A stretch of 64,000 nucleotides of DNA from an uncultured Ignisphaera sp. (lineage in GTDB: Archaea; Thermoproteota; Thermoprotei_A; Sulfolobales; Ignisphaeraceae): positions 62,001-126,000 of the forward strand of contig CALJEI010000004.1 in assembly GCA_938074605.1 (NCBI GenBank). The letters run 5' to 3'. Made by a program: the position numbers and the translations under genes. Positions 1-64,000 of this stretch are shown piece by piece. Within the stretch, counting starts at the first letter, position 1. Every line of letters starts with the position of its first letter. Under the pieces are notes generated by a model that searched no databases, had not been told where the DNA came from, and worked only from the letters and a program-made list of their open reading frames with translations.

Positions 1-648
1 CACATCTTCTATAGGGGGCTGTAATCCACATCTCTTTAAAGCTTTCGTAAATATTTCTATCTTTAAATTATGGGGGTTTGTGGGTGAGGCACTGCTAACT
101 CTTTTAGAAGCCCTATACCCTAGAGCTTCCATAATAGACATAGCTGTGGTTGTTCCTCCAGGGATAGACTCCCCAATCAAAAATACGCTCTCTCTTTTAC
201 CAATCATTAATCCAAGGGTTTTACCACTAACATATAGCTTTTCAACATTTTGAATTGGGAGAGCGTCTTCAATATCAATCCTACCACCAATAGACTTCCC
301 AGGGAGTGATATGTGTGGTGTCTGAGGCTCTATATAGGTACCACAATCAACAATTGAATAGGGTATTTGCAGAAGCTTAAGTGTAGCTCTGGTTAAAACA
401 GCAGGTGTAGGTATACCATCGGGTGTTACAGGTACTATATTCAAGGTTTTAGGTTTTCCAAAAACGAGATACTCAACATCTAAAGTAGGTGTGTAGAGGG
501 TGGCATTAGGATTAGAACCCGCAATACTTATACCAGGAATTGTTGAAACTTTTGTAGATGCTATAAAGTACAATGCATACACATTAAGCTCCTTGATATC
601 CCTAACTATTTGCTCAGCAAAACCACCATAATCCAAAATTTTTATCAT
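1..648 (-). CDS. CobT-like nicotinate-nucleotide phosphoribosyltransferase (archaeal), 3' end cut by window edge
   Basis: The minus strand is open from an ATG at 648 to the window edge, giving 216 codons without a stop. The N-terminus reads MIKILDYGGFAEQIV. Later segments (AGSNPNATLYTPTLDVEYL, TPDGIPTPAVLTRA, a glycine-rich GESIPGGTTTAMSIMEALGY) match the archaeal nicotinate mononucleotide-dependent phosphoribosyltransferase family related to CobT, which activates the lower-ligand base of cobamides. A GGTGG ribosome site lies 8-12 bases before the ATG. About the last third of the protein is outside the window. It fits the corrinoid theme of the nearby BtuFCD-like importer and the MtrH gene. 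The family call rests on remembered motifs, not an alignment. Confidence 0.75.
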   Translation of the reverse strand, partial: MIKILDYGGFAEQIVRDIKELNVYALYFIASTKVSTIPGISIAGSNPNATLYTPTLDVEYLVFGKPKTLNIVPVTPDGIPTPAVLTRATLKLLQIPYSIVDCGTYIEPQTPHISLPGKSIGGRIDIEDALPIQNVEKLYVSGKTLGLMIGKRESVFLIGESIPGGTTTAMSIMEALGYRASKRVSSASPTNPHNLKIEIFTKALKRCGLQPPIEDV

Positions 649-798
649 ATATAAACCACCTGTACAGATTAGCCACATGGTGACATAAGTAGGGAACACT
701 AATAAATTTATTTATTACATAAGTAAGGACATTTAATAACAGTAAATGAATATATTAACGAAGTTTCCTCATTTTAATATTAAAAATTATAGGTAGAG

Positions 799-2139
799 GT
801 GTATGTGTTGCCAATTAAAAATGTGGATGAATCAGTACTTAAGGATTTAGCAATTGAAGAAAAGATAGATATAGAATTTCTTAAAAGAGGGGTATTAAGT
901 GGTAGAATAGTCATACCAATAAATGTTAAGAGGGATTATGTGAAACCTGTAGCTATAGGTGAAGGACTTAGGACTAAGGTTAATGTAAATATTGGGACAA
1001 GTGGAAGTGTTACTGATATAGATATGGAGATTAAAAAAGCTAGGGTTGCTGTAGTCTATGGTTCAGATACGATAATGGATTTGAGTACAGGTGGCAATAT
1101 AGATGAAATTAGGAGGATATTAATTGAAGCGTCAAAACCATTGCCATTTGGAACAGTGCCTATATATCAAGCCTGGATTGAAGGTGTAAGGAAGTATGGA
1201 GGTATGGGTATACCTTCTGACTGGTTTATATCCATAGTTGAGCGACACTTAAGGGATGGAGTAGATTTTATGACTATACATGCCGGTATATCAAGAGAGC
1301 TTGCAAGAAAGGCCATTAAGAGTACGCGTATTATGCCTATAGTAAGTAGAGGTGGTTCTATGGTTACAGTATGGATGCTTGAAAATAATGAGGAGAACCC
1401 CTATCTACAACACTGGGATTATTTAATTGAACTATTTAAGGAATACAATTCTATAATAAGCCTTGGTGATGCTCTTAGACCAGGTACTGTGGCTGATGCT
1501 CATGATTTTCTCCAGATAGAGGAACTTGTAAATAATGCAAGACTTGCAAGAGATGCAGTTTCTAAAGGGGTTCAGGTAATGATTGAAGGGCCTGGGCATA
1601 TGACTATGGATAAGATTGTTGCAGATGTAAAGCTTATGAAGAGTCTAAGTGGTGGAATTCCATATTATGTTCTCGGGCCCTTGGTTACAGATATTGCTGT
1701 TGGCTATGACCATATAGCAGCGGCTATAGGTGCAGCAATAGCAGCTGCAGCTGGTGCTGATATAATCTGTTATTTAACGCCATCAGAACATCTGTCTCTT
1801 CCAAATATTGAACAGGTTAAGGAGGGTTTAATAGCTGCTAAGATAGCTGCTCATGCTGGTGACCTCATTAAGCTTGGTGAAAGAGCTATCAAAAAAGATA
1901 TAGATATGAGTATAGCGAGAGCAAGGCTTAATTGGAATACGCAAATAGATTTAAGTTTTGATAGAGAGAGAGTTAGAAATATTAAGAATCAATTTGGGGA
2001 TGCTATAAGAGGCTGTACAATGTGTGGTCAATATTGTGTATTTCTACTTTTAGAAAAATATATAGAGGGTAGAGATAATATGAAGTGGAATGAAATTTTA
2101 GCCAGAATTACAAGAGGTCAACACTATGGATACATATAA
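799..2139 (+). CDS. thiC: phosphomethylpyrimidine synthase ThiC
   Basis: ThiC is a radical SAM enzyme that rearranges aminoimidazole ribotide into the hydroxymethylpyrimidine phosphate part of thiamine. The 446-residue protein carries the family motifs SLGDALRPG and [11 protein letters not shown] and a C-terminal cluster-binding motif with Cys at about 406, 409 and 413. The spacing is C-X2-C-X3-C; the motif usually quoted for bacterial and plant ThiC is C-X2-C-X4-C. The start is uncertain: a GTG at 799 or a second in-frame GTG at 805, both crowded against AGAGGTG. The next gene overlaps its end by 14 bases, so the two are probably co-transcribed and translationally coupled. Confidence 0.92.
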
Positions 2140-2647
2140 ACATTGTAGCATGTGGCTATGGAGTACGTGGGTTAAGACCCCTAAGCTCAATAATAGCGAT
2201 ATCTTAATAGTATCAGCATGTCTAACTCATGTAAATAGAGAGCTATTTGAGGAACTGTCTAACAATAAACAGACTTTACTTGCATGCCCTGAAAGAGAGC
2301 CAGCAGCATACTATGGAAAGATTGCAAGCATTATAAAATCCTCTAAACCAAGAACAATAACTGTTGCTACAATTGATGGAAGTCCACACTGCTTTCAACT
2401 ACATGCAGCAATAAATGAAGCTATATACATACTTGGAAAAGAGGTAGTTAGAAAGCATTATGTTGTTGTCGATGGCAAAAAACTTGTTGAGATATCTCCA
2501 AACAGCATAAGGATTGCAAGATATCTACACCTCGTTGAGAAATTAATAAATATGTATCCTAAGATACTAGAGGAGCTTAAAGAACACAGTCTAGAATATA
2601 TTGAGTCCATTAAAGATAAAAAGGAATTCAACTCGGAAATAACATAA
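2126..2647 (+). CDS. conserved archaeal protein of unknown function, coupled to thiC
   Basis: This 173-residue soluble protein starts inside the 3' end of thiC with AGAGGTC just before its ATG, so translation is likely coupled. Its conserved-looking core contains [19 protein letters not shown] and [18 protein letters not shown], with several cysteines (in SACLTH, LLACPE and SPHCFQ) and a histidine that could bind metal or a cluster. I recall similar SPHC-QLH segments in archaeal ferredoxin-associated proteins but cannot name the family. The position behind thiC suggests a link to pyrimidine or Fe-S chemistry, which is inference only. No transmembrane segment is visible. Confidence 0.7.
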
Positions 2648-2659
2648 CATTACTAACAC

Positions 2660-3122
2660 CTCTTCCACACCTTATTTCCTATCCCTACTACCTTCCTAAA
2701 AACTTCGGAGAACCATAGGATAACTTTTGTTAAATGAACTATCCTTGGCTTTAATACTAGTTTCTAAGCTTAGCACCCCCTGAAGTAAACCAATATGTGT
2801 ATCTTTCCCTTTATGGATCTTGTAATCAGCTCATAGTTACTCTAATCCGCACTTCTCGATTATCTCGACCACTACTAGTGACCTTAGCTTAACCTTCCTG
2901 TTTTCATGTAACCGGTATTTTATTCTCGAGTTCTAGCCTATAGTCGTACTTACTTGCATTTAGTTTTTCTTAAGATCAATCTCTTACTACCATTTTTTGG
3001 TTGACTCTACTACTACTTTTAGTGTAGATATATATCTGTAATGTGATATACTTTAAGCCTATACTTAGCTCATGTAAAATATTCCGTTTTATATAGAGGA
3101 TGCGGTAGGTTTTACTAAGCAT
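2660..3122 (-). pseudogene. possible decayed gene, family not recognised
   Basis: Within a 685-base gene-free stretch the minus strand shows coding-like reading frames broken by stops. A first piece opens at an ATG at 3122 (MLSKTYRILYIKRN...) for about 48 codons. A second piece reads YDYRLELE and continues, after an apparent frame change, as RIKYRLHENRKVKLRSL. A third piece, after two close stops, reads ADYKIHKGKDTHIGLLQGVL for over 40 codons. The purine-rich minus strand and the length of the open blocks suggest a remnant of a gene or mobile element, but no motif was recognised and chance is possible. The rest of 2648-3332 holds only the promoter of the next gene. Confidence 0.25.
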
Positions 3123-3285
3123 ATTCTATCTACAATGAGTTGCACTCCATCATAGTAAAGCCTTCATTTTAAATGTTAGTTGGTAATACAAATTGTGGTG
3201 AGTACGAGTCTTTAAATACTGTAATGGAGGAGTCTACTGGTAATATTTAATATATTCCTTTCATTCTTTTTGTCTAAAATAGTAA

Positions 3286-3299
3286 AAGTTTTTTAAGTT
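3286..3299 (+). promoter_or_regulatory. putative TATA region for the ABC importer operon
   Basis: The sequence AAAGTTTTTTAAGTT lies 34-47 bases before the ATG of the binding protein, with a GGTGA ribosome site at 3322-3326. Spacing fits an archaeal promoter with a short leader. A second AT-rich candidate (TTTATATG at 3307-3314) is too close to the start to be preferred. Confidence 0.35.
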
Positions 3300-3332
3300 A
3301 ACTACGTTTATATGTGGACTGGGTGACCACAT

Positions 3333-4469
3333 ATGAATCGTAAATACATGAATTACAAATATGTATTGACAGTAGTAGTTGTACTTTTAATTGGTATTGC
3401 AATAGGCTACATCTTGGTACCAATAGTATCAACACCTGCGACATACACACCAACAACTATAACGATACCCATTGAAAAAACAGTAACAATAGCAGTTGAA
3501 AGAACAATAACGGTGCCTATTGAAACAGTTGTAACTATAACAACGCCTATTGAGTTCAGAAAGACATCTATAATTGATGCCCTTGGAAGGGTAATAGAGT
3601 TTGAGAAAACGCCGTCCAGAGGCATATCTCTTACACCTAGTACGACAGAGAAGCTATTTGTACTTGGATTAGAGGAGGTAATCGTTGGTGTGGATTCGTA
3701 TTCCAATTATCCAAAGAGAGTTTTAGAGCTCGTTAATGAGAGCAAAATTACAGTTGTTGGAGGTCCATGGACACCAGATCTAGAGAAGATTATTGCATTA
3801 AAGCCAGATCTGGTTATAATGTGTCGTGGTATAAGACCTCAAGAAGCGCTTTATCCAAAGCTCGAGGAGGTCGGCATAAAAACAGTATTTCTACTGTGTG
3901 ACAGTGCTAGAAACCCGTATGATATATATAGCGATCTTCATACAATTGGAGTGATATTCGGTGTTGAAGAAAGAGCTAAGACTATTTCCAATGAGATAGA
4001 AAGTAAAATTAGCGAGATTTTAGCAAAGTTGGAGAAAGCTAATGTATCAAAGAAGAGGGTACTTTATCTAATAGGACCACCGTCATGGGGCCTCTATAGT
4101 GCTGGTGGAGATACATTTATTGGATGGCTTATAAATACAGCGAAGGGTGTGAACATTGCAAGAGCGTATAGTGGGTGGCCGCGACTGGACTATGAATTTA
4201 TACTTCAAAGTGATCCTGAGGTAATTATAGTTTCAGCACATGGTGTAGATCCTAAGGAACTCTACAACGAATTACTAAACACACCTATTGTTAAAACATC
4301 AGCATGGTCAAATAAAAGAGTGTATCTCTTTACAGATGAAGCTAATGATGTACTCAATAGACCAGGGCCTAGAATAGTAGTGGCACTAGAGATACTTGTA
4401 CATGTAGTACATCCTGAGGTATTTGGAGAGATTCAGCGGGCTGATGTACATAGAGTTGTAGAAGAGTAG
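3333..4469 (+). CDS. ABC transporter substrate-binding protein, iron-siderophore/cobalamin (BtuF/FepB) type
   Basis: This 378-residue protein has one N-terminal hydrophobic segment (about residues 10-30), a threonine- and valine-rich linker (about 33-70, repeating patterns such as TVTIAVERTITVP) typical of archaeal cell-surface anchors, and then a periplasmic-binding-protein fold of the BtuF/FepB family. Family marks include the opening DALGRVIEFEKTPSRGISLTPSTTEKLFVLG and the late YEFILQSDPEVIIVSAHG. There is no lipobox cysteine, so it is probably held by the uncleaved N-terminal helix. It captures a metal chelate outside the cell for the permease and ATPase that follow. Whether the ligand is corrinoid or iron cannot be told; the neighbouring CobT-like gene favours a corrinoid. 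Confidence 0.88.
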   Translation: MNRKYMNYKYVLTVVVVLLIGIAIGYILVPIVSTPATYTPTTITIPIEKTVTIAVERTITVPIETVVTITTPIEFRKTSIIDALGRVIEFEKTPSRGISLTPSTTEKLFVLGLEEVIVGVDSYSNYPKRVLELVNESKITVVGGPWTPDLEKIIALKPDLVIMCRGIRPQEALYPKLEEVGIKTVFLLCDSARNPYDIYSDLHTIGVIFGVEERAKTISNEIESKISEILAKLEKANVSKKRVLYLIGPPSWGLYSAGGDTFIGWLINTAKGVNIARAYSGWPRLDYEFILQSDPEVIIVSAHGVDPKELYNELLNTPIVKTSAWSNKRVYLFTDEANDVLNRPGPRIVVALEILVHVVHPEVFGEIQRADVHRVVEE

Positions 4470-4502
4470 TTATAAAAAAATAAATAGTATGGGTATACCT
4501 TT

Positions 4503-5603
4503 ATGGCCATAGAACTCTATAGGGTATCTATAAGACGTTTTTTAGTGACATTTTTGTCTCTTCTCACTGTATTCTTTTTCATATTTATTCTATCACTTTC
4601 AGTAGGTTCTACAGTAGTCAATCCAGTCGAGATTTTCATTAAACTTATGCAGAGCCTCACCCATAGGATGATGGATGCTTTTGGTTCACAACATCTGATA
4701 GTGGGGGCTGTGACGGAGGTAGATAAAATCTATAGTATAGCAATGTTTAGACTTGGAAGAACAATAGCAGCTATTCTAACAGGTTCTATTTTAGGTGTTG
4801 CAGGACTTCTTATGCAAACAGTCACAAGAAATCCTCTTGCAGAGCCATATATACTAGGGCTTTCATCAGCAGCATTATTTGCTATTGCAGTAGGCATAAT
4901 ATTAGTGCCAAGCATAATAGTTTACAGATGGGCTTTAATGATAGTAGCATTTATTGGAGCACTCCTAGGCTTTATTTTAGCCATAACTCTTAGTAGATTA
5001 GCAGGTGGTACAAGTATTGCCTTAGTTCTGTCTGGTATTGCTGTAAATGCTCTTTTCTCTGGACTTTCTCACGTATTTCTCTATGCTGTTCAAAAAATTA
5101 TTAGAATGCCCTATGTGTTTCTCTTAATGGGATCTACATCTATAGTGGTCTTAAATGATGTAATTTTTCTTTTACTACCTTTTGCTATTGGTACTACAAT
5201 ATCGTTACTGTTATTCAGAATGTTAAACGCCTTCATATACGGTGATGAACATGCCAAACAGCTGGGATATAACCCAAGCACAGTCCTTATTGTTATATCT
5301 GCTATAGCGAGCATCTTAACAGCATCAACTGTAGCCATTGTTGGTATTGTTGGATTTGTGGGGCTGGCTGCGCCACACATATCTAGGCTTTTAGTTGGTA
5401 CAGACCATAGATTTTCTGTACCGATTGTGGCTATAACTGGTGCTATAATAACTACGGTGGCTGATATAGTTGTTAGAATCATATCTCTATTATCTGTAGG
5501 TTTAGGCGAATTACCACTAGGGGTTATTACCTCTACTATTGGTGCTCCATTTTTAGCATATTTAATCATAAAGAGGGTGAGGGGATATGAGGATAGTTAT
5601 TAA
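4503..5603 (+). CDS. FecCD/BtuC-family ABC permease
   Basis: This 366-residue polytopic protein carries the FecCD signature near the first cytoplasmic helix (RLGRTIAAILTGSILGVAGL followed by LMQTVTRNPLAEPYILGLSS) and the later GFVGLAAPHISRLLVGTDHR motif that contacts the ATPase. About nine to ten hydrophobic helices are visible. It follows the binding protein by 33 bases and its end overlaps the ATPase start by 17 bases, so the three genes form one operon. It forms the dimeric channel for cobalamin- or iron-type chelates. Nothing in it looks damaged. Confidence 0.93.
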   Translation: MAIELYRVSIRRFLVTFLSLLTVFFFIFILSLSVGSTVVNPVEIFIKLMQSLTHRMMDAFGSQHLIVGAVTEVDKIYSIAMFRLGRTIAAILTGSILGVAGLLMQTVTRNPLAEPYILGLSSAALFAIAVGIILVPSIIVYRWALMIVAFIGALLGFILAITLSRLAGGTSIALVLSGIAVNALFSGLSHVFLYAVQKIIRMPYVFLLMGSTSIVVLNDVIFLLLPFAIGTTISLLLFRMLNAFIYGDEHAKQLGYNPSTVLIVISAIASILTASTVAIVGIVGFVGLAAPHISRLLVGTDHRFSVPIVAITGAIITTVADIVVRIISLLSVGLGELPLGVITSTIGAPFLAYLIIKRVRGYEDSY

Positions 5604-6408
5604 GGATCTGGAGATCTGGTATAATTCTATAAAAGCATTAGATAACATCTCCCTGGAAATTGTGGATGGAGAGCTAACATTTGTTATAGGTCCTAATGGC
5701 GCTGGTAAATCATCACTGCTAAAAGCAATTTCATTATTGGTACCGCCAAAGAGAGGTGTAATATATATCGATGGACGTGATATAAGATTATACAATGCTA
5801 AGGAGTTAGCGAAAACACTTGCATATGTTGATCCTCATATCTCAAGATCTATGCCATCAACAGTGTTAGAATATCTTATAACGGCAAGATACCCCCACAA
5901 AAATTTTCTGAATTTTAAAGAAGATGCGATGGATCTAGAGATCATTGATAGAGTATCTAGACAGATGAATATAGTTCATCTACTTAATAGGAGGCTGGAT
6001 CAGCTTAGTAGTGGCGAACTTCAAAGGGTTGTAATAGCTAGAGCATTAGTACAGCAACCAAAAATAATGTTGCTTGATGAGCCATCGGCCTTTTTAGATC
6101 TTCGTTACAGACTTGAAATACTGGAGCATATAAGGAATGTCACGAGGATTGAGAAAATTGTAACTGTTGTAGCTATACATGACCTCTACTTAGCCTCACT
6201 ATATGCAGATAGGGTAATACTCCTCTCTAATGGATCTATACTAGCTTGTGGTGGTGTAGAAGAAGTTTTAGATAGAGAGGTTATAGAGAAGGTATACGGT
6301 GTTAAAGTAGCGTTACTAAAAATAAACGGTAGACGTATTATAGTACCAATAGAACCTCTAAATTCTTTACACTCTAGCGATAATGTTTTTAGAAGTGAAA
6401 TCGATTAG
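5587..6408 (+). CDS. ABC transporter ATP-binding protein, FecE/BtuD type
   Basis: This 273-residue ATPase has a Walker A motif GPNGAGKSS (about 35-43), the ABC signature LSSGELQRV (about 140-148), Walker B IMLLDEPS (about 160-167) and the switch histidine in VAIHDLY (about 198). It powers import through the preceding permease. The ATG at 5587 sits behind GTGAGGGGAT inside the 3' end of the permease gene. It is intact, in contrast to the cobalt/nickel transporter genes near 23.5-25.1 kb. The last ~30 residues after RRIIVPIEP are not needed for the core fold and resemble a short regulatory tail. Confidence 0.93.
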   Translation: MRIVIKDLEIWYNSIKALDNISLEIVDGELTFVIGPNGAGKSSLLKAISLLVPPKRGVIYIDGRDIRLYNAKELAKTLAYVDPHISRSMPSTVLEYLITARYPHKNFLNFKEDAMDLEIIDRVSRQMNIVHLLNRRLDQLSSGELQRVVIARALVQQPKIMLLDEPSAFLDLRYRLEILEHIRNVTRIEKIVTVVAIHDLYLASLYADRVILLSNGSILACGGVEEVLDREVIEKVYGVKVALLKINGRRIIVPIEPLNSLHSSDNVFRSEID

Positions 6409-6505
6409 ATGAAAACCCTTTTCGAAAAATATTGTGTTCTCTTTGGATTTTCTAAAATTTTTAATCTCCTATATATAGAGGTACTTCAATCTGAGGTAGT
6501 ATAAA

Positions 6506-7645
6506 ATGGATAAGAAGGTCTTTATCGTATTTATAATGCTTGGATTTGTTTCTCTTTTTGCTGATATTGTGTATGAGGGTGCTAGATCAGCTTTAGGTAA
6601 TTACCTCTATATTTTAGGAGCTTCAGCTATAATTGTTAGTCTCATTGGTGTTGCTGAGTTTCTAGGCTATGTAATGAGATTTGTAAGCGGATTCCTTGCC
6701 TCTTTATATAAATCGTCAAAAATTTTATGGACCACTACAATAGCAGGCTATGTTATACAGCTTGTCGCAGTTCCGTTGCTGGCTCTTGTAAATAGGTGGG
6801 ATCTAGCACTTATACTCATATTTTTAGAGAGATTAGCAAAGGGATTAAGAACTCCTACAAGAGATGTTATTATAGCAGAGGTTGCAACCTCTGTTGGTGG
6901 TAGAGGAAAGGGATTCGGTATCCATGAGCTATTAGATCAAGTTGGAGCTATAGCTGGACCTATAATCTTTGCAGTAACCCTTATGACTAGGGGCTGGGGC
7001 TATGCCTTTTTAATTCTTAGTGTACCAGGAGCCATAGCGGTTGCTCTTGTCATTGTGTCCTATGTTCTATATCCAGAGGTTAAGAGTTTTAGAGAGGAAT
7101 CAAGCCTCACTATAAAAGGTTTTAGCAAAACGTTTTACCTATATCTAACTTCAATTGCATTTCTATCAATAGGATTTGTCCATTGGGGGATAATTTCATA
7201 CCATTTAGGGATGTATATCTCAGGAGAGTTAATAGCATTAGCATATTCTATTGCTATGTTAAGTGATGCTATTATAGCCATTCCTATAGGCATTGTATAT
7301 GATAGAATAGGAATAAGAAGTCTTATGCTAGCACCAATAATGGCAGCTATAATGCCTTTAATGCTATTCACAAACACAGTGCTATCAACAATTATAGTCG
7401 CCTGTTTATGGGGTGTCGTGACAGCAGTTTATGAAACTATAATAAGAGCAGCTGTGGCCGATCTCGCACCAAGTCGTATGAGGCCCATGGCATACGGTCT
7501 CTTTAGTTTAACATACGGTGTTTCATGGGCCATTGGAAGTATTATAATAGGCTATCTTTATACTATAGACCTCTATACTATGACCATATTTATAATATTT
7601 AGCGAAGCACTATCAATGCTTTTACTATACACTACAACTAGATAG
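6506..7645 (+). CDS. MFS transporter
   Basis: This 379-residue protein has about eleven to twelve hydrophobic helices and the loop 2-3 region typical of the major facilitator superfamily, including RLAKGLRTPTRDVIIAEVA, seen in drug/sugar-proton antiporter-like archaeal members, and GIVYDRIGIRSLM at the second half. It starts at an ATG behind GAGGTAG. It stands alone, about 100 bases after the ABC importer genes and on the same strand. The substrate cannot be inferred; a function in export of metabolites or metal chelates linked with the upstream importer is only possible. Confidence 0.85.
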   Translation: MDKKVFIVFIMLGFVSLFADIVYEGARSALGNYLYILGASAIIVSLIGVAEFLGYVMRFVSGFLASLYKSSKILWTTTIAGYVIQLVAVPLLALVNRWDLALILIFLERLAKGLRTPTRDVIIAEVATSVGGRGKGFGIHELLDQVGAIAGPIIFAVTLMTRGWGYAFLILSVPGAIAVALVIVSYVLYPEVKSFREESSLTIKGFSKTFYLYLTSIAFLSIGFVHWGIISYHLGMYISGELIALAYSIAMLSDAIIAIPIGIVYDRIGIRSLMLAPIMAAIMPLMLFTNTVLSTIIVACLWGVVTAVYETIIRAAVADLAPSRMRPMAYGLFSLTYGVSWAIGSIIIGYLYTIDLYTMTIFIIFSEALSMLLLYTTTR

Positions 7646-7882
7646 TATCATCTTCTCTAGGGATATTAAAAACCCTCATGAACACCCGGAAATTGCATTA
7701 TGAACATGACAGGGATGTAGATATCTCAAAAACTGATCTCACCATAGGTATAGGGGACATATCTTCAAACAATTATTATTTTAATTATTCATAGAGCGAA
7801 AGTCTTTTCTAACCCTCTAAACAGATACCCATATGATGATTATATCAATAACTTGTGAGAATGAAGCGGGTGGTAAAACGCC

Positions 7883-8263
7883 TTGCATGAAGGTATAACT
7901 ATTCATAGCAGCTTATCATCAAAATTATTGAGAGATTATAGGAACATACTTTCATTACCTCTAGATAATATTATTATTAAAGTGGAGAACGGATTTTCTT
8001 CAGATGAAGGTGTATCAGAGGATGAGTTGGCTATAATTGTAGTAGCTATAAGAATGTATAGAGATGTAGTAATAGAAAATGGAAGAAAAACTGGTAATGG
8101 TAATGGCCATAATAATGCCCATACTAATTCTCAATGGTTAACTAATTGGATTTTTGAAACTACGAATAATAATGTGCATAGTCTATTGAAACACAATGGT
8201 AATGGTCTTAACCATAGGATACAGCTGGTTGATGAATATATTACTTCATGGAATATAGGCTAA
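7883..8263 (+). CDS. small protein of unknown function with Asn/His/Gly-rich linker
   Basis: A TTG start at 7883 follows a GGGTGGT ribosome site and gives 126 residues. The middle (VSEDELAIIVVAIRMYRDVV) is one amphipathic helix, followed by a low-complexity stretch rich in Asn, His and Gly (TGNGNGHNNAHTN) and a short tail with SQWLTNWIFETTNN. The order of an acidic SEDELA helix, flexible linker and Trp-containing tail loosely resembles small subunits of biotin-dependent decarboxylases or carboxylases, but this is weak. The end overlaps the convergent protease gene by 23 bases. No partner carboxylase gene is nearby. Confidence 0.5.
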   Translation: MHEGITIHSSLSSKLLRDYRNILSLPLDNIIIKVENGFSSDEGVSEDELAIIVVAIRMYRDVVIENGRKTGNGNGHNNAHTNSQWLTNWIFETTNNNVHSLLKHNGNGLNHRIQLVDEYITSWNIG

Positions 8264-10292
8264 ATATCTTTTTAAGCAATATCCACACTATAGCTATCAA
8301 TAGCAGTATTATTATTATCGCAATTAAAATTTCATTCCTTATATTTATGTAGTTGTTACTTGCTGATACTAATGATGTAATAGTTATAGTGTGGGACGGT
8401 TGAGTTACTGTGACTGTAATTGTTATCGTTGTTGTCTCGGTTTCTTTCTCATGGTAAGTTGTAATAGTATTGCTTTCTTTGTTAACCTCTGTAGATGGAT
8501 ATTCTGGTTTTGATAGTTCAGTTTTAAGGAATCTATATATTGATAGCATTATTGATAATCTAGATAGCATTACCAATTGTGTTTGGGGATAGGCTTCAAA
8601 TGCTTTTATCATCTCCATATACAGTGGGATGTCTATTGGTATAGTATCAGATGTAGTTAATAGTGAAAGCGATATGTTTATAGTTCTATTCAATGCTTCT
8701 ATTGTTGAACTATAATCTTGTAGAAAGAGAGACACTAATGCTAAATACATATGGCTTATAGAACTTACTCCAAGAGTGAGTCTATCAAGGGCATTATCCG
8801 CTTTAAGTAGTAATGAATATCTATACATAGCCTCTGAGAGTGCACCTCCAGATACTTGCATTGATGATGAAAATGCTACTATGTATGTATATATATTTTG
8901 AGATAACATTGAAATATATAAAGACATTCTATTCAGATCCTCACTAGATATACTTGGGCCAAAACTATGATATCTATCTAGGAGTATAGACCATAGCTTT
9001 GCTGTATAAGCTCTGGCGGAAGCTAGTGCTAAATACTGGGTCAAAGTATCTATGTATTGAGATGCTAAGGTTTTGTTTATATAGATTAGAGCTTCATAGG
9101 CTCTATCCAAAGCATTTATAGCTATGGAAAGCCTAGCTACATCCATGCTATTCCCTGCATAATCTCTATGTATAGAATTAATGACCTCATATATAGAGTT
9201 ATTTATTTTGTTAATTTCTTCTGATACAAAGGTTGTATCAATAACTGCTTTAAGAATATAGAGACGCTGATAAGCATATGTAAGTACTTGGAAATATAGA
9301 GATGAAGCAGCATATAGCTTTTCAGCACTAGCTAAAGCCTCAGCTTGACTCTTTAAATTATTGATACTTGAATCGATATTGTAAAGAATATTTCTGATAT
9401 ATACGTTAGTGTAGCCACCTATTAATGAAAGTGTTTTATTTTCAATAGCTTTACTCTCATTCAATACCCTCGTTATTTCACTAGATAGATTGAGTAGCCA
9501 TTCACGTTGTACATCATTTAATGCAGCATATATTGTGCTTAATCTATTTGAAAGGCTAAGGGTGGTGATAGGAGTAGTCTTATATATTCCATTACTAAAA
9601 ATCATTAGTGCTTCAAAAACATTTGCAACAGGTATTACCTGGATATTTAACTGAGCACCATATGATATAAGATCGACGGTCTCTGTAACAACTCTAGTAA
9701 TGATGGATGGACCAATTCTCTGCGTAACAACTCTATACACAATATCCCTTGTTTGACCATATGGAACGAGGAAGATTTTAGCTCCTCGAGAAGCAGCAGC
9801 ATTAAGTTTATATATTATCCCTCCAACAGGTCCTATACTACCATCAGGTAAAATCATGCCAGTCATTACAACACTTTCATTAAGTGGCAGCCTAAGTAGT
9901 GCAGCAGCAAAAGCAACAGCTGTAGCAGCACTTGCACTAGGTCCACCAATAATTGGAGAATCAGATTTTATAGAGGCATAGAAGTCGCATGTGTAAAAGC
10001 TTATATTAGCTATACTGCTTGCTACAAGTGCAGCTACCCTAGTAGATGCTTGTAAATCAATCTGGCTAAGAGGTAGTGTCTCTACATACACATGACCAGA
10101 GCCAGGACATATGACACGCACATATAGATTGGCTGATACTCCAATATATGAACCATTTGATAGTTGGCTAACAGCCACTATAGTTACATGCCTTGATTCA
10201 TCTAATGAATAGACATATGTTAAGGAATGTATGGATAGTAATGCAGTAATAATAATCAACATCATGGGTATTGCATAGCTTCTAGATACCAC
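8241..10292 (-). CDS. membrane-anchored archaeal Lon-like (S16 fold) serine protease
   Basis: This 683-residue protein has an N-terminal signal-like helix (about 8-28), a Lon-type proteolytic domain, a long helical region (about 270-610), a Thr-rich linker, and a C-terminal membrane helix ending in basic residues. The catalytic dyad is visible: Ser about 119 in GGPSASA and Lys about 162 in GGIIYKLNAAASRG, 43 residues apart as in classical Lon. There is no AAA+ ATPase domain, which fits the predicted archaeal serine proteases of the COG1750 group. The topology places the protease outside the cell or facing the pseudoperiplasm. The start is a GTG behind GGTAAAAGGA. It is monocistronic. Confidence 0.85.
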   Translation of the reverse strand: MVSRSYAIPMMLIIITALLSIHSLTYVYSLDESRHVTIVAVSQLSNGSYIGVSANLYVRVICPGSGHVYVETLPLSQIDLQASTRVAALVASSIANISFYTCDFYASIKSDSPIIGGPSASAATAVAFAAALLRLPLNESVVMTGMILPDGSIGPVGGIIYKLNAAASRGAKIFLVPYGQTRDIVYRVVTQRIGPSIITRVVTETVDLISYGAQLNIQVIPVANVFEALMIFSNGIYKTTPITTLSLSNRLSTIYAALNDVQREWLLNLSSEITRVLNESKAIENKTLSLIGGYTNVYIRNILYNIDSSINNLKSQAEALASAEKLYAASSLYFQVLTYAYQRLYILKAVIDTTFVSEEINKINNSIYEVINSIHRDYAGNSMDVARLSIAINALDRAYEALIYINKTLASQYIDTLTQYLALASARAYTAKLWSILLDRYHSFGPSISSEDLNRMSLYISMLSQNIYTYIVAFSSSMQVSGGALSEAMYRYSLLLKADNALDRLTLGVSSISHMYLALVSLFLQDYSSTIEALNRTINISLSLLTTSDTIPIDIPLYMEMIKAFEAYPQTQLVMLSRLSIMLSIYRFLKTELSKPEYPSTEVNKESNTITTYHEKETETTTITITVTVTQPSHTITITSLVSASNNYINIRNEILIAIIIILLLIAIVWILLKKIFSLYSMK

Positions 10293-10359
10293 AATCCTTT
10301 TACCTCATTTAAGTTGATCTATCTCGATAGATCCATTAGTTGCCTAAAAAGCTTACGCA

Positions 10360-10422
10360 CTATCGGTAAGTCTTTTTAAATCGTATTCCAGTGGTTTATT
10401 CAGTAGCCTTCTAAGTAGCTGT
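10360..10422. repeat. 63-base direct repeat, copy outside the gene
   Basis: These 63 bases are identical to 10662-10724, which lies inside the helical-protein gene at 10463-10909. The copy here lies in the non-coding gap between that gene and the Lon-like protease. Sequence on both sides of the two copies is unrelated, so the duplication has sharp ends. Confidence 0.9.
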
Positions 10423-10462
10423 TAATACTATGGATACTCGTCTATGTGAATTGAATACAATT

Positions 10463-10909
10463 TTAATGTCTAGCATCAAGCATCTTATTTGCATACTTAG
10501 CTATATTCTCTATATAGTCATCTATGGTGTTGATTATAGATTTTAAATAGTGCTGTGTTGTGATTTGCGAGAATTCTTTTAACATTTTAGAATTTTGTAT
10601 AAGGCTTCTCATAGTCATGGATAGCTCTAGGGGAAGGGTATATACATACTTGTCTATTTCGCTATCGGTAAGTCTTTTTAAATCGTATTCCAGTGGTTTA
10701 TTCAGTAGCCTTCTAAGTAGCTGTAAAAGCTTATCGAATTTGAGCATGACCATTGAGTATAGGTCGTATAGTTCTCTAAGTCTTCTTCTAGCAATATTGT
10801 AAAACGCCTCAACTAAATCGAAACGAACATCAGCCAAGAGGATATATAGTGTATATATAGTTTCTCTATCTATACTCTTTTCTATATCTCTCTTACCTTT
10901 AAATTTCAA
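10463..10909 (-). CDS. small helical protein of unknown function
   Basis: This 148-residue charged protein is predicted to be almost entirely helical (for example RRRLRELYDLYSMVMLKFDK and LNKPLEYDLKRLTDSEIDK) with no membrane segment and no cysteines; it may form a coiled-coil bundle. The TTG at 10909 gives the longest frame, but no good ribosome site precedes it. A GAGGTGA site further upstream serves a GTG that runs into a stop after five codons, so the start is uncertain. Codons 62-82 or so coincide with the 63-base repeat also found downstream of the gene. No homologous family is recognised. Confidence 0.6.
   Translation of the reverse strand: MKFKGKRDIEKSIDRETIYTLYILLADVRFDLVEAFYNIARRRLRELYDLYSMVMLKFDKLLQLLRRLLNKPLEYDLKRLTDSEIDKYVYTLPLELSMTMRSLIQNSKMLKEFSQITTQHYLKSIINTIDDYIENIAKYANKMLDARH
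10662..10724. repeat. 63-base direct repeat, copy inside the gene
   Basis: Perfect copy of 10360-10422. Read on the minus strand it encodes the segment around QLLRRLLNKPLEYDLKRLTD of the helical protein, so this copy is the likely source and the intergenic one the duplicate. Confidence 0.9.
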
Positions 10910-10975
10910 TAAAAAGTCTCTAAATATTGTGAATCACCTCAGTTTCAACAATATATCACCCTATTTTCACAAAAA

Positions 10976-10987
10976 GTTATAAATAAA
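10976..10987 (+). promoter_or_regulatory. TATA box of the zinc-finger gene
   Basis: GTTATAAATAAA is a strong archaeal TATA element. Transcription would begin about 25 bases downstream, near 11005, which is after an in-frame ATG at 10989. This argues that the real start of the gene is the ATG at 11025. Confidence 0.6.
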
Positions 10988-11024
10988 TATGGTGAGTACT
11001 ACTATAGGAGTAATAGGTGTTTGT

Positions 11025-11285
11025 ATGGCTCTTAATACGCGGGATAAGGATAAAGTTGTTAAATCTATTGCTAGGTGGCTTGCTGGGCTTCGACCTTCTT
11101 TTGGATATAAGTACTACTTTGAAAAGTATTCCTCTGCCCAAAGGGCTGTAGAAAAACTGCTTCCATATAAGGGACTTAGAGTGTGCCCTTTTTGCGGTAA
11201 GAGCTTTCTAAGATCATCAGCATTCATTACACATATTTTAAAATTCCATGGCGATGAGCTCGAAAAGCTCATTGATAACACGTAA
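11025..11285 (+). CDS. small C2H2 zinc-finger protein
   Basis: From the ATG at 11025 the protein has 86 residues and ends in a classical C2H2 finger: Cys 54 and 57, His 70 and 75 (C-X2-C-X12-H-X4-H, in VCPFCGKSF...ITHILKFHG). The N-terminal part is basic and helical (KVVKSIARWLAGLRPSFGYKYY). Such single-finger proteins are found across Thermoproteota and are assumed to bind DNA or RNA or act as adaptors. An in-frame ATG at 10989 would add 12 residues but lies only two bases after the TATA box; the 11025 ATG has GGTG at a good distance. It heads a run of same-strand genes to 14.6 kb. Confidence 0.8.
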   Translation: MALNTRDKDKVVKSIARWLAGLRPSFGYKYYFEKYSSAQRAVEKLLPYKGLRVCPFCGKSFLRSSAFITHILKFHGDELEKLIDNT

Positions 11286-11329
11286 TTAATTACCTTTAAA
11301 TAATTTTTAACCACCCCGGTGCTCATGAA

Positions 11330-12307
11330 TTGGACAACACACTATATGGTATGATGAGGATATTCAAAGAGTCTCAAATCAAGGTGAATAAAAGGTACAC
11401 AAGGCTCTACATAAATAGTATAGAGGATTCTCTAGAGTTTCTAGATGAAGATGCGAGAATAGTACCACTTGAGGCGTTTATAGCTTTAAACAAGCTCTAT
11501 AACAATGATATTAAAAGTTTTATTGAAACCCATATAGATGCCCATATTTGTGCATCTCTTACATCATTATGTAGGGAGTATGGTCCTAGAGTCAAGTGTT
11601 CAATTTATATGGATAATAAGCATGTAGAACTGTATTCAGAGTGCTTTGATATAGAAATACTTAGTGCAATAGTATTTGGCGATTTGTCTAATCTATTTAC
11701 ATTTGAAGTAGGATATAGAGATGATAAAAAGTTTAAGAGGGCCACAATACCCAAGAAATTTATATTACAATTAGCTTCAATAACTTCAAGGTGGAAGAGA
11801 GATAGAGTTGAAAGCTGGTTTTCTACAATACCTATAAAAACATTTCATAGTGCTATTGAATACATACTAGAGAACAAAGATAAAACTACAGAATTAATCT
11901 TCCATATCCCATGCTTAAATAACGAGGTCATTGAACTATTGTATAGAGTGTCTAAATTACTTACAAGGAGTAGAATATATATTCTAACTACGTCACCATT
12001 CTCAGACTTTATTGAAAGATGCCAGACGAACCGTAAAGATATATTCATTTCCTATTTAGAGGCTTTAGAATTGTTACCTGAATATAATGTAATTATATGT
12101 AATGTAGATGTTATGCACATAGGTCTTATAGTAAATAGAACATATTATATAGTATCCTATGAATATAACTATAGAGATAGTATGGATATAAGTATGGTAA
12201 GGGATAAATCATATATTCAAACAGCAGCACAAGGTTTTCTTAGAGAGTGTTTATGCTTAAATAATCTAATTAAAGATAGCCATGGCTACATTTATAAAGC
12301 TGTATAA
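11330..12307 (+). CDS. protein of unknown function (325 aa)
   Basis: A TTG at 11330 behind CCGGTG opens a 325-residue frame; an ATG at 11351 is a possible later start. The protein is soluble with mixed helix and strand. The C-terminal half alternates strands and helices (ELIFHIPCLNNEVIELLYRV, RSRIYILTTSPFSDFIE, YNVIICNVDVMHIGLIVNRT), a pattern reminiscent of phospholipase-D-like nuclease folds, but no HKD motif is present. It lies between the zinc-finger gene and the radical SAM gene on the same strand, so a common transcription unit is likely. Function not recognised. Confidence 0.65.
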   Translation: MDNTLYGMMRIFKESQIKVNKRYTRLYINSIEDSLEFLDEDARIVPLEAFIALNKLYNNDIKSFIETHIDAHICASLTSLCREYGPRVKCSIYMDNKHVELYSECFDIEILSAIVFGDLSNLFTFEVGYRDDKKFKRATIPKKFILQLASITSRWKRDRVESWFSTIPIKTFHSAIEYILENKDKTTELIFHIPCLNNEVIELLYRVSKLLTRSRIYILTTSPFSDFIERCQTNRKDIFISYLEALELLPEYNVIICNVDVMHIGLIVNRTYYIVSYEYNYRDSMDISMVRDKSYIQTAAQGFLRECLCLNNLIKDSHGYIYKAV

Positions 12308-12357
12308 GGTGGTTATCTACTATAAAACTTAGTTAGTAAGAAATTGTGTAGATAATT

Positions 12358-13251
12358 GTGTATAGAATAGAACTTAATGAGGAATCCACCATAGTGTACG
12401 ATCCAATAATGCTAAGTAAGATTGTTGAAGAGAGGGTGATGTATTTAGATAATAATAGGTTTTTCCGAAAATACTATAGATTTAGAGCGACTAATTTCTA
12501 TGGAGGTTCAGCAACAGGTGATGTTATTGGATGTAATCTTTATTGCAAATATTGTTGGAGTTTAGGTATAAATAAATACTCAAATCTAAAGAATATAGGA
12601 TTCTATATGGGGCCTGAAGAAGCAGCATTGAAACTTTTAGAAATTGCTGCTAAAAATAATTTTAGGTATATTAGACTAAGTGGTGGTGAACCAACAATAG
12701 GGTTTAACCATGTTATTCAACTTCTGAAGATGGTTAATGGGTTTACATCTTTTAATAAAATTAGGTTTATCTTGGAAACCAATGGTATTTTAATAGGATA
12801 TGGAAAAGAGTATGTTGAAGAATTACTTAAGTTTCCTTTTGTTATTGTTAGGGTTTCTCTTAAGGGGTGTTCCCCTGATGAATTCAAGACTATTACGGGT
12901 GTATGTGGGGAATTCTATGAATATCAGTTGAAAGCTATAGAATATCTTTTTGAATACAATGTAGATACCATTATAGCCGTTACTATAGGTTTTTGTAGTA
13001 AGGAGTCCTTTACTAGATTAATAGAGCGGCTTCTAAGAATTAGAGAGGATATTATATATAGAATAGAACTTGAAGTAGCTAAACTGTATCCAAATGTAAT
13101 TAAAATGTTATATGAAGCAAAATTATTTCCATGGATAGCAGTAGATCCAAAAGAAAACATCCTATTAAGAGGGGAGGATGTTGAACAGTTTATTAGAAAA
13201 AGATATAAAGAGTATAGAGAGAGCGATCATACAGATATTAGCAAATTATAA
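12358..13251 (+). CDS. radical SAM protein, PflA-like, function unknown
   Basis: This 297-residue protein starts at a GTG and has the radical SAM cluster motif C-X3-C-X2-C at about residues 59, 63 and 66 (GCNLYCKYCWS), followed by the SAM-binding RLSGGEPTIG and an ETNG strand motif. The barrel then continues with VRVSLKGCSPDEF. This arrangement resembles archaeal radical SAM proteins related to pyruvate formate-lyase activating enzyme. No second cluster motif is obvious, so it is more likely a simple activase- or modification-type enzyme than a SPASM enzyme. The next gene starts 74 bases before its end. Its substrate is unknown; the zinc-finger and winged-helix-like neighbours are the only clues. 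Confidence 0.82.
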   Translation: MYRIELNEESTIVYDPIMLSKIVEERVMYLDNNRFFRKYYRFRATNFYGGSATGDVIGCNLYCKYCWSLGINKYSNLKNIGFYMGPEEAALKLLEIAAKNNFRYIRLSGGEPTIGFNHVIQLLKMVNGFTSFNKIRFILETNGILIGYGKEYVEELLKFPFVIVRVSLKGCSPDEFKTITGVCGEFYEYQLKAIEYLFEYNVDTIIAVTIGFCSKESFTRLIERLLRIREDIIYRIELEVAKLYPNVIKMLYEAKLFPWIAVDPKENILLRGEDVEQFIRKRYKEYRESDHTDISKL

Positions 13252-13426
13252 AGACGGTCTAACCTTCGAAGAACTTAGAGAAGCTCTTGAACATAGTGGG
13301 TATTATCTCGATGGATTGACACTTAGAAAAATCATAGCTAATTTAATACATAGCAACATTATTTATAAAATTCCATCGGAGAAGAGGAAAAAATTTTTAC
13401 TGTTTCTATATAGAATTGATCGATAG
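13178..13426 (+). CDS. small winged-helix-like protein
   Basis: This 82-residue protein overlaps the end of the radical SAM gene by 74 bases in another frame. Its core (DGLTFEELREALEHSGYYLDGL then LRKIIANLIHSNIIYKIPS and KKFLLFLYRI) has the helix-helix-wing rhythm of a winged-helix DNA-binding domain. The start is an ATG at 13178 or a TTG at 13181, directly behind GGGGAGG; the large overlap is unusual, but the protein body is too regular to be a chance frame. It may be a regulator or adaptor for the radical SAM enzyme. No family name assigned. Confidence 0.65.
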   Translation: MLNSLLEKDIKSIERAIIQILANYKDGLTFEELREALEHSGYYLDGLTLRKIIANLIHSNIIYKIPSEKRKKFLLFLYRIDR

Positions 13427-13479
13427 ACAAGATTAATATATCTAAAAAGCTAAAAAATATTTCAGTAGGGTGTGTAAAT

Positions 13480-14643
13480 TTGTCACATGTCATGGATATA
13501 GCAAATAAACCTCAGCTTTTACTGAAACCCTTTATGAAGATAGGCGAAATACTTCCAAAAATGAAGGAGTTAAGGATTAGAGATGCTCCTGTAATTAATG
13601 AAGATAACCATCTTATAGGTATGGTAAGTTATAGGAGCATACTTATGAAGGGTGTTGGCAGGGATACTAGAGTTCAGAGTATTATGGAGCCACCCTTCTA
13701 TATTTATGAGGATGCAGATATAAATACTGCTATTAATAGCCTTGTAACATGGAGGTCAAAAGAAATACCCGTTATTAACATAGACGGTATTGTGGTGGGT
13801 ATCATCTCTAGAAGTGCCATACTATATAATCTCATTGAAAATAAAAAAATTCCTAAGGCTAAAGTTTGGGATGTAATGAGCAAACCTGCAATAACTATAA
13901 GTGAGAAGGAGAATATAGCTAAAGGTAGATGGCTTATGTTGAAAAGCGGTATCTCTAGGTTACCAGTTGTTGATGCAGGCAATAGGGTTGTAGGAGTAAT
14001 AACACTTAGCGACATAGTTGAGAGACTCTATACAATTAGGCTAAGTAGGAGGAAAGGCTATGAATGGATTCAAAGTGAAGAATCATTTCTTGCAGCACCT
14101 GTATCAGAATTTATGACAGCTCCACCAATATCAATACCAATTGATATAGATATAGTTGAAGCAGCAAGAATCCTTCTTGATAATAGAATATCTGGAGCAC
14201 CAGCGGTAACAAGCGATAATATCGTTAAAGGCGTGGTGAGCAGCATAGATATACTGAGGAGATATCTAGAAACATTCACAGTGGTACAGCCTATAGAGGC
14301 AAAAATTTCAGGTGCAATTGGGGATGAATTAGAGAGAATTCAGATAGAAAAACTTGTCAATAGCTATCTCTCTAAATACTCAAGATATATAGGGATAGTA
14401 AACTTTAAGTTAATTGTTAAACGACGGGGTAAGATGGAAGATATGGCTATTGAAAAGAGAAGACAATATGATGTATCTATAAGGTTAACTACAAATCTTG
14501 GTACCCTATCTGTAAACTCACAATGCTGGGATTTAGCCACATGTGTTAGAGAAACTCTGTCTATTCTAGAAAGAAGATTGCGAAAAATGATAGATAAGAA
14601 AGGTATAAGGAGCTACAATAGTAGAAAGTTAGAAGGGGAATAG
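13480..14643 (+). CDS. four-CBS-domain protein with C-terminal ribosome-hibernation-factor-like domain
   Basis: This 387-residue protein holds four CBS domains (about 10-58, 66-120, 129-184 and 206-262), as seen from repeats of the type VIGMVSYRSIL, VVGVITLSDIVERL and VKGVVSSIDILRRYL, which usually bind adenine nucleotides. The last ~110 residues follow a strand-helix-strands-helix order: an opening strand, helix ERIQIEKLVNSYLSKY, strands VNFKLIVKRRG, YDVSIRLTTN and GTLSVNSQ, and helix CVRETLSILERRLRKMIDKK. This resembles the HPF/RaiA fold of ribosome hibernation factors. An energy-sensing ribosome factor is therefore inferred. The start is a TTG behind GGTGTG; an ATG at 13492 is possible. 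Confidence 0.8.
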   Translation: MSHVMDIANKPQLLLKPFMKIGEILPKMKELRIRDAPVINEDNHLIGMVSYRSILMKGVGRDTRVQSIMEPPFYIYEDADINTAINSLVTWRSKEIPVINIDGIVVGIISRSAILYNLIENKKIPKAKVWDVMSKPAITISEKENIAKGRWLMLKSGISRLPVVDAGNRVVGVITLSDIVERLYTIRLSRRKGYEWIQSEESFLAAPVSEFMTAPPISIPIDIDIVEAARILLDNRISGAPAVTSDNIVKGVVSSIDILRRYLETFTVVQPIEAKISGAIGDELERIQIEKLVNSYLSKYSRYIGIVNFKLIVKRRGKMEDMAIEKRRQYDVSIRLTTNLGTLSVNSQCWDLATCVRETLSILERRLRKMIDKKGIRSYNSRKLEGE

Positions 14644-14669
14644 ATAGAGTAATTATGGTAAAATGGTGG

Positions 14670-15461
14670 CTACTCTACGATTTCTATGTCTATTCTATAT
14701 GGGAGTTCTGATGTTAAATTTTTTACGACTTCTTCATAGCATTCATTTACACTACTTGGATTCATTATACTTAGTTCAATATTTAATGTTACACTATCAT
14801 CGGATATTTCATGAGGTTTTATAGATATCTCTTCTTTAATGATAATCTTAGATCTTTTTAATATATTTGTTATTTTTTCTATAAGTGTCTTAACATCTAG
14901 ATTATAACCATATAACTTTACCATGAATCGTAGTGATGTATGTTGCTTTTTTACAATAATTGCATTGAATACCTTTTTGTAAGGTATGAGCACGGAAGTG
15001 CCATGGGTTGTTCTTAAAATCATGTGACTACCTTCAGCTAGTATTACTCTTCCCATATAGTTCTTGCCATCAATTGCTATTTCGATATTGTCGCCCTCTT
15101 TGACTATACCAGATGACATAACAATTAAGTACATAAAAGTACTTTCAATATAGCTATATAGCGATGTTAGTATTATGGCGCTCATGGTAATGAAAATAGC
15201 TATTGAGAGCCATACAATTTCATATCTTTGGAAAATAGATGAGAACAGCATAGGAAGAGCTATAGCTGTAATAGTAATTAGAATTATTATTCTAAGGGTG
15301 CCCTCTGTACCATGAGTAATGACACCTTTTAGCCTTAATTTATATAGAAGCTTCTTAGCAATAAGATAGATTATGGCTATTATAACTAAAGCTACAACTA
15401 TATTTAGATATGGCTGAAACTGCTCCAGAAGAGATGTAATAGGAATTTCCCTGATGTTCAC
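14670..15461 (-). CDS. MscS-family mechanosensitive channel-like protein
   Basis: This 263-residue protein has three N-terminal membrane helices (about 19-40, 52-72 and 77-100) and then a pore-lining helix and beta domain of the small-conductance mechanosensitive channel family (FMYLIVMSSGIVKEGDNIEIAI then LRTTHGTSVLIPYKKVFNAII). A C-terminal alpha-beta domain follows, as in MscS. It would release solutes on osmotic downshock. Start is a GTG behind GGGTGA. It is followed on the same strand order by TrkA- and TrkH-like genes, so the three serve ion and turgor balance. Confidence 0.82.
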   Translation of the reverse strand: MNIREIPITSLLEQFQPYLNIVVALVIIAIIYLIAKKLLYKLRLKGVITHGTEGTLRIIILITITAIALPMLFSSIFQRYEIVWLSIAIFITMSAIILTSLYSYIESTFMYLIVMSSGIVKEGDNIEIAIDGKNYMGRVILAEGSHMILRTTHGTSVLIPYKKVFNAIIVKKQHTSLRFMVKLYGYNLDVKTLIEKITNILKRSKIIIKEEISIKPHEISDDSVTLNIELSIMNPSSVNECYEEVVKNLTSELPYRIDIEIVE

Positions 15462-15516
15462 GAAAATTTCACCCGGCTATATGCATTTCTAGCCAAACCA
15501 TTTTATTAATATTACC

Positions 15517-15547
15517 TATGATACTTAATATCATTTATGATACTTAA
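15517..15547. repeat. short direct repeat upstream of the MscS-like gene
   Basis: The 12-base word TATGATACTTAA occurs at 15517-15528 and 15536-15547, a spacing of 19 bases, 56-86 bases before the channel start. Such paired words can be regulator sites, but the AT-rich content makes chance possible. Confidence 0.35.
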
Positions 15548-15567
15548 AAAGTTTTTATAGGCTAAAA

Positions 15568-15595
15568 GTCTCATCCTCTAGGGTGGGGAGGAGAC
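15568..15595. other. strong hairpin between TrkA-like and MscS-like genes
   Basis: GTCTC-A-TCCTC at 15568-15578 can pair with GGGGA-G-GAGAC at 15585-15595, leaving a loop of six bases and one mismatch. It is much richer in G and C than its surroundings. It lies about 33 bases after the end of the TrkA-like gene on the minus strand. It could be an RNA element, a terminator-like structure or the subterminal hairpin of a lost IS200/IS605-type element. Confidence 0.4.
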
Positions 15596-15627
15596 CAGTC
15601 TTATAGAGTTAAACAAGGAGATATTGT

Positions 15628-16263
15628 CTATAAGCTAATGATGTGCTGAATATTGTGAGGTGATGTTAGAATAAATACTTTGTCACCCCTCTGAATTCTA
15701 TATTCTCTACTTGGATATATCACTCTATTCTCTTTATCAATGATAAAAACTATCTGAACATCTAGTTTCATAAGATCCTCTATGCTTTTATCGATGAGGT
15801 TTAAATGTATTGAAGAATCGAGTAGAAGCAGAGACCAGTCTTGGGATATCTCCAACCTCTTTATATTATAGAGTCTCTCCTTAAGAATAGCGCTAAGCTC
15901 GCTGGGTTTTACAATAACCTCGCTCGCTAAATTAAGTTCTCTTAATACAGATGCTAGTCTACTATCACTAACAACAGCAATAATTCTAGGAACACCTAAA
16001 TGCTTTGCATAGGAGCATACAACTATATTAATGAGGTCATTTGTATGAGTAGCTATCACTATATCAGCTCTCGGCATTCCAACCTCCTTATACAGGTCTA
16101 AGTCAAGGAGATCACCGACAAATGCTGCTACGTCTAGCTCCCTCCTTAAACCTTCAGCACGACTTGAATCACTATCTATAATTGCAACATCTATATCGGC
16201 CTTGATAAGCTCTTCAATAAATTGAGTTAATTCTTTTGAAAATCCAACGACCAAGACTCGCAT
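15628..16263 (-). CDS. trkA: TrkA-family potassium uptake regulator (RCK/TrkA-N domain)
   Basis: This 211-residue cytoplasmic protein has an N-terminal Rossmann RCK domain (RVLVVGFSKELTQFIEEL, then a DVAIIDSD strand that binds the nucleotide ribose) and a C-terminal TrkA-C domain (VQIVFIIDKENRVIYPSREY, RGDKVFILT). It gates the TrkH channel in response to NAD(H) or ATP/ADP. The usual GXGXXG nucleotide loop is altered to GFSKEL, so ligand preference may differ. It lies 66 bases after trkH on the same strand; the pair is likely co-transcribed. Confidence 0.85.
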   Translation of the reverse strand: MRVLVVGFSKELTQFIEELIKADIDVAIIDSDSSRAEGLRRELDVAAFVGDLLDLDLYKEVGMPRADIVIATHTNDLINIVVCSYAKHLGVPRIIAVVSDSRLASVLRELNLASEVIVKPSELSAILKERLYNIKRLEISQDWSLLLLDSSIHLNLIDKSIEDLMKLDVQIVFIIDKENRVIYPSREYRIQRGDKVFILTSPHNIQHIISL

Positions 16264-16329
16264 CTAAATATACCTAAAATATAGCTCTTTACACAGTATT
16301 TAAACCTGTATAGTTAGCCATTGTATTGG

Positions 16330-17823
16330 TTAATGAAGTGTTAGGCCTTTTTGATAGCGCCAACCAATGATGATATATATCGGTAGAAACTCTAATCTAC
16401 CCATATACATGGCTATCATTAAAATTATTTTAGATACTGCTGGAAGTGTCTGGGAAGTTATACCAGTACTTAGACCAACACATGATAGTGCAGACACTAT
16501 TTCAAATAAGGAATCTATAAATGTGTATTTATGTATTCCACTAATTGACAGTGAAATGTGTAGCATACCACCTAGCAGTAACATTATGAATAGATATGTT
16601 ATAGAGAATGACAAAGCTGAAAATATAGTTTCATCGTCTATCTCTTCACGACCTAGTTTTCTCACAATTATAGCGCCCCTTAATTTGAATGGCCTCTGAA
16701 ATTCCCATACAATACTCTTTAGTACAATTAAAATTCTTCTAGTTTTTATACCGCCAGCTGTAGAAAAAGTTGCACCTCCAATAATCATGGCACAGATTAG
16801 AATTATTTTAATTAATTCAGATTCACTATGAATATCGGAAAGTTGAAATCCTGTTGTAGTATAGCCAGAAATCGTATGATAGATCCATATAACTATTTTA
16901 TCGTAACTACCTGTAATTACTGAATATAGAATGATTAGAAGTATGAATAAAGACATTAATAAAAAGAATCCTCTGACCTCCAATGATCTTACAAACTCTT
17001 TTAATCGTCCACGCAATAGGCTATAGGTATCAATAAAGTTGAGGGCACCTATAACCATTATAATGGATGTTGTAAGTAGTATACTGTAATTCGCTCTATT
17101 AAACCAAAATCCTATACTCTCTGAATGTGTAGACATTCCCCCAGTTGCTATAGCTGTCATGGAATGTGTGAGAGCGTCTGGAAAATCCATTCCACTAAAC
17201 AATAACATTACCATACCAATAAAAGTATATATTGCATATACAGTGTAAAGCAGTTTCATGGTAGAAGCTATTGTTGGTGCTAAGAGCTGCCCCCTTTCAA
17301 CAACATAGATTGTTCTTATACTACGATGAACAAGTGGTAAAAGAACACCAGATACAACAACAATACCAACTTCGCCAAGCCATTGTGTTGTAGCTCGCAT
17401 CATCAGTATGATATATGGATATCTTTCTGGATTAAGTATAGTTAGTCCAGTACCTGAACAACCACTCAATGACTCAAAAAAAGCATCTACAAAGTCTAAA
17501 TTTATCGAATGCATATATATGAATGTTGTTACGAGAGGCACCAATAGCCAAGTAATAAGTACAGCAATGAAGCCATCAATTATATCTGTAATTATATTTT
17601 CCCTAAAAATCAGGATAAGTATAATAAAGACAGGCAATAGTATTGCTACAGCAGTTAGATACCTTAATGTGAAGTATAACCCTAAAGAATCTTCAAAATG
17701 ACTATACACTCCATAAAACACTATACCAATAATTAAGAATATGATTATAATTGAGAGTGTTAATATACTTGTTCCATATATTACCGCCTTAATATTAGGC
17801 AAATTCCCAACCTTCGAATTCAT
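16330..17823 (-). CDS. trkH: TrkH-family potassium transporter
   Basis: This ~497-residue membrane protein shows the four pore-loop repeats of the TrkH/KtrB family with their selectivity-filter glycines: SGCSGTGLTILN, TAIATGGMSTHSE, SGYTTTGFQLSD and SALSCVGLSTGIT. It mediates potassium uptake together with the TrkA-like subunit encoded next. I prefer the ATG at 17823 because an AT-rich promoter lies about 25 bases before it; a TTG at 17835 would add four residues. No truncation is visible. Confidence 0.9.
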   Translation of the reverse strand: MNSKVGNLPNIKAVIYGTSILTLSIIIIFLIIGIVFYGVYSHFEDSLGLYFTLRYLTAVAILLPVFIILILIFRENIITDIIDGFIAVLITWLLVPLVTTFIYMHSINLDFVDAFFESLSGCSGTGLTILNPERYPYIILMMRATTQWLGEVGIVVVSGVLLPLVHRSIRTIYVVERGQLLAPTIASTMKLLYTVYAIYTFIGMVMLLFSGMDFPDALTHSMTAIATGGMSTHSESIGFWFNRANYSILLTTSIIMVIGALNFIDTYSLLRGRLKEFVRSLEVRGFFLLMSLFILLIILYSVITGSYDKIVIWIYHTISGYTTTGFQLSDIHSESELIKIILICAMIIGGATFSTAGGIKTRRILIVLKSIVWEFQRPFKLRGAIIVRKLGREEIDDETIFSALSFSITYLFIMLLLGGMLHISLSISGIHKYTFIDSLFEIVSALSCVGLSTGITSQTLPAVSKIILMIAMYMGRLEFLPIYIIIGWRYQKGLTLH

Positions 17824-17973
17824 TGATTTTAACAAGGTTTAATTCAATATCAATATATTTTATTGGTAAAAATCTGCCATTTGATTGGAAATATTTTCTT
17901 TACTAGATGATTCGCCTAAATTTATAATTTTTCATTCTTATTGTGGATAATAAATTTTTGGTCAGTATCTATT

Positions 17974-18372
17974 TTATGTAGAGGGGGCGAATTTTATCCC
18001 ATAAACTATTATACCCTCATCGCCATCCTCAAATATCTTCCTTAGGACAGCTTCTACATACATTCCCTCGTAAATTTTATCTACCTCTACATCTACTATT
18101 GGAGCTATAACTCTAGTGCCATTTTCAAGCTCTATTAATCCAACTATTATTGGTGCATACTCCCTATATCCCTCTGGAACAGTATATTCTACAGTCCATG
18201 AGACAACCCTGCCCCTTCTTGGAAGATTAATTCTTTCGGTGTCACTATAGCCACAGTATGGACATGATGGTTTTGGTGGATAAAATACACGACTACATTT
18301 CTTGCATTTTGAGCCTTCTAACCTATATCTAGAGTCCTTCTCTCTCCATACACGTGCAGGTGATATCTTCAT
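17974..18372 (-). CDS. OB-fold/zinc-ribbon partner of thiolase (DUF35 family)
   Basis: This ~132-residue protein has an N-terminal rubredoxin-like zinc ribbon (CKKCSRVFYPPKPSCPYCG) and a C-terminal OB fold (RGRVVSWTVEYTVPEGY, TRVIAPIVDVE). Family members form a stable complex with acetoacetyl-CoA thiolase and HMG-CoA synthase in archaea and channel CoA intermediates. The ATG at 18372 follows AAAAGGTGA; an upstream GTG at 18381 would overlap the thiolase stop. It is encoded directly behind the thiolase; HMG-CoA synthase, the usual third member, is not in this window. Confidence 0.88.
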   Translation of the reverse strand: MKISPARVWREKDSRYRLEGSKCKKCSRVFYPPKPSCPYCGYSDTERINLPRRGRVVSWTVEYTVPEGYREYAPIIVGLIELENGTRVIAPIVDVEVDKIYEGMYVEAVLRKIFEDGDEGIIVYGIKFAPST

Positions 18373-18377
18373 AGCAT

Positions 18378-19529
18378 TCACCTTTTCATTATAATTACAG
18401 AGGTTAATGTTGCTACACCACCTGTATTCATAGCAAGCCCTTTTTCAGCGTTACTTATCCTTACACCTGGAAAATCACCCCTAAGTTGCATAGCTATTTC
18501 AGCGACTTGATATACACCAGTAGCACCAACAGGATGGCCTCTAGCTTTTAATCCACCACTTAAATTTATGCTAGGTTTATCTCCAGCTGCAAATCGCCCA
18601 TCTTTTATGAGTTTCCAAGACTCTCCTGGACCTGCAAATCCCAGCCCCTCTATAGATACTAGTGCAGTTATTGTAAAGGCATCGTGAATTTCAGCAACAT
18701 CTATATTGCTAGGACTTAGTTTAGACATTCTAAAAGCTTTTTCAGCTGCTCTTCTTATACTTATAGGGTTGAGAAGCTCTTCTCTTGAGGATAAGTCTAG
18801 ACCGTCGCTTCCAAACCCCAAGCCTGCTATCTCTATAGGAGTGTCACTAAGCTTTCTTGCAGTATCTTCAGAGGCTAGTATAATCACAGCAGCTCCATCA
18901 CCAATTGGGGCAGAGTCCATAAGCCTTATTGGATCTGAGATTATGGGTGAGTTTACGACATCTTCAATGGTTATTCTATTCCTTAGCTGTGCATATGGAT
19001 TTTTAGAGCCATATTCATGCATTCTTACGGGCCATAGAGCCAGATCCTCCCTCTTCGCTTCATATTTAAGCATATAGAGCCTCATTACAAGTGCATTTAG
19101 AGCAGCAAAGCTTATACCATAGATATACTCATACTCAGCGTCAGCAGCTTGAGCCAGGGCAGAGGTTACTGTAGAGGTTGGGTAGTCGCTCATCTTCTCA
19201 ACACCAATTACCATAACCTGATCATATAGGCCGGAGGCGATAAGGGAATATCCTACTATAACAGCGTGACCACCACTCCCACATGCAGCTTCAACTTTTA
19301 GCCCACCAAGACCTCTAAAACCTATTGCATCTAATGCTAATGCTGCTAAAGAGTCTTGGTTGTAGAGTGAACTACTCAACATATTACCAACAACAACGAC
19401 TTCAGGCTCATATGAATTAACATCGTCAAAGGCCCTTATAGCTGCATCGTGGATTAACTGCATATATCCCTTGTCATAGTATCTGTCAATCTTAACCATA
19501 CCTATACCAACAATATACACCCTCCTCAA
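18378..19529 (-). CDS. acetyl-CoA C-acetyltransferase (archaeal thiolase)
   Basis: This 383-residue thiolase has the nucleophilic cysteine about 83 in VEAACGSGGHA, a histidine in EIHDAFTITAL, and the GHPVGATG motif about 331-338. In archaea this family condenses two acetyl-CoA to acetoacetyl-CoA for the mevalonate route to membrane lipids, together with the DUF35 protein that follows and HMG-CoA synthase. The C-terminal catalytic cysteine of classical thiolases is not evident, as in the SCP-x-like archaeal group. Start is a TTG with GGTG about eight bases ahead. Confidence 0.88.
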   Translation of the reverse strand: MRRVYIVGIGMVKIDRYYDKGYMQLIHDAAIRAFDDVNSYEPEVVVVGNMLSSSLYNQDSLAALALDAIGFRGLGGLKVEAACGSGGHAVIVGYSLIASGLYDQVMVIGVEKMSDYPTSTVTSALAQAADAEYEYIYGISFAALNALVMRLYMLKYEAKREDLALWPVRMHEYGSKNPYAQLRNRITIEDVVNSPIISDPIRLMDSAPIGDGAAVIILASEDTARKLSDTPIEIAGLGFGSDGLDLSSREELLNPISIRRAAEKAFRMSKLSPSNIDVAEIHDAFTITALVSIEGLGFAGPGESWKLIKDGRFAAGDKPSINLSGGLKARGHPVGATGVYQVAEIAMQLRGDFPGVRISNAEKGLAMNTGGVATLTSVIIMKR

Positions 19530-19712
19530 ATATTTACACCATCTACACTAAACATTTTGAAGTGAATATTATGGAGCCAGATATTTAAGAGATACATGCA
19601 CATGTCTAATATAAACTCTTTACCTCATTTAGGCTATCATACCTATTGGATGTCTTAAGTCATGCCCACTGAACTATGATGAGTATCGGGGTATAGGAAA
19701 TAAAAGTCCATC

Positions 19713-20870
19713 ATGCAATTAGATAAGGTGGTGTATATGTTTGGAAATAGCTACTGGTCTATAGTGAGACCAGACGCCATTGCTGCACTCCACAATGAGG
19801 TCTTTAAAAAGGTGCTCAATTGGTATTACTCTGTATTTATTGACAACTATCCTGCAAAGTTCCATATAGCTAAGGCAATTCCCCTTCCAAAGGATATAAA
19901 ATTAACTGATGACATGGAGGTGCTATGGGATGTATATAAAGAATTGACAAGACATTTTAATGAGTTGTGGAATGAAGTTAAGAGAAATAGTATAAAATTT
20001 GATGAATTCAAAAAACGGTATAGAGAGGCAGACACCAGTCTTTTAGATCTGGATATAGAGATTGCTACAAGAATTTTAAAGAGGTGTAGATTCTGTGAAT
20101 GGAAATGCGGTATTGATAGAACATTCACGAATAAGGGTATGTGTAGACTCAACATTACCTCATATGTACATAGCTGGTTTCTCCATATAGGTGAGGAAGC
20201 TCCTCTTGTTCCAAGTGGTACAATATTTTATGGAAGCTGTAACTTTAGATGTGTATTTTGTCAAAATTGGGATATCTCGCAAGAGAACCCCTATAAAGGA
20301 GTTGAGGTAAATCCAAGGAATCTCTCCTTAATACAAAGGGAATTGAGAATAAATGGTGCAAGAAATATAAATCATGTAGGTGGAGAACCTACACCAAATC
20401 TCCATAATATTCTAGCCAGTCTAAAGTATCTTGATATCAATGTGCCACAGCTATGGAATAGCAACTTCTATATGAGTGAAGAAGCTATGAATCTACTTAT
20501 TCATGTTATAGATATATGGCTTCCAGACTTCAAATATGGTAATGATGAATGTGCATTAAGGTTATCAAAGGTGCCCAAATATATGGAAGTTGTTACAAGA
20601 AATCTTAAGAAAGCTATAGAGTGGGGCGATATGATAATAAGACATCTTGTTCTACCAAATCATATAGAATGTTGCTCCAAATCTGTACTAAAATGGATCG
20701 CTGATAATATTCAAAAGTATCGTGTAATCGTTAATATAATGGACCAATATAGACCTGAATATAAAGCATATGAATACAAAGATTTATCAAGAAGGCCTTC
20801 AGCGCACGAACTTGAGGAAGTGTATAGGTATGCGGACCAACTAGAAATATTATGGAGAGATGTATCATAG
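19713..20870 (+). CDS. radical SAM protein of the PflX (COG1313) type
   Basis: This ~385-residue protein has an N-terminal cysteine set (about 125, 128, 132 and 144: CRFCEWKCG...GMC) followed by the radical SAM motif C-X3-C-X2-C at about 176, 180 and 183 (SCNFRCVFCQNWDIS), and later VGGEPTPN and WLPDFKYG. This matches the PflX-type relatives of pyruvate formate-lyase activating enzyme, whose substrates are unknown. The ATG at 19713 has no clear ribosome site; an in-frame ATG at 19737 sits behind AAGGTGGTG and may be the true start. It stands alone, divergent from the thiolase. Confidence 0.82.
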   Translation: MQLDKVVYMFGNSYWSIVRPDAIAALHNEVFKKVLNWYYSVFIDNYPAKFHIAKAIPLPKDIKLTDDMEVLWDVYKELTRHFNELWNEVKRNSIKFDEFKKRYREADTSLLDLDIEIATRILKRCRFCEWKCGIDRTFTNKGMCRLNITSYVHSWFLHIGEEAPLVPSGTIFYGSCNFRCVFCQNWDISQENPYKGVEVNPRNLSLIQRELRINGARNINHVGGEPTPNLHNILASLKYLDINVPQLWNSNFYMSEEAMNLLIHVIDIWLPDFKYGNDECALRLSKVPKYMEVVTRNLKKAIEWGDMIIRHLVLPNHIECCSKSVLKWIADNIQKYRVIVNIMDQYRPEYKAYEYKDLSRRPSAHELEEVYRYADQLEILWRDVS

Positions 20871-21053
20871 TTGTGATGTTTCAATTTAATTATAGTTATA
20901 ATATATATTTAAGGGTCGTATTGAAACTCTCTATTAAATATAAGTAAGCTCTAGATATGACCATCTCCATTAGCTATGAATAAAGCAACAGTGATATACT
21001 TAGAAGAGCTAATTACATAACTTCATTTTAAAAAGTTTTTAAACTAAACCATA

Positions 21054-22244
21054 ATGAATACAAATTTGATGGAGATATCGATAATGGATAGCTATGCCAT
21101 TTATACAATATTTTTAGGGTTAGCTTCTGCTAAGGTATTTGAATTTGTATTTAGTAGGGTTAAGATACCATCTCTTATAGCATGGTTTGTTGCAGGCATT
21201 ATTATGGGGCCTCACTTACTTAGTCTAATAAATAGGTGTCCAGAATTAGAATTGTTTTCAAGAATAGCTACAATTTTTCTCATGTTCTATATAGGCTTTT
21301 CAACAAACTATAGCGCTATTTTAAGAAAAGTCTCCTTAAGTATTATAGTTGGAATAGCTGGTGTTACGATAACATTTCTCTTATGCTTTGCTGTGCTATA
21401 TTCTATCACTACAAATTTATATAGCTCAATACTAGTATCAATAATACTCTCCAACACAGCTTCTGAGATAGTATCATCAATGATGTTAACCATCAACAAT
21501 TTTTTTATATATGATATTGTAATGACTGCAAGTATTGTTGATGATATAATTGCTGTTATTGCTGTAGCTATGATGAGCAGCATATTTTTAAACATTACTG
21601 CTAACTACTTTAGCTATATTCTTCTTTCTATTACAATGATAGCCAGCAGTATAATTGTAGGTCTATTTAGTCAATATATTAAGAAAACACATAGGCTCCT
21701 CCAGAGAGAAATAATACACACATTAACTTTAACTATTCTTGGGCTCTCAATAACAGTTACAATATGGACTGGTATAAATGAATTGCTAATTGCCTACATC
21801 ATAGGCTTAATGTTGAATATAGTGCTGATTAGAGGAGATGCCCTGCTTAGAACAGATACCGTTGCAATGGATTTAACCGAATTCTTAAATAAGCTTCTTC
21901 ACCTATTGTTTTTACCACTACTATTTATATATATAGCATTATCTATAGAAATTGAGATGATTAATATAAATATGTTTTTAATGCTTCTTATAGCATCTAC
22001 GTTAGGTAAACTAATTGGATGTAGCTTGCCAGCTTTTTTAAAGACTAGAAGAAGGGACTCTATATTTATAGGACTCATAATGATGTTGAGGGGAACTCTC
22101 GAAAATACCTTATTAAACATGCTATACCTACATAATTTAGTAGATAAAATGATGTATTCTACTTCAACCATTGTACCATTTATTTCTACACTACTCTCTT
22201 TAGCACTATTCTATGGATTGAGAGCTTCAAAAGCACTTAAATAA
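21054..22244 (+). CDS. CPA2-family Na+/H+ or K+/H+ antiporter
   Basis: This 396-residue protein has about twelve hydrophobic helices and family marks of cation:proton antiporter 2 members (NapA/KefB): VAGIIMGPHLLSLI at the front, SNTASEIVSSMM in the broken-helix region, and the double aspartate in SIVDDIIAVIAVAMM that binds the cation in electrogenic members. It has no C-terminal RCK domain. It may return sodium gradients to proton gradients, which matters if the ATP synthase here is sodium-driven. The ATG at 21054 may be read from a very short leader. Confidence 0.85.
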   Translation: MNTNLMEISIMDSYAIYTIFLGLASAKVFEFVFSRVKIPSLIAWFVAGIIMGPHLLSLINRCPELELFSRIATIFLMFYIGFSTNYSAILRKVSLSIIVGIAGVTITFLLCFAVLYSITTNLYSSILVSIILSNTASEIVSSMMLTINNFFIYDIVMTASIVDDIIAVIAVAMMSSIFLNITANYFSYILLSITMIASSIIVGLFSQYIKKTHRLLQREIIHTLTLTILGLSITVTIWTGINELLIAYIIGLMLNIVLIRGDALLRTDTVAMDLTEFLNKLLHLLFLPLLFIYIALSIEIEMININMFLMLLIASTLGKLIGCSLPAFLKTRRRDSIFIGLIMMLRGTLENTLLNMLYLHNLVDKMMYSTSTIVPFISTLLSLALFYGLRASKALK

Positions 22245-22355
22245 CCATAAAATATTATTGATATAAATGTTGGGAAGAAGTATTGTGTATAGTTCAACGA
22301 TTATGTGATAGAAATTAAAAAGATTTAGAAACCTATACTAAGTAAATACTAAAAG

Positions 22356-22982
22356 GTGACATCCATTTCGAAGTGTATAGTTCTTGCATCAAGTAGTTCA
22401 AGGAGAATTGAACTTTTTAAAAATATGGGAATCGATGTAATGGTTATAACACCAAGTGTAGAGGAAGTAATATATGTCGATGATCCATTTAGAACAGTAT
22501 TAGAGAATAGTAGAAGAAAAGTTTTGAGCGTAGTTGATAGAGCACCTAGTACATCGGTAATCATAGGTGTTGACACAATTGTATTCAATCCTATGGTTGG
22601 TGTTGTAGGAAAGCCTAATACCATTGAGGAAGCAAAAAGAATATTGATGAGTTTTAGTGGAAGGTATCATATTGTTGTAAGCGGGGTTGTATTATTTGAT
22701 AAGGAAACTGGAAAAAGTAGAGAATTTACTGATATAACAATAGTGAAATTTAGAGATATAGCAGAAGATGAAATTGAACTTTACATCGCTATAGAGAGAC
22801 CTCTTGATAAAGCTGGTGGATATGCTATACAAGGACTTGCAAGTTTTTTCATTGAAACTGTAATAGGTGATTATTATAATGTGGTTGGATTACCTCTTTC
22901 AAAAATATATAGGGTACTAGATAGAGAATTTGGTTTAAATCTTTTGAAGATTTTAGTAGAGAGAAAAGGACAACTATGTTGA
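22356..22982 (+). CDS. Maf-like nucleoside triphosphate pyrophosphatase
   Basis: This ~208-residue protein has the Maf opening VLASSSSRRIELF, the catalytic TSVIIGVDTIVFN strand, the FSGRYHIVVSGVVLFD motif, and the closing AGGYAIQGLASFFIETVIGD-YYNVVGLPL. Maf proteins hydrolyse non-canonical or modified nucleoside triphosphates to monophosphates, so the role is nucleotide pool cleaning. The longest frame begins at a GTG (22356) that itself forms part of AAAAGGTGA; with that sequence as ribosome site the real start may be the ATT codon at 22365. That would be an unusual start codon and needs proof. Confidence 0.88.
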   Translation: MTSISKCIVLASSSSRRIELFKNMGIDVMVITPSVEEVIYVDDPFRTVLENSRRKVLSVVDRAPSTSVIIGVDTIVFNPMVGVVGKPNTIEEAKRILMSFSGRYHIVVSGVVLFDKETGKSREFTDITIVKFRDIAEDEIELYIAIERPLDKAGGYAIQGLASFFIETVIGDYYNVVGLPLSKIYRVLDREFGLNLLKILVERKGQLC

Positions 22983-23013
22983 AGAGATAACAATTGAATA
23001 ATAAATGTGACTA

Positions 23014-23283
23014 TTACTTTGGAAACAATATACCACTATTTAATACAATGAAAATAGCTAGAACAGCAATAAAGAATATCATTGAAATTATAAGTAAGCT
23101 TTTTACAATCCTTTCACTAGTTCCAAAAGCAAATGGTATAGGACCTATAATAACAACACCACCAATTTCCGATTTTCTTTCAGTTTTCCTATCCCTGGTA
23201 AACAAAGTGGAAATAAATATAAGTAGCATACCCATAAATATTATGATGATGGCTAGAACAAACAATACTAGAATCCACATCAT
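23014..23283 (-). CDS. DUF131 family small membrane protein
   Basis: This ~89-residue protein has an N-terminal membrane helix (WILVLFVLAIIIIFMGMLLIF), a short loop containing the family-like GGVVIIGPIPFAFGTSE, and a second helix (LLIISMIFFIAVLAIFIVL). This pattern matches the archaeal DUF131 (TIGR00304) proteins of unknown role. The ATG at 23283 follows GGTGAT at good spacing; a TTG at 23298 overlaps that site and is less likely. The gene faces the Maf gene, 31 bases away. Confidence 0.8.
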   Translation of the reverse strand: MMWILVLFVLAIIIIFMGMLLIFISTLFTRDRKTERKSEIGGVVIIGPIPFAFGTSERIVKSLLIISMIFFIAVLAIFIVLNSGILFPK

Positions 23284-23463
23284 GTTAGCTATCACCAAAT
23301 CAAAATTTCACTACCAACTCTTATTAAGTTTACTAATAATAATCGATATAACTCTCATTAAAAATAAAGAGAATCTAAAAACACTAAGGGGAAGACTAAG
23401 CTAATTCGCTAATTATTGATTTTCCTAGGGTTATTAGACATAAAAATATAAGCTTTTTAATCT

Positions 23464-23490
23464 GTACACCTAATCACATAGTAGGTGTAC
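23464..23490. promoter_or_regulatory. palindrome upstream of cbiM, possible operator
   Basis: GTACACCTA at 23464-23472 and TAGGTGTAC at 23482-23490 form a perfect inverted repeat with nine-base arms and a nine-base centre. It lies between an AT-rich TATA-like stretch (TAAGCTTTTTAAT, ending near 23462) and the cbiM ATG at 23496. The position fits a repressor site for a metal- or cobalamin-responsive regulator, or an RNA hairpin that would hide the ribosome site. Confidence 0.5.
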
Positions 23491-23495
23491 CAAGG

Positions 23496-24154
23496 ATGCA
23501 TATTCCCGACGGCCTTTAGATCTATATATAGTAGTCGCTGCATACATTATATCCCTGGCTACAATTGGATATGCTATCAGAAAATTTAGCAATCTATTAG
23601 ATGAAAATATATTTGCTAGGATTGTTACACTCTCTGCTTTTATCTTCGTTGCTCAGATGATTGCATGGCCTATACCTGGGGGAACTAGCCTGCATCTCAT
23701 TGGTGGTGCACTAGCTGGAATTTTACTGGGTCCTTGGCCAGGGATTCTAGCCATAACTATAGTTATAGTTATCCAGTGTCTAGTCTTTCACGATGGTGGT
23801 ATAACAGCTCTTGGCGCAAATTTATTGAATATGGCAATAGTAGCAGTGCTTATAGGCTACATCGTGTATAAAGCTATAGTGAAGGCGTCCTTTAGTCATA
23901 GTATCAATAGAATACGATTTATAGCTGGTTTAGTAGCGTGTTGGCTCAGTCTCGCTTTAGCAGGCACTATGACTGGCTTAGAGATCGGTATTGTAAGCAT
24001 CATCCTTAAGAGGATTGGCTATAGTTTAGCGGTAAGCCTGCTAACCATGGTTATATGCCATATAGCCTTGGGCGTTATTGAAGGCTTTATAATAGGGTCG
24101 ATTTTAAGTTATATAGGATTTAAACGTTCCAAAGATATAGTGGCTGGAGTGTAG
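23496..24154 (+). pseudogene. cbiM: cbiM/nikM (ECF cobalt/nickel transporter substrate component), frameshifted
   Basis: The conserved N-terminus MHIPDG is read from an ATG at 23496, but the next codons run into stops. One base is missing around 23513-23518 in a short T run; with it restored the frame continues as LDLYIVVAAYIISLATIGYA and on through an intact body to 24154 (GGTSLHLIGGALAGILLGPWP, VFHDGGITALGANLLNMA, LAGTMTGLEIGI). CbiM/NikM binds Co2+ or Ni2+ through its N-terminal Met-His, so internal re-initiation at a later codon would not give a working protein. The two genes that follow are also broken. A sequencing error cannot be excluded for one gene, less easily for three. Confidence 0.8.
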
Positions 24155-24161
24155 AAGAGTT

Positions 24162-24412
24162 ATGAATAGAGAGTATATATATTTTATAATATTGATTGTT
24201 GTAAGTCCTCTATTTGAAGTATTTTTAGCTAATTTGATAGGATATCACGAACCTCTTGATCTTGTTGCAGAGAAGCTCGGATTAAGTGAGATGGAGGAGT
24301 TTACTGGACGCCATTAAGAAACTATACAGTGTCAAATTAACCTGACTGGCTAGGCTACATCCTAGCTGGAGGTATAGGTATAGGCATAATAATCCTCTTG
24401 GAACTATGGTAA
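24162..24412 (+). pseudogene. PDGLE/NikN-type accessory component of cobalt/nickel transporter, broken
   Basis: An ATG at 24162 behind GAAGAG opens MNREYIYFIILIVVSPLFEV...DLVAEKLGLSEMEEFTG and stops at 24317. The expected C-terminal part continues in another frame as PLRNYTVSN, stop, PDWLGYILAGGIGIGIIILL and ends at 24412. A frameshift and an in-frame TAA are therefore both present. Intact relatives (CbiN/NikN-like with a PDGLE domain) have one helix at each end and assist CbiM-type uptake. Lies eight bases after cbiM and precedes cbiQ, the normal operon order. Confidence 0.72.
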
Positions 24413-24468
24413 GACATTATATATTAAGGCAAAGTAGATGAGCAACACTATATTATCTATTATCTGAG

Positions 24469-25118
24469 GTGCTTCATGAACTAGCAGACACAGTTAAGGT
24501 TATCACCCAAGGTATAGGTAGATACCATAAATTAATGAAACGTTTAAATTCATTAACTATCTTCATAGTCTTCACCTCATTAACTATTATAGCTGCATAC
24601 AGCTCTAGTAATGTAATTCGTATTGTAATATTAGGCATATGTATTATATTATTGCTATTGTTAATAGATTTACGAAAGATAGTAGTTAATGTGTTTAAGA
24701 TCTACATCTTTACAATACTTTTATCAGTATTCCTAGCCCTTCCATCAGTATTTATTCATATGGATTATTACGGCGTTACAGATTCCATTGCTAGAACCCT
24801 CTTTATATCTATTTCCTCATCTATACCCATGGTGGTTTTCTCCATACTTGTTGGTCTAAGAGATATAGAAGAAATAATTTCAGTTTTTCAAAAACAATAG
24901 ATAGAACCATATCAATATTTGCTTCAATACTGTTAAAGACATCTCGATTACAGACAGAAATTCTATTAGCAAGGCTCTCTCGAAATATTGTCAGTAGAAG
25001 AGAGTATCTCTGGGGAATACTAACATCCAGTCTAGGTAATACATTACTTCATTCAGAGCGCATCTCATTTCTATTGAGTAGTCTTTTATTACATGTAGCA
25101 ATAAATATTTTAAGTTGA
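24469..25118 (+). pseudogene. cbiQ: cbiQ (ECF T component of cobalt/nickel transporter), frameshifted
   Basis: The first part, from a GTG at 24469 to a stop at 24898-24900, reads as the N-terminal two thirds of CbiQ, with helices SLTIFIVFTSLTIIAAYSSS and VFKIYIFTILLSVFLALPSV. The C-terminal part follows in the neighbouring frame from about 24885: SKTIDRTISIFASILLKTSR, then LARLSRNIVSRREYLWGILT, with the arginine-containing coupling helices of T components, ending at 25118. One base appears lost in a five-T run near 24884. No ATPase (cbiO) gene follows. The whole cobalt/nickel importer thus looks decayed here. Confidence 0.78.
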
Positions 25119-25175
25119 TATTCACTGAAAAGTATAATACTAAATTAGTAGAATAAAAATTAATTGATATAAGCG

Positions 25176-25913
25176 TCATTGACATAAGAATGCTTTTATA
25201 GCTTCTAAATCTATTTTTCTATATCTTTCAAGACTTCCAACATCATACCAAATACCTCTATATAGGTAGGCTTTAACGTTAAACCCCTTTGATATCATCC
25301 ATGGAATTAAGTCACCCATTATGTCAAATGAGGTTCCTAATATACCTTCAACTTCTTTGAGGATAGATGTATTAAGTGTTAAAATGCCTATTGTTACATA
25401 TATATTGAGCCACGGTTTTTCCTCTAGTTCAACAATTCTATCACCATCTATTAAAGCAACACCAACTGGTACTTGGTACTTATCTGCAAGAACTATGACA
25501 GAATCAGATTTTTCTGTAAAGTGTTTATTTAGAAGATCATGGATATTTACTGGTGCTAGTATATCGCCATACCAAATTAATACAGTATCGCTAATTAAAC
25601 CCTGTTTGAATGCTTTTAAAAGTGCACCTCCAGTTCCTCTATAAATTTCATCATCAATACTATACCTAATTTCTACACCATGTCTAGAACCGTTATTGAA
25701 ATAATTCCTTATCTGTCTCCATTTATATCCAACTAGAAATATATATTTAGATATTCTGAAACTTTTTAACCAGCAAAGTATATGTTCTAGAAGAGGCCGT
25801 TCATCATATCCTATGGGAATCATTGGTTTTGGAATAATATCCGTGTATGGCTTAAATCTAGAGCCTTCACCACCAGCAAGAATAATTCCAGTTACATTAT
25901 CTATAGGGAGCAT
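25176..25913 (-). CDS. sugar-1-phosphate nucleotidyltransferase
   Basis: This 245-residue protein begins with the nucleotide-binding signature GIILAGGEGSRFKPYTD followed by IPKPMIPIG, and later has the VLIWYGDILAPVNI metal-site strand and YRGIWYDVGSLERY near the end. This is the short form of the NDP-sugar pyrophosphorylase family (glucose- or mannose-1-phosphate thymidylyl/guanylyl/uridylyl transferases) without the left-handed helix acyltransferase domain. It supplies an activated sugar for glycans or S-layer glycosylation; the exact sugar and base cannot be told. It stands alone next to gene-poor DNA. Confidence 0.85.
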   Translation of the reverse strand: MLPIDNVTGIILAGGEGSRFKPYTDIIPKPMIPIGYDERPLLEHILCWLKSFRISKYIFLVGYKWRQIRNYFNNGSRHGVEIRYSIDDEIYRGTGGALLKAFKQGLISDTVLIWYGDILAPVNIHDLLNKHFTEKSDSVIVLADKYQVPVGVALIDGDRIVELEEKPWLNIYVTIGILTLNTSILKEVEGILGTSFDIMGDLIPWMISKGFNVKAYLYRGIWYDVGSLERYRKIDLEAIKAFLCQ

Positions 25914-26697
25914 GAAAAACGCCTTTAGAGCTATATAAGGGATAATGCTTTATATGTTTTATTTTGTATATTTTGTTGCAATATTTTAGTCAATTACATA
26001 TCTTTATTACCTAGGCTATACTATAAGAAAAACATGTTCATTGTATCAAATTCCAGTAATATGATGTGCACTATCTTATTCTTAATTTAAACTTTGAACA
26101 GTATTAGAGTGTCATTAGAAAAATTTTGGATTCAATTTAGAATAAGCGTAATAGGAATAGGAAATACAGAGTTTTATGATGTATACATGGTGATACAGTG
26201 TGTTAGTAGAACAAGTGTAGAACCTTAAATACAGATATAAGCTGTCATTTAAGTGATAAATAGAAATGTGTATTTCTTTGTCTGCTAGATGTTTGAGGGT
26301 AGTACGGTTTTGGCAATAATAATCCTGGGTCTGCTTTTTGTGTAGGTCCTATGCAAGGTGTCCAACAGGCTATAAAATAGCTATTACGAAAATGAGAAGG
26401 TTTTGGAATTAGCGAAAAATACAATTGATAATGATATCGTTAAACCATTATAAAAAATTAGAATTAGTGGTATGGATGCTATAGTGGTTGTAAGAGCTTT
26501 AAATAAGTATGCTGAGATGGTAGAGGGGCTGTAGAAATAGTTAGAGGGATAGAGGAGATATTTATGAGAATGGAACTTAGTTAAATGCCGTCATAATAAA
26601 ACATTATTTAAATTAAATACGATAGAGTTATTAAACCTCTAATTATTATACCGTAAAAATTTGTTGATGTAATTAGGTATAGATTAAGTGTAACTCC
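25914..26697. other. 784-base stretch without intact genes
   Basis: This AT-rich interval separates the nucleotidyltransferase promoter side from the end of the ATP synthase operon. Its right part contains the decayed gene listed at 26289-26584. Its middle (about 26090-26225) has a short open frame from a TTG (about 42 codons, with SVIGIGNTEFYDVYMVIQCV) that I do not consider a gene. No tRNA, repeat array or insertion sequence end was seen. Confidence 0.6.
26289..26584 (+). pseudogene. decayed small membrane protein gene
   Basis: One frame from an ATG at 26289 reads MFEGSTVLAIIILGLLFV, stop, VLCKVSNRL, stop, NSYYENEKVLELAKNTIDND-IVKPL, stop, then KIRISGMDAIVVVRALNKYA-EMVEG. After that the sense continues in the next frame as AVEIVRGIEEIFMRMELS and ends with TAA at 26582-26584. 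A membrane helix followed by a charged helical domain is evident. Three in-frame stops and one frameshift in a consistent reading make loss of function likely. The family is not recognised. Confidence 0.5.
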
Positions 26698-27321
26698 TTA
26701 GCTTTTTTGTAGCAGAAGAGACTTTATCTTCAAGGATCTTACTTTTTCTTCTCGCTCCATTTCATCAAATTTCATTGTTAAGTACATTATCGTTCTTAGT
26801 ATTCTTGGTATCAATACTTTCTCAAGCATTGTGACAATTCTTCTTATTCTTGCTATTTCCCTACCTAAATTTAGTAACTCCTTCTCATATTCTGCTAATC
26901 TTATAATAGTCTCCAGTATTTCCCTTCTCTTGGTTTGTATAACGCTAACCTCTATTGGGAGAATGGGGGAGCTTTCCGGAATTGTTGCCAATTCTATCAT
27001 TGGTGCAGGAACACCCATGACGTTTCTAACTCCAGTTATTATGTTAACACCCTTAGCAGTTGATAATGAAGTAACGTCTAAGTGCTCTAAACCATGAAGT
27101 GATAGTGCTATATAGTAATAGTAGTACACCTCTTGAAGTAGTTTATTGAGTTTAGACCTTGTATTGTAGGCTTTTCTAAGGACTACATAGAATTCCTGTA
27201 GAAGGAATGTTAGTCTATCTCTTAGAATTCTATGTAGTCTTCTAGCTATTACCAGTCTTCTTCTAAGTCTAATCAACTCTATCTTTGTTGGTCTTGGCAG
27301 CCTTATGATTTCACTACTCAT
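26698..27321 (-). CDS. atpD: A-type ATP synthase subunit D
   Basis: This 207-residue protein is the central rotor shaft of the A1 part, made of two long antiparallel helices at the ends ([20 protein letters not shown] and [20 protein letters not shown]) around a small middle domain. It closes the nine-gene minus-strand operon and overlaps subunit B by four bases. It couples ATP hydrolysis or synthesis in A/B to rotation of the membrane ring. Length is normal for archaeal subunit D. Confidence 0.93.
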
Positions 27322-28730
27322 TGTTTTGATACCTGCCTTCTATAAGCTGGATGATATTTCTTCATGGTTTCTGAACTTATTTGCCGTAACTCCTCTTCAG
27401 GTAGAATGGACAGAAGATCCCATGCTATATCTAGTGTTTCCTCAAATGTTCTCCTCTCATATTCATTTTGGCTAATAAATCTAATTTCAAACTTATCGGC
27501 AAACTCTAAGTACTTCTTATCTCTTGCAGTAAGCGATTCTGTACCTACTATTGTTATTAATTCTCTTAAGTACTGGCCTTCTGCATATGCAGACATCAGC
27601 TGTGCAAATACCTCCCTATGATCCTCTCTAGTCTTACCTAATCCTATACCTTCCTTCATGAGCCTTGATAGTGATAGAAACACATCTACGGGGGGATATA
27701 CACCTTTACGCCACATATCCCTTGATAGAACTATTTGCCCCTCTGTTATATAGCCAGTTAAATCTGGTATCGGATGAGTTATATCGTCATCAGGCATGGT
27801 GAGTATAGGCATTATGGTCATACTACCTTTCTGATTGGCGACCCTACCAGCTCTTTCATACATTGTTGCTAGATCTGTATACATGTAGCCAGGATATCCT
27901 CTTCTACCGGGCACCTCTTCTCTAGCAGCTGAGATTTCCTTTAGTGCTTCACAGTAGTTGGTCATATCTGTTAATATTGTAAGCATGTGCATACCGTATC
28001 TCCATGCAAGAAATTCAGCTGCTGTTAGCGCAACTCTAGGAAGAGCAAGCTTTTCAACTGTTGATGCTGATGCAGGTGCTAGAAACGCTATAGTCCTATC
28101 TAATGCGCCCATAGACTTTAATTCATTCAAGAAATACATGGCCTCCTCATGAGCAACTCCAATAGCGCCAAATACTACAGCAAATCTTTCACCAGAGCCT
28201 CTAACAGTTGCTTGTCTCACTATCTGCATAGCAATTCTATTGTGGGGCATCCCGGAGCCGCTAAAAATTGGTAGTTTTTGGCCTCTAACTAACGTTAGAA
28301 GACCGTCAATGACAGAAACGCCAGTCTCTATAGGCTCAGATGGAGGTATTCGTAGGGCGGGATTTAGTGGCTCTCCATGTATATCCAAATAATCTTCAGG
28401 TATAATTGGTGGTCCACCATCTATTGGTCTTGCTAGACCATCAAATATTCTCCCAAGCATATCTGATGAAACCGGGATGGCTAAAGTCTCGCCACGGAAT
28501 TTAATGGTGGTTTTACCTGGTGTAACACCTAGGGAAGACCCAAATATTTGTATTACTGCTATATCTCTACTTACATCAACTACTTGGCCAAGTCTAGAAT
28601 CGCCATCGATGTCTATTTCTACCAGCTCACCATATTTAATACCACCTAGAGCTTTGACGAATATGAGGGAGCCTCTAGCACTAATGATCTGTCTACTCAA
28701 TTTTGTGACAGCTATTATAGAGCTGGACAT
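27318..28730 (-). CDS. atpB: A-type ATP synthase subunit B
   Basis: This ~470-residue regulatory subunit alternates with A in the A1 head. Family marks include [20 protein letters not shown] in place of a Walker A loop, [37 protein letters not shown] and [20 protein letters not shown]. The degenerate P-loop (SGSGMPHN) is normal for B. The ATG at 28730 follows GGTGG and sits just after the stop of subunit A; an upstream GTG at 28739 would overlap it. It overlaps atpD by four bases, showing tight translational coupling. Confidence 0.94.
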
Positions 28731-28731
28731 G

Positions 28732-30507
28732 TTAACCACCTAATAATCCTAAGAATTCCTTTCTCATGGTTTCTAGAAGCTCAGGAATAAATTTATTCTT
28801 TAGTTCGTCAACTGTATAGAACTTCATTCTAGATAACATATACCTACTCTTCAGTTCTCTTATTTTGGCTATAGAAACACCCTTAGACAATACTTCCTGC
28901 GCCAATCTATAAAACTCCATTATAGTCTCCATCATTACAATACCCTTCTCTGGGGGTGAGTAAGCATCAGCAGGATTAAGGGCGCTTTGTTGCAGAAAGT
29001 CCTCTCTTATAATTCTGGCCATTTCAAGTAAGAGCTTATCCTCCTCAGGTAGCGCCTCAGGACCTACTAATCTAACTATATCACTTAACTCAGCTTCCCT
29101 CTGTAAAATCTTAAGCATTACCTCCCTATTCTTACTCCATCGAGCTTCAGAAATCTTATCCCAATATAGTTTAATGAAATCTATATACAGGCTATAGCTT
29201 TGAAGCCAGTTGATTGCAGGAAAGTGTCTCCTTGTAGCTAATCCATAGTCTAGTGCATAGAAGCTCTGAATATATCTAACAGTACCTCTAACTACAGGCT
29301 CACTGAAATCCCCACCTGGTGGTGAAACTGCACCAAATATAGTTAAGCTTCCAAATCGTTCTGGATTCCCAAGCGCTACAATCCTACCTGCTCTTTCATA
29401 GAATTCAGCTAGCCTGCTAGATAGATAGGCTGGAAATCCCTCTTCGCCTGGCATCTCCTCCATTCTACCACTTATCTCCCTCATAGCCTCAGCCCATCTA
29501 CTTGTTGAATCAGCAACCATTATCACATCATAGCCCATATCCCTGAAGTACTCACCTATAGTAACACCAAGAAATACACTAGTTTCCCTAGCAGCAACAG
29601 GCATATTGCTTGTATTAGCAATGAATACGGATCTCTCCATCATTGGCCGACCCCTTCTAGTATCCATAAGCTTGAGAAAGCTTGTCAAAGCATCTGACAT
29701 CTCATTTCCTCTTTCACCGCATCCAACAAATATAGCTATATCAGCATGGCTCCACTTGGTCAATTCCTGTAGTAGTACAGTTTTACCTGTGCCAAAGCCT
29801 CCAGGAACAGCAGCTTTACCACCCTTAGCAATTGGAAATATATGATCTATAACTCTTATACCCGTTATTAGAGGCTCTATAGGGTTTAGTTTTTCTCTAT
29901 ACGGTCTAGGTCTTCTAATAGGCCAAACTTGATATAGCTTAATGTCATAGCTTCCACTATTAGACTCAATAACAGCTATAGTATCCTCAACACTATAATC
30001 ACCATCATTTGCTACCCACTTTAACTTACCATTAATATTGGGGGGAATCATAATTTTATGAAGAACTAATGGTGTTTCCTGTACATATCCTATTACATCA
30101 CCAGGGCCAACTACACTCCCCAGATCTAATCTTCCCTCCCTTCTAAAATACCACTTAGTGTTTCTGCTTAGCGCATTTAGCTTAACCCCCCTTCTAATGA
30201 ATATGCTCTTAGTCAATATTCCGATTTCCTTCTCAGGACGCTGAAGACCATCATATATAGAACCTATGAGCCCTGGACCAAGTTCAGCTGACAGAGGTCT
30301 TCCTGAAGCAATAACTTTTTCACCTACAGTAAGACCTGTAGTCTCTTCATAAACCTGTATATAGGTTTTGTCACCACGAATAGCAATAACCTCACCTATA
30401 AGACCCTCCTCACCAACATATACAACCTCATACATCATAACTCTGCTAAGACCTTCGGCCACTATCAATGGGCCTGCAATCCTATATATACGACCGGTGG
30501 CAGACAT
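28732..30507 (-). CDS. atpA: A-type ATP synthase catalytic subunit A
   Basis: This 591-residue catalytic subunit has the Walker A loop GGFGTGKTV (about 236-244), the A-type non-homologous insert before it ([19 protein letters not shown] region), [12 protein letters not shown] and the [19 protein letters not shown] segment with the catalytic glutamate. It forms the ATP-binding sites with B. The ATG follows AGAGGTG. A 110-base gap with its own TATA-like element separates it from atpF, so A-B-D may also be made from a separate transcript. Length matches the family; no intein is present. Confidence 0.95.
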
Positions 30508-30543
30508 TTAGTACACCTCTATATCTAGAGTATTGGACATATT

Positions 30544-30554
30544 GTTATAAGTTT
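30544..30554 (-). promoter_or_regulatory. putative internal promoter of atpA-atpB-atpD
   Basis: On the minus strand AAACTTATAAC lies 37-47 bases before the atpA ATG. The predicted RNA start would leave about 16 leader bases with AGAGGTG as ribosome site. This is the only sizeable gap inside the ATP synthase operon. Confidence 0.4.
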
Positions 30555-30617
30555 TTGAGTTTTAAGAAGTTTATTTTAGTTGAAATATAGGTGGCATTTC
30601 CACATAACACTTTCATG

Positions 30618-30956
30618 TTATTCTAGATAAACCTCATATCCAATGAATCTACGAATTATATTTCTATAAAAGGTTTTTGGATGTTCAAAAAGATCGTCAG
30701 GGGTATCAGGAATGGTGATGATCGATGGATAAATCTGAATATCCTGGAGTTGTGTAGTTAAATCAATGTCTTTAATAAGACTCCTCTGTATAATAATTAC
30801 TCCTAGATCTCTATTCTCAATAAGTTTCGCTAAGATATTTAAAACCTCATTCTGATTTTCAATAACGAATACATTATCTATGCCCAAAATTTTCATAAGG
30901 GGGCCGAGCTCTTTTCTTACAATGGCTGCTACTTTAGATTTATAGTGTGTATTCAA
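30618..30956 (-). CDS. atpF: A-type ATP synthase subunit F
   Basis: This ~112-residue protein is the small shaft subunit F, recognised from size, position between C and A, and the central strands and helices VFVIENQNEVLNILAKLIE, LGVIIIQRSLIKDI and the closing IYPSIITIPD. The N-terminus is atypical: the usual opening strand (like KIAVIGD) is not seen, and the segment before LGIDNVFVI is helical. The TTG at 30956 sits behind AGGTGAT; a GTG at 30965 overlapping the atpC stop is the alternative. Confidence 0.8.
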   Translation of the reverse strand: MNTHYKSKVAAIVRKELGPLMKILGIDNVFVIENQNEVLNILAKLIENRDLGVIIIQRSLIKDIDLTTQLQDIQIYPSIITIPDTPDDLFEHPKTFYRNIIRRFIGYEVYLE

Positions 30957-30961
30957 GAGTA

Positions 30962-31843
30962 TCACCTAATTTTGTATTCAGTTCTTATTGAACGCATTAA
31001 TGGGTGTGTGTATCGCATTAGCTTCTGTTCATAGTATCTATTTATTAGATATAGTGTAAGTTGATCAATTAGTTGATTGGAAAAGTAGAGAATATCTTTA
31101 ATAATACCATATACATAGGCAGTCTCATATATTTCCAAAACATCTAGAGACTCTTTAATAGATTTCTCAATATTTTCTAAAACTGTATGAAACTTATACA
31201 TAACTAATTGATTGGAGAGTTTTAATCTCTGAGTAATAAATTTAACGAACTCACTATAGCTATATTCTGCTAATGCTAAGATATGTGAATTCTTTAAAAA
31301 CATGAAATATCTTATTGATGCAAAAATTACTATAGCGTTTAAGGCATCTATATATGACTCAAGGTATTTGCTATTGATCTTTTTAAATATTGATAGAATT
31401 CTATTTATGTAGACCTCCAAAAAACATCTATAAGAAGAACTCATATAACATGGCTTATATTGAGGATTATCTAACAGATTGGTATATGTATATATGGATT
31501 GGTAAACTTTCTGTGAAGCGGAGTGTATTGCAAAGAGTTTTTCAAAATCATAAATCTCAAGAAATGTGTAGAGGTAGTAAGAATACTCATCAGGTAAAAT
31601 ACTTCCTATGTATTCGAATTCATCTCTATATATCTCAAATACGCATTTATCTAATTCACTAATACTACTAACAGTTAAAAGTTTTATAAAATTAGGTCGT
31701 GCCTCCTTTTCCAACACAAGATAGCTATACTCTATAGCAGTACCCTTCATGAGACTTTCTATTAATTCTTCTAATCTTGGCTGTTTAGTTAAGTAGATAA
31801 GCACTGTACCTAATGAGGCTTCACGTGATAATTTTATCCTCAT
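30962..31843 (-). CDS. atpC: A-type ATP synthase subunit C
   Basis: This 293-residue helical protein occupies the place of subunit C (d in eukaryotic terms), the funnel that links the rotor ring to the D/F shaft. It is rich in tyrosine and helices (YSEFVKFITQRLKLSNQLVM, LYLINRYYEQKLMRYTHPLM). The sequence is divergent, shorter than the ~330-380 residues of many relatives, so the call leans on operon position between E and F. It starts within the atpE stop (ATGA overlap) and ends four bases into the alternative atpF start. Confidence 0.78.
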   Translation of the reverse strand: MRIKLSREASLGTVLIYLTKQPRLEELIESLMKGTAIEYSYLVLEKEARPNFIKLLTVSSISELDKCVFEIYRDEFEYIGSILPDEYSYYLYTFLEIYDFEKLFAIHSASQKVYQSIYTYTNLLDNPQYKPCYMSSSYRCFLEVYINRILSIFKKINSKYLESYIDALNAIVIFASIRYFMFLKNSHILALAEYSYSEFVKFITQRLKLSNQLVMYKFHTVLENIEKSIKESLDVLEIYETAYVYGIIKDILYFSNQLIDQLTLYLINRYYEQKLMRYTHPLMRSIRTEYKIR

Positions 31844-32442
31844 TGAAAAATCTCCTTGGCTAGATTTGGCAACATATTCCTTAGAATAATTGAGATTCTA
31901 GAGTTATAACTGTTATCTATAGATATAATGCCATCAGGAGATTCAATAATTAGACCACCAAGGATTTCTGTAGACTCTATGCCAACTACTTCAATACCAT
32001 ATTTACTTCTAACATATTCTTTTAATTGGTTGGCTAAATTAGTATCGCGTTTTGAGACCTTAATTATTATCTGGCTAATGTTACCATAGCTGTGAAAAAT
32101 ATGCTGTAGAGCTTCATCAAGAAGTCTAAATAGCGATTGGAGTCTTACCTCGGTGTTTAAATTCATCAATAAATTGATAATATTTTTTTCTATTTCCTTA
32201 ATAATCTGGTGTTTTACATCATGTATTACAAGTCTTGCACGTAATTTTGCTTCAGCAATCTTAGCATCGTAATTCAATTCCTCTATTATTTTCTTCTTCT
32301 CCTCCTCTATTCTATTTTTCTTTATTCTTTCGACCTCTTCAATAATCCTTTTAGCCTCTTCCTCAGCTCTATTTATCTTCATTTCAGCTTCTTTAAGAGC
32401 TTTCTCTAATACAGCCTTTTTGAGTAGCTCTAGAGATTCCAT
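31840..32442 (-). CDS. atpE: A-type ATP synthase subunit E
   Basis: This 200-residue protein has a long charged N-terminal helix (about 1-100, with heptad-like EEAKRIIEEVERIKKNRIEE) that forms the peripheral stalk with subunit H, and a C-terminal alpha-beta head (VEVVGIESTEILGGLIIES-like segment GIEVVGIESTEILGGLI, then DGIISIDNSYNSRISII). This is the standard E layout. ATG behind GGTGA; four bases after the proteolipid gene and overlapping atpC by four. Confidence 0.9.
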   Translation of the reverse strand: MESLELLKKAVLEKALKEAEMKINRAEEEAKRIIEEVERIKKNRIEEEKKKIIEELNYDAKIAEAKLRARLVIHDVKHQIIKEIEKNIINLLMNLNTEVRLQSLFRLLDEALQHIFHSYGNISQIIIKVSKRDTNLANQLKEYVRSKYGIEVVGIESTEILGGLIIESPDGIISIDNSYNSRISIILRNMLPNLAKEIFQ

Positions 32443-32446
32443 GGAT

Positions 32447-32938
32447 TCACCAGCCAGCTACCATAGTAAGCATTAATATTCCGAAAATCATGCCAAGTAT
32501 TCCAAATAGCTCTTCATAAGCCGCTAAGACTATTCCTAGACCAAAAATTCCACCCTTTGTCTTAATTAGCTGTGCAGCAACATCTGCACAAACTTGCCCC
32601 TGTGTATAGGCACTAAATGCTTCAGCAAGACCTACAAATAGGGATATGCCGATAATAGCAGAGCTTAAATTAGGAGACATTGAACTAAGCCCTCCATACC
32701 TAGCTAATATGCTTGGTAGGTAGACATTGTATGACATGAACATAAATATGAAGCCATACACCATTGCTTGGGTAGCGGGTAGAAACGAAAGAGCCAACAC
32801 TTTTCCTCGCTGAACTGGATCTTCAGATATTACAGCAGTACCTATGGATGCAACCTTTCGTATACCTAGTGTTGAACCTATGGCAGCCAATGCTTCAGCA
32901 ATTGCAGGAAATGCATACATTATAATAGTTGTATCCAT
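32447..32938 (-). CDS. atpK: A-type ATP synthase proteolipid subunit K (four-helix, sodium-type ligands)
   Basis: From the ATG at 32938 (behind GTGGTG) the protein has 163 residues and four membrane helices, a duplicated hairpin. The first hairpin has LPATQAMVYGF without a carboxylate; the second has the ion-binding Glu about 143 in AAYEELFGILG. Leu 53, Thr 56, Gln 57, Gln 113 (in AYTQGQVCADV) and Glu 143 align by eye with Leu 61, Thr 64, Gln 65, Gln 110 and Glu 139 of the Enterococcus hirae sodium rotor NtpK. This suggests a Na+-coupled rotor with one ion site per four helices. Ring size is unknown. Confidence 0.92.
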   Translation of the reverse strand: MDTTIIMYAFPAIAEALAAIGSTLGIRKVASIGTAVISEDPVQRGKVLALSFLPATQAMVYGFIFMFMSYNVYLPSILARYGGLSSMSPNLSSAIIGISLFVGLAEAFSAYTQGQVCADVAAQLIKTKGGIFGLGIVLAAYEELFGILGMIFGILMLTMVAGW

Positions 32939-33058
32939 TATTAACACCACTGATTCATCTCAATACAGGCTGAGAACAGTAGAGTTTATATTAAAAGCTT
33001 ATATGCTAATTTTTTAATTTTTTAATTATAATGTAATATAATCATAGATAAACATTTG

Positions 33059-35008
33059 CTACCTTATAGCTCCCAAGATAATAGGCTCTATAACTATTTT
33101 AACTGGCTGAACTCTTCTCCCAAAACCTTCAAAAAACTTTGATGATATCTCAAAGAGGCATAGCCTTAATGAATGTACAAATGGTCCTATTGCAGAGTTG
33201 GCTAAATTAAATAGATGTAATACAAACGACATTACGATTCCAGCAAGTATCCCAACAACAATATTTGGTATCGTGAAGGCGCTTGTTATGAATCCGTTGA
33301 ATATCTCTGCAAGTAATGCTGAACCTACACCTATACCTGCTATTCTTATAAACGAGAATATATCACCAATTATTCCAACAACATCGAATAGCCATAGTAA
33401 TGCGCCAAGACCACGTAAGGAGATGACCTTACCTACAATGACAGCTGCTATACCTATTAAACTTATCCATAAACTATATTCATAGATAATGGGTATTAGA
33501 GGAATGTTAGCCCTAAAGTAGCTATATAGGTATTGTCTTAAGTATTGTGCACCAGCAAGTGTAACAAGTATTATACCTACCTCTGATAGAAATCCACCTC
33601 TATCCCTCAACTTAAAGTTCTTTAAGGCTGCAAATAAATGTGATATTAATACAAATACATAGCCTATAGTTATACTAAACCCAATCATGGATATTAGGTC
33701 TAAATAATTCAAAACAGGCTGTATCGGTAGGTAGGAACCTAGTAGTGAGCCAAAGAAGCTCTTAGACAAAATACCTAAGGCAATACAGCCAGCTGATGAT
33801 ATGTAGAGAACCTGTTGAAGTCTTTTGAAGCCTAAAGCTTTTGGGTTTTCAACAAACTTTGGTAAAATGTATTTTGCCGCTAGGGCTAGGCCTATGCCAT
33901 AACCGATGTCAGCAAACATTAATGAGAAGAATAGAATAAATGAATAAGTGAGAAGGGGTGTTGGATCCCATTCATTTGGTGATGGTGTACCATACATTTC
34001 AGTTATAAGTTCAAATGGCTTAAAGGGTTTGAGATTATTAAAATCCACAGGTGGATTTGGGTCTACCTCATATGTGGTATACACAGGGAGTCCTCTTAAA
34101 GCATTCATCACACTATTCATCTTTGATCTTGATATCCATCCTATGAGTGTTGTGAGATATCTTGAACTTAGTATATTTCTCCACACTTCAATTTTCTTAT
34201 ATTCAATATCTAGAAGCAATTTAAGCATGGCAATCTCAGTAAGATTTTTCTTTACAATATCTTCTATCCTAGATGAGGCATTTGAGATCTGTTGATTCAA
34301 ATTCTCTATTTCAATATTTAGCTTACTTAAAACATCATTTAGGCTGATAAGACCATATTTCTCCATTAAATTAACCATTTCTACATCTTTGGGAAGTGTT
34401 TTAACTAACTCCTCATACTCCTTTAATGTTAATAAAATAGTTGTAGCGACATAATTTTCAACTTCAATTTCAGCTATTGTGAATAAAGCTTTACTACGTA
34501 TGAGATTTATTGACTGTTTTGAGGCGATAAAAGTCTCTATAATGTAGATAGATCCTCTATAGTTTAGCATTGATGTATCGACATTTGGATATTTCTCTAG
34601 TATTTTTTCAATTAACTGCTTGATTAATAATAGTATTTCAAGGTTTTTCTTCATATTTGATATCTCATTACTAAGTATCTTTATATCTGATAGGATAGGG
34701 GAAAGATTTCTGTATATTTTTCTAAGACCCTCTCTCGTATCTATAGGAATTTCAGTGATTTCAATTGTTGTGGGTTGTTTGATATGTGAGGAAATCTCAT
34801 TATATAATAGTTTAGCTTGATCGATAAACTCTATGTATTCTTTTATTTCCCTTAGCTCTTTCTCTTTAACTTCCTGCTGAATTGGTTCAAAAATTCCTAA
34901 CCTAAATAATTTTTCAGTTACTTCATTTAAATAATGAGTAGGCGTAATTACATATACCTTAAAAGCTATATCGGGATCGCTAAGTACTAAATATCTAAGG
35001 CTAGACAT
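33059..35008 (-). CDS. atpI: A-type ATP synthase subunit I (a subunit)
   Basis: This ~649-residue protein combines a long cytoplasmic stator part (about 1-320, with coiled-coil stretches such as LEILLLIKQLIEKILEKYPN) with eight membrane helices starting at LLTYSFILFFSLMFADIGYG. The motif SFIRIAGIGVGSALLAEIF carries the arginine expected to face the rotor glutamate. It forms the ion half-channels beside the K ring. I place the start at the ATG at 35008 after the atpH stop; a TTG at 35041 would overlap atpH by 23 bases. Confidence 0.93.
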   Translation of the reverse strand: MSSLRYLVLSDPDIAFKVYVITPTHYLNEVTEKLFRLGIFEPIQQEVKEKELREIKEYIEFIDQAKLLYNEISSHIKQPTTIEITEIPIDTREGLRKIYRNLSPILSDIKILSNEISNMKKNLEILLLIKQLIEKILEKYPNVDTSMLNYRGSIYIIETFIASKQSINLIRSKALFTIAEIEVENYVATTILLTLKEYEELVKTLPKDVEMVNLMEKYGLISLNDVLSKLNIEIENLNQQISNASSRIEDIVKKNLTEIAMLKLLLDIEYKKIEVWRNILSSRYLTTLIGWISRSKMNSVMNALRGLPVYTTYEVDPNPPVDFNNLKPFKPFELITEMYGTPSPNEWDPTPLLTYSFILFFSLMFADIGYGIGLALAAKYILPKFVENPKALGFKRLQQVLYISSAGCIALGILSKSFFGSLLGSYLPIQPVLNYLDLISMIGFSITIGYVFVLISHLFAALKNFKLRDRGGFLSEVGIILVTLAGAQYLRQYLYSYFRANIPLIPIIYEYSLWISLIGIAAVIVGKVISLRGLGALLWLFDVVGIIGDIFSFIRIAGIGVGSALLAEIFNGFITSAFTIPNIVVGILAGIVMSFVLHLFNLANSAIGPFVHSLRLCLFEISSKFFEGFGRRVQPVKIVIEPIILGAIR

Positions 35009-35018
35009 AATGCCACAT

Positions 35019-35327
35019 CTACTCAATCTCAATACCTGCAACTATTGATGAAACTCTTTTTACAATACCTTGGATTGTTTTCTGAGCTCTATGGAATAGA
35101 GCTTCAGCCTCCTTTTTAGCATTGGTTATAATCTCCTCAATCTCTCTTGCTATCTTTTCTTCATATTCTTTCCTCAACTTCTCTAAATCATTGCGGTAAC
35201 TATCATCAGATAATATCTCTTGAGCCTTCTTTTTAGCCTCATCAATAATTTTCTGAGCTTTCCTTTCAGCTTCTCTAAGAATTTCCTCAGCCTCCTTTTC
35301 TATTTCAGAAATGAGATTGTTTGTCAT
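35019..35327 (-). CDS. atpH: A-type ATP synthase subunit H
   Basis: This ~102-residue protein is an alanine- and glutamate-rich coiled coil (EEILREAERKAQKIIDEAKK, EIEEIITNAKKEAEALFHRA) that pairs with subunit E as peripheral stalk. It opens the operon H-I-K-E-C-F-A-B-D. The ATG at 35327 follows GTGGTGATA; the two upstream GTG codons are part of the ribosome site and less likely starts. Confidence 0.85.
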   Translation of the reverse strand: MTNNLISEIEKEAEEILREAERKAQKIIDEAKKKAQEILSDDSYRNDLEKLRKEYEEKIAREIEEIITNAKKEAEALFHRAQKTIQGIVKRVSSIVAGIEIE

Positions 35328-35361
35328 TATCACCACTCTACGATAGATTACAGATAATTAG

Positions 35362-35383
35362 CTCAAAATTTTAAATTTTTATA
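35362..35383 (-). promoter_or_regulatory. putative promoter of the ATP synthase operon
   Basis: On the minus strand the run CTATAAAAATTTAAAATTTT lies 36-56 bases before the atpH ATG, at a distance that would give a short leader containing GTGGTGATA. The mptN-like gene is divergent on the other side. Confidence 0.4.
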
Positions 35384-35457
35384 GTACAACATTAAAGTAC
35401 AAAAGCACAATAATACAAGGTTTACACTAATTAAAAATTGTATGAAGGTAATAAATT

Positions 35458-36357
35458 ATGTTGGTAGGAATTTTAACTCGAAACCCTAACGGGTGGGCAT
35501 CATCTAGACTTATAAAGGCTATCGAATCTCTGGGACATACAGTATTTCCATTTAGATTTAGAGATGTTATTGTTCATATCAATGGTGAATTGCTTAAAGT
35601 ACTTACAAATGGACTTGATATAGTTAGGGAGGTCAATGCAGTTATTGTAAGACCTATTGGTAGATGTAGTCTTGAGTGGGCAATTTTTAGAATGGATCTA
35701 CTATATGCCCTCCAAGACTATGGTGTAACAATAGTAAATAGGCCACAAGCAATAGAGAAATGTGTAGATAAGTTTAGGGTACTATATCTCTTACAGCTTC
35801 ACGGAATTCCAGTACCAGAAACTATTGTGTCTGAAAATGCTTCGCTTGCACATAGATATCTAATGAATCTTAAAAGCAAGGAAGTTATTGTAAAGCCGAT
35901 ATTTGGATCTAGGGGACACGGCTCTACAAAGATAGTCTTAAGTGATAGAGATGTTCTATGGGAGATACTCCATGCAATGGCTTTTACAAGACATGTACTT
36001 TACATTCAGAAGTTTTTACCCCATGGTGGTATGGATATAAGAGCTTTTGTTGTAGGTGATAGAGTTATAGCATCTATGTATAGAATTATATCAAGAGGTA
36101 TGTGGAAAACCAATATAGCACAGGGAGGACAGCCATTAGCTATAGAAAAGCTTGATCCTGAAATTGAGGATATTGCAATAAAGTCAGCAAAAACTGTAGA
36201 ATGTGATGTAGCAGGAGTAGATATTATTGTAGCTAATGGAAAGCCATATGTACTTGAAATTAATAGTCAGCCTGGATGGAAAGGACTTCAAAGTGTTACT
36301 AAAAAGGATATTGCATTAGAGATAGCAAAATATGTTATTGATAAAGCAAAAAAATAG
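35458..36357 (+). CDS. RimK-type ATP-grasp ligase, probable H4MPT:glutamate (MptN) or F420 (CofF) ligase
   Basis: This 299-residue ATP-grasp protein has the RimK-family lysine and glycine loop VIVKPIFGSRGHGSTKIV, QKFLPHGGMDIRAFVVGDRV and the metal-binding GVDIIVANGKPYVLEINSQP-GW. In methanogens two such enzymes add alpha-linked glutamate: MptN to tetrahydromethanopterin and CofF to coenzyme F420. Both cofactors are used by neighbouring enzymes, and the gene meets mch end to end, so either role fits; LysX/RimK-like protein modification is less likely. An AT-rich promoter (TAATTAAAAATT near 35430) implies a nearly leaderless mRNA. Confidence 0.8.
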   Translation: MLVGILTRNPNGWASSRLIKAIESLGHTVFPFRFRDVIVHINGELLKVLTNGLDIVREVNAVIVRPIGRCSLEWAIFRMDLLYALQDYGVTIVNRPQAIEKCVDKFRVLYLLQLHGIPVPETIVSENASLAHRYLMNLKSKEVIVKPIFGSRGHGSTKIVLSDRDVLWEILHAMAFTRHVLYIQKFLPHGGMDIRAFVVGDRVIASMYRIISRGMWKTNIAQGGQPLAIEKLDPEIEDIAIKSAKTVECDVAGVDIIVANGKPYVLEINSQPGWKGLQSVTKKDIALEIAKYVIDKAKK

Positions 36358-36358
36358 T

Positions 36359-37321
36359 TTAGCTTGAACTTAAAGCTATAGAATTTTTAATAACATTAAC
36401 GTTTATGTAGCCTGCTTTAAATGTCTTACCGGAGCTAATATTATTTACGATAACCATAGCAGGTGCAAATACATTTGGATCAATCTTATAGAGTATTTCT
36501 TCACCAAATTGCTTCACAAGATCTACAAATGATTTACCATAATCTTTAGAAGAAGAACTAGGGACTTTTTTTACATACTCTTCTAGTTTTGCATCATCGG
36601 GATAATTAACCATATAGTATGTGGATCCTCCATAGAGTAGCATATCGTTTGTTCTACCCATCATTATTAGTGGATCTGAGTGGAGGGGTGCTATTGGGCA
36701 TACACCAAACCCATATGTAATACACTTTATATCAAATCCTATTGTATTGAATTTAAATATACCGGTTTCAACTATTCTTGCACTTACCTGTACACTACCA
36801 GCTATGCTATTTGGAGCAACTACAACAATGTAGATATTTTTAGGTTCTACGCCAGTTTCACTACTAACATATTTTACTACGTCTTCATTGGGTATTTTAT
36901 TTGTTTCTAAAACAAGGGCAGTTTCATCAGAATACTCTGTATAGCCTATACTTTCAAAGATTCTTTTAGGCTTTTTAGCAAGTATTCTTGCAGGTCCACT
37001 CCCATTGGCAAAGAAGTTTCCTACTCTAATCCTCCAGCCAGCTAGCTGTGAAGCTATACATGATTCAATTGGGTGATTTGTTGATATAGTTATGGCAGGC
37101 AATATCATATCTTCAATGAGTAGGTGTGTAAGAGATACTAAAGCAAGACCTCCAAGACAGACTTTGGAGATAGTAATGCCAGCATCTATACTACCACTAG
37201 CTTTAACACCAGCATCAATTACTGTTGCACCTCCTATATTCAGTACTTCTATCTTGAGTTCATCAGCTATATCAATACTTTTTTTAATTAAATCAACTGC
37301 GAGTTTATTCATAGGTTTCAT
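36359..37321 (-). CDS. mch: methenyltetrahydromethanopterin cyclohydrolase
   Basis: Mch interconverts 5-formyl-H4MPT and methenyl-H4MPT. The 320-residue protein shows family segments IGGATVIDAGVKASGSIDAG, CLGGLALVSLTH, TNHPIESCIASQLAGWRI, FFANGSGPARILA and MMGRTNDMLLYGGSTYYMV. Length matches archaeal Mch. It is the last gene of the ftr-mtd-fwdDB-fwdA-fwdC-mch operon; its ATG overlaps the fwdC stop by four bases. It is cytoplasmic and needs no cofactor. Confidence 0.95.
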   Translation of the reverse strand: MKPMNKLAVDLIKKSIDIADELKIEVLNIGGATVIDAGVKASGSIDAGITISKVCLGGLALVSLTHLLIEDMILPAITISTNHPIESCIASQLAGWRIRVGNFFANGSGPARILAKKPKRIFESIGYTEYSDETALVLETNKIPNEDVVKYVSSETGVEPKNIYIVVVAPNSIAGSVQVSARIVETGIFKFNTIGFDIKCITYGFGVCPIAPLHSDPLIMMGRTNDMLLYGGSTYYMVNYPDDAKLEEYVKKVPSSSSKDYGKSFVDLVKQFGEEILYKIDPNVFAPAMVIVNNISSGKTFKAGYINVNVIKNSIALSSS

Positions 37322-38190
37322 GGGATTTTTACCTCTTCAACAAGTTTTAATAGAGGTTGCAAAATAGTTTTATTTTCTTCCAACGATATTGCAAGAGTTC
37401 CTCTTCCAGCAGTAAGTACATCCCCTATGAATAGAGCAAATGGTTTCTTAAATACCCTTCCCCTTGCCCTTACTTCACTTACTATAGAATCTATGTAGAA
37501 GCTAGGTAGAATTCCTCTAACACTACCACCAACTATTATTCTACCACCAGACATTCTTGCACCAATAAAATCACCACTGCTTTCCTGTACAATAATTAAT
37601 CCTCCAGTCATATATCCTCCAACCATATTGCCTGCATTTTTTTCAACTATTATTGTACCACCACTCATGCCTAACCCAATATACGATCCTACACTACCAT
37701 GAATTATTATTGTGCCATTCTTCATACCTTTTCCAAGTTCTTCACCGGGAAGTTTTGCGCCTATAAAGTTTCCAGCATCACCAAACACCTCTATAGAGCC
37801 TCCTTTCATTTTAGCACCTAGCCAGTTTCCAGTAGATCCCCTAACTATTATACTGCCTTTAATCATCTTATAGCCAGCTAAATGACCAGTATCACCTTCG
37901 ACTACAATCTTTCCACCATTCATTTTATATCCAAGATATCTAATTTTGTTTGTACCATCACCTGATATTATAATTTCTATGTCTTCAGGATTTGATGGAA
38001 GAGTAGTAGGGCTTTCAATATCAAATAAATCCTCTAAAACAATCTTTTTACCACCCTCTAAAATCTTTATATTCTTTATATTATCACTCTTTAAGCCAGC
38101 TATCTTGTCAGGTCTAAATGCCCTTAGATCTATTGGAACAGTTGGTCTAGTCTTCAATCTTGCATAAATAGATGTTTTCTCCTGTGACAT
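37318..38190 (-). CDS. fwdC: formylmethanofuran dehydrogenase subunit C
   Basis: This 290-residue protein is built from about seven repeats of the type GGSIEVFGDAGNFIGAKLPG and GGTIIVEKNAGNMVGGYMTG, which form the parallel beta-helix shared with the C-terminal part of glutamate synthase. In the Fwd/Fmd complex subunit C holds A and B together. It lies ten bases after fwdA. Length is near the ~270 residues of methanogen FwdC with a slightly longer C-terminus (FALFIGDVLTAGRGTLAIS). Confidence 0.94.
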   Translation of the reverse strand: MSQEKTSIYARLKTRPTVPIDLRAFRPDKIAGLKSDNIKNIKILEGGKKIVLEDLFDIESPTTLPSNPEDIEIIISGDGTNKIRYLGYKMNGGKIVVEGDTGHLAGYKMIKGSIIVRGSTGNWLGAKMKGGSIEVFGDAGNFIGAKLPGEELGKGMKNGTIIIHGSVGSYIGLGMSGGTIIVEKNAGNMVGGYMTGGLIIVQESSGDFIGARMSGGRIIVGGSVRGILPSFYIDSIVSEVRARGRVFKKPFALFIGDVLTAGRGTLAISLEENKTILQPLLKLVEEVKIP

Positions 38191-38200
38191 CTAGATCACT

Positions 38201-39919
38201 CTATAGCCTAGGCTTTATCCTAACTTCCGTTAATTTCCTAATTTCATAATCTCTAATTACAAAATTCTCTAATGAAACTGTGTAATAACGTTTAAATCTA
38301 TCCTTAAGATATGCCTCAAACTCCTTGCGTATATCATCAGAAATAGCTGTATAAGGATTGACAGAATATGTTTTACCATAAATGGTCTGCACAATCTCCC
38401 TCTCTTTAACCACGATTTTCCCCTCTTTAATAACACACCATGCCCTCTGAAATGCTTTTAAAATCTTCTCATATTCACTACTAGGGTCTATAGCTCTAGG
38501 ATTAATATCATATATTGCAATATCAGCATCAGCACCTACACCAAGGTGTCCTTTTGTATCTTCTAATCCTAAAAGCTTAGCGGGCGCTGCTCTAGTGATG
38601 ATGATTAACTCATATAAAGTGATTTCTCTATTTATAGATGGAAGTATGCATTTTCTTAAAGCTCTTTGATTTACCTCCTTCAATGTTTTTTCTCTATAAC
38701 TTTTGCTCATAATCCATGCAAATATCTTTGGATAATCTGTAAATACTCCAGCATTTGGATGATCTGTTGTTATGAGGGTTCTCCAAGGATCTCTTGATAG
38801 TAGTAAAACTTCGAGACCTATTGCCCACTGTATGGTGTTTACATAACTCTTTTTACGATATCTATATGGCACTATTCCTGAAGCTGTTTCATTTTCAATA
38901 TCAGCGTTTGCCCATTTCCATCTAGTTAAATGATACAATATGAATTCAAAGGGTGCATCAGCTGTCATGGTAGTTGCTTCACCAAATGTTACTTGCCCAA
39001 GATCTAGTGTAACATAGGGGTTTGCATTAAGTTCACTAGCAATAACCTCACCACCACTTTCCAATGTCGCCCATGATTCTCCTCCATACCCTGTAAATTG
39101 TACATGTGTAATATGGATACTATTTCTATCTCTTAATGCGAAATCCTTTCCAAGTTTCATAGTATTTAATGTTGTAATGTAATTTCCTGGAAAGCCTAGC
39201 CTATTGCAGTGTACATGTATTGTGTGGGGAAGGTTTAAAGACTCATTTGCTTCGCCAACTAGGCGTATTATATCTTTGGGTGTTAGATTGTATTCAGGAA
39301 CCTGGTCATCTAAATCTAAACTTGGTCTACCCATCATCCACGCAACATCGCTCCCTGGATCAACAAGTTTTAAAGCATAACCCTTTGTAGCATATAAGAG
39401 CCATGCTAAATAAATCTTCAATAAATCCTTTCTATTCTCAGCCATGAGATCTAGAGCAAGCCAATTAGAGTCAACAAGTACAAAGACCATTTTATCAATA
39501 ATTGGTATTGCATTAAGCTCGTCATGAGCATGTCTCATTTTCAGAGGGGCGCATGCAGGTTCAGCGACAAGTGTATAACCCATCATCGCATACTTATATC
39601 CTATGGCAAAGACATTAGGTACAGTCCTACCTGTCATAGCTCTTCTAAATGGTAACTTACTCGGAACATTAGTTAAATAATGGTCCTCAGGTCTCATAAG
39701 TCTACCGATATTGACCTTGGGTCCAGCTATATGGGAATGTATATCTATCCCTCCAGCTACAACTAATCTTTCGCCAGCATCTATAACTATGGCTTCAGAC
39801 TCTCTTACTTTAGATGGATCGACAATTCTTCCATTGCTGATACCAATATCCATTAATTCTCCTTTAATATTATTGAAAGGATCTATTACAAAGCCATTCT
39901 TTATAATGATATCTGTCAT
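38201..39919 (-). CDS. fwdA: formylmethanofuran dehydrogenase subunit A
   Basis: FwdA is the amidohydrolase-type subunit that condenses formate with methanofuran at a binuclear metal site. The 572-residue protein has the metal motif GGIDIHSHIAGPKVNIG (His about 61 and 63), the lysine-containing YALKLVDPGSDVAWMMGRPS, TIHVHCNRLGFPGNY, IHITHVQFTGYGGE and the aspartate in LITTDHPNAG. All are features of FwdA/FmdA/FhcA. One base separates it from fwdDB, so translation is coupled. It works with subunits B, C and D in CO2 reduction to, or oxidation of, formylmethanofuran. Confidence 0.95.
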   Translation of the reverse strand: MTDIIIKNGFVIDPFNNIKGELMDIGISNGRIVDPSKVRESEAIVIDAGERLVVAGGIDIHSHIAGPKVNIGRLMRPEDHYLTNVPSKLPFRRAMTGRTVPNVFAIGYKYAMMGYTLVAEPACAPLKMRHAHDELNAIPIIDKMVFVLVDSNWLALDLMAENRKDLLKIYLAWLLYATKGYALKLVDPGSDVAWMMGRPSLDLDDQVPEYNLTPKDIIRLVGEANESLNLPHTIHVHCNRLGFPGNYITTLNTMKLGKDFALRDRNSIHITHVQFTGYGGESWATLESGGEVIASELNANPYVTLDLGQVTFGEATTMTADAPFEFILYHLTRWKWANADIENETASGIVPYRYRKKSYVNTIQWAIGLEVLLLSRDPWRTLITTDHPNAGVFTDYPKIFAWIMSKSYREKTLKEVNQRALRKCILPSINREITLYELIIITRAAPAKLLGLEDTKGHLGVGADADIAIYDINPRAIDPSSEYEKILKAFQRAWCVIKEGKIVVKEREIVQTIYGKTYSVNPYTAISDDIRKEFEAYLKDRFKRYYTVSLENFVIRDYEIRKLTEVRIKPRL

Positions 39920-39920
39920 T

Positions 39921-41651
39921 TTAAGCCAAACCCTTTAACTTTTTAACTCTATCAATGAGTTTGGATAGAATATCTATATCACATAGTACGCCCTTTGGCG
40001 GTTCTACAAACTTCTTGAGTCTAAGTGGAACATCATCTAATCTGTATACAGTTCCCTCACACTCTACACCAGTAACAGCAGATGGTATAAGGACATCTGC
40101 AACACTTGCGCTTAATGACCAGAAGGGATCTACTACTATCTTGGGAATCCTCATTAGATTTTCAACTGCTTTTTGTGGAAAGTGAGCTACAGGATCACTA
40201 GCAATTATTAGTGCAGCATCAACATCGCCATTTACAAGTAGGTCTATGGTTGTTGTTACTCCTGGGATCATCTTTGGGAATCCTCTTGAGAAGTCTACAC
40301 CATATGGATAACCTGTTAGCCACAGCATTGCATGATTAGAACCTGTAACATTATAGTGTCCACGCATTGGTAGAAGTGCCCACTTACTCCATTCGTTGAG
40401 TTCCTGTACAAGTTTTATAACTTCTTCAAGATTCTTGTATTTTGCACCTCCTTGTGTTAACCCCATACCAAAGAATATAACGCCGAATTTAGCTGTTCTC
40501 ATAATCTCTATAAGCTCATAAATCTTTTCCCTTGGAACACCAGCCACACTGGGAACCTCTATGTCGTAGTCTCTCAAAGCCATTCTTAAAACTGTAAATA
40601 ACTCATAGTCCTTACCAGGCTCTATCTGTATAAAGATATCAGCAAGTTTAGCTGTATCAGTCCTCCTTATATCTATCACGATAATCTTTCTTTCTTTACG
40701 TCCTTTAACAAACCTCCCTTCCGGTAAAATAATACGTCTAATATGATTAATATGTGCATTCATCGGATTACAGCCCCAAAACACAATGGTGTCTGCTAGA
40801 TTCATTGCCATACCCAATGTAATTCTAACTGAACCCACCTCCTGGACGGCTAAAACAGTTGGGCCATGACATAATGTTGTAGTATTATCAACAACACCTC
40901 GTGTAATTTCAGCAAGCTCTACTGCAAGCTCTGTTACCTCCACACAAGTACTAGATAGACCGTATATTAGAGGGTATTTAGCATTTGCTAGAATTTCTGC
41001 TGCTTTATCTAAGGCATATTCAAGGTCAACTTCCATAAAATCCCCATTACTTTCCTGCCTAATCATGGGGGTTAGAACCCTGTGTCTATAGTAGTTCATA
41101 AACTTTGCGTGCCCTATTGGACAAGCATTTAGAACTCTAGATGTTTTTTCACCATCTAGCTCTATAGTAAGAAAGTCACATACTTCACCGCAGAATGGAC
41201 ACGGAACATCATATACCACCCTTTTAATACCTACCGATAATGGCCTTTCGGCAGGCTTATAATGGATTTTGTTAACTCCAAAGAATCTAAGTATAGCATC
41301 AAGCGGTGTTGCATCTTCAGATGTCGCCTCTACATATACATCAATATTTTTTAGTGTTGGCATGCCAGTCCCTTCAGTTATTGGTAATGTTAATAAATTT
41401 GCCCAGGGGCCCATTGGTATAAAGACTGTACCTGGAGGAATATCATTATTTGGCTTTACATTCACTACTATACTTCCATATACACTAGTGATCTTCACAT
41501 TATCCTTTATACCTATTATCTCAATATCCTTGGGGTTCATTTCGGCTACTGCTACAGCCCTTCTATAGATGTCACTAAATTTTCCCCCAGACTCCATTGA
41601 GCGTCCTTGCTCTATTGTACGGCCTGTTACTAGCTTTAGTGTTAATGGCAT
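39921..41651 (-). CDS. fwdB: formylmethanofuran dehydrogenase, subunits D and B fused
   Basis: The 576-residue protein joins two normally separate subunits. Residues 1 to about 130 match FwdD, the molybdopterin dinucleotide-binding beta domain (LVTGRTIEQGRSMESG, VAEMNPKDIEIIGIKDN, PPGTVFIPMGPWANLLTLP). Residues from about 146 on match FwdB: a 4Fe-4S motif with Cys 151, 154, 158 and 177 (CPFCGEVCDF...ACPIGHAK) and Cys 261 in LCHGPTVLA, the position that ligates W or Mo and is selenocysteine in some methanogens. It reduces CO2 to formate inside the complex, or the reverse. The junction (about 131-146) is a short basic linker; no frameshift is needed to join them. Confidence 0.92.
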   Translation of the reverse strand: MPLTLKLVTGRTIEQGRSMESGGKFSDIYRRAVAVAEMNPKDIEIIGIKDNVKITSVYGSIVVNVKPNNDIPPGTVFIPMGPWANLLTLPITEGTGMPTLKNIDVYVEATSEDATPLDAILRFFGVNKIHYKPAERPLSVGIKRVVYDVPCPFCGEVCDFLTIELDGEKTSRVLNACPIGHAKFMNYYRHRVLTPMIRQESNGDFMEVDLEYALDKAAEILANAKYPLIYGLSSTCVEVTELAVELAEITRGVVDNTTTLCHGPTVLAVQEVGSVRITLGMAMNLADTIVFWGCNPMNAHINHIRRIILPEGRFVKGRKERKIIVIDIRRTDTAKLADIFIQIEPGKDYELFTVLRMALRDYDIEVPSVAGVPREKIYELIEIMRTAKFGVIFFGMGLTQGGAKYKNLEEVIKLVQELNEWSKWALLPMRGHYNVTGSNHAMLWLTGYPYGVDFSRGFPKMIPGVTTTIDLLVNGDVDAALIIASDPVAHFPQKAVENLMRIPKIVVDPFWSLSASVADVLIPSAVTGVECEGTVYRLDDVPLRLKKFVEPPKGVLCDIDILSKLIDRVKKLKGLA

Positions 41652-41666
41652 TACTATGCCCGTATT

Positions 41667-42533
41667 CTACTCCTTTTTAACAGGCTTTTCAACTAACTTC
41701 TCCTTAAATAGAATTTCACCCTTTGTACTATGCGGCATTCTTACAACGGTATCGCCATATTTTTCAATCTCCCTAGCTTCATCTGCTAATAGTGCAGCAT
41801 ATCTCATCATTTCATGGGCTGCTGCTACTATTGGGATATATCTCTCAGCTTCCTTAACCTTAAAGCATCCCTCAGTAGTTAGATCAGCGACATGTCTAGC
41901 GATTTCATATGCAGCCATAGCCTTGACCTTTGCATACTGATTTCTAAATTCAGCATACCTTATGGCAGTCTCTTTATCAACAATGATTCTAGGTAACTGA
42001 ATGTTTGTGACATCCTTCTTAATCTGGTCGATTACATTGTCGATTTCTGTTTGAAGGAGTCTATAAACACCTGTTGTAGATAGAACGCGTATTATGTCAC
42101 TATTGAAGAGGGCCATTTCAACAGAGTCTAGGAATTCTCTTCTTGCACCAATCATTGAATCAGCTAAGACTATTATGTAGCCGAATCCTTTAGCCTCAAG
42201 ATCCTTTACAATCTTTGTTGTTGGTGCGTCAGATATTACAATGACATGCTTACCCTTTTCCCTGAGACTCTCTCTAGCCTTTGTGGGTCCAGGGGTAGTT
42301 GCATTAGGGCTTATAACTATATATAGATTACAATCCTCTTTAAGGCTTTTCTCAGCAAGCTCTAAGCCGTATTTCTCATCATACATTTTAGAACCCGTTG
42401 TAAAAGTCCTAATCTCAATATCCATTCTATCAGCTCTTTCATCAAGGATGAACTCTAATAGTGGTGCTGAACCAATACAGCCAAGCTTAAGAACGCAGAT
42501 CTTCACAATCTTGGTCACTTCAGATTGTGACAT
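41667..42533 (-). CDS. mtd: F420-dependent methylenetetrahydromethanopterin dehydrogenase
   Basis: Mtd reduces methenyl-H4MPT to methylene-H4MPT with reduced F420. The 288-residue protein has the Mtd opening VKICVLKLGCIGSAPLLEFI-LDERADR, TFTTGSKM, the VISPNATTPGPTKAR loop and VISDAPTTKIVKDLEAKGFG, all family hallmarks. It is the true F420-dependent type, not the NADP type MtdB. It sits between ftr and fwdDB with 50 and 15 bases spacing; an AT-rich stretch before it could give an extra promoter. Confidence 0.95.
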   Translation of the reverse strand: MSQSEVTKIVKICVLKLGCIGSAPLLEFILDERADRMDIEIRTFTTGSKMYDEKYGLELAEKSLKEDCNLYIVISPNATTPGPTKARESLREKGKHVIVISDAPTTKIVKDLEAKGFGYIIVLADSMIGARREFLDSVEMALFNSDIIRVLSTTGVYRLLQTEIDNVIDQIKKDVTNIQLPRIIVDKETAIRYAEFRNQYAKVKAMAAYEIARHVADLTTEGCFKVKEAERYIPIVAAAHEMMRYAALLADEAREIEKYGDTVVRMPHSTKGEILFKEKLVEKPVKKE

Positions 42534-42583
42534 ATGCTTTCCCTATTGGAAATATTCTGTATAAAAATATTTAAAAATTTTTA

Positions 42584-43516
42584 CTATATTTGCAAATTAA
42601 TATTTTTAACTACTTCAAGAGCCTCCCGTAAATATAGGTGATACGGTCCAAGCTTGCCGCCATAATTACCTGCATCAATTTTTACTATACCTGGCACTGT
42701 TGAAGCAGCCCATATTGCTACACCCAGTGCAAATAATACATCCTCTTTTTTTAATCCATTTATTACAATTTCATATACTGAATTGACCTCTTGAGGTAAC
42801 TTAGAATCTTTAATAACATCTTTTAGTGTGGGACAATATAGATGATTTGTTGTTGCTCGAAGCTTTGGATACTTTAATGAACCAACTTTAGAGCCAGATC
42901 TCACTATACCGCCTGGAAATGGTGTTATAACTCTTCTAGCATATTTCTTTATAGCTTTAACAGCTCTTTCAGCGGCTAATAGTCCAGCCTCACTATTTCT
43001 AGCAAGAATAAGTATGTTCCCTCCAGCGACACCTTTGATAGCCCCAAATGATTCCTCAATTATAAACTCGCCCTCCATCACCGGAATCCTCCACACCTTC
43101 CTACCATATAGATTATCCTCTTTTTCAAAACCATCTCCAAATTTTGCAAGTGCAGCTCCTATACCCATTCGTCTTTTAGCCCATGGCAAACCGTCGAAGG
43201 CTGCTGTGGTAGGGCATGTAAGTATAGTCTGGCCAACCCTTGAGATTGTAATCATTTTAAGATTTGCAGGATCAGTATGATAAAATTGAATGGCTATACC
43301 AATCCTTTTATCTGGTGTTAATCTAGGTGACAAGAAGCATTCAATACCAGTTTCACCAGGGCTGGCAATAACAGAGGTACCAAAACCTGTTGCAATTCTT
43401 CCAGCTATTGCTGCCCATTTCCGATTCTTAGCTGTTACGATAATTCTTGTAGCATACATAGGGAAAGCTTCGGCAAATGTATCTTCAATTAAAACGTTAC
43501 CAATATTGAAACCCAT
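42584..43516 (-). CDS. ftr: formylmethanofuran--tetrahydromethanopterin N-formyltransferase
   Basis: Ftr moves the formyl group from methanofuran to H4MPT. The 310-residue protein has IGNVLIEDTFAEAFPMYATR, TGFGTSVIASPGETGIECFL, RVGQTILTCPTTAAFDG, FGDGFEKEDNLYGRKVWRIP and the closing NYGGKLGPYHLYLREAL, all diagnostic. It is the first gene of the C1 operon and divergent from cofE, with a palindromic TATA-like box between them. Family length is about 297, so it is complete. Confidence 0.96.
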   Translation of the reverse strand: MGFNIGNVLIEDTFAEAFPMYATRIIVTAKNRKWAAIAGRIATGFGTSVIASPGETGIECFLSPRLTPDKRIGIAIQFYHTDPANLKMITISRVGQTILTCPTTAAFDGLPWAKRRMGIGAALAKFGDGFEKEDNLYGRKVWRIPVMEGEFIIEESFGAIKGVAGGNILILARNSEAGLLAAERAVKAIKKYARRVITPFPGGIVRSGSKVGSLKYPKLRATTNHLYCPTLKDVIKDSKLPQEVNSVYEIVINGLKKEDVLFALGVAIWAASTVPGIVKIDAGNYGGKLGPYHLYLREALEVVKNINLQI

Positions 43517-43548
43517 GTTTCATCCCATTTAAAATACAGATCATCACT

Positions 43549-43558
43549 ACTTATAAAC
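43549..43558. promoter_or_regulatory. TATA box possibly shared by divergent cofE and ftr
   Basis: ACTTATAAAC reads GTTTATAAGT on the other strand, so the same ten bases look like a TATA box both ways. It lies 42 bases before the cofE ATG, which has GAGAGGAG as ribosome site, and 33 bases before the ftr ATG. No other clear box lies in the 83-base gap. Confidence 0.4.
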
Positions 43559-43599
43559 TTTTGGCCTATACACTTGGGAATTATTGAGAGGAGTTGTAG

Positions 43600-44358
43600 A
43601 TGAGGAGAATAGAAATTTATGGACTTAGAATAGACAGAGAAGTGCTGCCTAGAGAGGATATAGTTGAAACGCTAATTATGGCTGCAGAAAACAATGGTGT
43701 TAAGATATTAGAAGGCGATATAATTGTTGTGTGTAGTAAGGTTGTCGCTAAGTCAGAAGGACGTATTATTTCTCTAGATAGTGTAAAACCATCGGAAGAA
43801 GCTATAAGAATTGCCAGTATTAGTAATAAGGATCCCAGGCTAGTTGAATTAATATTGAGAGAGTCAAGTGAGATTTTAAAGGTAGAGAGAAATAACATTA
43901 TAGTACTTACAAAACATGGTATTGTAGGAGCAAATGCAGGGATAGACCAATCAAATACTGGAGGCGCTGGAAGAGTTATTTTATTGCCAGTAGATCCAGA
44001 TGCTTCAGCTAATAAGATTCGAAGACGCATTAAAGAGAAACTGGGTATCGATGTAGCGGTAATAGTGTCTGATACATATGGTAGGCCATTTAGGGAGGGG
44101 CAAATAAATCTTGCAATAGGCTTTGCAGGGATATGTCCATATAGGGACTATAGGGGTCAGAGTGATAGAGATGGCTATATACTTAGAATTAAAAATATTG
44201 CAATTGTTGATGAAATAGCAGCTGCAGCAGAACTTGTTATGGGGCAAGCAACAGAGAATACACCATTTGCAATAGTTAGGGGGGTTGAATATAGTCGGTG
44301 TGAGGATGCTAGCTTCAAAGATATTGTGATGCCTAAAGAACGATGGTTGTTCAAATGA
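43600..44358 (+). CDS. cofE: coenzyme F420-0:L-glutamate ligase
   Basis: CofE adds gamma-linked glutamates to F420-0 with GTP. The 252-residue protein has EGDIIVVCSKVVAKSEGRII, VLTKHGIVGANAGIDQSNT, VAVIVSDTYGRPFREGQINL and IVDEIAAAAELVMGQATENT, all CofE signatures; the GIDQSNTGG loop and DTYGR aspartate bind metal and nucleotide. It lacks the C-terminal nitroreductase-like domain of actinobacterial FbiB, as normal in archaea. It is divergent from the C1 operon that uses F420 through Mtd. Confidence 0.95.
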   Translation: MRRIEIYGLRIDREVLPREDIVETLIMAAENNGVKILEGDIIVVCSKVVAKSEGRIISLDSVKPSEEAIRIASISNKDPRLVELILRESSEILKVERNNIIVLTKHGIVGANAGIDQSNTGGAGRVILLPVDPDASANKIRRRIKEKLGIDVAVIVSDTYGRPFREGQINLAIGFAGICPYRDYRGQSDRDGYILRIKNIAIVDEIAAAAELVMGQATENTPFAIVRGVEYSRCEDASFKDIVMPKERWLFK

Positions 44359-44458
44359 TGGTACAGAATTGAATTATAGTCAACGAGTTTAACTTACGGT
44401 ATTCAAATACTAAAAGTTTAAATTTTATTATCCATCATAGGAATCTACGTGAGTAGCT

Positions 44459-45601
44459 TTGAGTACAAAGGTAGTTAACGTACAGATAAATATAGATGCA
44501 GGATTCTGTTCTTTTTGTGGTGCATGTATAGCTGTCTGTCCAACACATGTAGGTTCAAAGAATCTTGATTATATTCCAGAAAAGTCAGCTGATAAACCAA
44601 TTGTTAAGGATTCTCAAAAATGTGAAAAATGTCGACATACATTATGTATGCAAATTTGTCCACAGCTAAATATTCCAGCTAAACTATTTAACACAAGTAG
44701 CTATATCTATCAGGAAGCATACTATTCAAGGTCTAAGATGCAGGAGGCATTAAGTAGGGCACAGGATGGGGGAACAGCTACAACACTCCTTCTAACGGCT
44801 CTAAAAGCAAGATTTGTAGACTATGTGATTATCCTTAAGAAAGACGAGGAATGGTACCCCAGGCCTATGGTTACACAAAGTGAAGCTGATATCATAGACG
44901 CTGCTAGTTCAAAATACGTTTTTTCTCCAATACTTGCTACACTATATGACATTATAGATAAAATTGATGTTGGTAGAATAGCAGTAGTTGGTATTCCATG
45001 TCAGTTAAGAGCTCTTGAAAATATCAGTCAACTTGAATTTAAACATAATAACATCATAGCATTTAAGATCGGCCTCTTCTGTATGCATGGCTTTTCAAGG
45101 GATAGAATGGAATCGATATTAAAGGAGCTTAATATAACATTTCAAGACGTGGTGAAAATGAATATAAAGAAAGGAAAGCTATGGTTTACATTAAAAGATG
45201 GAAGAATATTAGATTATCCATTAAAGAAGGCCGAAAAAGTACTAAGACCAGCATGCAGACAATGCCCAGAACTTTTTTCACCATATGCAAATGTAAATAT
45301 AGGATCTATAGCAGCAGAAGAAAATTGGAACAGCTTACTGATAATGGATTCTAGGGGGAAGGAGCTAGTTGAAAAGGCCATTGATATGGGCCTCCTTGAG
45401 GTCAAGCCTATGGATAGCAGTGGCATTGAAACTATAAATAAGTATGTGAATAAAAAGGTTGGAGATGCATTAAAGTATAGAGAACAATATACCAAGGAGT
45501 TTCAAAACATTCTACTTATAACTCCTACAAAAAGGGGTAGAAAGCTAAGCGACATTCTAGAATATAGATCCAGAAGAAGTATTTATCTCTCACCACTATA
45601 A
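44459..45601 (+). CDS. FrhB/FdhB-like F420-dependent oxidoreductase subunit with two 4Fe-4S clusters
   Basis: This 380-residue protein has an N-terminal two-cluster ferredoxin region (Cys 17, 20, 23 and 27; then Cys 55, 58, 63 and 67 in a C-X2-C-X4-C-X3-C order) followed by the FrhB/FdhB N and C domains that bind F420 and FAD (AQDGGTATTLLLTAL, VGIPCQLRALENI, IGLFCMHGFS, RPACRQCPELFSPYANVNIG). Relatives serve F420-reducing hydrogenase, formate dehydrogenase and F420H2:ferredoxin enzymes. Here no hydrogenase large subunit is adjacent; the next gene, 12 bases on, is a four-cluster ferredoxin. Start is a TTG with GTGA upstream. Confidence 0.88.
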   Translation: MSTKVVNVQINIDAGFCSFCGACIAVCPTHVGSKNLDYIPEKSADKPIVKDSQKCEKCRHTLCMQICPQLNIPAKLFNTSSYIYQEAYYSRSKMQEALSRAQDGGTATTLLLTALKARFVDYVIILKKDEEWYPRPMVTQSEADIIDAASSKYVFSPILATLYDIIDKIDVGRIAVVGIPCQLRALENISQLEFKHNNIIAFKIGLFCMHGFSRDRMESILKELNITFQDVVKMNIKKGKLWFTLKDGRILDYPLKKAEKVLRPACRQCPELFSPYANVNIGSIAAEENWNSLLIMDSRGKELVEKAIDMGLLEVKPMDSSGIETINKYVNKKVGDALKYREQYTKEFQNILLITPTKRGRKLSDILEYRSRRSIYLSPL

Positions 45602-45613
45602 AGGTGAGACTCA

Positions 45614-46081
45614 ATGGTAAGAAAAATATTTATAGATATAGCAAAATGTATTGGCTGCCATGCCTGTGAAATAGCCTGTGAAGAAGTTCATGGGAAATCG
45701 TATATTACTGTCTATGAGGTTACAGATTTCCTTACAATACCATTAAAGTGTATGCACTGTGAAAAAGCACCGTGCGTTAGAGTTTGTCCAACTAGAGCTA
45801 TGAGAAAAGCTGACGGTATTGTTATTGTCGATGATGCGAGATGTATCGGCTGTACATCCTGTATAACAGTATGCCCATTTGGGGCACTAGAGCTTAACTC
45901 TAGAGGAACTGTAGAGAAGTGTGATCAGTGTAAAAATCGTACAGTAAAGGGTTTGCTACCAGCTTGTGTAGCAGCCTGCCCCACAGAGGCATTAGTATTT
46001 ATGGAGGAAGAGGAGTTCACTAAATTAAGAAGGTTAAATGTAGTAAGAGAGCTCAGTGAAAAACTACTGGCATACTGGTGA
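45614..46081 (+). CDS. four-cluster ferredoxin-like electron-transfer protein (HycB/CooF type)
   Basis: This 155-residue protein has sixteen cysteines in four 4Fe-4S motifs: 12/15/18/22, 46/49/54/58, 77/80/83/87 and 103/106/118/122, in the crossed order typical of HycB, CooF and DMSO-reductase beta subunits. It lacks a signal peptide or twin-arginine motif, so it is cytoplasmic. ATG behind AAGGTGAGA, 12 bases after the FrhB-like gene, so the two form one operon. The pair probably moves electrons between F420 and ferredoxin, or to an enzyme encoded elsewhere. Confidence 0.9.
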   Translation: MVRKIFIDIAKCIGCHACEIACEEVHGKSYITVYEVTDFLTIPLKCMHCEKAPCVRVCPTRAMRKADGIVIVDDARCIGCTSCITVCPFGALELNSRGTVEKCDQCKNRTVKGLLPACVAACPTEALVFMEEEEFTKLRRLNVVRELSEKLLAYW

Positions 46082-46372
46082 GGGTAGACATGGAGTATTT
46101 TTGCTACTGTTTTAGTTTTCATAAAGATTTATATGGGTTGATGTGATAGGAAAAGTATTTCTCTGCTAATATACTGCATAAAAGCCGTCCACGGGAGATT
46201 ATAAGCCTGTTGAAACTTTTAAAGATGAAGGCTCCTCCCAAAAGCTTTATAATGTGAGGTATTTGTGTGCTTTGAATGTCTCTACTGCTGATGTAAATCC
46301 ATGACCAATGTAGAGAAAAGGAAATAGGGTGATGAACTCAACTTAGTGTAGATCGATATGAGAGCTGAACCC

Positions 46373-47125
46373 CTAGCTACTATATAGCTTACTCCAATGT
46401 CTTTCAATTTCTGTCTTTAGAGCATGGATGGCCTCTTTAGAGATCCTTCCGAGTCTAACACCACCACTACAAGCGGCAGTCCTAACACCAATAACATCGA
46501 AACCTAAATCTACACATGTAGGAATGTGTTTAGCCTTTAGGCCACCTGCAATGGCTGCATATAAGCCGTTCTTATGGGCGTTAGTCACAAATTCATTTAG
46601 GTACTGAAGTGGAATATAGTCGAAAGTTGATTTACCATTCTTGATACGCGTATCGATCATGACCCCCCAAACTCTAGTAGTCTTAGCAACCTCAATAATC
46701 TCTAGGGGCTCCAGTGCACCTATATTTTTCCAGTCAGCATAACTAACTAAAACAACATTAGTTCTATTGTTGCAATATGTGATTGTCTTTTTGATTTGTG
46801 AAACAGTATAGAGTGCTTTATTGTAGTCATTCATCTCTATACCTATTTTAATGTAGTTAACATTTAGTGAGGAAAGTGTGTATGCTATATAGCTAAAACT
46901 ATGATTGTAATCTTTAATATCACCTATTGCTATGCTTATCTCCTTAGACCTCTTATTAATAATATTTACGATACTGAAGACTACGTCTAGCTGTGGAAGT
47001 CCCAAAGAACCTATAGAGGGATCTTTAACATCAACTATATCAGCATCCCCCTCTATAACCTCTGGCACCTCATCTACAGTCCATATACTGACAAGAAGTT
47101 TCGGTCTTGACTTTAATTTCGCCAT
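46373..47125 (-). CDS. mfnB: 4-(hydroxymethyl)-2-furancarboxaldehyde-phosphate synthase (methanofuran biosynthesis)
   Basis: MfnB makes the furan ring of methanofuran from glyceraldehyde-3-phosphate. The ~250-residue barrel protein opens with LLVSIWTVDEVPEVIEGDAD-IVDVKDPSIGSLG, where Lys about 34 matches the Schiff-base lysine of the DVKxPxxGSLG motif. Later come GIEMNDYN, NVVLVSYADW, GVMIDTRIKNGKSTFDY and AIAGGLKAKHIP, all family features. The ATG at 47125 has GGAGGG at good spacing; the ATG at 47131 is too close. It supports the methanofuran-using Fwd and Ftr enzymes upstream. Confidence 0.92.
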   Translation of the reverse strand: MAKLKSRPKLLVSIWTVDEVPEVIEGDADIVDVKDPSIGSLGLPQLDVVFSIVNIINKRSKEISIAIGDIKDYNHSFSYIAYTLSSLNVNYIKIGIEMNDYNKALYTVSQIKKTITYCNNRTNVVLVSYADWKNIGALEPLEIIEVAKTTRVWGVMIDTRIKNGKSTFDYIPLQYLNEFVTNAHKNGLYAAIAGGLKAKHIPTCVDLGFDVIGVRTAACSGGVRLGRISKEAIHALKTEIERHWSKLYSS

Positions 47126-47289
47126 AGGCATAACCCTCCATCTTATAAGTGGTATTGAAAAATATTTACAGTACTAGTACATCATTTTTAGCAGTTTAAA
47201 CGTTTTTAAAGCTTAAATACATAATATTATTTAAGGCGTAGTAATCAGTATTGTGGTAGCTAGAAAATGTAGCAAAGGAGGTGATAGCA

Positions 47290-49401
47290 TTGGCTTTTAG
47301 CGGTATAGACCTATTTAAACCTCGAAGTGTAGCTGTCATTGGAGCGTCAAGAGAACCCAATAAAGTTGGGCATGCAGTACTGAAGAATATTATTAATAGT
47401 GGATTTCAAGGAAAGGTATATCCAATAAATCCCAAAGCGGAGGAAGTACTAGGTATTAAGGCATATAAATCGGTACTAGATGTTTCAGAGGACATAGATC
47501 TAGCCATAATGGTTGTACCTGCCTCTATAGCCTTAGATGTAGCTGAAGAGTGTGGTAAGAAGGGCATTAAACATCTTGTTGTAATTTCAGCCGGTTTTAA
47601 AGAAATAGGGGGTGAAGGTGTTGAAAGGGAGCGAAAACTTATTGAAATAGCTAGAAAATATGGTATGAGGATAGTGGGACCTAATTGTCTTGGTATTATA
47701 GATACATATACACCTATAAATGCATCATTTTCAGCCACCATGCCGAGGAGAGGTAACATAGCATTTATCTCACAAAGTGGAGCTCTACTTACTGCAATTC
47801 TTGATTGGAGTATTAGAAGAGGTATAGGTTTTTCAAGAATTGTAAGCCTAGGTAATAAAGCTGACTTAAATGAAGCTGACTTTATTCAAGCTGTTGAGGA
47901 AGACATCAATACAAAAGTTATTCTATTATATCTAGAGTCTATTGAGAATGGTAGAAAATTTATAGAAATCGCAGGTAGGGTTAGTAGAAAGAAGCCAATA
48001 GTGCTTCTTAAGGGTGGTGTTACAGAAGCTGGCGCTAGAGCAGCTATGAGCCATACTGGAGCTATGACAAGTAGTGTAACAGCTCTTGAAGCAGGACTTA
48101 AAAAAGCAGGTGTACTACTTGCTCGTACTCTTTCAGAGTTATTTGACTATGCTATAGCATTTAGCTATCAGCCGATACCTATAAATAATAGGATTGCAGT
48201 AGTAACTAATGCTGGAGGGCCAGGGGTCATAACATCGGATATGATCATAGCCCGAGGGCTAAGGCTTGCATTACTTACTCCAGATACTATAAATAGCCTT
48301 AGATCGAAACTCCCACCAGCTGCAACAATATCTAATCCTGTAGATGTACTTGGAGATGCTAGAGCCGATAGATATAGCTATGCCATAGAGATGGTGCTAA
48401 ATGACGATAATGTAGATGGTTTGATTGTAATACTAACACCTCAAGCCATGACTGAGCCTATAGAGACTGCAAAGGCTATGCTAAGACTAAATAAGAAGTA
48501 TCCAAATAAGCCAATGATAGGGGTGTTCATAGGAGGCGATATGGTTGAAGAAGCATCTAAAATACTTATGGAAAATGGTCTTCCCGTATATGATTTACCT
48601 GAAAGAGGGGTTGTTGCAATCTATGGTTTGTGTAAATATAGAGAAAACTTAGAATATTTAGAGAAAATCTTAGAGAAAGCAACATTTTTCGACATTGATA
48701 GAGCTACGGCGCTATCCATAATAAGTAATGTTAGAAATGAAAATCGTAAAACACTATTGGAGTCGGACGCTAAAGACCTTGTAAGAAGCTATGGTATTCC
48801 AGTAGCTCCAACACGCCTTGCAAGAAATGAGGATGAAGCTGTTGAAATAGCTAGTAAGCTTGGCTATCCAGTGGTATTAAAGATAGCTTCACCAGATATT
48901 GTACATAAGACAGATATAGGAGGCGTTATAATGAATATAAACTCAGAGAGAGAAGTTAGAGAAGCATTTAGAACTATAATTGATAGAGCATATAGATATG
49001 CACCAAAGGCAACCATATATGGAGTAGTTGTACAAAAAATGGTTCCAAGAGGTAGAGAGGTGATAATTGGTGTATCTAGAGATCCTGTATTTGGCCATAT
49101 TATAATGTTTGGTCTTGGTGGGATATATACAAACATATTTAGAGATGTCTCATTTAGACTGGCACCCCTCTCAGTGTATGAGGCTAAAGAAATGGTTAGT
49201 GAAACAAAGGCATATACATTACTAAGAGGCTACCGAGGCGAAGAACCATCAGACATATCATCGATAATAAATATTCTACTTAGAGTTAGTCAATTGGTTA
49301 GTGATATACCCGATATAGCAGAAATGGATATTAACCCCCTCTTTGTATATAATGAGGGTATGGGTAGTCTAGCTATAGATGTAAAGGTGGTACTCTCATA
49401 G
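47290..49401 (+). CDS. acd: ADP-forming acetyl-CoA/acyl-CoA synthetase, fused alpha and beta subunits
   Basis: This ~703-residue enzyme converts acyl-CoA, ADP and phosphate to acid, CoA and ATP. It joins an alpha part (CoA-binding RSVAVIGASREPNKVGHAVL; succinyl-CoA-ligase-like GNIAFISQSGALL; phospho-histidine about 255 in AMSHTGAM) to a beta ATP-grasp part (about 485-703; IPVAPTRLARNEDEAVEIAS, GYPVVLKIASPDIVHKTDIG). In archaea this is the main substrate-level ATP step from acetyl-CoA. The TTG at 47290 fits AAAGGAGGTGAT; a GTG at 47281 lies inside that site. One base after it comes the BioD/DRTGG gene frame. Confidence 0.93.
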   Translation: MAFSGIDLFKPRSVAVIGASREPNKVGHAVLKNIINSGFQGKVYPINPKAEEVLGIKAYKSVLDVSEDIDLAIMVVPASIALDVAEECGKKGIKHLVVISAGFKEIGGEGVERERKLIEIARKYGMRIVGPNCLGIIDTYTPINASFSATMPRRGNIAFISQSGALLTAILDWSIRRGIGFSRIVSLGNKADLNEADFIQAVEEDINTKVILLYLESIENGRKFIEIAGRVSRKKPIVLLKGGVTEAGARAAMSHTGAMTSSVTALEAGLKKAGVLLARTLSELFDYAIAFSYQPIPINNRIAVVTNAGGPGVITSDMIIARGLRLALLTPDTINSLRSKLPPAATISNPVDVLGDARADRYSYAIEMVLNDDNVDGLIVILTPQAMTEPIETAKAMLRLNKKYPNKPMIGVFIGGDMVEEASKILMENGLPVYDLPERGVVAIYGLCKYRENLEYLEKILEKATFFDIDRATALSIISNVRNENRKTLLESDAKDLVRSYGIPVAPTRLARNEDEAVEIASKLGYPVVLKIASPDIVHKTDIGGVIMNINSEREVREAFRTIIDRAYRYAPKATIYGVVVQKMVPRGREVIIGVSRDPVFGHIIMFGLGGIYTNIFRDVSFRLAPLSVYEAKEMVSETKAYTLLRGYRGEEPSDISSIINILLRVSQLVSDIPDIAEMDINPLFVYNEGMGSLAIDVKVVLS

Positions 49402-49410
49402 GTGTTAACC

Positions 49411-50472
49411 ATGAAGGCTATATATTTTATTGGAGAGAGAGGTAAGACAATTCTAATATATGGCCTCTTAAGGAGGTTTTCTCTAGAGGGTTTTAAGGTA
49501 GCATATTTTAAACCTATATCAATAGCTAGAATAAGGCTTGCATCTGGTAAATATGTAGATACAGATGTTATTGCAATTAAAGAAGCACTAGGGCTTGAGA
49601 ACTCAATAGAGCATATCTCACCTGTGGTAATATCTAGGGGCTATCTTGAGTTAGGCGAACATATAGATGATGTTAAAGCTAGCATCTTGGAGAGTTTTAA
49701 AAAGATTAGTGAAGGTAGGGACGTTGTTGTTGTTGAAGGGTATACACCTGCGGAGGCATTAACGTCTATTAACTGTGGTGTAGTAGAGCTTGCAAAGATG
49801 TTTGGAGCAAAGATAATATTTGTTATAGATTGTAAAAGTAGAGCAGTAATTGATGAAATAACTGATAGGATAGTTCTTTACAGATGTTTTATAGAGAAAT
49901 TAGGTGGTGAACTGTATGGTGTTATTCTTAATGCTGTACCAATAGTATATGCTGAGCGTATTAGAAGCCTAATAGTTCCACATTTAGAGAGTCTTGGAAT
50001 TAAAATACTTGGTGTAATTGAAGAGAGGCCTAGACTTTTAGCTTTAACTGTGAAGGACATTGTAGAAGCGTTGGGTGCTGAGGTTCTAGAGGGTAGAGAT
50101 AGACTGAATACCATGGTAGAAGATATCCTAGTAGGTGCTATGGGGCCTGAAGCAGCTATTAGATGGTTTAGAAGAGCAGTAAATGCTGCTATTGTTACAG
50201 GTGGTGATAGAACTGACTTGATAATGCAGGCTCTTGAAACTCGTGCGAGTGCTATAATTTTAACGGGGAATTTATATCCATCTAGAGGCGTCTTAATACG
50301 AGCTAGAGAAACAGGCACCCCTATATTATTGGTACCATATGATACATTTACAACAGTCGAAAAACTTAGAGAGATGCAGGGAATAGTTACAGCGGATTCG
50401 TTAAAGATTAGAGATAAGGATCTATTAGCAATTATTGAGAAGGAGGTTAAGTGGAGGGAACTACTGGCATAG
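49411..50472 (+). CDS. BioD-like/DRTGG-domain protein related to the N-terminal part of phosphotransacetylase
   Basis: This ~353-residue protein has an N-terminal P-loop-like BioD/CobQ domain (AIYFIGERGKTILIYGLLRR; DVVVVEGYTPAEALTSINCG; KIIFVIDCKS) and a C-terminal DRTGG domain (VEDILVGAMGPEAAIRWFRR, AAIVTGGDRTDLIMQALETR). This COG0857 arrangement is fused to phosphotransacetylase in bacteria and is free in some archaea. Directly behind the acyl-CoA synthetase it may sense or regulate acetyl-CoA flux. ATG at 49411 with GGTG ahead. Its end overlaps the convergent CofE-like gene by 26 bases. Confidence 0.8.
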   Translation: MKAIYFIGERGKTILIYGLLRRFSLEGFKVAYFKPISIARIRLASGKYVDTDVIAIKEALGLENSIEHISPVVISRGYLELGEHIDDVKASILESFKKISEGRDVVVVEGYTPAEALTSINCGVVELAKMFGAKIIFVIDCKSRAVIDEITDRIVLYRCFIEKLGGELYGVILNAVPIVYAERIRSLIVPHLESLGIKILGVIEERPRLLALTVKDIVEALGAEVLEGRDRLNTMVEDILVGAMGPEAAIRWFRRAVNAAIVTGGDRTDLIMQALETRASAIILTGNLYPSRGVLIRARETGTPILLVPYDTFTTVEKLREMQGIVTADSLKIRDKDLLAIIEKEVKWRELLA

Positions 50473-51355
50473 AATTATAGTTTTTAAATCTTAATATTAT
50501 AACAGGATAGTGTTTAACTCTTCTAAGCGATAGCCACGTGAGAGAATTAAGGTGCTCGGAATCTAATACCCTAATCATTTCAATAATATTTCTCCCAATA
50601 CCACAGCCACGAAATTTTTCACCTATACGTGCTAATCTAAGTATTGTATAGAGATCAAGTTGAATGCCTACATATGCTGTTGGTGTTGGGAATCTTTCAA
50701 ATGAGTCCTTAAATGTTCTACCTAAAATGTAGGCTATAACACCAAGATCTATAACACCTCTTACTGTAGAAGGTCTTGTTGCAAGTGCAATGGATTTAAC
50801 ATATTTTGGAACAAAACATCTATCAGTGTCAACAACAAGAATATTTACATCTACTGATAGTCTATTCTCTATAGATAGCTTTATCTCTTTAACCACCTTA
50901 GCAATATTTTTAATTGGTATAGATACATAATAGTATGGGAGGTTTACTGTATCTATGCCAAATTCAGAGAGTGGTTTTAGAAAATGCTTTATTCCACCAT
51001 AGTATAGTGCAAGTTTTTTGTGCTTTGCTAATAGCTCTAGGGGAGTCTCAACCATGATTTTAACTGTATTTATATCTATAAATAGCTGTCTAAGAAGGTA
51101 GCCCCAGAGAATTCTTGAGGTGAGAAACGTCATTATAATTGTTATAGGGTCTACACTTATTAAATTTTCATCATATATATTACTAAGGGCTATGCTGAGA
51201 GCTTTATCGGATACAACAATGATGTCACCATCTTTAATCATACTACCATAGATATCTACAATTTCTTTAACAACATCCGTACCAGGCAACCAATATCTAC
51301 TGGGTCTTTTAATAATGCATAGCTTATATCTTCTCCTTAAATTTAAATAACTCAT
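50447..51355 (-). CDS. divergent CofE-like protein (F420-0 ligase superfamily), substrate unknown
   Basis: This 302-residue protein keeps the CofE fold marks in weaker form: DGDIIVVSDKALSIALSNIY near the front, ILVVDTDRCFV where CofE has VSDTYGRPF, and VRGVIDLGVIAYILGRTF where CofE has the DEIAAAAELVMG helix. The CofE glycine loop (GANAGIDQSN) is not found. It is therefore a paralogue of the cofE at 43.6 kb with likely another substrate. It is the last gene of a minus-strand run with ECF T and S components, cofD and cofC, so a role in F420 or a related pterin/flavin cofactor is inferred. Confidence 0.7.
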   Translation of the reverse strand: MSYLNLRRRYKLCIIKRPSRYWLPGTDVVKEIVDIYGSMIKDGDIIVVSDKALSIALSNIYDENLISVDPITIIMTFLTSRILWGYLLRQLFIDINTVKIMVETPLELLAKHKKLALYYGGIKHFLKPLSEFGIDTVNLPYYYVSIPIKNIAKVVKEIKLSIENRLSVDVNILVVDTDRCFVPKYVKSIALATRPSTVRGVIDLGVIAYILGRTFKDSFERFPTPTAYVGIQLDLYTILRLARIGEKFRGCGIGRNIIEMIRVLDSEHLNSLTWLSLRRVKHYPVIILRFKNYNSMPVVPST

Positions 51356-51389
51356 ATATTACTGTACCTCTTTAATTTATTACCATTCA

Positions 51390-52130
51390 CTATGGAGGTA
51401 CATCCATTGCTATTGATGTGTATAGGCAAATTAGTAGTATTATTGAAGTAGTTGTGATTATAACTATATCTCTAACCTTTATTGAAGTGTTTATCGGGCA
51501 TCTAGGAATACCGTGGATATATATAGCCTCTGTAATCTCTCTAGCATGATTTACTGTATAGAGAATCATTGGTAATATTACTCGATATAGATATCTCGAA
51601 CCATATTTTAGTTTTACTGTTAACAAAGCCTCTGAATACATTACTATAATATATGGTAGCCGTGAAAAAGCTATAGCTATTGCAGCTCCTAATTCACTAA
51701 GGCCGATACTCTCTAAAAACCATTTAATTTCTTCTATCTTAGTCCACTGAAATATAAGGGCTATAACTATAAACATAAGGGCTCCTCTTAGTGATGCCAT
51801 AGCTACACTAGCCATATCAACAAACCAAAGATTAAGTAGCCTAGCAAACAAATTTATGGCTAAACCTATTGCTATGAAGATCGCAACAAATTGTAGACCT
51901 TCTAAAATCTTTCTAAAGCTACCACTTATATAGAGAATAACTAGGACCATAATCAATATAGGTGACATATAAAATAAATTGGATAAAGGCTTTAATCCCA
52001 GGAATGGATTGATAAGAAGGTATAGAAGTAGGACAGCGGAAATAGTTATTCTTGTGATAATACTTAGCCCGGTAGATGAAGTATAGATGAAGGTATATGC
52101 TATGTTTTTCAACATTGAAATATTACCCAT
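51390..52130 (-). CDS. ECF transporter T-component-like membrane protein
   Basis: This 246-residue protein has about six membrane helices and, near the C-terminal side, amphipathic coupling-type segments (EALLTVKLKYGSRYLYRVIL, HAREITEAIYIHGIPRCP) in the place of the Ala-Arg-Gly helices of EcfT/CbiQ proteins. The second segment resembles the consensus of T components loosely. It lies between an S-component-like gene and the CofE-like gene in the cofD operon. No ECF ATPase gene is in this window, so energy coupling would need one elsewhere. Confidence 0.65.
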   Translation of the reverse strand: MGNISMLKNIAYTFIYTSSTGLSIITRITISAVLLLYLLINPFLGLKPLSNLFYMSPILIMVLVILYISGSFRKILEGLQFVAIFIAIGLAINLFARLLNLWFVDMASVAMASLRGALMFIVIALIFQWTKIEEIKWFLESIGLSELGAAIAIAFSRLPYIIVMYSEALLTVKLKYGSRYLYRVILPMILYTVNHAREITEAIYIHGIPRCPINTSIKVRDIVIITTTSIILLICLYTSIAMDVPP

Positions 52131-52287
52131 AGCACAACTGTAATAACCTAAATGTTAAACGTTTCATCTAAGAGATATTTAAACTATTATTTATTTAAAA
52201 ATTATTTAGTCTCTAAATTCTGTTTTTATCGCATAATACTTAACGTACCATTAAGTCACCTTATAACATAAATTGTAGGGATATTAA

Positions 52288-52890
52288 TTATGTAATGAAG
52301 CCTATTTTACTAAGTGTTCTAACCATAGGTAGTGTTAATATTGATACATAGGTTGCAGAAATGGCGTTGAATAACACTATTAAATGGAGTATGGGCATAA
52401 TGATGTTATTCAAGGCCATAATATATGAGGGTGCTCCCCAGAATAATGTCGCTATTAATGGTGTTATAAGAATGTTTAGTATGGCCATGACTATAGATCT
52501 ACTTGCTATAGCTGTAGCTACAAGCAGAAGGGATGCCATTCCTGTAGATATGTGGGGGTATCTCCTATTAATATGTTTATATAGACATACCATCGGTATA
52601 TAGGTTGAGGCTTCAGCTAAAACCTTCATAAGAGGACTTAAAGGATTTGTAGCTCCCATTAATAAAATCCCTAAGTAAAATATAGGTAGACCTAGTGTGA
52701 TAGAAAGTGTAAGATTTATAAAGCCAGCTACTGCTAGTGGAATTCCACATAAATCAAATTTTAAGAATGGAGCTAGCGGAAAGTCGATTTTAGCTATATG
52801 GATGGGTATGGCAAGTGCAGATAACATGATTACTAGAGCTGTAGTCAATTTAAATGGCTTTGAAGGTATTTTGGGAACTGGTATAGTCAA
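52288..52890 (-). CDS. ECF transporter S-component-like membrane protein (RibU-like)
   Basis: This 200-residue protein has about six helices. The loop after helix one, AKIDFPLAPFLKFDLCGIPLA, strongly resembles the FP-PFLKFD-DIP pattern of RibU-type and related vitamin-binding S components, and GILLMGATNPLSPLMKVLAE fits the next helix. The TTG start overlaps the cofD stop (TTGA). Since F420 is made from a riboflavin precursor, the substrate could be a flavin, a deazaflavin or another vitamin; this is inference from position. A T-component-like gene follows. Confidence 0.7.
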   Translation of the reverse strand: MTIPVPKIPSKPFKLTTALVIMLSALAIPIHIAKIDFPLAPFLKFDLCGIPLAVAGFINLTLSITLGLPIFYLGILLMGATNPLSPLMKVLAEASTYIPMVCLYKHINRRYPHISTGMASLLLVATAIASRSIVMAILNILITPLIATLFWGAPSYIMALNNIIMPILHLIVLFNAISATYVSILTLPMVRTLSKIGFIT

Positions 52891-53867
52891 TTATGATCCT
52901 GTTTCCTTAGTTTTTCACTCACCATACTTAAAAGTTTTTGTGCCAATGCTATTTTAGAATCTATGGTATCCATAGTTATATTAGCTAGTGTTACCTCTAT
53001 CCCCAATGTTCCTCTTATCTTATATGCTAGATATTCATCTGAAGAGTCTATAACTATGTTTGATATGATATCAGAGTAGAGTTCAGCAACACCATAAGCT
53101 GATGGTTCAAAGCCTAGATATTCTAATACAATATGGGCAACGCCTGTAAAGGCTCTGCCGCTTCTAATTGGGGAAACAGCTATTACAGGTACACCTATTT
53201 CCCGTCTTCTCCTAATATACTCTCTAACACCTTTAGTGAGCAGTATTGGATTTATGCTTAGAAGAGGGTTGCTAGGACCTAATATAATTACATCAGCATT
53301 TGTTAAAGCATTTAAGACTTCAGGGGTAGCCTTAGCACCATCTATACCTTTGTACTCGATTTTAAGGACTTTTATTTTTGTTGGATCTTGTTTAGCAGCA
53401 TATTTAACAAGATATTCTTGGACATGAAGTTCGCCTAGATCTGTATTTAGGTGTGTCTCTACATGCTCATCGCTCATAGGCAGAACAACTCCTCTAGCCT
53501 TAAGAGTATTACAGATATGTTTTGTAATTTCTGTTAATCTAATTCCTCGTTTAAGCATATAGGTTCTAACTATATGTATTGCTAAATCTTTATCCCCCAG
53601 TATAAACCAGTCTAGGATTTCAAACCCTTTAATCATATTGTAGGCATTGAAAGTATCATTCATAATACCCCAATACCTATTAGTATCAAGTAGTCCAGAG
53701 GCAAGATATGTAGCAGAATCAACATCGGGTGCAATATAAAGATCTAAAAGCCATATGTTATCGGCAGTATTAGCCACTATAGTTATGTTATTTGGGTCTA
53801 CTAATTCTCTCAATCCTTCAAAGAGCTTTAAACCGCCTTGACCACCTGTAAGTAGTACAATATTTAT
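52887..53867 (-). CDS. cofD: 2-phospho-L-lactate transferase CofD, start codon non-canonical
   Basis: CofD joins the lactyl-phosphate unit to the deazaflavin Fo. The protein has VDPNNITIVANTADNIWLLD, GLYVSPD-like DLYIAPDVDSATYLASG, LGDKDLAIHIVRTYML and ILGPSNPLLSINPILLTKG. The first canonical start in frame is a TTG at 53813, but it would cut off the conserved opening; the same frame runs 18 codons further and encodes NIVLLTGGQGGLKLFEG, the glycine-rich motif of the family. Upstream of that, AAGGTGAT is followed at six bases by ATA (53865-53867), then a stop lies further up. So an AUA (or AUU) start is likely. Confidence 0.88.
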   Translation of the reverse strand: MNIVLLTGGQGGLKLFEGLRELVDPNNITIVANTADNIWLLDLYIAPDVDSATYLASGLLDTNRYWGIMNDTFNAYNMIKGFEILDWFILGDKDLAIHIVRTYMLKRGIRLTEITKHICNTLKARGVVLPMSDEHVETHLNTDLGELHVQEYLVKYAAKQDPTKIKVLKIEYKGIDGAKATPEVLNALTNADVIILGPSNPLLSINPILLTKGVREYIRRRREIGVPVIAVSPIRSGRAFTGVAHIVLEYLGFEPSAYGVAELYSDIISNIVIDSSDEYLAYKIRGTLGIEVTLANITMDTIDSKIALAQKLLSMVSEKLRKQDHN

Positions 53868-53885
53868 ATATCATCACCTTCATTC

Positions 53886-54545
53886 TTATACATGATATTT
53901 AACTAAATTAATTCTATGTAGAATTCTGCACACTTCTCTTTCCCTATCTCTATAAATAATGCATAGCTGTTTAGCCATCATAACATCTTCAATTGTATCT
54001 ATATCGATGGACGTACCTAGCGTGCTATATACATATACTTTCACTGTTTTTTGAATAGCTTTAGCTAAATGTTTTTGAAAGCTGTCTCTACCATGCATAA
54101 GCTCTACTATGAGGGGATACCGCTGCAACATTATATTTGTGCCACCATTGATTGATGGAGTAAGAACTACATCATATCCATCCGTATAGAGTTCTACAAT
54201 AGCATCGATATCTGTATTTGAGATAAATGGTGTATCTGCTACTCCAAAGATTATAGCATTAAGTTTATGTCTACTCGATACAGATTCAAGAGCCTTAAAA
54301 TAAGCCTTGATCTGCCCACTACCATCATCCTGAACCAAATCTATATTAAAGTTACTGACAGTAACTCCTATATTCACATCTGGAGTTATTAAAACGGTCT
54401 TATCGACATACTTTGAATGTGTATAGGCATGTATAACATCTTTCAACATAGTTTTTACAATCTCTATGCGAATAGATTTTTCGATGTCTTTAAGTCTAGA
54501 TTTTGCTCTACTAAGATCTTTAACTGGTATTAAGGCGACAATCAA
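53886..54545 (-). CDS. cofC: 2-phospho-L-lactate guanylyltransferase CofC
   Basis: CofC activates 2-phospholactate (or phosphoenolpyruvate) with GTP for CofD. The 219-residue nucleotidyltransferase begins IVALIPVKDLSRAKSRLKDI, has the metal site IIFGVADTPFISNTDIDAIV and the VVLTPSINGGTNIMLQRYP motif, as in archaeal CofC. Start is a TTG with no strong ribosome site. It lies 18 bases before cofD, matching the order of reaction. Confidence 0.92.
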   Translation of the reverse strand: MIVALIPVKDLSRAKSRLKDIEKSIRIEIVKTMLKDVIHAYTHSKYVDKTVLITPDVNIGVTVSNFNIDLVQDDGSGQIKAYFKALESVSSRHKLNAIIFGVADTPFISNTDIDAIVELYTDGYDVVLTPSINGGTNIMLQRYPLIVELMHGRDSFQKHLAKAIQKTVKVYVYSTLGTSIDIDTIEDVMMAKQLCIIYRDREREVCRILHRINLVKYHV

Positions 54546-54582
54546 GTTGATAGCCCTAAATCTATGCTAATGCTATATATGG

Positions 54583-55251
54583 TTATGGTGTTATAAGTGT
54601 ATGTGGTGCTATAGCTGTATGAGATGTGCAGCGACCAGCCTTCTCTAGTAGACAGTTTAGAACCTCAGCATTATGGGCATTAATTATAAGTGTAGGAATG
54701 CCATACTTTTTAATTAGTACTGGTGTATAGCTATCAATTACGTCTTGATTTGATGGAACTTCATCCACCTTAATGGTCGGAACTATAACACCATTGATAG
54801 TTATGCCGTCTACAAGTTTTGTTAATATTGCTATATCAGCCTTAAGAAGATATGCTATAAATACGGTAATAGCATCACTTGTTACAGACCATGTGTAGGG
54901 AAGCACATTATTTTGTTTAATGATGTTAAAAGGCATGATTAGAGGAAGGCGGCCTATAGACCATATAGTATAGACTCCTTCTATAGAGTCTACACTCTCT
55001 ATACAGCTATTTCTTGAGGCAATGAATGCTCCATATACCTCCATCGACTTTATTGCCATCCAATGGGCTGCTGAATCATCAAAGCCTACTCTTTTCTGAA
55101 GATCACGTACTATATCTGCAAATATACTGCCACCTGGAACTAGGGCTACCCGTATATTGCTATTTTGAAGCTTTAGGATAGTATTAAGTAGTGTATCAAG
55201 GATATTAATGTGCCATATAAGATTACCGCTAACTTTAACTACAGCCTTCAT
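54583..55251 (-). CDS. mfnE: [5-(aminomethyl)furan-3-yl]methyl phosphate kinase MfnE
   Basis: MfnE phosphorylates the aminomethylfuran phosphate to the diphosphate in methanofuran synthesis. The 222-residue amino-acid-kinase fold protein has AVVKVSGNLIWHINILDTLL, VALVPGGSIFADIVRDLQKR, DDSAAHWMAIKSMEVYGAFI and ILTKLVDGITING, all matching the archaeal MfnE group. Its start overlaps the mfnF stop by four bases, so the two are translated together. Confidence 0.9.
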   Translation of the reverse strand: MKAVVKVSGNLIWHINILDTLLNTILKLQNSNIRVALVPGGSIFADIVRDLQKRVGFDDSAAHWMAIKSMEVYGAFIASRNSCIESVDSIEGVYTIWSIGRLPLIMPFNIIKQNNVLPYTWSVTSDAITVFIAYLLKADIAILTKLVDGITINGVIVPTIKVDEVPSNQDVIDSYTPVLIKKYGIPTLIINAHNAEVLNCLLEKAGRCTSHTAIAPHTLITP

Positions 55252-56330
55252 AGCTGTTTAGACACCTTTTGATACATCATCATAGCAGCAGCATATGCTG
55301 GGAGTACAGCTGCTATCTGTGACCCTATAAGATCATCTACATCCATAATTATTTTAAAGTCTGCTCTCTTTGCTGCTTCACTTGCTAGAAACTTTCCTAT
55401 ACCAGCTATAATTACTTTAAAAATTGATGGATCTATGTTGAGGGAGGCTATGTAGCTTCTAATCTGCATTAAAGCATTGAATATAATGTTTATTTGCATC
55501 TCATAGATATATCTAGCAATCTCTTTAACTTCAAAATTATTTAACATCTCTATATCGCCGCATACTACTCGAGCCAGTCTCTCCATAGCCTCCTCTATCG
55601 AGACACCCCTACCATCAGCTGTTTCTGTTGTATATCCACTACTTGATATATTTCTGAGTACTAAATGTACATCTCCTATTAAAGCAAATCTCTCATTACA
55701 AATTCTAGTATACAGCCCCTTTAAAGGAACTCTATCAACTATACCTACAACATTACTTCTTAAAATACCAGTATAGACAAGCTCACCAACAATAAGCTTT
55801 TCAATATCTGTAAACCCTCTTACACTTGCTTTTCCACCAATTATAGGGATTAATGTTGTTGTTGTACTACCTATATCTATAAATATACTGTTTTCAATGC
55901 CCCATTTATAGGAATTTTTTTCCAAAAGCCATGCAGAAGCAGCCCAGTTTGCACCAGCAACCTTCAAATAATTTTTAATAGCCTCATCACCAGATAAGAG
56001 CTTCATTTCACTAGAGATAAACCCTATGTCAATAGCATCATTAAATACCTCCATAGATGATTTAACTATGTGTTCAACACCCTCCCTCTTAATCCTATAT
56101 ACATCACTTAACTCAGCAGTCATGCATATAGCTACGTAATACTGGTCATTACTTATAGTACTTTTCCTGAAGTTTTTAAGTTTCTCTTCTAAGCCTTTTT
56201 TACCATGAATCCATATAGGATAGTATTCTCGTAGAATTTGTAGTATTCTCACCTTATTATCATAAACACTAACATCTATCTTTACAGCCTTTATGTTAGC
56301 ACCCCCTATATCAAGGCCAACAACGATCAC
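55248..56330 (-). CDS. mfnF: methanofuran biosynthesis protein MfnF (hydantoinase/oxoprolinase-related)
   Basis: MfnF couples the furan diphosphate to tyramine-glutamate. The ~360-residue protein has an ASKHA-type opening VIVVGLDIGGANIKAVKIDV, FNDAIDIGFISSEMKLLSGD, the metal/phosphate loop NSIFIDIGSTTTTLIPIIGG and FKVIIAGIGKFLASEAAKRA. It belongs to the H4MPT-linked C1 pathway protein family where MfnF was defined. The GTG at 56330 follows AGGTG at seven bases; an ATG at 56363 would add eleven hydrophobic residues and is less likely. It opens the run mfnF-mfnE-cofC-cofD. Confidence 0.88.
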   Translation of the reverse strand: MIVVGLDIGGANIKAVKIDVSVYDNKVRILQILREYYPIWIHGKKGLEEKLKNFRKSTISNDQYYVAICMTAELSDVYRIKREGVEHIVKSSMEVFNDAIDIGFISSEMKLLSGDEAIKNYLKVAGANWAASAWLLEKNSYKWGIENSIFIDIGSTTTTLIPIIGGKASVRGFTDIEKLIVGELVYTGILRSNVVGIVDRVPLKGLYTRICNERFALIGDVHLVLRNISSSGYTTETADGRGVSIEEAMERLARVVCGDIEMLNNFEVKEIARYIYEMQINIIFNALMQIRSYIASLNIDPSIFKVIIAGIGKFLASEAAKRADFKIIMDVDDLIGSQIAAVLPAYAAAMMMYQKVSKQL

Positions 56331-56413
56331 GTAAGAACACCTAAAAACTATAAGTATAAACAATACTGCTATTAAATTATTTGCCTAACTAGTATCTCTT
56401 GGGTCAGCCCCCT

Positions 56414-57100
56414 ATGAATGGGAAGATTAAGATTATACCAGTGATAGATGTAATGCATGGCCTAACAGTACATGCTGTTGAGGGAAAGAGGGATATGTAT
56501 AGACCCGTAGAAGATAGTATTATATCGCCCTCTCCTGATCCTAGGTTAGTACTCCAAGGGTTATATAGATATGGGTTTAGGGAAGTCTATATAGCTGATC
56601 TAGATGCTATTATGAATAGAGGGGAGAATATATGGGTTTTAGACTATGCCACTAGGTTAGGGTTTTGTGTTATGGCAGATATCGGTAAGAGAGGGCTTGA
56701 AAAAATAGATTCGTATAATATTAAGTACATTATAGGAACAGAATATATAGAGTATCCACATGAGATTGTGAAACTTAGCAAGAGGATTGTGAGTTTAGAT
56801 TGCTATGACTTAAATACAAAGTTTCTAAATACCTATGTCAATGTTTCACAAGTCGTAGAACTACTTACAAAGATTAACATAGCTGAATTAATAGTTTTAG
56901 ACCTAACACGCGTAGGCTCTATGAAAGGTCCTAACCTACAGCTTATAGACATCGTTAGAAAGGTCTATAGGGGTAAAATGTATGTAGGTGGTGGTGTAAG
57001 GGGAAGGGAAGATATTGATGAACTAAAGAAATTTAATATAGACGGTATTTTACTAGCTACAGCAATACATAAAGGAATTATACTTGACGCCTATCTCTAG
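56414..57100 (+). CDS. HisA-like protein associated with C1/H4MPT genes
   Basis: This ~228-residue TIM-barrel protein is related to HisA/HisF: IKIIPVIDVMHGLTVHAVEG at the start (the first catalytic Asp position), YIADLDAIMNRGEN, LIVLDLTRVGSMKGPNL and MYVGGGVRGREDIDELKKFN. No other histidine gene is near. The COG1411 proteins of this type occur with methanofuran and H4MPT genes in methanogens and methylotrophs, but the reaction is not established. The ATG at 56414 is preferred because a TATA box at 56371-56381 puts the RNA start near 56400; a TTG at 56399 is the alternative. Confidence 0.85.
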   Translation: MNGKIKIIPVIDVMHGLTVHAVEGKRDMYRPVEDSIISPSPDPRLVLQGLYRYGFREVYIADLDAIMNRGENIWVLDYATRLGFCVMADIGKRGLEKIDSYNIKYIIGTEYIEYPHEIVKLSKRIVSLDCYDLNTKFLNTYVNVSQVVELLTKINIAELIVLDLTRVGSMKGPNLQLIDIVRKVYRGKMYVGGGVRGREDIDELKKFNIDGILLATAIHKGIILDAYL

Positions 57101-57611
57101 TCTATGTACAGGACATGGCTATGTTAATACTTGAGGAAGATAAGATGATACCTATGAACACCACTGGCAATAACTATTAGTAGTTACATTAAAGTATAAA
57201 TTCTATAATAGCTTGAACCAGGGAATGGGTATAAGAAGATGTATTCTAACTAATCATTGGTTAAAAATCTAGCTAATACATAGATCATTGAAAACCTTCA
57301 ATAAGTAAATCACTACAATATATAATTGTTTAACTGCTTACACTACCTATATCCTTAAAATTACGCTCCATACTTTGAATTGCCTAACTTTTAATGCTGA
57401 TTTGTTAACATTCTTTATTCTTTTCTTTAATATTGTACAACTCACATTGTAAACTCTTTTATATAGTTCATTAAATAAATGCCCTAGGTTATAGAGCTAA
57501 AACTATAATATCTTGATAGTCATAATAGAAATATTTATAGCTGCGGCCCAGAGTATCCATTCCTATAGTAAAAAAGGCTATGCTATTAAGTGATTTTATA
57601 TCAGTGAGTTT
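57101..57611. other. 511-base gap with hypF promoter only
   Basis: AT-rich sequence without an open frame of useful length, tRNA, clear hairpin or repeat on either strand. The only element I can support is the TATA-like AAATATTTATAG at 57529-57540 before hypF. Confidence 0.5.
57529..57540 (+). promoter_or_regulatory. putative TATA box of hypF-hypC-hypE
   Basis: AAATATTTATAG lies about 72-83 bases before the hypF ATG, predicting a leader of about 50 bases. The GC-rich GCGGCCCAG just behind it might mark the RNA start region. Confidence 0.35.
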
Positions 57612-59945
57612 ATGGGGATACTATTGAGTTGTAGGGATATTAAGGCAATAAAAATAAGAGTAGTAGGTATCGTACAAGGTGTTGGCTTTCGACCTTTTGT
57701 ATACAGACTTGCTACCTCTCTTAATCTACGCGGATATGTTGTTAATCTTGGCGGAAGTGAAGTTGAAATACATATTGAGGGTAGGAGAGATAATGTAGAG
57801 GCATTTATATCTAGACTTAGTATTGAGAAGCCTTCGCCTGCCAAGATAGCTAATATTGAAATTAGGGAAGTTGAAGCCCAGTGTTTTGAATCCTTTAAAA
57901 TTTTAGAGAGCCGTAAGAGCTTATCTATGAGAAGCTCCATACCACCAGATATTGCTATATGTCAAGATTGTATTAAAGAAATTTATACAAAGAATACAAG
58001 GTTCTATAGATATCCATGGAATAGCTGTGCATGGTGTGGACCAAGATTTTCAATGATGTTGGATGCACCATATGATAGAGAAAATACAGCTATGGCTAAA
58101 TTTAAGTTATGTGAGGAATGTCATAAAGATTATAGTGATCCAAATAGCAGTAGAAGATTTCATGCACAAGGTATAAGCTGTTTAAGATGTGGTCCAAGGA
58201 CATTCATCTATAGAAGTAATGGTTTGAAAATTGATGTCGATGACCCCATAGATTTTATAGCGCAAAAAATTCTTAAAGGTCATATAATTGCTATTAAGGG
58301 TGTTGGTGGCTATCATATAGCATGTCTGGCTACTAGAGATGATGTTGTTCTAGAATTGAGATCTAGAAAAAGAAGACCTTCACAACCCTTTGCATTAATG
58401 GCTAGAGATTTTGATATAGTGAATAAAATTGCTATACCTCCCCTAGGTGCAAGAGAATTGCTAGAGTCTCCACAGAGACCTATAGTGATTATGCCTAAAC
58501 GTTCAAGATCTCCTGTATCAGAATATGTAGCACCAACACTCTCCACTATAGGTGTAATGCTTCCATATACAGGCTTTCAAGTCATGCTTCTTGATATGAT
58601 AACAGATGGTTTTCTTATAATGACTAGTGGTAATGTTCATGGTAGGCCTATGTGTATAGATCTTGAATGTATTTTTAGTGAACTTGTAGATGTTGTGGAT
58701 TATATTGTTGAACATGAGAGACAGATAATCCATAGAGTTGATGATAGCGTTATTAGATTTACAGATGGTATACCAGTATTCCTTAGAAGAGCACGTGGCT
58801 ATGCTCCTGAGTGGATAGAGATACCGATAGAAGTTTCAGAGGGTATAGCGGTAGGTGCAGAACTTCAAACAGCTGGTGCTGTAAGTTTTGAAAATAAAGT
58901 TGTGTTAACTCAGTTTATAGGGGATGTTGATGAACCAGCTCAACTTGGAGATCTTGAGAGGGAACTTATATGGCTTATAAATGTATATAGACTCAGCCCT
59001 AAGTTTATAGCTTTAGATAAACATCCTCTTTATCATAACAGATTTACTGCAAGGAAGTTAGCTAAAGAATTTGATGTAGAGCTTATAGAAATACAACATC
59101 ATCATGCACATATAGCATCTGTTATGGGTGAGATGGGATTTTCTAATAATGATAGGGTTGTTGGTATAGCAATTGATGGTATGGGCTATGGAGATGATGG
59201 AAGTATATGGGGTGGTGAGATACTGATTGCAAGTTATAGAGATTATAGAAGAATTGCAAGTCTTGAACCCTTTATACTTCCTGGTGGTGACTCTTCAGCG
59301 ATCTACCCAGTTAAATCTCTTATTAGCATAATGGCGTCAGCTGGCTATAGTGAAAATGAAGTTCTAGACATTCTCAACAAGAGGGGGCTACTTAGAGGTC
59401 TTCCACATGGATATAGAGAAAGTGAAATAACATATTATCTATCTAAGAGTGGAAAAGGTGCAATTACAACAAGTATTGGTAGAGTGTTAGATGCATTTTC
59501 AGCACTGCTAAACATATCTATTTTTAGAAGCTATGAGGGAGAGCCAGCAATAACGCTTGAAGCTACGGCTGATAGTGGTATAGACCTCGGCTATACACCA
59601 AGGCTGAAAAGCTTTAATGATAGACTCATTGTAAGTGTTTCAGACATGCTTAAATGGGTTCTTGATAATATCGATAGAGTAAACAAAGAGGATATAGCTG
59701 CAACAATACTAAAGGGTTTTGGCAGAGCATTAGGTGAGGCAGCATTAGCTTCACTAAAGGGGAGGAAAAATATAAGACAACATGTTATTATAGGGGGTGG
59801 CGCTGCTGTAAACACCCACATAGTTAGAGGCGTTAAAGAGACATTGAAGGAATACAATATAGAGGTTATTTTACCTAGGAGGCTACCGCCAGGTGATGGT
59901 GGTATAGCATTAGGGCAAATACTTATAGCATCCAATAAGCTATAG
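57612..59945 (+). CDS. hypF: carbamoyltransferase HypF
   Basis: HypF turns carbamoyl phosphate and ATP into the carbamoyl group from which the CN ligands of [NiFe] hydrogenases are made. The 777-residue protein has the full layout: acylphosphatase domain (RVVGIVQGVGFRPFVYRLAT), two zinc fingers (CQDCIKEIY...CAWCGPRFS; CEECHKDY...CLRCGPR), the YrdC-like domain (ALMARDFDIVNKIA...MLPYTGFQVMLL) and the Kae1-like C-terminal domain (QHHHAHIASVMGEMG; GGGAAVNTHIVRGV). Length is normal. It starts the hyp operon; hypA, hypB and hypD are not seen here. Confidence 0.96.
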   Translation: MGILLSCRDIKAIKIRVVGIVQGVGFRPFVYRLATSLNLRGYVVNLGGSEVEIHIEGRRDNVEAFISRLSIEKPSPAKIANIEIREVEAQCFESFKILESRKSLSMRSSIPPDIAICQDCIKEIYTKNTRFYRYPWNSCAWCGPRFSMMLDAPYDRENTAMAKFKLCEECHKDYSDPNSSRRFHAQGISCLRCGPRTFIYRSNGLKIDVDDPIDFIAQKILKGHIIAIKGVGGYHIACLATRDDVVLELRSRKRRPSQPFALMARDFDIVNKIAIPPLGARELLESPQRPIVIMPKRSRSPVSEYVAPTLSTIGVMLPYTGFQVMLLDMITDGFLIMTSGNVHGRPMCIDLECIFSELVDVVDYIVEHERQIIHRVDDSVIRFTDGIPVFLRRARGYAPEWIEIPIEVSEGIAVGAELQTAGAVSFENKVVLTQFIGDVDEPAQLGDLERELIWLINVYRLSPKFIALDKHPLYHNRFTARKLAKEFDVELIEIQHHHAHIASVMGEMGFSNNDRVVGIAIDGMGYGDDGSIWGGEILIASYRDYRRIASLEPFILPGGDSSAIYPVKSLISIMASAGYSENEVLDILNKRGLLRGLPHGYRESEITYYLSKSGKGAITTSIGRVLDAFSALLNISIFRSYEGEPAITLEATADSGIDLGYTPRLKSFNDRLIVSVSDMLKWVLDNIDRVNKEDIAATILKGFGRALGEAALASLKGRKNIRQHVIIGGGAAVNTHIVRGVKETLKEYNIEVILPRRLPPGDGGIALGQILIASNKL

Positions 59946-60014
59946 GCAAATTAATTAGAACTAAGTAAGCTTAATTACCAGTATATAGAAAAAGTATATT
60001 GAGGCTAAAAAGCT

Positions 60015-60332
60015 ATGTGCCTAGGTGTACCTGCAGTTGTTATAGATATTAATGAGGATAGTTGTATTGTTAAGGTAGATTATGGTGATGGTATAGTGAG
60101 AGAGACTTTACTTGGTATTTCTGATGAGAAAATAGCAAGAGGAGATGTTGTAATGGTTCATGCAGGTGTGATTATATCGAAGCTAAGTATAGAGGGTTTA
60201 TATGAGCAGATAGAGTTTATAAGACAGCTTCTTAATGATGTTGAAAATAATCAAGCATCAGAAGGGTTGGTACAGCTTTATCAGAATATTCAAAATATAA
60301 TACAGCTTACTAAAAGGTTTAAAGCTAAATAA
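60015..60332 (+). CDS. hypC: hydrogenase maturation chaperone HypC
   Basis: This 105-residue protein begins with the diagnostic MCLGVPAVVIDI, whose Cys 2 binds the Fe(CN)2CO unit, and contains GDVVMVHAGVIISKLS. HypC carries iron between HypD and the hydrogenase large subunit. The C-terminal ~25 residues (QASEGLVQLYQNIQNIIQLT) form an extra helix, so it is longer than the usual 75-90 residues. It lies 69 bases after hypF and 22 before hypE. Confidence 0.94.
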   Translation: MCLGVPAVVIDINEDSCIVKVDYGDGIVRETLLGISDEKIARGDVVMVHAGVIISKLSIEGLYEQIEFIRQLLNDVENNQASEGLVQLYQNIQNIIQLTKRFKAK

Positions 60333-60354
60333 CTAGGTTAATAAAGTGATTGTG

Positions 60355-61404
60355 ATGAGCGATATTATCAGATTATCCCATGGCTCTGGAGGCATTGAAA
60401 TGAAGGAAATTCTTGAAAAACTTATATTCTCTAGGGTTGATGCAACACTAAAAAAGGTTAGTGGAGGTATAGGAATTGACTGGCTAGACGACGGTGCACT
60501 AATACCGCTACATGATGGAAGATACCTTGTTATTAGTGTTGATAGCTATACTGTTACTCCACTATTTTTTCCTGGCGGTAACATAGGGACCTTAGCTGCT
60601 TCAGGCACTATAAACGATGTTCTTATGATGGGTGGTAGACCTATAGCATTGCTTGACTCAATAGTTGTTGAAGAGGGATTTCCAGTTAAAGATCTTCAGA
60701 TAATAATAGATTCTTTCATAGATGTTATTAGAAGTGAAGGAGTAGCGCTAATAGGAGGAGATTTTAAGGTTATGCCAAAAGGTCAAGTGGATAAAATTAT
60801 AATAACTACTACAGGTATAGGTATAGCTAATAAGCCGATAATAGATAGACCAAGAGTTGGAGATAAAATTATAGTTAGTGAGTATGTTGGCGACCATGGA
60901 GCAACAATTATGATGCTACAGCTGCATCTTGAAAAATATGTTGATGAATTGTCTAAAGGTGTTCTAAAAAGTGATGTAAAGCCGCTGTCTAAATTAATGA
61001 TTCCAATAATTGAAAAGTATGGTGATTATATACATGCAGCAAGAGATCCTACACGAGGAGGTCTTGCAGGAGTTTTAAATGAGTGGGCCACTTCTTCAAA
61101 CATTGTGATAGTTATTGATGAAGAGAGCATACCTATCAAGGAACCTGTTGCAAGATATTGTGAAATGGTTGGTATAGACCCTCTTTATCTAGCAAGCGAG
61201 GGTGTAGCAGTGCTCTCTGTTGATCCACAGGTAGCGGATGAAGTTGTTAATTACATGAAGAGTCTCGGTTATACTAATGCTAGAATCATAGGCGAAGTTA
61301 GAGTGAGTGAAAAATATAGAAACTATGTAATTGTAAAGACAGCTATAGAGGGTTTTAGAATTCTTGAGCCACCACATGGAGAGATTGTGCCCCGAATATG
61401 CTAA
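60355..61404 (+). CDS. hypE: hydrogenase maturation protein HypE
   Basis: HypE dehydrates the carbamoyl group placed on its C-terminal cysteine by HypF to a thiocyanate that becomes the CN ligand. The ~349-residue protein has IIRLSHGSGGIEMKEILEKL, DWLDDGALIPL, the PurM-like SGTINDVLMMGGRPIALLDS, HAARDPTRGGLAGVLNEWA and the required ending PPHGEIVPRIC with Cys last. ATG at 60355 preferred; a GTG at 60346 is in frame. With hypF and hypC it shows that a [NiFe] hydrogenase is present in the genome. Confidence 0.95.
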   Translation: MSDIIRLSHGSGGIEMKEILEKLIFSRVDATLKKVSGGIGIDWLDDGALIPLHDGRYLVISVDSYTVTPLFFPGGNIGTLAASGTINDVLMMGGRPIALLDSIVVEEGFPVKDLQIIIDSFIDVIRSEGVALIGGDFKVMPKGQVDKIIITTTGIGIANKPIIDRPRVGDKIIVSEYVGDHGATIMMLQLHLEKYVDELSKGVLKSDVKPLSKLMIPIIEKYGDYIHAARDPTRGGLAGVLNEWATSSNIVIVIDEESIPIKEPVARYCEMVGIDPLYLASEGVAVLSVDPQVADEVVNYMKSLGYTNARIIGEVRVSEKYRNYVIVKTAIEGFRILEPPHGEIVPRIC

Positions 61405-61651
61405 TTAAACAACAATATATTAAGAGCGTTAATGGCTATATAAGTAACGTGTATAACAACAATCAGCGATAATTTAACCTAAATCTAAAAATGATTTACC
61501 ACTTAACCATTCTATAGTTTGCCATAATTTGAGTAGAAATAACGTATAAAGTCTCTTATCGTGTATATTTGTATTAAAAATTGTATCTAGAAATTGATGA
61601 GACTCTTCTTATTTTAATATGTAGATTTGTTGTTGAATGTATTATCATGCC

Positions 61652-62530
61652 TTAAATCTCTACTAATAGCTCCTTTTTTCTACCTAGATATCTATATGAT
61701 GTATAGATAGTGTATACTGCAGGAAATACCTCTTTAGCACTTTCTATGGGACCGTATAGAAGGAAATCAGCGCCTAGTAGTATTATAGCTAAGTTGCTTG
61801 CTAATTCACAAGCCTTCATACCATCGATACCAAATCTTTCTTTAAATGCTTTTCTTTGGGATGAAATAGCATTATGGGCTCCAGCACCGCATGGTAATCC
61901 ATATTTTGATTTAATTTCAATTAATGTTTTCATGGCAGCTGAGAGGCTCGGAACATCTATAACAAAAGTGTCTACAAGTATTTTCTCAATGTTATAACTT
62001 TTAGCTTTTTCAAGAAGAAGCTCCAGGTTCTTTAATCTAACATCAACATCAATAACTTTCTCTGTATACAGAAGGAATATAGATGATTTTATATTGTATT
62101 CTTGGAGAAGCTTAAATTCCTCGTCTTTGGATTTTGCATTTAGAGAATTAAAGATAACTCTATCAGTGAGTCCTATATCTCTAACAAATTTAAATGAAGC
62201 TTCCATAGTCTCTATAGATAATGCATCAATTAGTATGGGCATTTTGGTCATATTTGAAACAAACTCTAAGTATCTAATTATAGCATTTGGGGAGCTGCTG
62301 ACAACATCTAGCATGGCTGGGATTCTTGTTTTATTGGAGAGCTCCTCAACATTTTTAATAAGTTCTTCAGCAGCTTCTTTGTCAAATTCACCATTTTTTT
62401 CATCCTTAACTATCTTATGTTTATGATAAAATATAGAGCCCATCAAAACAGGTGGATTTTCCCATGGTGCACCTCCAATCCTAACCCCCCCTATTTCATA
62501 TACCTTTTGAATACTTTTAAATTTAAACAT
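61652..62530 (-). CDS. mtrH: MtrH-family methyl-H4MPT methyltransferase, orphan
   Basis: This 292-residue barrel protein matches the H subunit of methyl-H4MPT:coenzyme M methyltransferase, which moves the methyl group from H4MPT to a corrinoid: YEIGGVRIGGAPWENPPVLM, GSIFYHKHKIVKDEKNGEFD, VVSSSPNAIIRYLEFVS, CGAGAHNAISSQR and LLGADFLLYGPIESAKEVFP. No other mtr subunit is present in the window, so it must act with a different corrinoid protein. It is divergent from mer, the enzyme making methyl-H4MPT. ATG behind GGTGAAA. Confidence 0.93.
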   Translation of the reverse strand: MFKFKSIQKVYEIGGVRIGGAPWENPPVLMGSIFYHKHKIVKDEKNGEFDKEAAEELIKNVEELSNKTRIPAMLDVVSSSPNAIIRYLEFVSNMTKMPILIDALSIETMEASFKFVRDIGLTDRVIFNSLNAKSKDEEFKLLQEYNIKSSIFLLYTEKVIDVDVRLKNLELLLEKAKSYNIEKILVDTFVIDVPSLSAAMKTLIEIKSKYGLPCGAGAHNAISSQRKAFKERFGIDGMKACELASNLAIILLGADFLLYGPIESAKEVFPAVYTIYTSYRYLGRKKELLVEI

Positions 62531-62565
62531 TGTATTTCACCAATTGTAAAATAGTCATTAGAATC

Positions 62566-62577
62566 ACTATAAAAGTT
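62566..62577 (-). promoter_or_regulatory. putative TATA box of mtrH
   Basis: On the minus strand AAAACTTTTATAGT lies about 37-47 bases before the mtrH ATG, and GGTGAAA sits just before the start. A separate box serves mer on the other strand. Confidence 0.4.
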
Positions 62578-62599
62578 TTTACTTTTTACTCTAGTAGCA

Positions 62600-62611
62600 A
62601 AGTTTTTAATC
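62600..62611 (+). promoter_or_regulatory. putative TATA box of mer
   Basis: AAGTTTTTAATC lies 35-46 bases before the mer GTG, with GGTGGTA as ribosome site at 62634-62640. The mer and mtrH promoters are back to back about 25 bases apart. Confidence 0.4.
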
Positions 62612-62645
62612 CCAGTCTTTCACACCGTTTTATGGTGGTATTATA

Positions 62646-63635
62646 GTGGAGCTCAGATTTGGAATTGAGCTTGTTCCTTCATCACACATTTCAGAACTTG
62701 TTAATCTTTCCGTACATGCTGAGAATCTTGGGTTTAACTATGTTTGGATAACAGACCACTTCAATAATAGAAATGTCTATGTAACATTAACATCAATTGC
62801 ACTGAATACTAAAAAGATTATGCTTGGACCTGGTGTAACAAATCCTTATGTAATTAACCCCGTCTGGACAGCTTCAGCTATAGCCTCACTAGATGAGGTG
62901 TCTAGTGGTAGAGCTGTTCTTGGCATTGGAGCAGGCGATAGAGCAACACTTGAAAAAATATCTATTGTATGGAGGAAGCCCCTTACAACAATTAGAGAAA
63001 GTGTTGAGATTATAAGAAGATTGCTTAAGGGCGAGATAGTTACATATAATGGTGAAGTTTTTAATATTTCTGGTGCAGCCTTGAGCTATAAACCTGTTCA
63101 TGACATAGACATATATATAGGTGCACAAGCACCTAAAATGCTACAGCTAGCTGCTACATTGGGTGATGGTATACTGATAAATGCCTCTAGTCCTAAAGAC
63201 TATGAATATGCTATGAATATTATTAGGGAAGGGGCAGGGGATAGAATAAGAAAGATAGATATAGTTGCCTATACAAGCTTCTCAATAGATAGAGATAGAG
63301 CTATAGCTAGACGAACTGTAAGGCCTATAGTTGCCTTTATTGTTGCAGGGACGCCAGAAGAGGTTCTTAAAAGACATGGAGTAGATGTGGAGAGGGCTAA
63401 AAGTATTGGAGAGAATATATCGAAGGGAAGATTTAAAGATGCATTCTCAATTGTTACAGATGATATGATAGATGCATTTTCAATATCAGGAACACCTTCA
63501 GATTGTATTGAGATATTGGATAAACTAGTAAAACTTGGAGTTACCCAAATAGTATTTGGATCACCTATAGGTAAGGATAGAAAGAGTGCTTTAGAGTTAA
63601 TAGCATCAGAGGTTATACCCCACTTTAAAGCATAG
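62646..63635 (+). CDS. mer: F420-dependent methylenetetrahydromethanopterin reductase
   Basis: Mer reduces methylene-H4MPT to methyl-H4MPT with F420H2. The 329-residue luciferase-like barrel has FGIELVPSSHISELVNLSVH, GFNYVWITDHFNNRNVYVTL, IMLGPGVTNPYVINPVWTAS, RAVLGIGAGDRATLEKI and IDIYIGAQAPKMLQLAATLG with the non-prolyl cis peptide region, as in archaeal Mer. Other F420-dependent luciferase-like enzymes share the fold, but the H4MPT context supports Mer. Start is a GTG behind GGTGGTA. Confidence 0.93.
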   Translation: MELRFGIELVPSSHISELVNLSVHAENLGFNYVWITDHFNNRNVYVTLTSIALNTKKIMLGPGVTNPYVINPVWTASAIASLDEVSSGRAVLGIGAGDRATLEKISIVWRKPLTTIRESVEIIRRLLKGEIVTYNGEVFNISGAALSYKPVHDIDIYIGAQAPKMLQLAATLGDGILINASSPKDYEYAMNIIREGAGDRIRKIDIVAYTSFSIDRDRAIARRTVRPIVAFIVAGTPEEVLKRHGVDVERAKSIGENISKGRFKDAFSIVTDDMIDAFSISGTPSDCIEILDKLVKLGVTQIVFGSPIGKDRKSALELIASEVIPHFKA

Positions 63636-63663
63636 AGAAGAAGCATCAGAATGGTGTATTTAC

Positions 63664-63951
63664 TTGGATTTTTTGGAGTCTTGGGTTATAAACTTTTTAA
63701 CTATTGCTATGTTTTTTTACATAGCTTCATTTCTACTATACATTGTAAGGTTGTTAAAGGGTCCTACAATTTCAGACATGGTTTTAGCTATAGATGCTTT
63801 AGGTTATGATTTAGCAGCATTTCTAATAATTCTCAGCATTCTCTTTAGAAACCCGATATTGATCCCATGTTCAATTGTTTTAACACTATGGATCTATGCA
63901 CTAGATATATATGTAGCTAAATATCTAGAGGCAAAGGAGATGAGTGAATGA
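63664..63951 (+). CDS. mnhF: MrpF/MnhF subunit of multisubunit Na+/H+ antiporter
   Basis: This 95-residue protein has three helices and the MrpF pattern: YIASFLLYIVRLLKGPTISD-MVLAIDALGYDL, with the conserved RLLKGPT and the acidic residue in AIDALG, then ILSILFRNPILIPCSIVLTL. MrpF is a small subunit of Mrp antiporters and of the membrane arm of respiratory hydrogenases (Mbh). TTG start with GGTG about nine bases ahead. It overlaps the next gene by four bases (ATGA), showing an operon that continues beyond the window. Confidence 0.88.
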   Translation: MDFLESWVINFLTIAMFFYIASFLLYIVRLLKGPTISDMVLAIDALGYDLAAFLIILSILFRNPILIPCSIVLTLWIYALDIYVAKYLEAKEMSE

Positions 63952-64000
63952 ATATGGATGTAGAGCTGATTAACTGGATTGTTATTATAATTGGCCAAAT
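63948..64000 (+). CDS. start of the next Mrp operon gene, probably MrpG/MnhG, cut by window edge
   Basis: An ATG at 63948 overlaps the mnhF stop (ATGA) and opens MNMDVELINWIVIIIGQ to the window edge; an ATG at 63954 is also possible. A hydrophobic helix begins at once. In Mrp operons MrpG normally follows MrpF. Only 17 codons are visible, so the name rests on gene order. Confidence 0.5.
   Translation, partial: MNMDVELINWIVIIIGQ

Follow-up and report, generated by a model that had tools for sequence, protein, structure and literature searches.

What does a compact operon for the tetrahydromethanopterin (H4MPT) C1 pathway do in Ignisphaera, whose members are treated as fermentative heterotrophs? 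The window analysed here, a stretch of 64,000 nucleotides, comes from an Ignisphaera genome that is about 98% (97.8%) complete, and six of its minus-strand genes, at positions 36359-43516, are arranged head to tail. They are listed below in the order of transcription, with family scores in bits, each followed by the curated cut-off of the NCBIfam model.

The operon and its neighbours

43551..43557, minus strand: TTTATAA, a TATA-like box and putative promoter, ~35 bases upstream of the ftr start and conserved in the sister genome SKYB63 (G008)
42584..43516, minus strand: ftr, formylmethanofuran:H4MPT formyltransferase (TIGR03119, 385 against 293; PRK02114, 398.5 against 297)
41667..42533, minus strand: mtd, F420-dependent methylene-H4MPT dehydrogenase (PRK00994, 383.6 against 297; PDB 1qv9, 1.8e-78)
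39921..41651, minus strand: fwdDB, FwdD-FwdB fusion, molybdopterin (W/Mo) subunit of formylmethanofuran dehydrogenase (TIGR03129, 525.7 against 327.8)
38201..39919, minus strand: fwdA, formylmethanofuran hydrolase subunit (TIGR03121, 732.3 against 392.75)
37318..38190, minus strand: fwdC (TIGR03122, 207.2 against 130.65)
36359..37321, minus strand: mch, methenyl-H4MPT cyclohydrolase (TIGR03120, 382.4 against 228.8)

The gaps from ftr to mch are 50, 15, 1, 10 and -4 bases. The original prediction of a compact six-gene operon is borne out by the reading frames and by the curated cut-offs they pass, and the family matches likewise support its coverage from CO2 (formyl level) to methylene-H4MPT; the host genome is free of mcrA. 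The fwdDB gene encodes 576 amino acids in one frame; the protein matches chains B (5t5i_B, 1.4e-135) and D (5t5i_D, 2.1e-23) of the tungsten formylmethanofuran dehydrogenase FwdABCDFG, and its residues 5-122 match FwdD at 112 bits, which is below the cut-off of that narrow model. The Fe-S cysteines of FwdB are kept, with the motif CPFCGEVCD and CHGP both conserved. Homologues of FwdA (5t5i_A, 1.9e-164), B, C and D are thus all present in the operon with their Fe-S and metal-ligand cysteines. It differs from the structurally known enzyme in the fusion of D and B, and in that the polyferredoxin subunits FwdF/FwdG (as well as FwdE) are missing from the operon.

The surrounding genes of interest are as follows.

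35458..36357, plus strand: mptN-like H4MPT:glutamate ligase, convergent to mch (best match NF040720, 245; cut-off of 350 not reached)
43600..44358, plus strand: cofE, F420-0:glutamate ligase, divergent from ftr (TIGR01916, 266 against 181)
44459..45601, plus strand: FrhB/FpoF-like F420 oxidoreductase with an N-terminal ferredoxin domain (PF04432, 2e-34; PF04422, 1e-16; Fer4_10)
45614..46081, plus strand: HydN-like multi-[4Fe-4S] protein (PF13247, 3.4e-21)
46373..47131, minus strand: mfnB-like, methanofuran synthesis (PRK02227, 178; cut-off not reached)
47281..49401, plus strand: acyl-CoA synthetase (ADP-forming), fused alpha-beta, candidate acetate/ATP-forming enzyme (TIGR02717, 604 against 567)
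49402..50472, plus strand: Pta-N-terminal/DRTGG-like partner of the synthetase (PRK05632, 127; cut-off not reached)
52887..53813, minus strand: cofD (TIGR01819, 246; cut-off 257)
53886..54545, minus strand: cofC (TIGR03552, 114 against 105)
54583..55251, minus strand: mfnE-like (NF040622, 106; cut-off not reached)
55248..56363, minus strand: mfnF-like (TIGR03123, 301 against 244)
57612..59945, plus strand: hypF, NiFe hydrogenase maturation (TIGR00143, 727 against 466)
60015..60332, plus strand: hypC-like, from inspection (MCLGVP start) and its position between hypF and hypE
60346..61404, plus strand: hypE (TIGR02124, 343 against 252)
61652..62530, minus strand: mtrH-family methyltransferase (PRK00979, 349 against 287; under the MtrH equivalog cut-off; PF02007)
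62646..63635, plus strand: mer, F420-dependent methylene-H4MPT reductase (TIGR03555, 437 against 349)

Family searches therefore place mer, an mtrH-family gene, cofC/D/E and the mfnB/E/F homologues within 26 kb of the operon, as had been predicted. The mptN-like gene occupies the same place in four other loci (L037, L040, L158 and L159). Among the island regions examined, the ADP-forming synthetase occurs in seven Ignisphaera genomes, and the Pta-N-terminal/DRTGG-like gene accompanies it in six; the synthetase does not decide between acetate and 4-hydroxybutyrate models. An Rfam search of the window gave no matches.

The host genome and the direction of the pathway

It had also been predicted that the window holds no mcr and no CODH/ACS gene. 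The first part stands, and a search for mcrA across the whole host genome gave 0 matches where positive-control genomes gave matches. The second is true inside the window and fails just beyond it: cdhABCDE lies on the same contig, starting 13 kb and ending 23 kb past the window end, and the apparent lack arose because the window edge cuts the contig before it. A lone operon without CODH/ACS is ruled out by this cluster. Scores for cdhA (1124 bits), cdhC (608), cdhD (325) and cdhE (563) are each over the cut-off; the match of cdhB is weak (35.5 bits), yet the gene is positioned within the cluster. Also encoded on this contig are an activator of the RACo type and a CooC-like ATPase, the 5' cooC-like gene being short in the host (122 amino acids, against about 260 in relatives). 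Fwd, Ftr, Mch, Mtd and Mer all reach their curated cut-offs except for the FwdD domain, and the host genome encodes the whole H4MPT Wood-Ljungdahl pathway, mer (62646) included.

A suggested check for formate dehydrogenase found none: at E<=1e-3 the FwdDB query, which does find paralogues in relatives, finds only itself in the host genome, with no FdhA-like protein or second FwdB. The genome further encodes group-4, Mvh-Hdr-like and group-3b-like hydrogenases, the latter two on contig C7. The large subunit of the group-4 enzyme has both NiFe cysteine motifs (CGICGFVH and DPCFSCTDR), and a Mrp-type antiporter is associated with this membrane hydrogenase.

From the identities, linkage and co-occurrence of these genes, we infer a complete H4MPT Wood-Ljungdahl pathway in net reductive, H2-driven use for autotrophy or acetogenesis, with a probability of roughly 0.7; direction, electron carriers and acetate formation are the conjectural parts of it. 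The operon accounts for steps one to four of the methyl branch: the FwdDB/A/C complex would reduce CO2 and load the formyl group on methanofuran, Ftr would transfer it to H4MPT, Mch would dehydrate formyl to methenyl, and Mtd would reduce methenyl to methylene with F420H2. Mer would produce methyl-H4MPT, which CODH/ACS (cdhABCDE) would join with CO and CoA to give acetyl-CoA. Ferredoxin may be handled by the Mvh-Hdr-like complex and the group-4 membrane hydrogenase with its antiporter, and F420H2 may be made by the FrhB/HydN pair; acetyl-CoA would enter biosynthesis or, through the linked ADP-forming synthetase, yield acetate and ATP. This reading is favoured because each enzyme has family and structure matches, because cdhABCDE and its putative activation genes share the contig, because CdhC occurs in exactly those nine of the 18 Ignisphaeraceae genomes that have FwdA while mcrA is absent, because the host has no second FwdB/Fdh-like protein, because FwdB retains the Fe-S cysteines as well as that of CHGP, because the synthetase occurs in the islands of seven Ignisphaera, and because the host has Mvh-Hdr-like and group-3b-like hydrogenases and a group-4 large subunit with both NiFe motifs. 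Counted against it are the reversibility of the pathway, the fit of the synthetase to both acetate and 4-hydroxybutyrate models and the short cooC-like gene, as well as the cultured I. aggregans, which is heterotrophic (PMC3035270) and is without this gene set.

The same complete pathway could run oxidatively, taking acetate, amino-acid or methyl carbon to CO2 with electrons leaving as H2 via the hydrogenases. Every step is reversible, the mtrH-family gene is close to mer, and in another Ignisphaera island (L035, 3884-5847) genes for a corrinoid protein and a methyltransferase of the UroD type adjoin the operon. Ignisphaera has also been found to take up 13C-acetate in sediment, although the strains were unassigned and the uptake is also compatible with plain assimilation (PMC10579274). 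However, the window yielded no methyltransferase for methylamine or methanol, and the Mvh-Hdr-like complex and the linked synthetase suit acetate formation at least as well, so that we consider oxidative use unlikely. A purely biosynthetic role, in which the operon supplies C1 units for purines, serine and methionine and has no part in energy or carbon fixation, is very improbable: H4MPT pathways can serve anabolism and an mtrH-family gene is present, but the shared distribution of CdhC and FwdA and the hydrogenases and synthetase, linked or present, speak against it, and the island-free I. aggregans grows without the island.

The parallel of fwdA, B, C and ftr with fhcA, B, C and D raises a further reading, a bacterial-type formyl hydrolase module (Fhc) that turns formaldehyde into formate and is no CO2-reducing dehydrogenase. 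Bacterial FhcB is without Fe-S and molybdopterin ligands. Here these metal and Fe-S ligands and the FwdD domain are retained, FwdB matches bacterial FhcB at just 6.6e-5, far from its match to the archaeal tungsten enzyme, and FwdA matches archaeal FwdA (8rja_A) at 7e-167 against 8e-88 for bacterial FhcA (6s6y_A); an Fhc-type complex is ruled out on these grounds, its probability being negligible.

Among the systems closest to the reductive Wood-Ljungdahl reading is the archaeal H4MPT pathway of methanogens and Archaeoglobus, also proposed for Bathyarchaeia (PMC7886697), with the same enzyme families at each step from CO2 to acetyl-CoA, H2-/F420-linked electron enzymes and no Mcr. What differs is the Ignisphaera host, the joining of FwdD and FwdB in one protein, FwdF/G unlinked to the operon, and sister species whose dehydrogenase, and probably also reductase, is of another kind.

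Gene order and the cofactor switch in relatives

All six genes recur in the same arrangement in an independent assembly (Ignisphaera sp. SKYB63, L001) at 82-85% identity, or 78% for fwdC; the operon is therefore neither chance nor the product of a chimeric contig, a concern the original prediction had raised. The novelty claimed for it does not hold, because the same order is found in other Thermoproteota families, and a 2016 paper had already described H4MPT genes from some Ignisphaera (PMC5020050). The order ftr-mtd-fwdDB-fwdA-fwdC-mch is identical, as far as contigs allow, in families f33 (G176, G287, G199), where mer, mptN and cdh also adjoin, and f13 (G399); both are different families, f33 also a different class, and FwdDB identity to the window is 54-58%. 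Versions with ftr inverted or otherwise rearranged occur in f35, f55, f57, f58, f42 and f40, and at least six more Ignisphaera genomes have a core operon that lacks mtd. On a possible transfer of the whole fwd operon into the window species alone, the trees give a mixed picture: the core tree places it and SKYB63 outside f33 and the other Ignisphaera (support 98/98), but monophyly of Ignisphaera is not rejected for the core operon (AU p 0.07), and CdhA groups all Ignisphaera together.

It is the comparative picture within Ignisphaera that appears to be new. Among Ignisphaeraceae, mtd, mer and intact cofD are confined to the window genome and SKYB63, which have the F420 enzymes Mtd and Mer. Six other Ignisphaera genomes are without Mtd, Mer and CofD and have an MtdA/MtdB-type dehydrogenase instead, upstream of ftr in four (G001, G003, G005, G007) and elsewhere in two (G004 and G010). 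This protein, found for example at L035:13121-14035, matches the NADP-dependent MtdA/MtdB of Methylobacterium (PDB 1lu9) at 2.7e-47; the window genome lacks it and has F420-Mtd inside the operon. Inside one genus the dehydrogenase step has thus changed between F420 and a cofactor that homology indicates to be NADP.

A candidate reductase in the Mer-free species

The NADP-type species would still need a methylene-H4MPT reductase. MetF is excluded, since PF02219 has no match in any of the 18 Ignisphaeraceae genomes. In most of the six Mtd/Mer-free genomes, the islands with the MtdA/MtdB-type gene also carry a family of ~257 amino acids (about 240-260), here called A1, which, unlike MTHFR (MetF), Mer and mycobacterial Mfr, has no sequence match in Pfam, NCBIfam or the PDB (the PDB search gave chance-level matches only). 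Its members include L099:18351-19118 and, in I. aggregans, L180:7369-8127. A1 aligned with a seven-member MTHFR profile in hhalign over 163 columns (score 41.9, P 4e-5, probability 70%), whereas 60 column shuffles gave at most 19.7 and the best unrelated control 28.8; the profile is required, as A1 gave no significant result against E. coli MetF taken as one sequence. The residue E10, invariant in 17 A1 sequences, aligns to the catalytic Glu28 of E. coli MTHFR. A1 may thus be remotely MTHFR-like and is a candidate for an unrecognised methylene-H4MPT reductase.

On balance we lean slightly towards two versions of one Wood-Ljungdahl pathway in Ignisphaera: the window species would use F420 (Mtd and Mer), and most relatives would have dropped the F420 enzymes for NADP-type MtdA/MtdB and A1, the latter standing in for Mer in many Thermoproteota in which the pathway would otherwise seem to lack its reductase. 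The operon itself gives this genus a clearly resolved example of an entire acetyl-CoA pathway for CO2 fixation, but the comparison across relatives weighs more, the F420/NADP switch being a natural experiment on the rewiring of C1 pathways. Absence of Mer from archaeal genomes has been taken as a loss of CO2-reducing capacity (PMC7886697); should A1 prove to be the reductase, those interpretations may have to be revised for genomes with A1, and methylene-pterin reductases would gain a fourth type in addition to Mer, MTHFR and Mfr, one that is directly testable. Across 398 genomes, A1 and Mer never occur together in one genome; A1 sits at the locus of mer in a third family, and remnants of A1 persist in two Mer-bearing genomes.

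The operon and its proteins

The six genes ftr, mtd, fwdDB, fwdA, fwdC and mch lie head to tail, as originally predicted, and each of them passed the curated family cut-off in a family profile search. Homologues were also identified for the mer, mtrH-family, methanofuran and F420 genes that had been noted nearby.

Operon, neighbouring genes and CdhC
36359-43516, minus strand: ftr, mtd, fwdDB, fwdA, fwdC, mch (gaps of 50, 15, 1, 10 and -4 bases)
Neighbours: mptN-like gene, cofE, FrhB-like F420 oxidoreductase, HydN-like Fe-S protein
Further neighbours: mfnB/E/F homologues, cofC/D, hypF/C/E, mtrH-family gene, mer
C4:142184-142651 (same contig, ~16 kb beyond the window end): CdhC

The 576-aa fwdDB product carries a FwdD domain (residues ~5-122) followed by FwdB (148-569), which match the tungsten enzyme PDB 5t5i at 2.1e-23 and 1.4e-135, respectively. 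The protein retains its CHGP cysteine as well as the cysteines of CPFCGEVCD, and bacterial FhcB matches it at 6.6e-5 only. For FwdA, the matches are 7e-167 to archaeal FwdA vs 8e-88 to FhcA, and Mtd matches PDB 1qv9 at 1.8e-78. The ftr and cofE genes are divergently oriented; a TTTATAA box about 35 bases before ftr is kept in one sister genome.

It is worth pointing out that the operon is not the novelty that had been implied, because gene-order comparison found the identical order in family f33 of another class, together with a convergent mptN and adjoining mer and cdh genes, and the same operon order in f13 of the same class, with mptN on the opposite strand. Versions with ftr inverted or genes rearranged occur in f35, f55, f57, f58, f42 and f40. 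Chistoserdova reported that H4MPT/methanofuran functions are encoded by some Ignisphaera genomes and not by others (PMC5020050), and the Ignisphaera MAGs of one hot-spring study were termed fermentative heterotrophs (PMC8579995). The library that was searched contained no publication treating Ignisphaera and formylmethanofuran together.

CODH/ACS and hydrogenases in the host genome

The best reading of these genes is that a complete H4MPT Wood-Ljungdahl pathway is encoded, which would probably run in the reductive direction. The window's own genome (1.63 Mb, 17 contigs, 97.8% complete; closest named relative Ignisphaera sp. SKYB63, 82%) has no mcrA, as anticipated; the implied lack of CODH/ACS did not hold, since cdhABCDE lie on the same contig past the window end. 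Onward from mer come Mrp-type antiporter genes, a group-4 NiFe hydrogenase with CGICGFVH and DPCFSCTDR motifs in its large subunit, a second HydN-like gene and the cdh genes (cdhA, B, C, D, E), followed by a RACo-type activator and a CooC-like ATPase. Contig C7 carries a group-3b-like hydrogenase and a Mvh-Hdr-like cluster (hydrogenase large and small subunits, MvhD-like, HdrA, HdrB, HdrC). CdhC is present in 9 of 18 Ignisphaeraceae genomes, exactly the nine with FwdA, and the fetched islands of seven of these nine contain an ADP-forming acyl-CoA synthetase.

Another cooC-like gene of the window genome, 5' of cdhA (L071:14716-15084), encodes 122 aa vs ~260 aa in relatives, reflecting either truncation or an assembly/frameshift error.

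Two pathway versions within Ignisphaera

Mtd and Mer, as well as an intact CofD, are confined to the window genome and SKYB63 among Ignisphaeraceae. Six other Ignisphaera genomes have the operon as ftr-fwdDB-fwdA-fwdC-mch, with no mtd (that of G010 ends at a contig end inside fwdC), and all six encode an MtdA/MtdB-like protein (match of the one in G003 to PDB 1lu9, 2.7e-47). Its gene is immediately 5' of ftr in G001, G003, G005 and G007, and at other sites in G004 and G010. Because the F420-type order is common to f33 and f13, we suggest that the ancestral operon included mtd and that this gene was displaced in the other Ignisphaera; the core-operon tree is consistent with this, with the alternative not rejected (AU p 0.07).

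Several other loci were seen in relatives. CofD of G012 (L107, G012:C35:3533-3993) is in two pieces with one stop, as if F420 synthesis were decaying in that lineage. In G003, genes for a corrinoid protein and a UroD-type methyltransferase adjoin the fwd operon (L035:3884-5847) and suggest methyl-group input in the NADP-type species, while a HydN-like Fe-S protein and a GltD/NfnB-like flavoprotein, encoded between the mtdB-like gene and a group-4 hydrogenase (L035:14183-15812), may form an NADPH-ferredoxin module. Orphan fwdDB-fwdC pairs with no fwdA, ftr or mch near (I. aggregans L034:8050-10576; G003 L036:8957-11462) are possibly Fwd-derived formate dehydrogenases or CO2 reductases.

A candidate methylene-H4MPT reductase

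Neither Mer nor MTHFR (PF02219) was found in the six other Ignisphaera. Judging from gene context and profile comparison, a family of ~257-aa proteins (240-260 aa), here called A1, is a candidate for the methylene-H4MPT reductase. It has no Pfam, NCBIfam or PDB match, and adjoins the mtdB-like gene or cdh/cooC genes in the islands retrieved for five of these six NADP-type genomes; among the six, G001 lay outside the genome-wide A1 search.

A1 members
L092:2127-2897
L096:9824-10594
L099:18351-19118
L102:6495-7256
L103:3886-4656
L180:7369-8127

Strong A1 members occurred in 46 and Mer in ~41 of 398 Thermoproteota genomes (the Mer set bounded by us at ~40% identity and 180 bits) and never together; the one-sided Fisher value of 0.005 counts genomes, not independent events, with no phylogeny correction. 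Of the Mtd genomes counted, 26/65 have neither Mer nor A1, and I. aggregans has A1 with the remainder of the pathway absent. In f14, A1 flanks cofE where the sister genomes G341 and G408 have mer plus cofC. Broken A1 remnants are present in the Mer-bearing G176 (L202:2976-3249) and G379 (L203:2310-2408), and A1 lies immediately 5' of mtd in G300 and beside an mtdB-like gene in G185.

When the distant Sulfolobales homologues were included, the A1 profile aligned to an MTHFR profile over 163 columns with a score of 41.9 (60 shuffles, ≤19.7; best unrelated control, 28.8); the profile of the strong members alone scored 17.7, which is not significant. The invariant A1 E10 aligned on Glu28 of E. coli MTHFR, and the key catalytic residue common to Mer, Mfr and MTHFR is a glutamate (PMC11094777). 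The distant homologues in other Sulfolobales (L193-L197) show 23-29% identity; those of G258 and G368 have corrinoid-protein and/or mtrH genes close by. These homologues are perhaps the unrecognised methylene-pterin reductase of those organisms.
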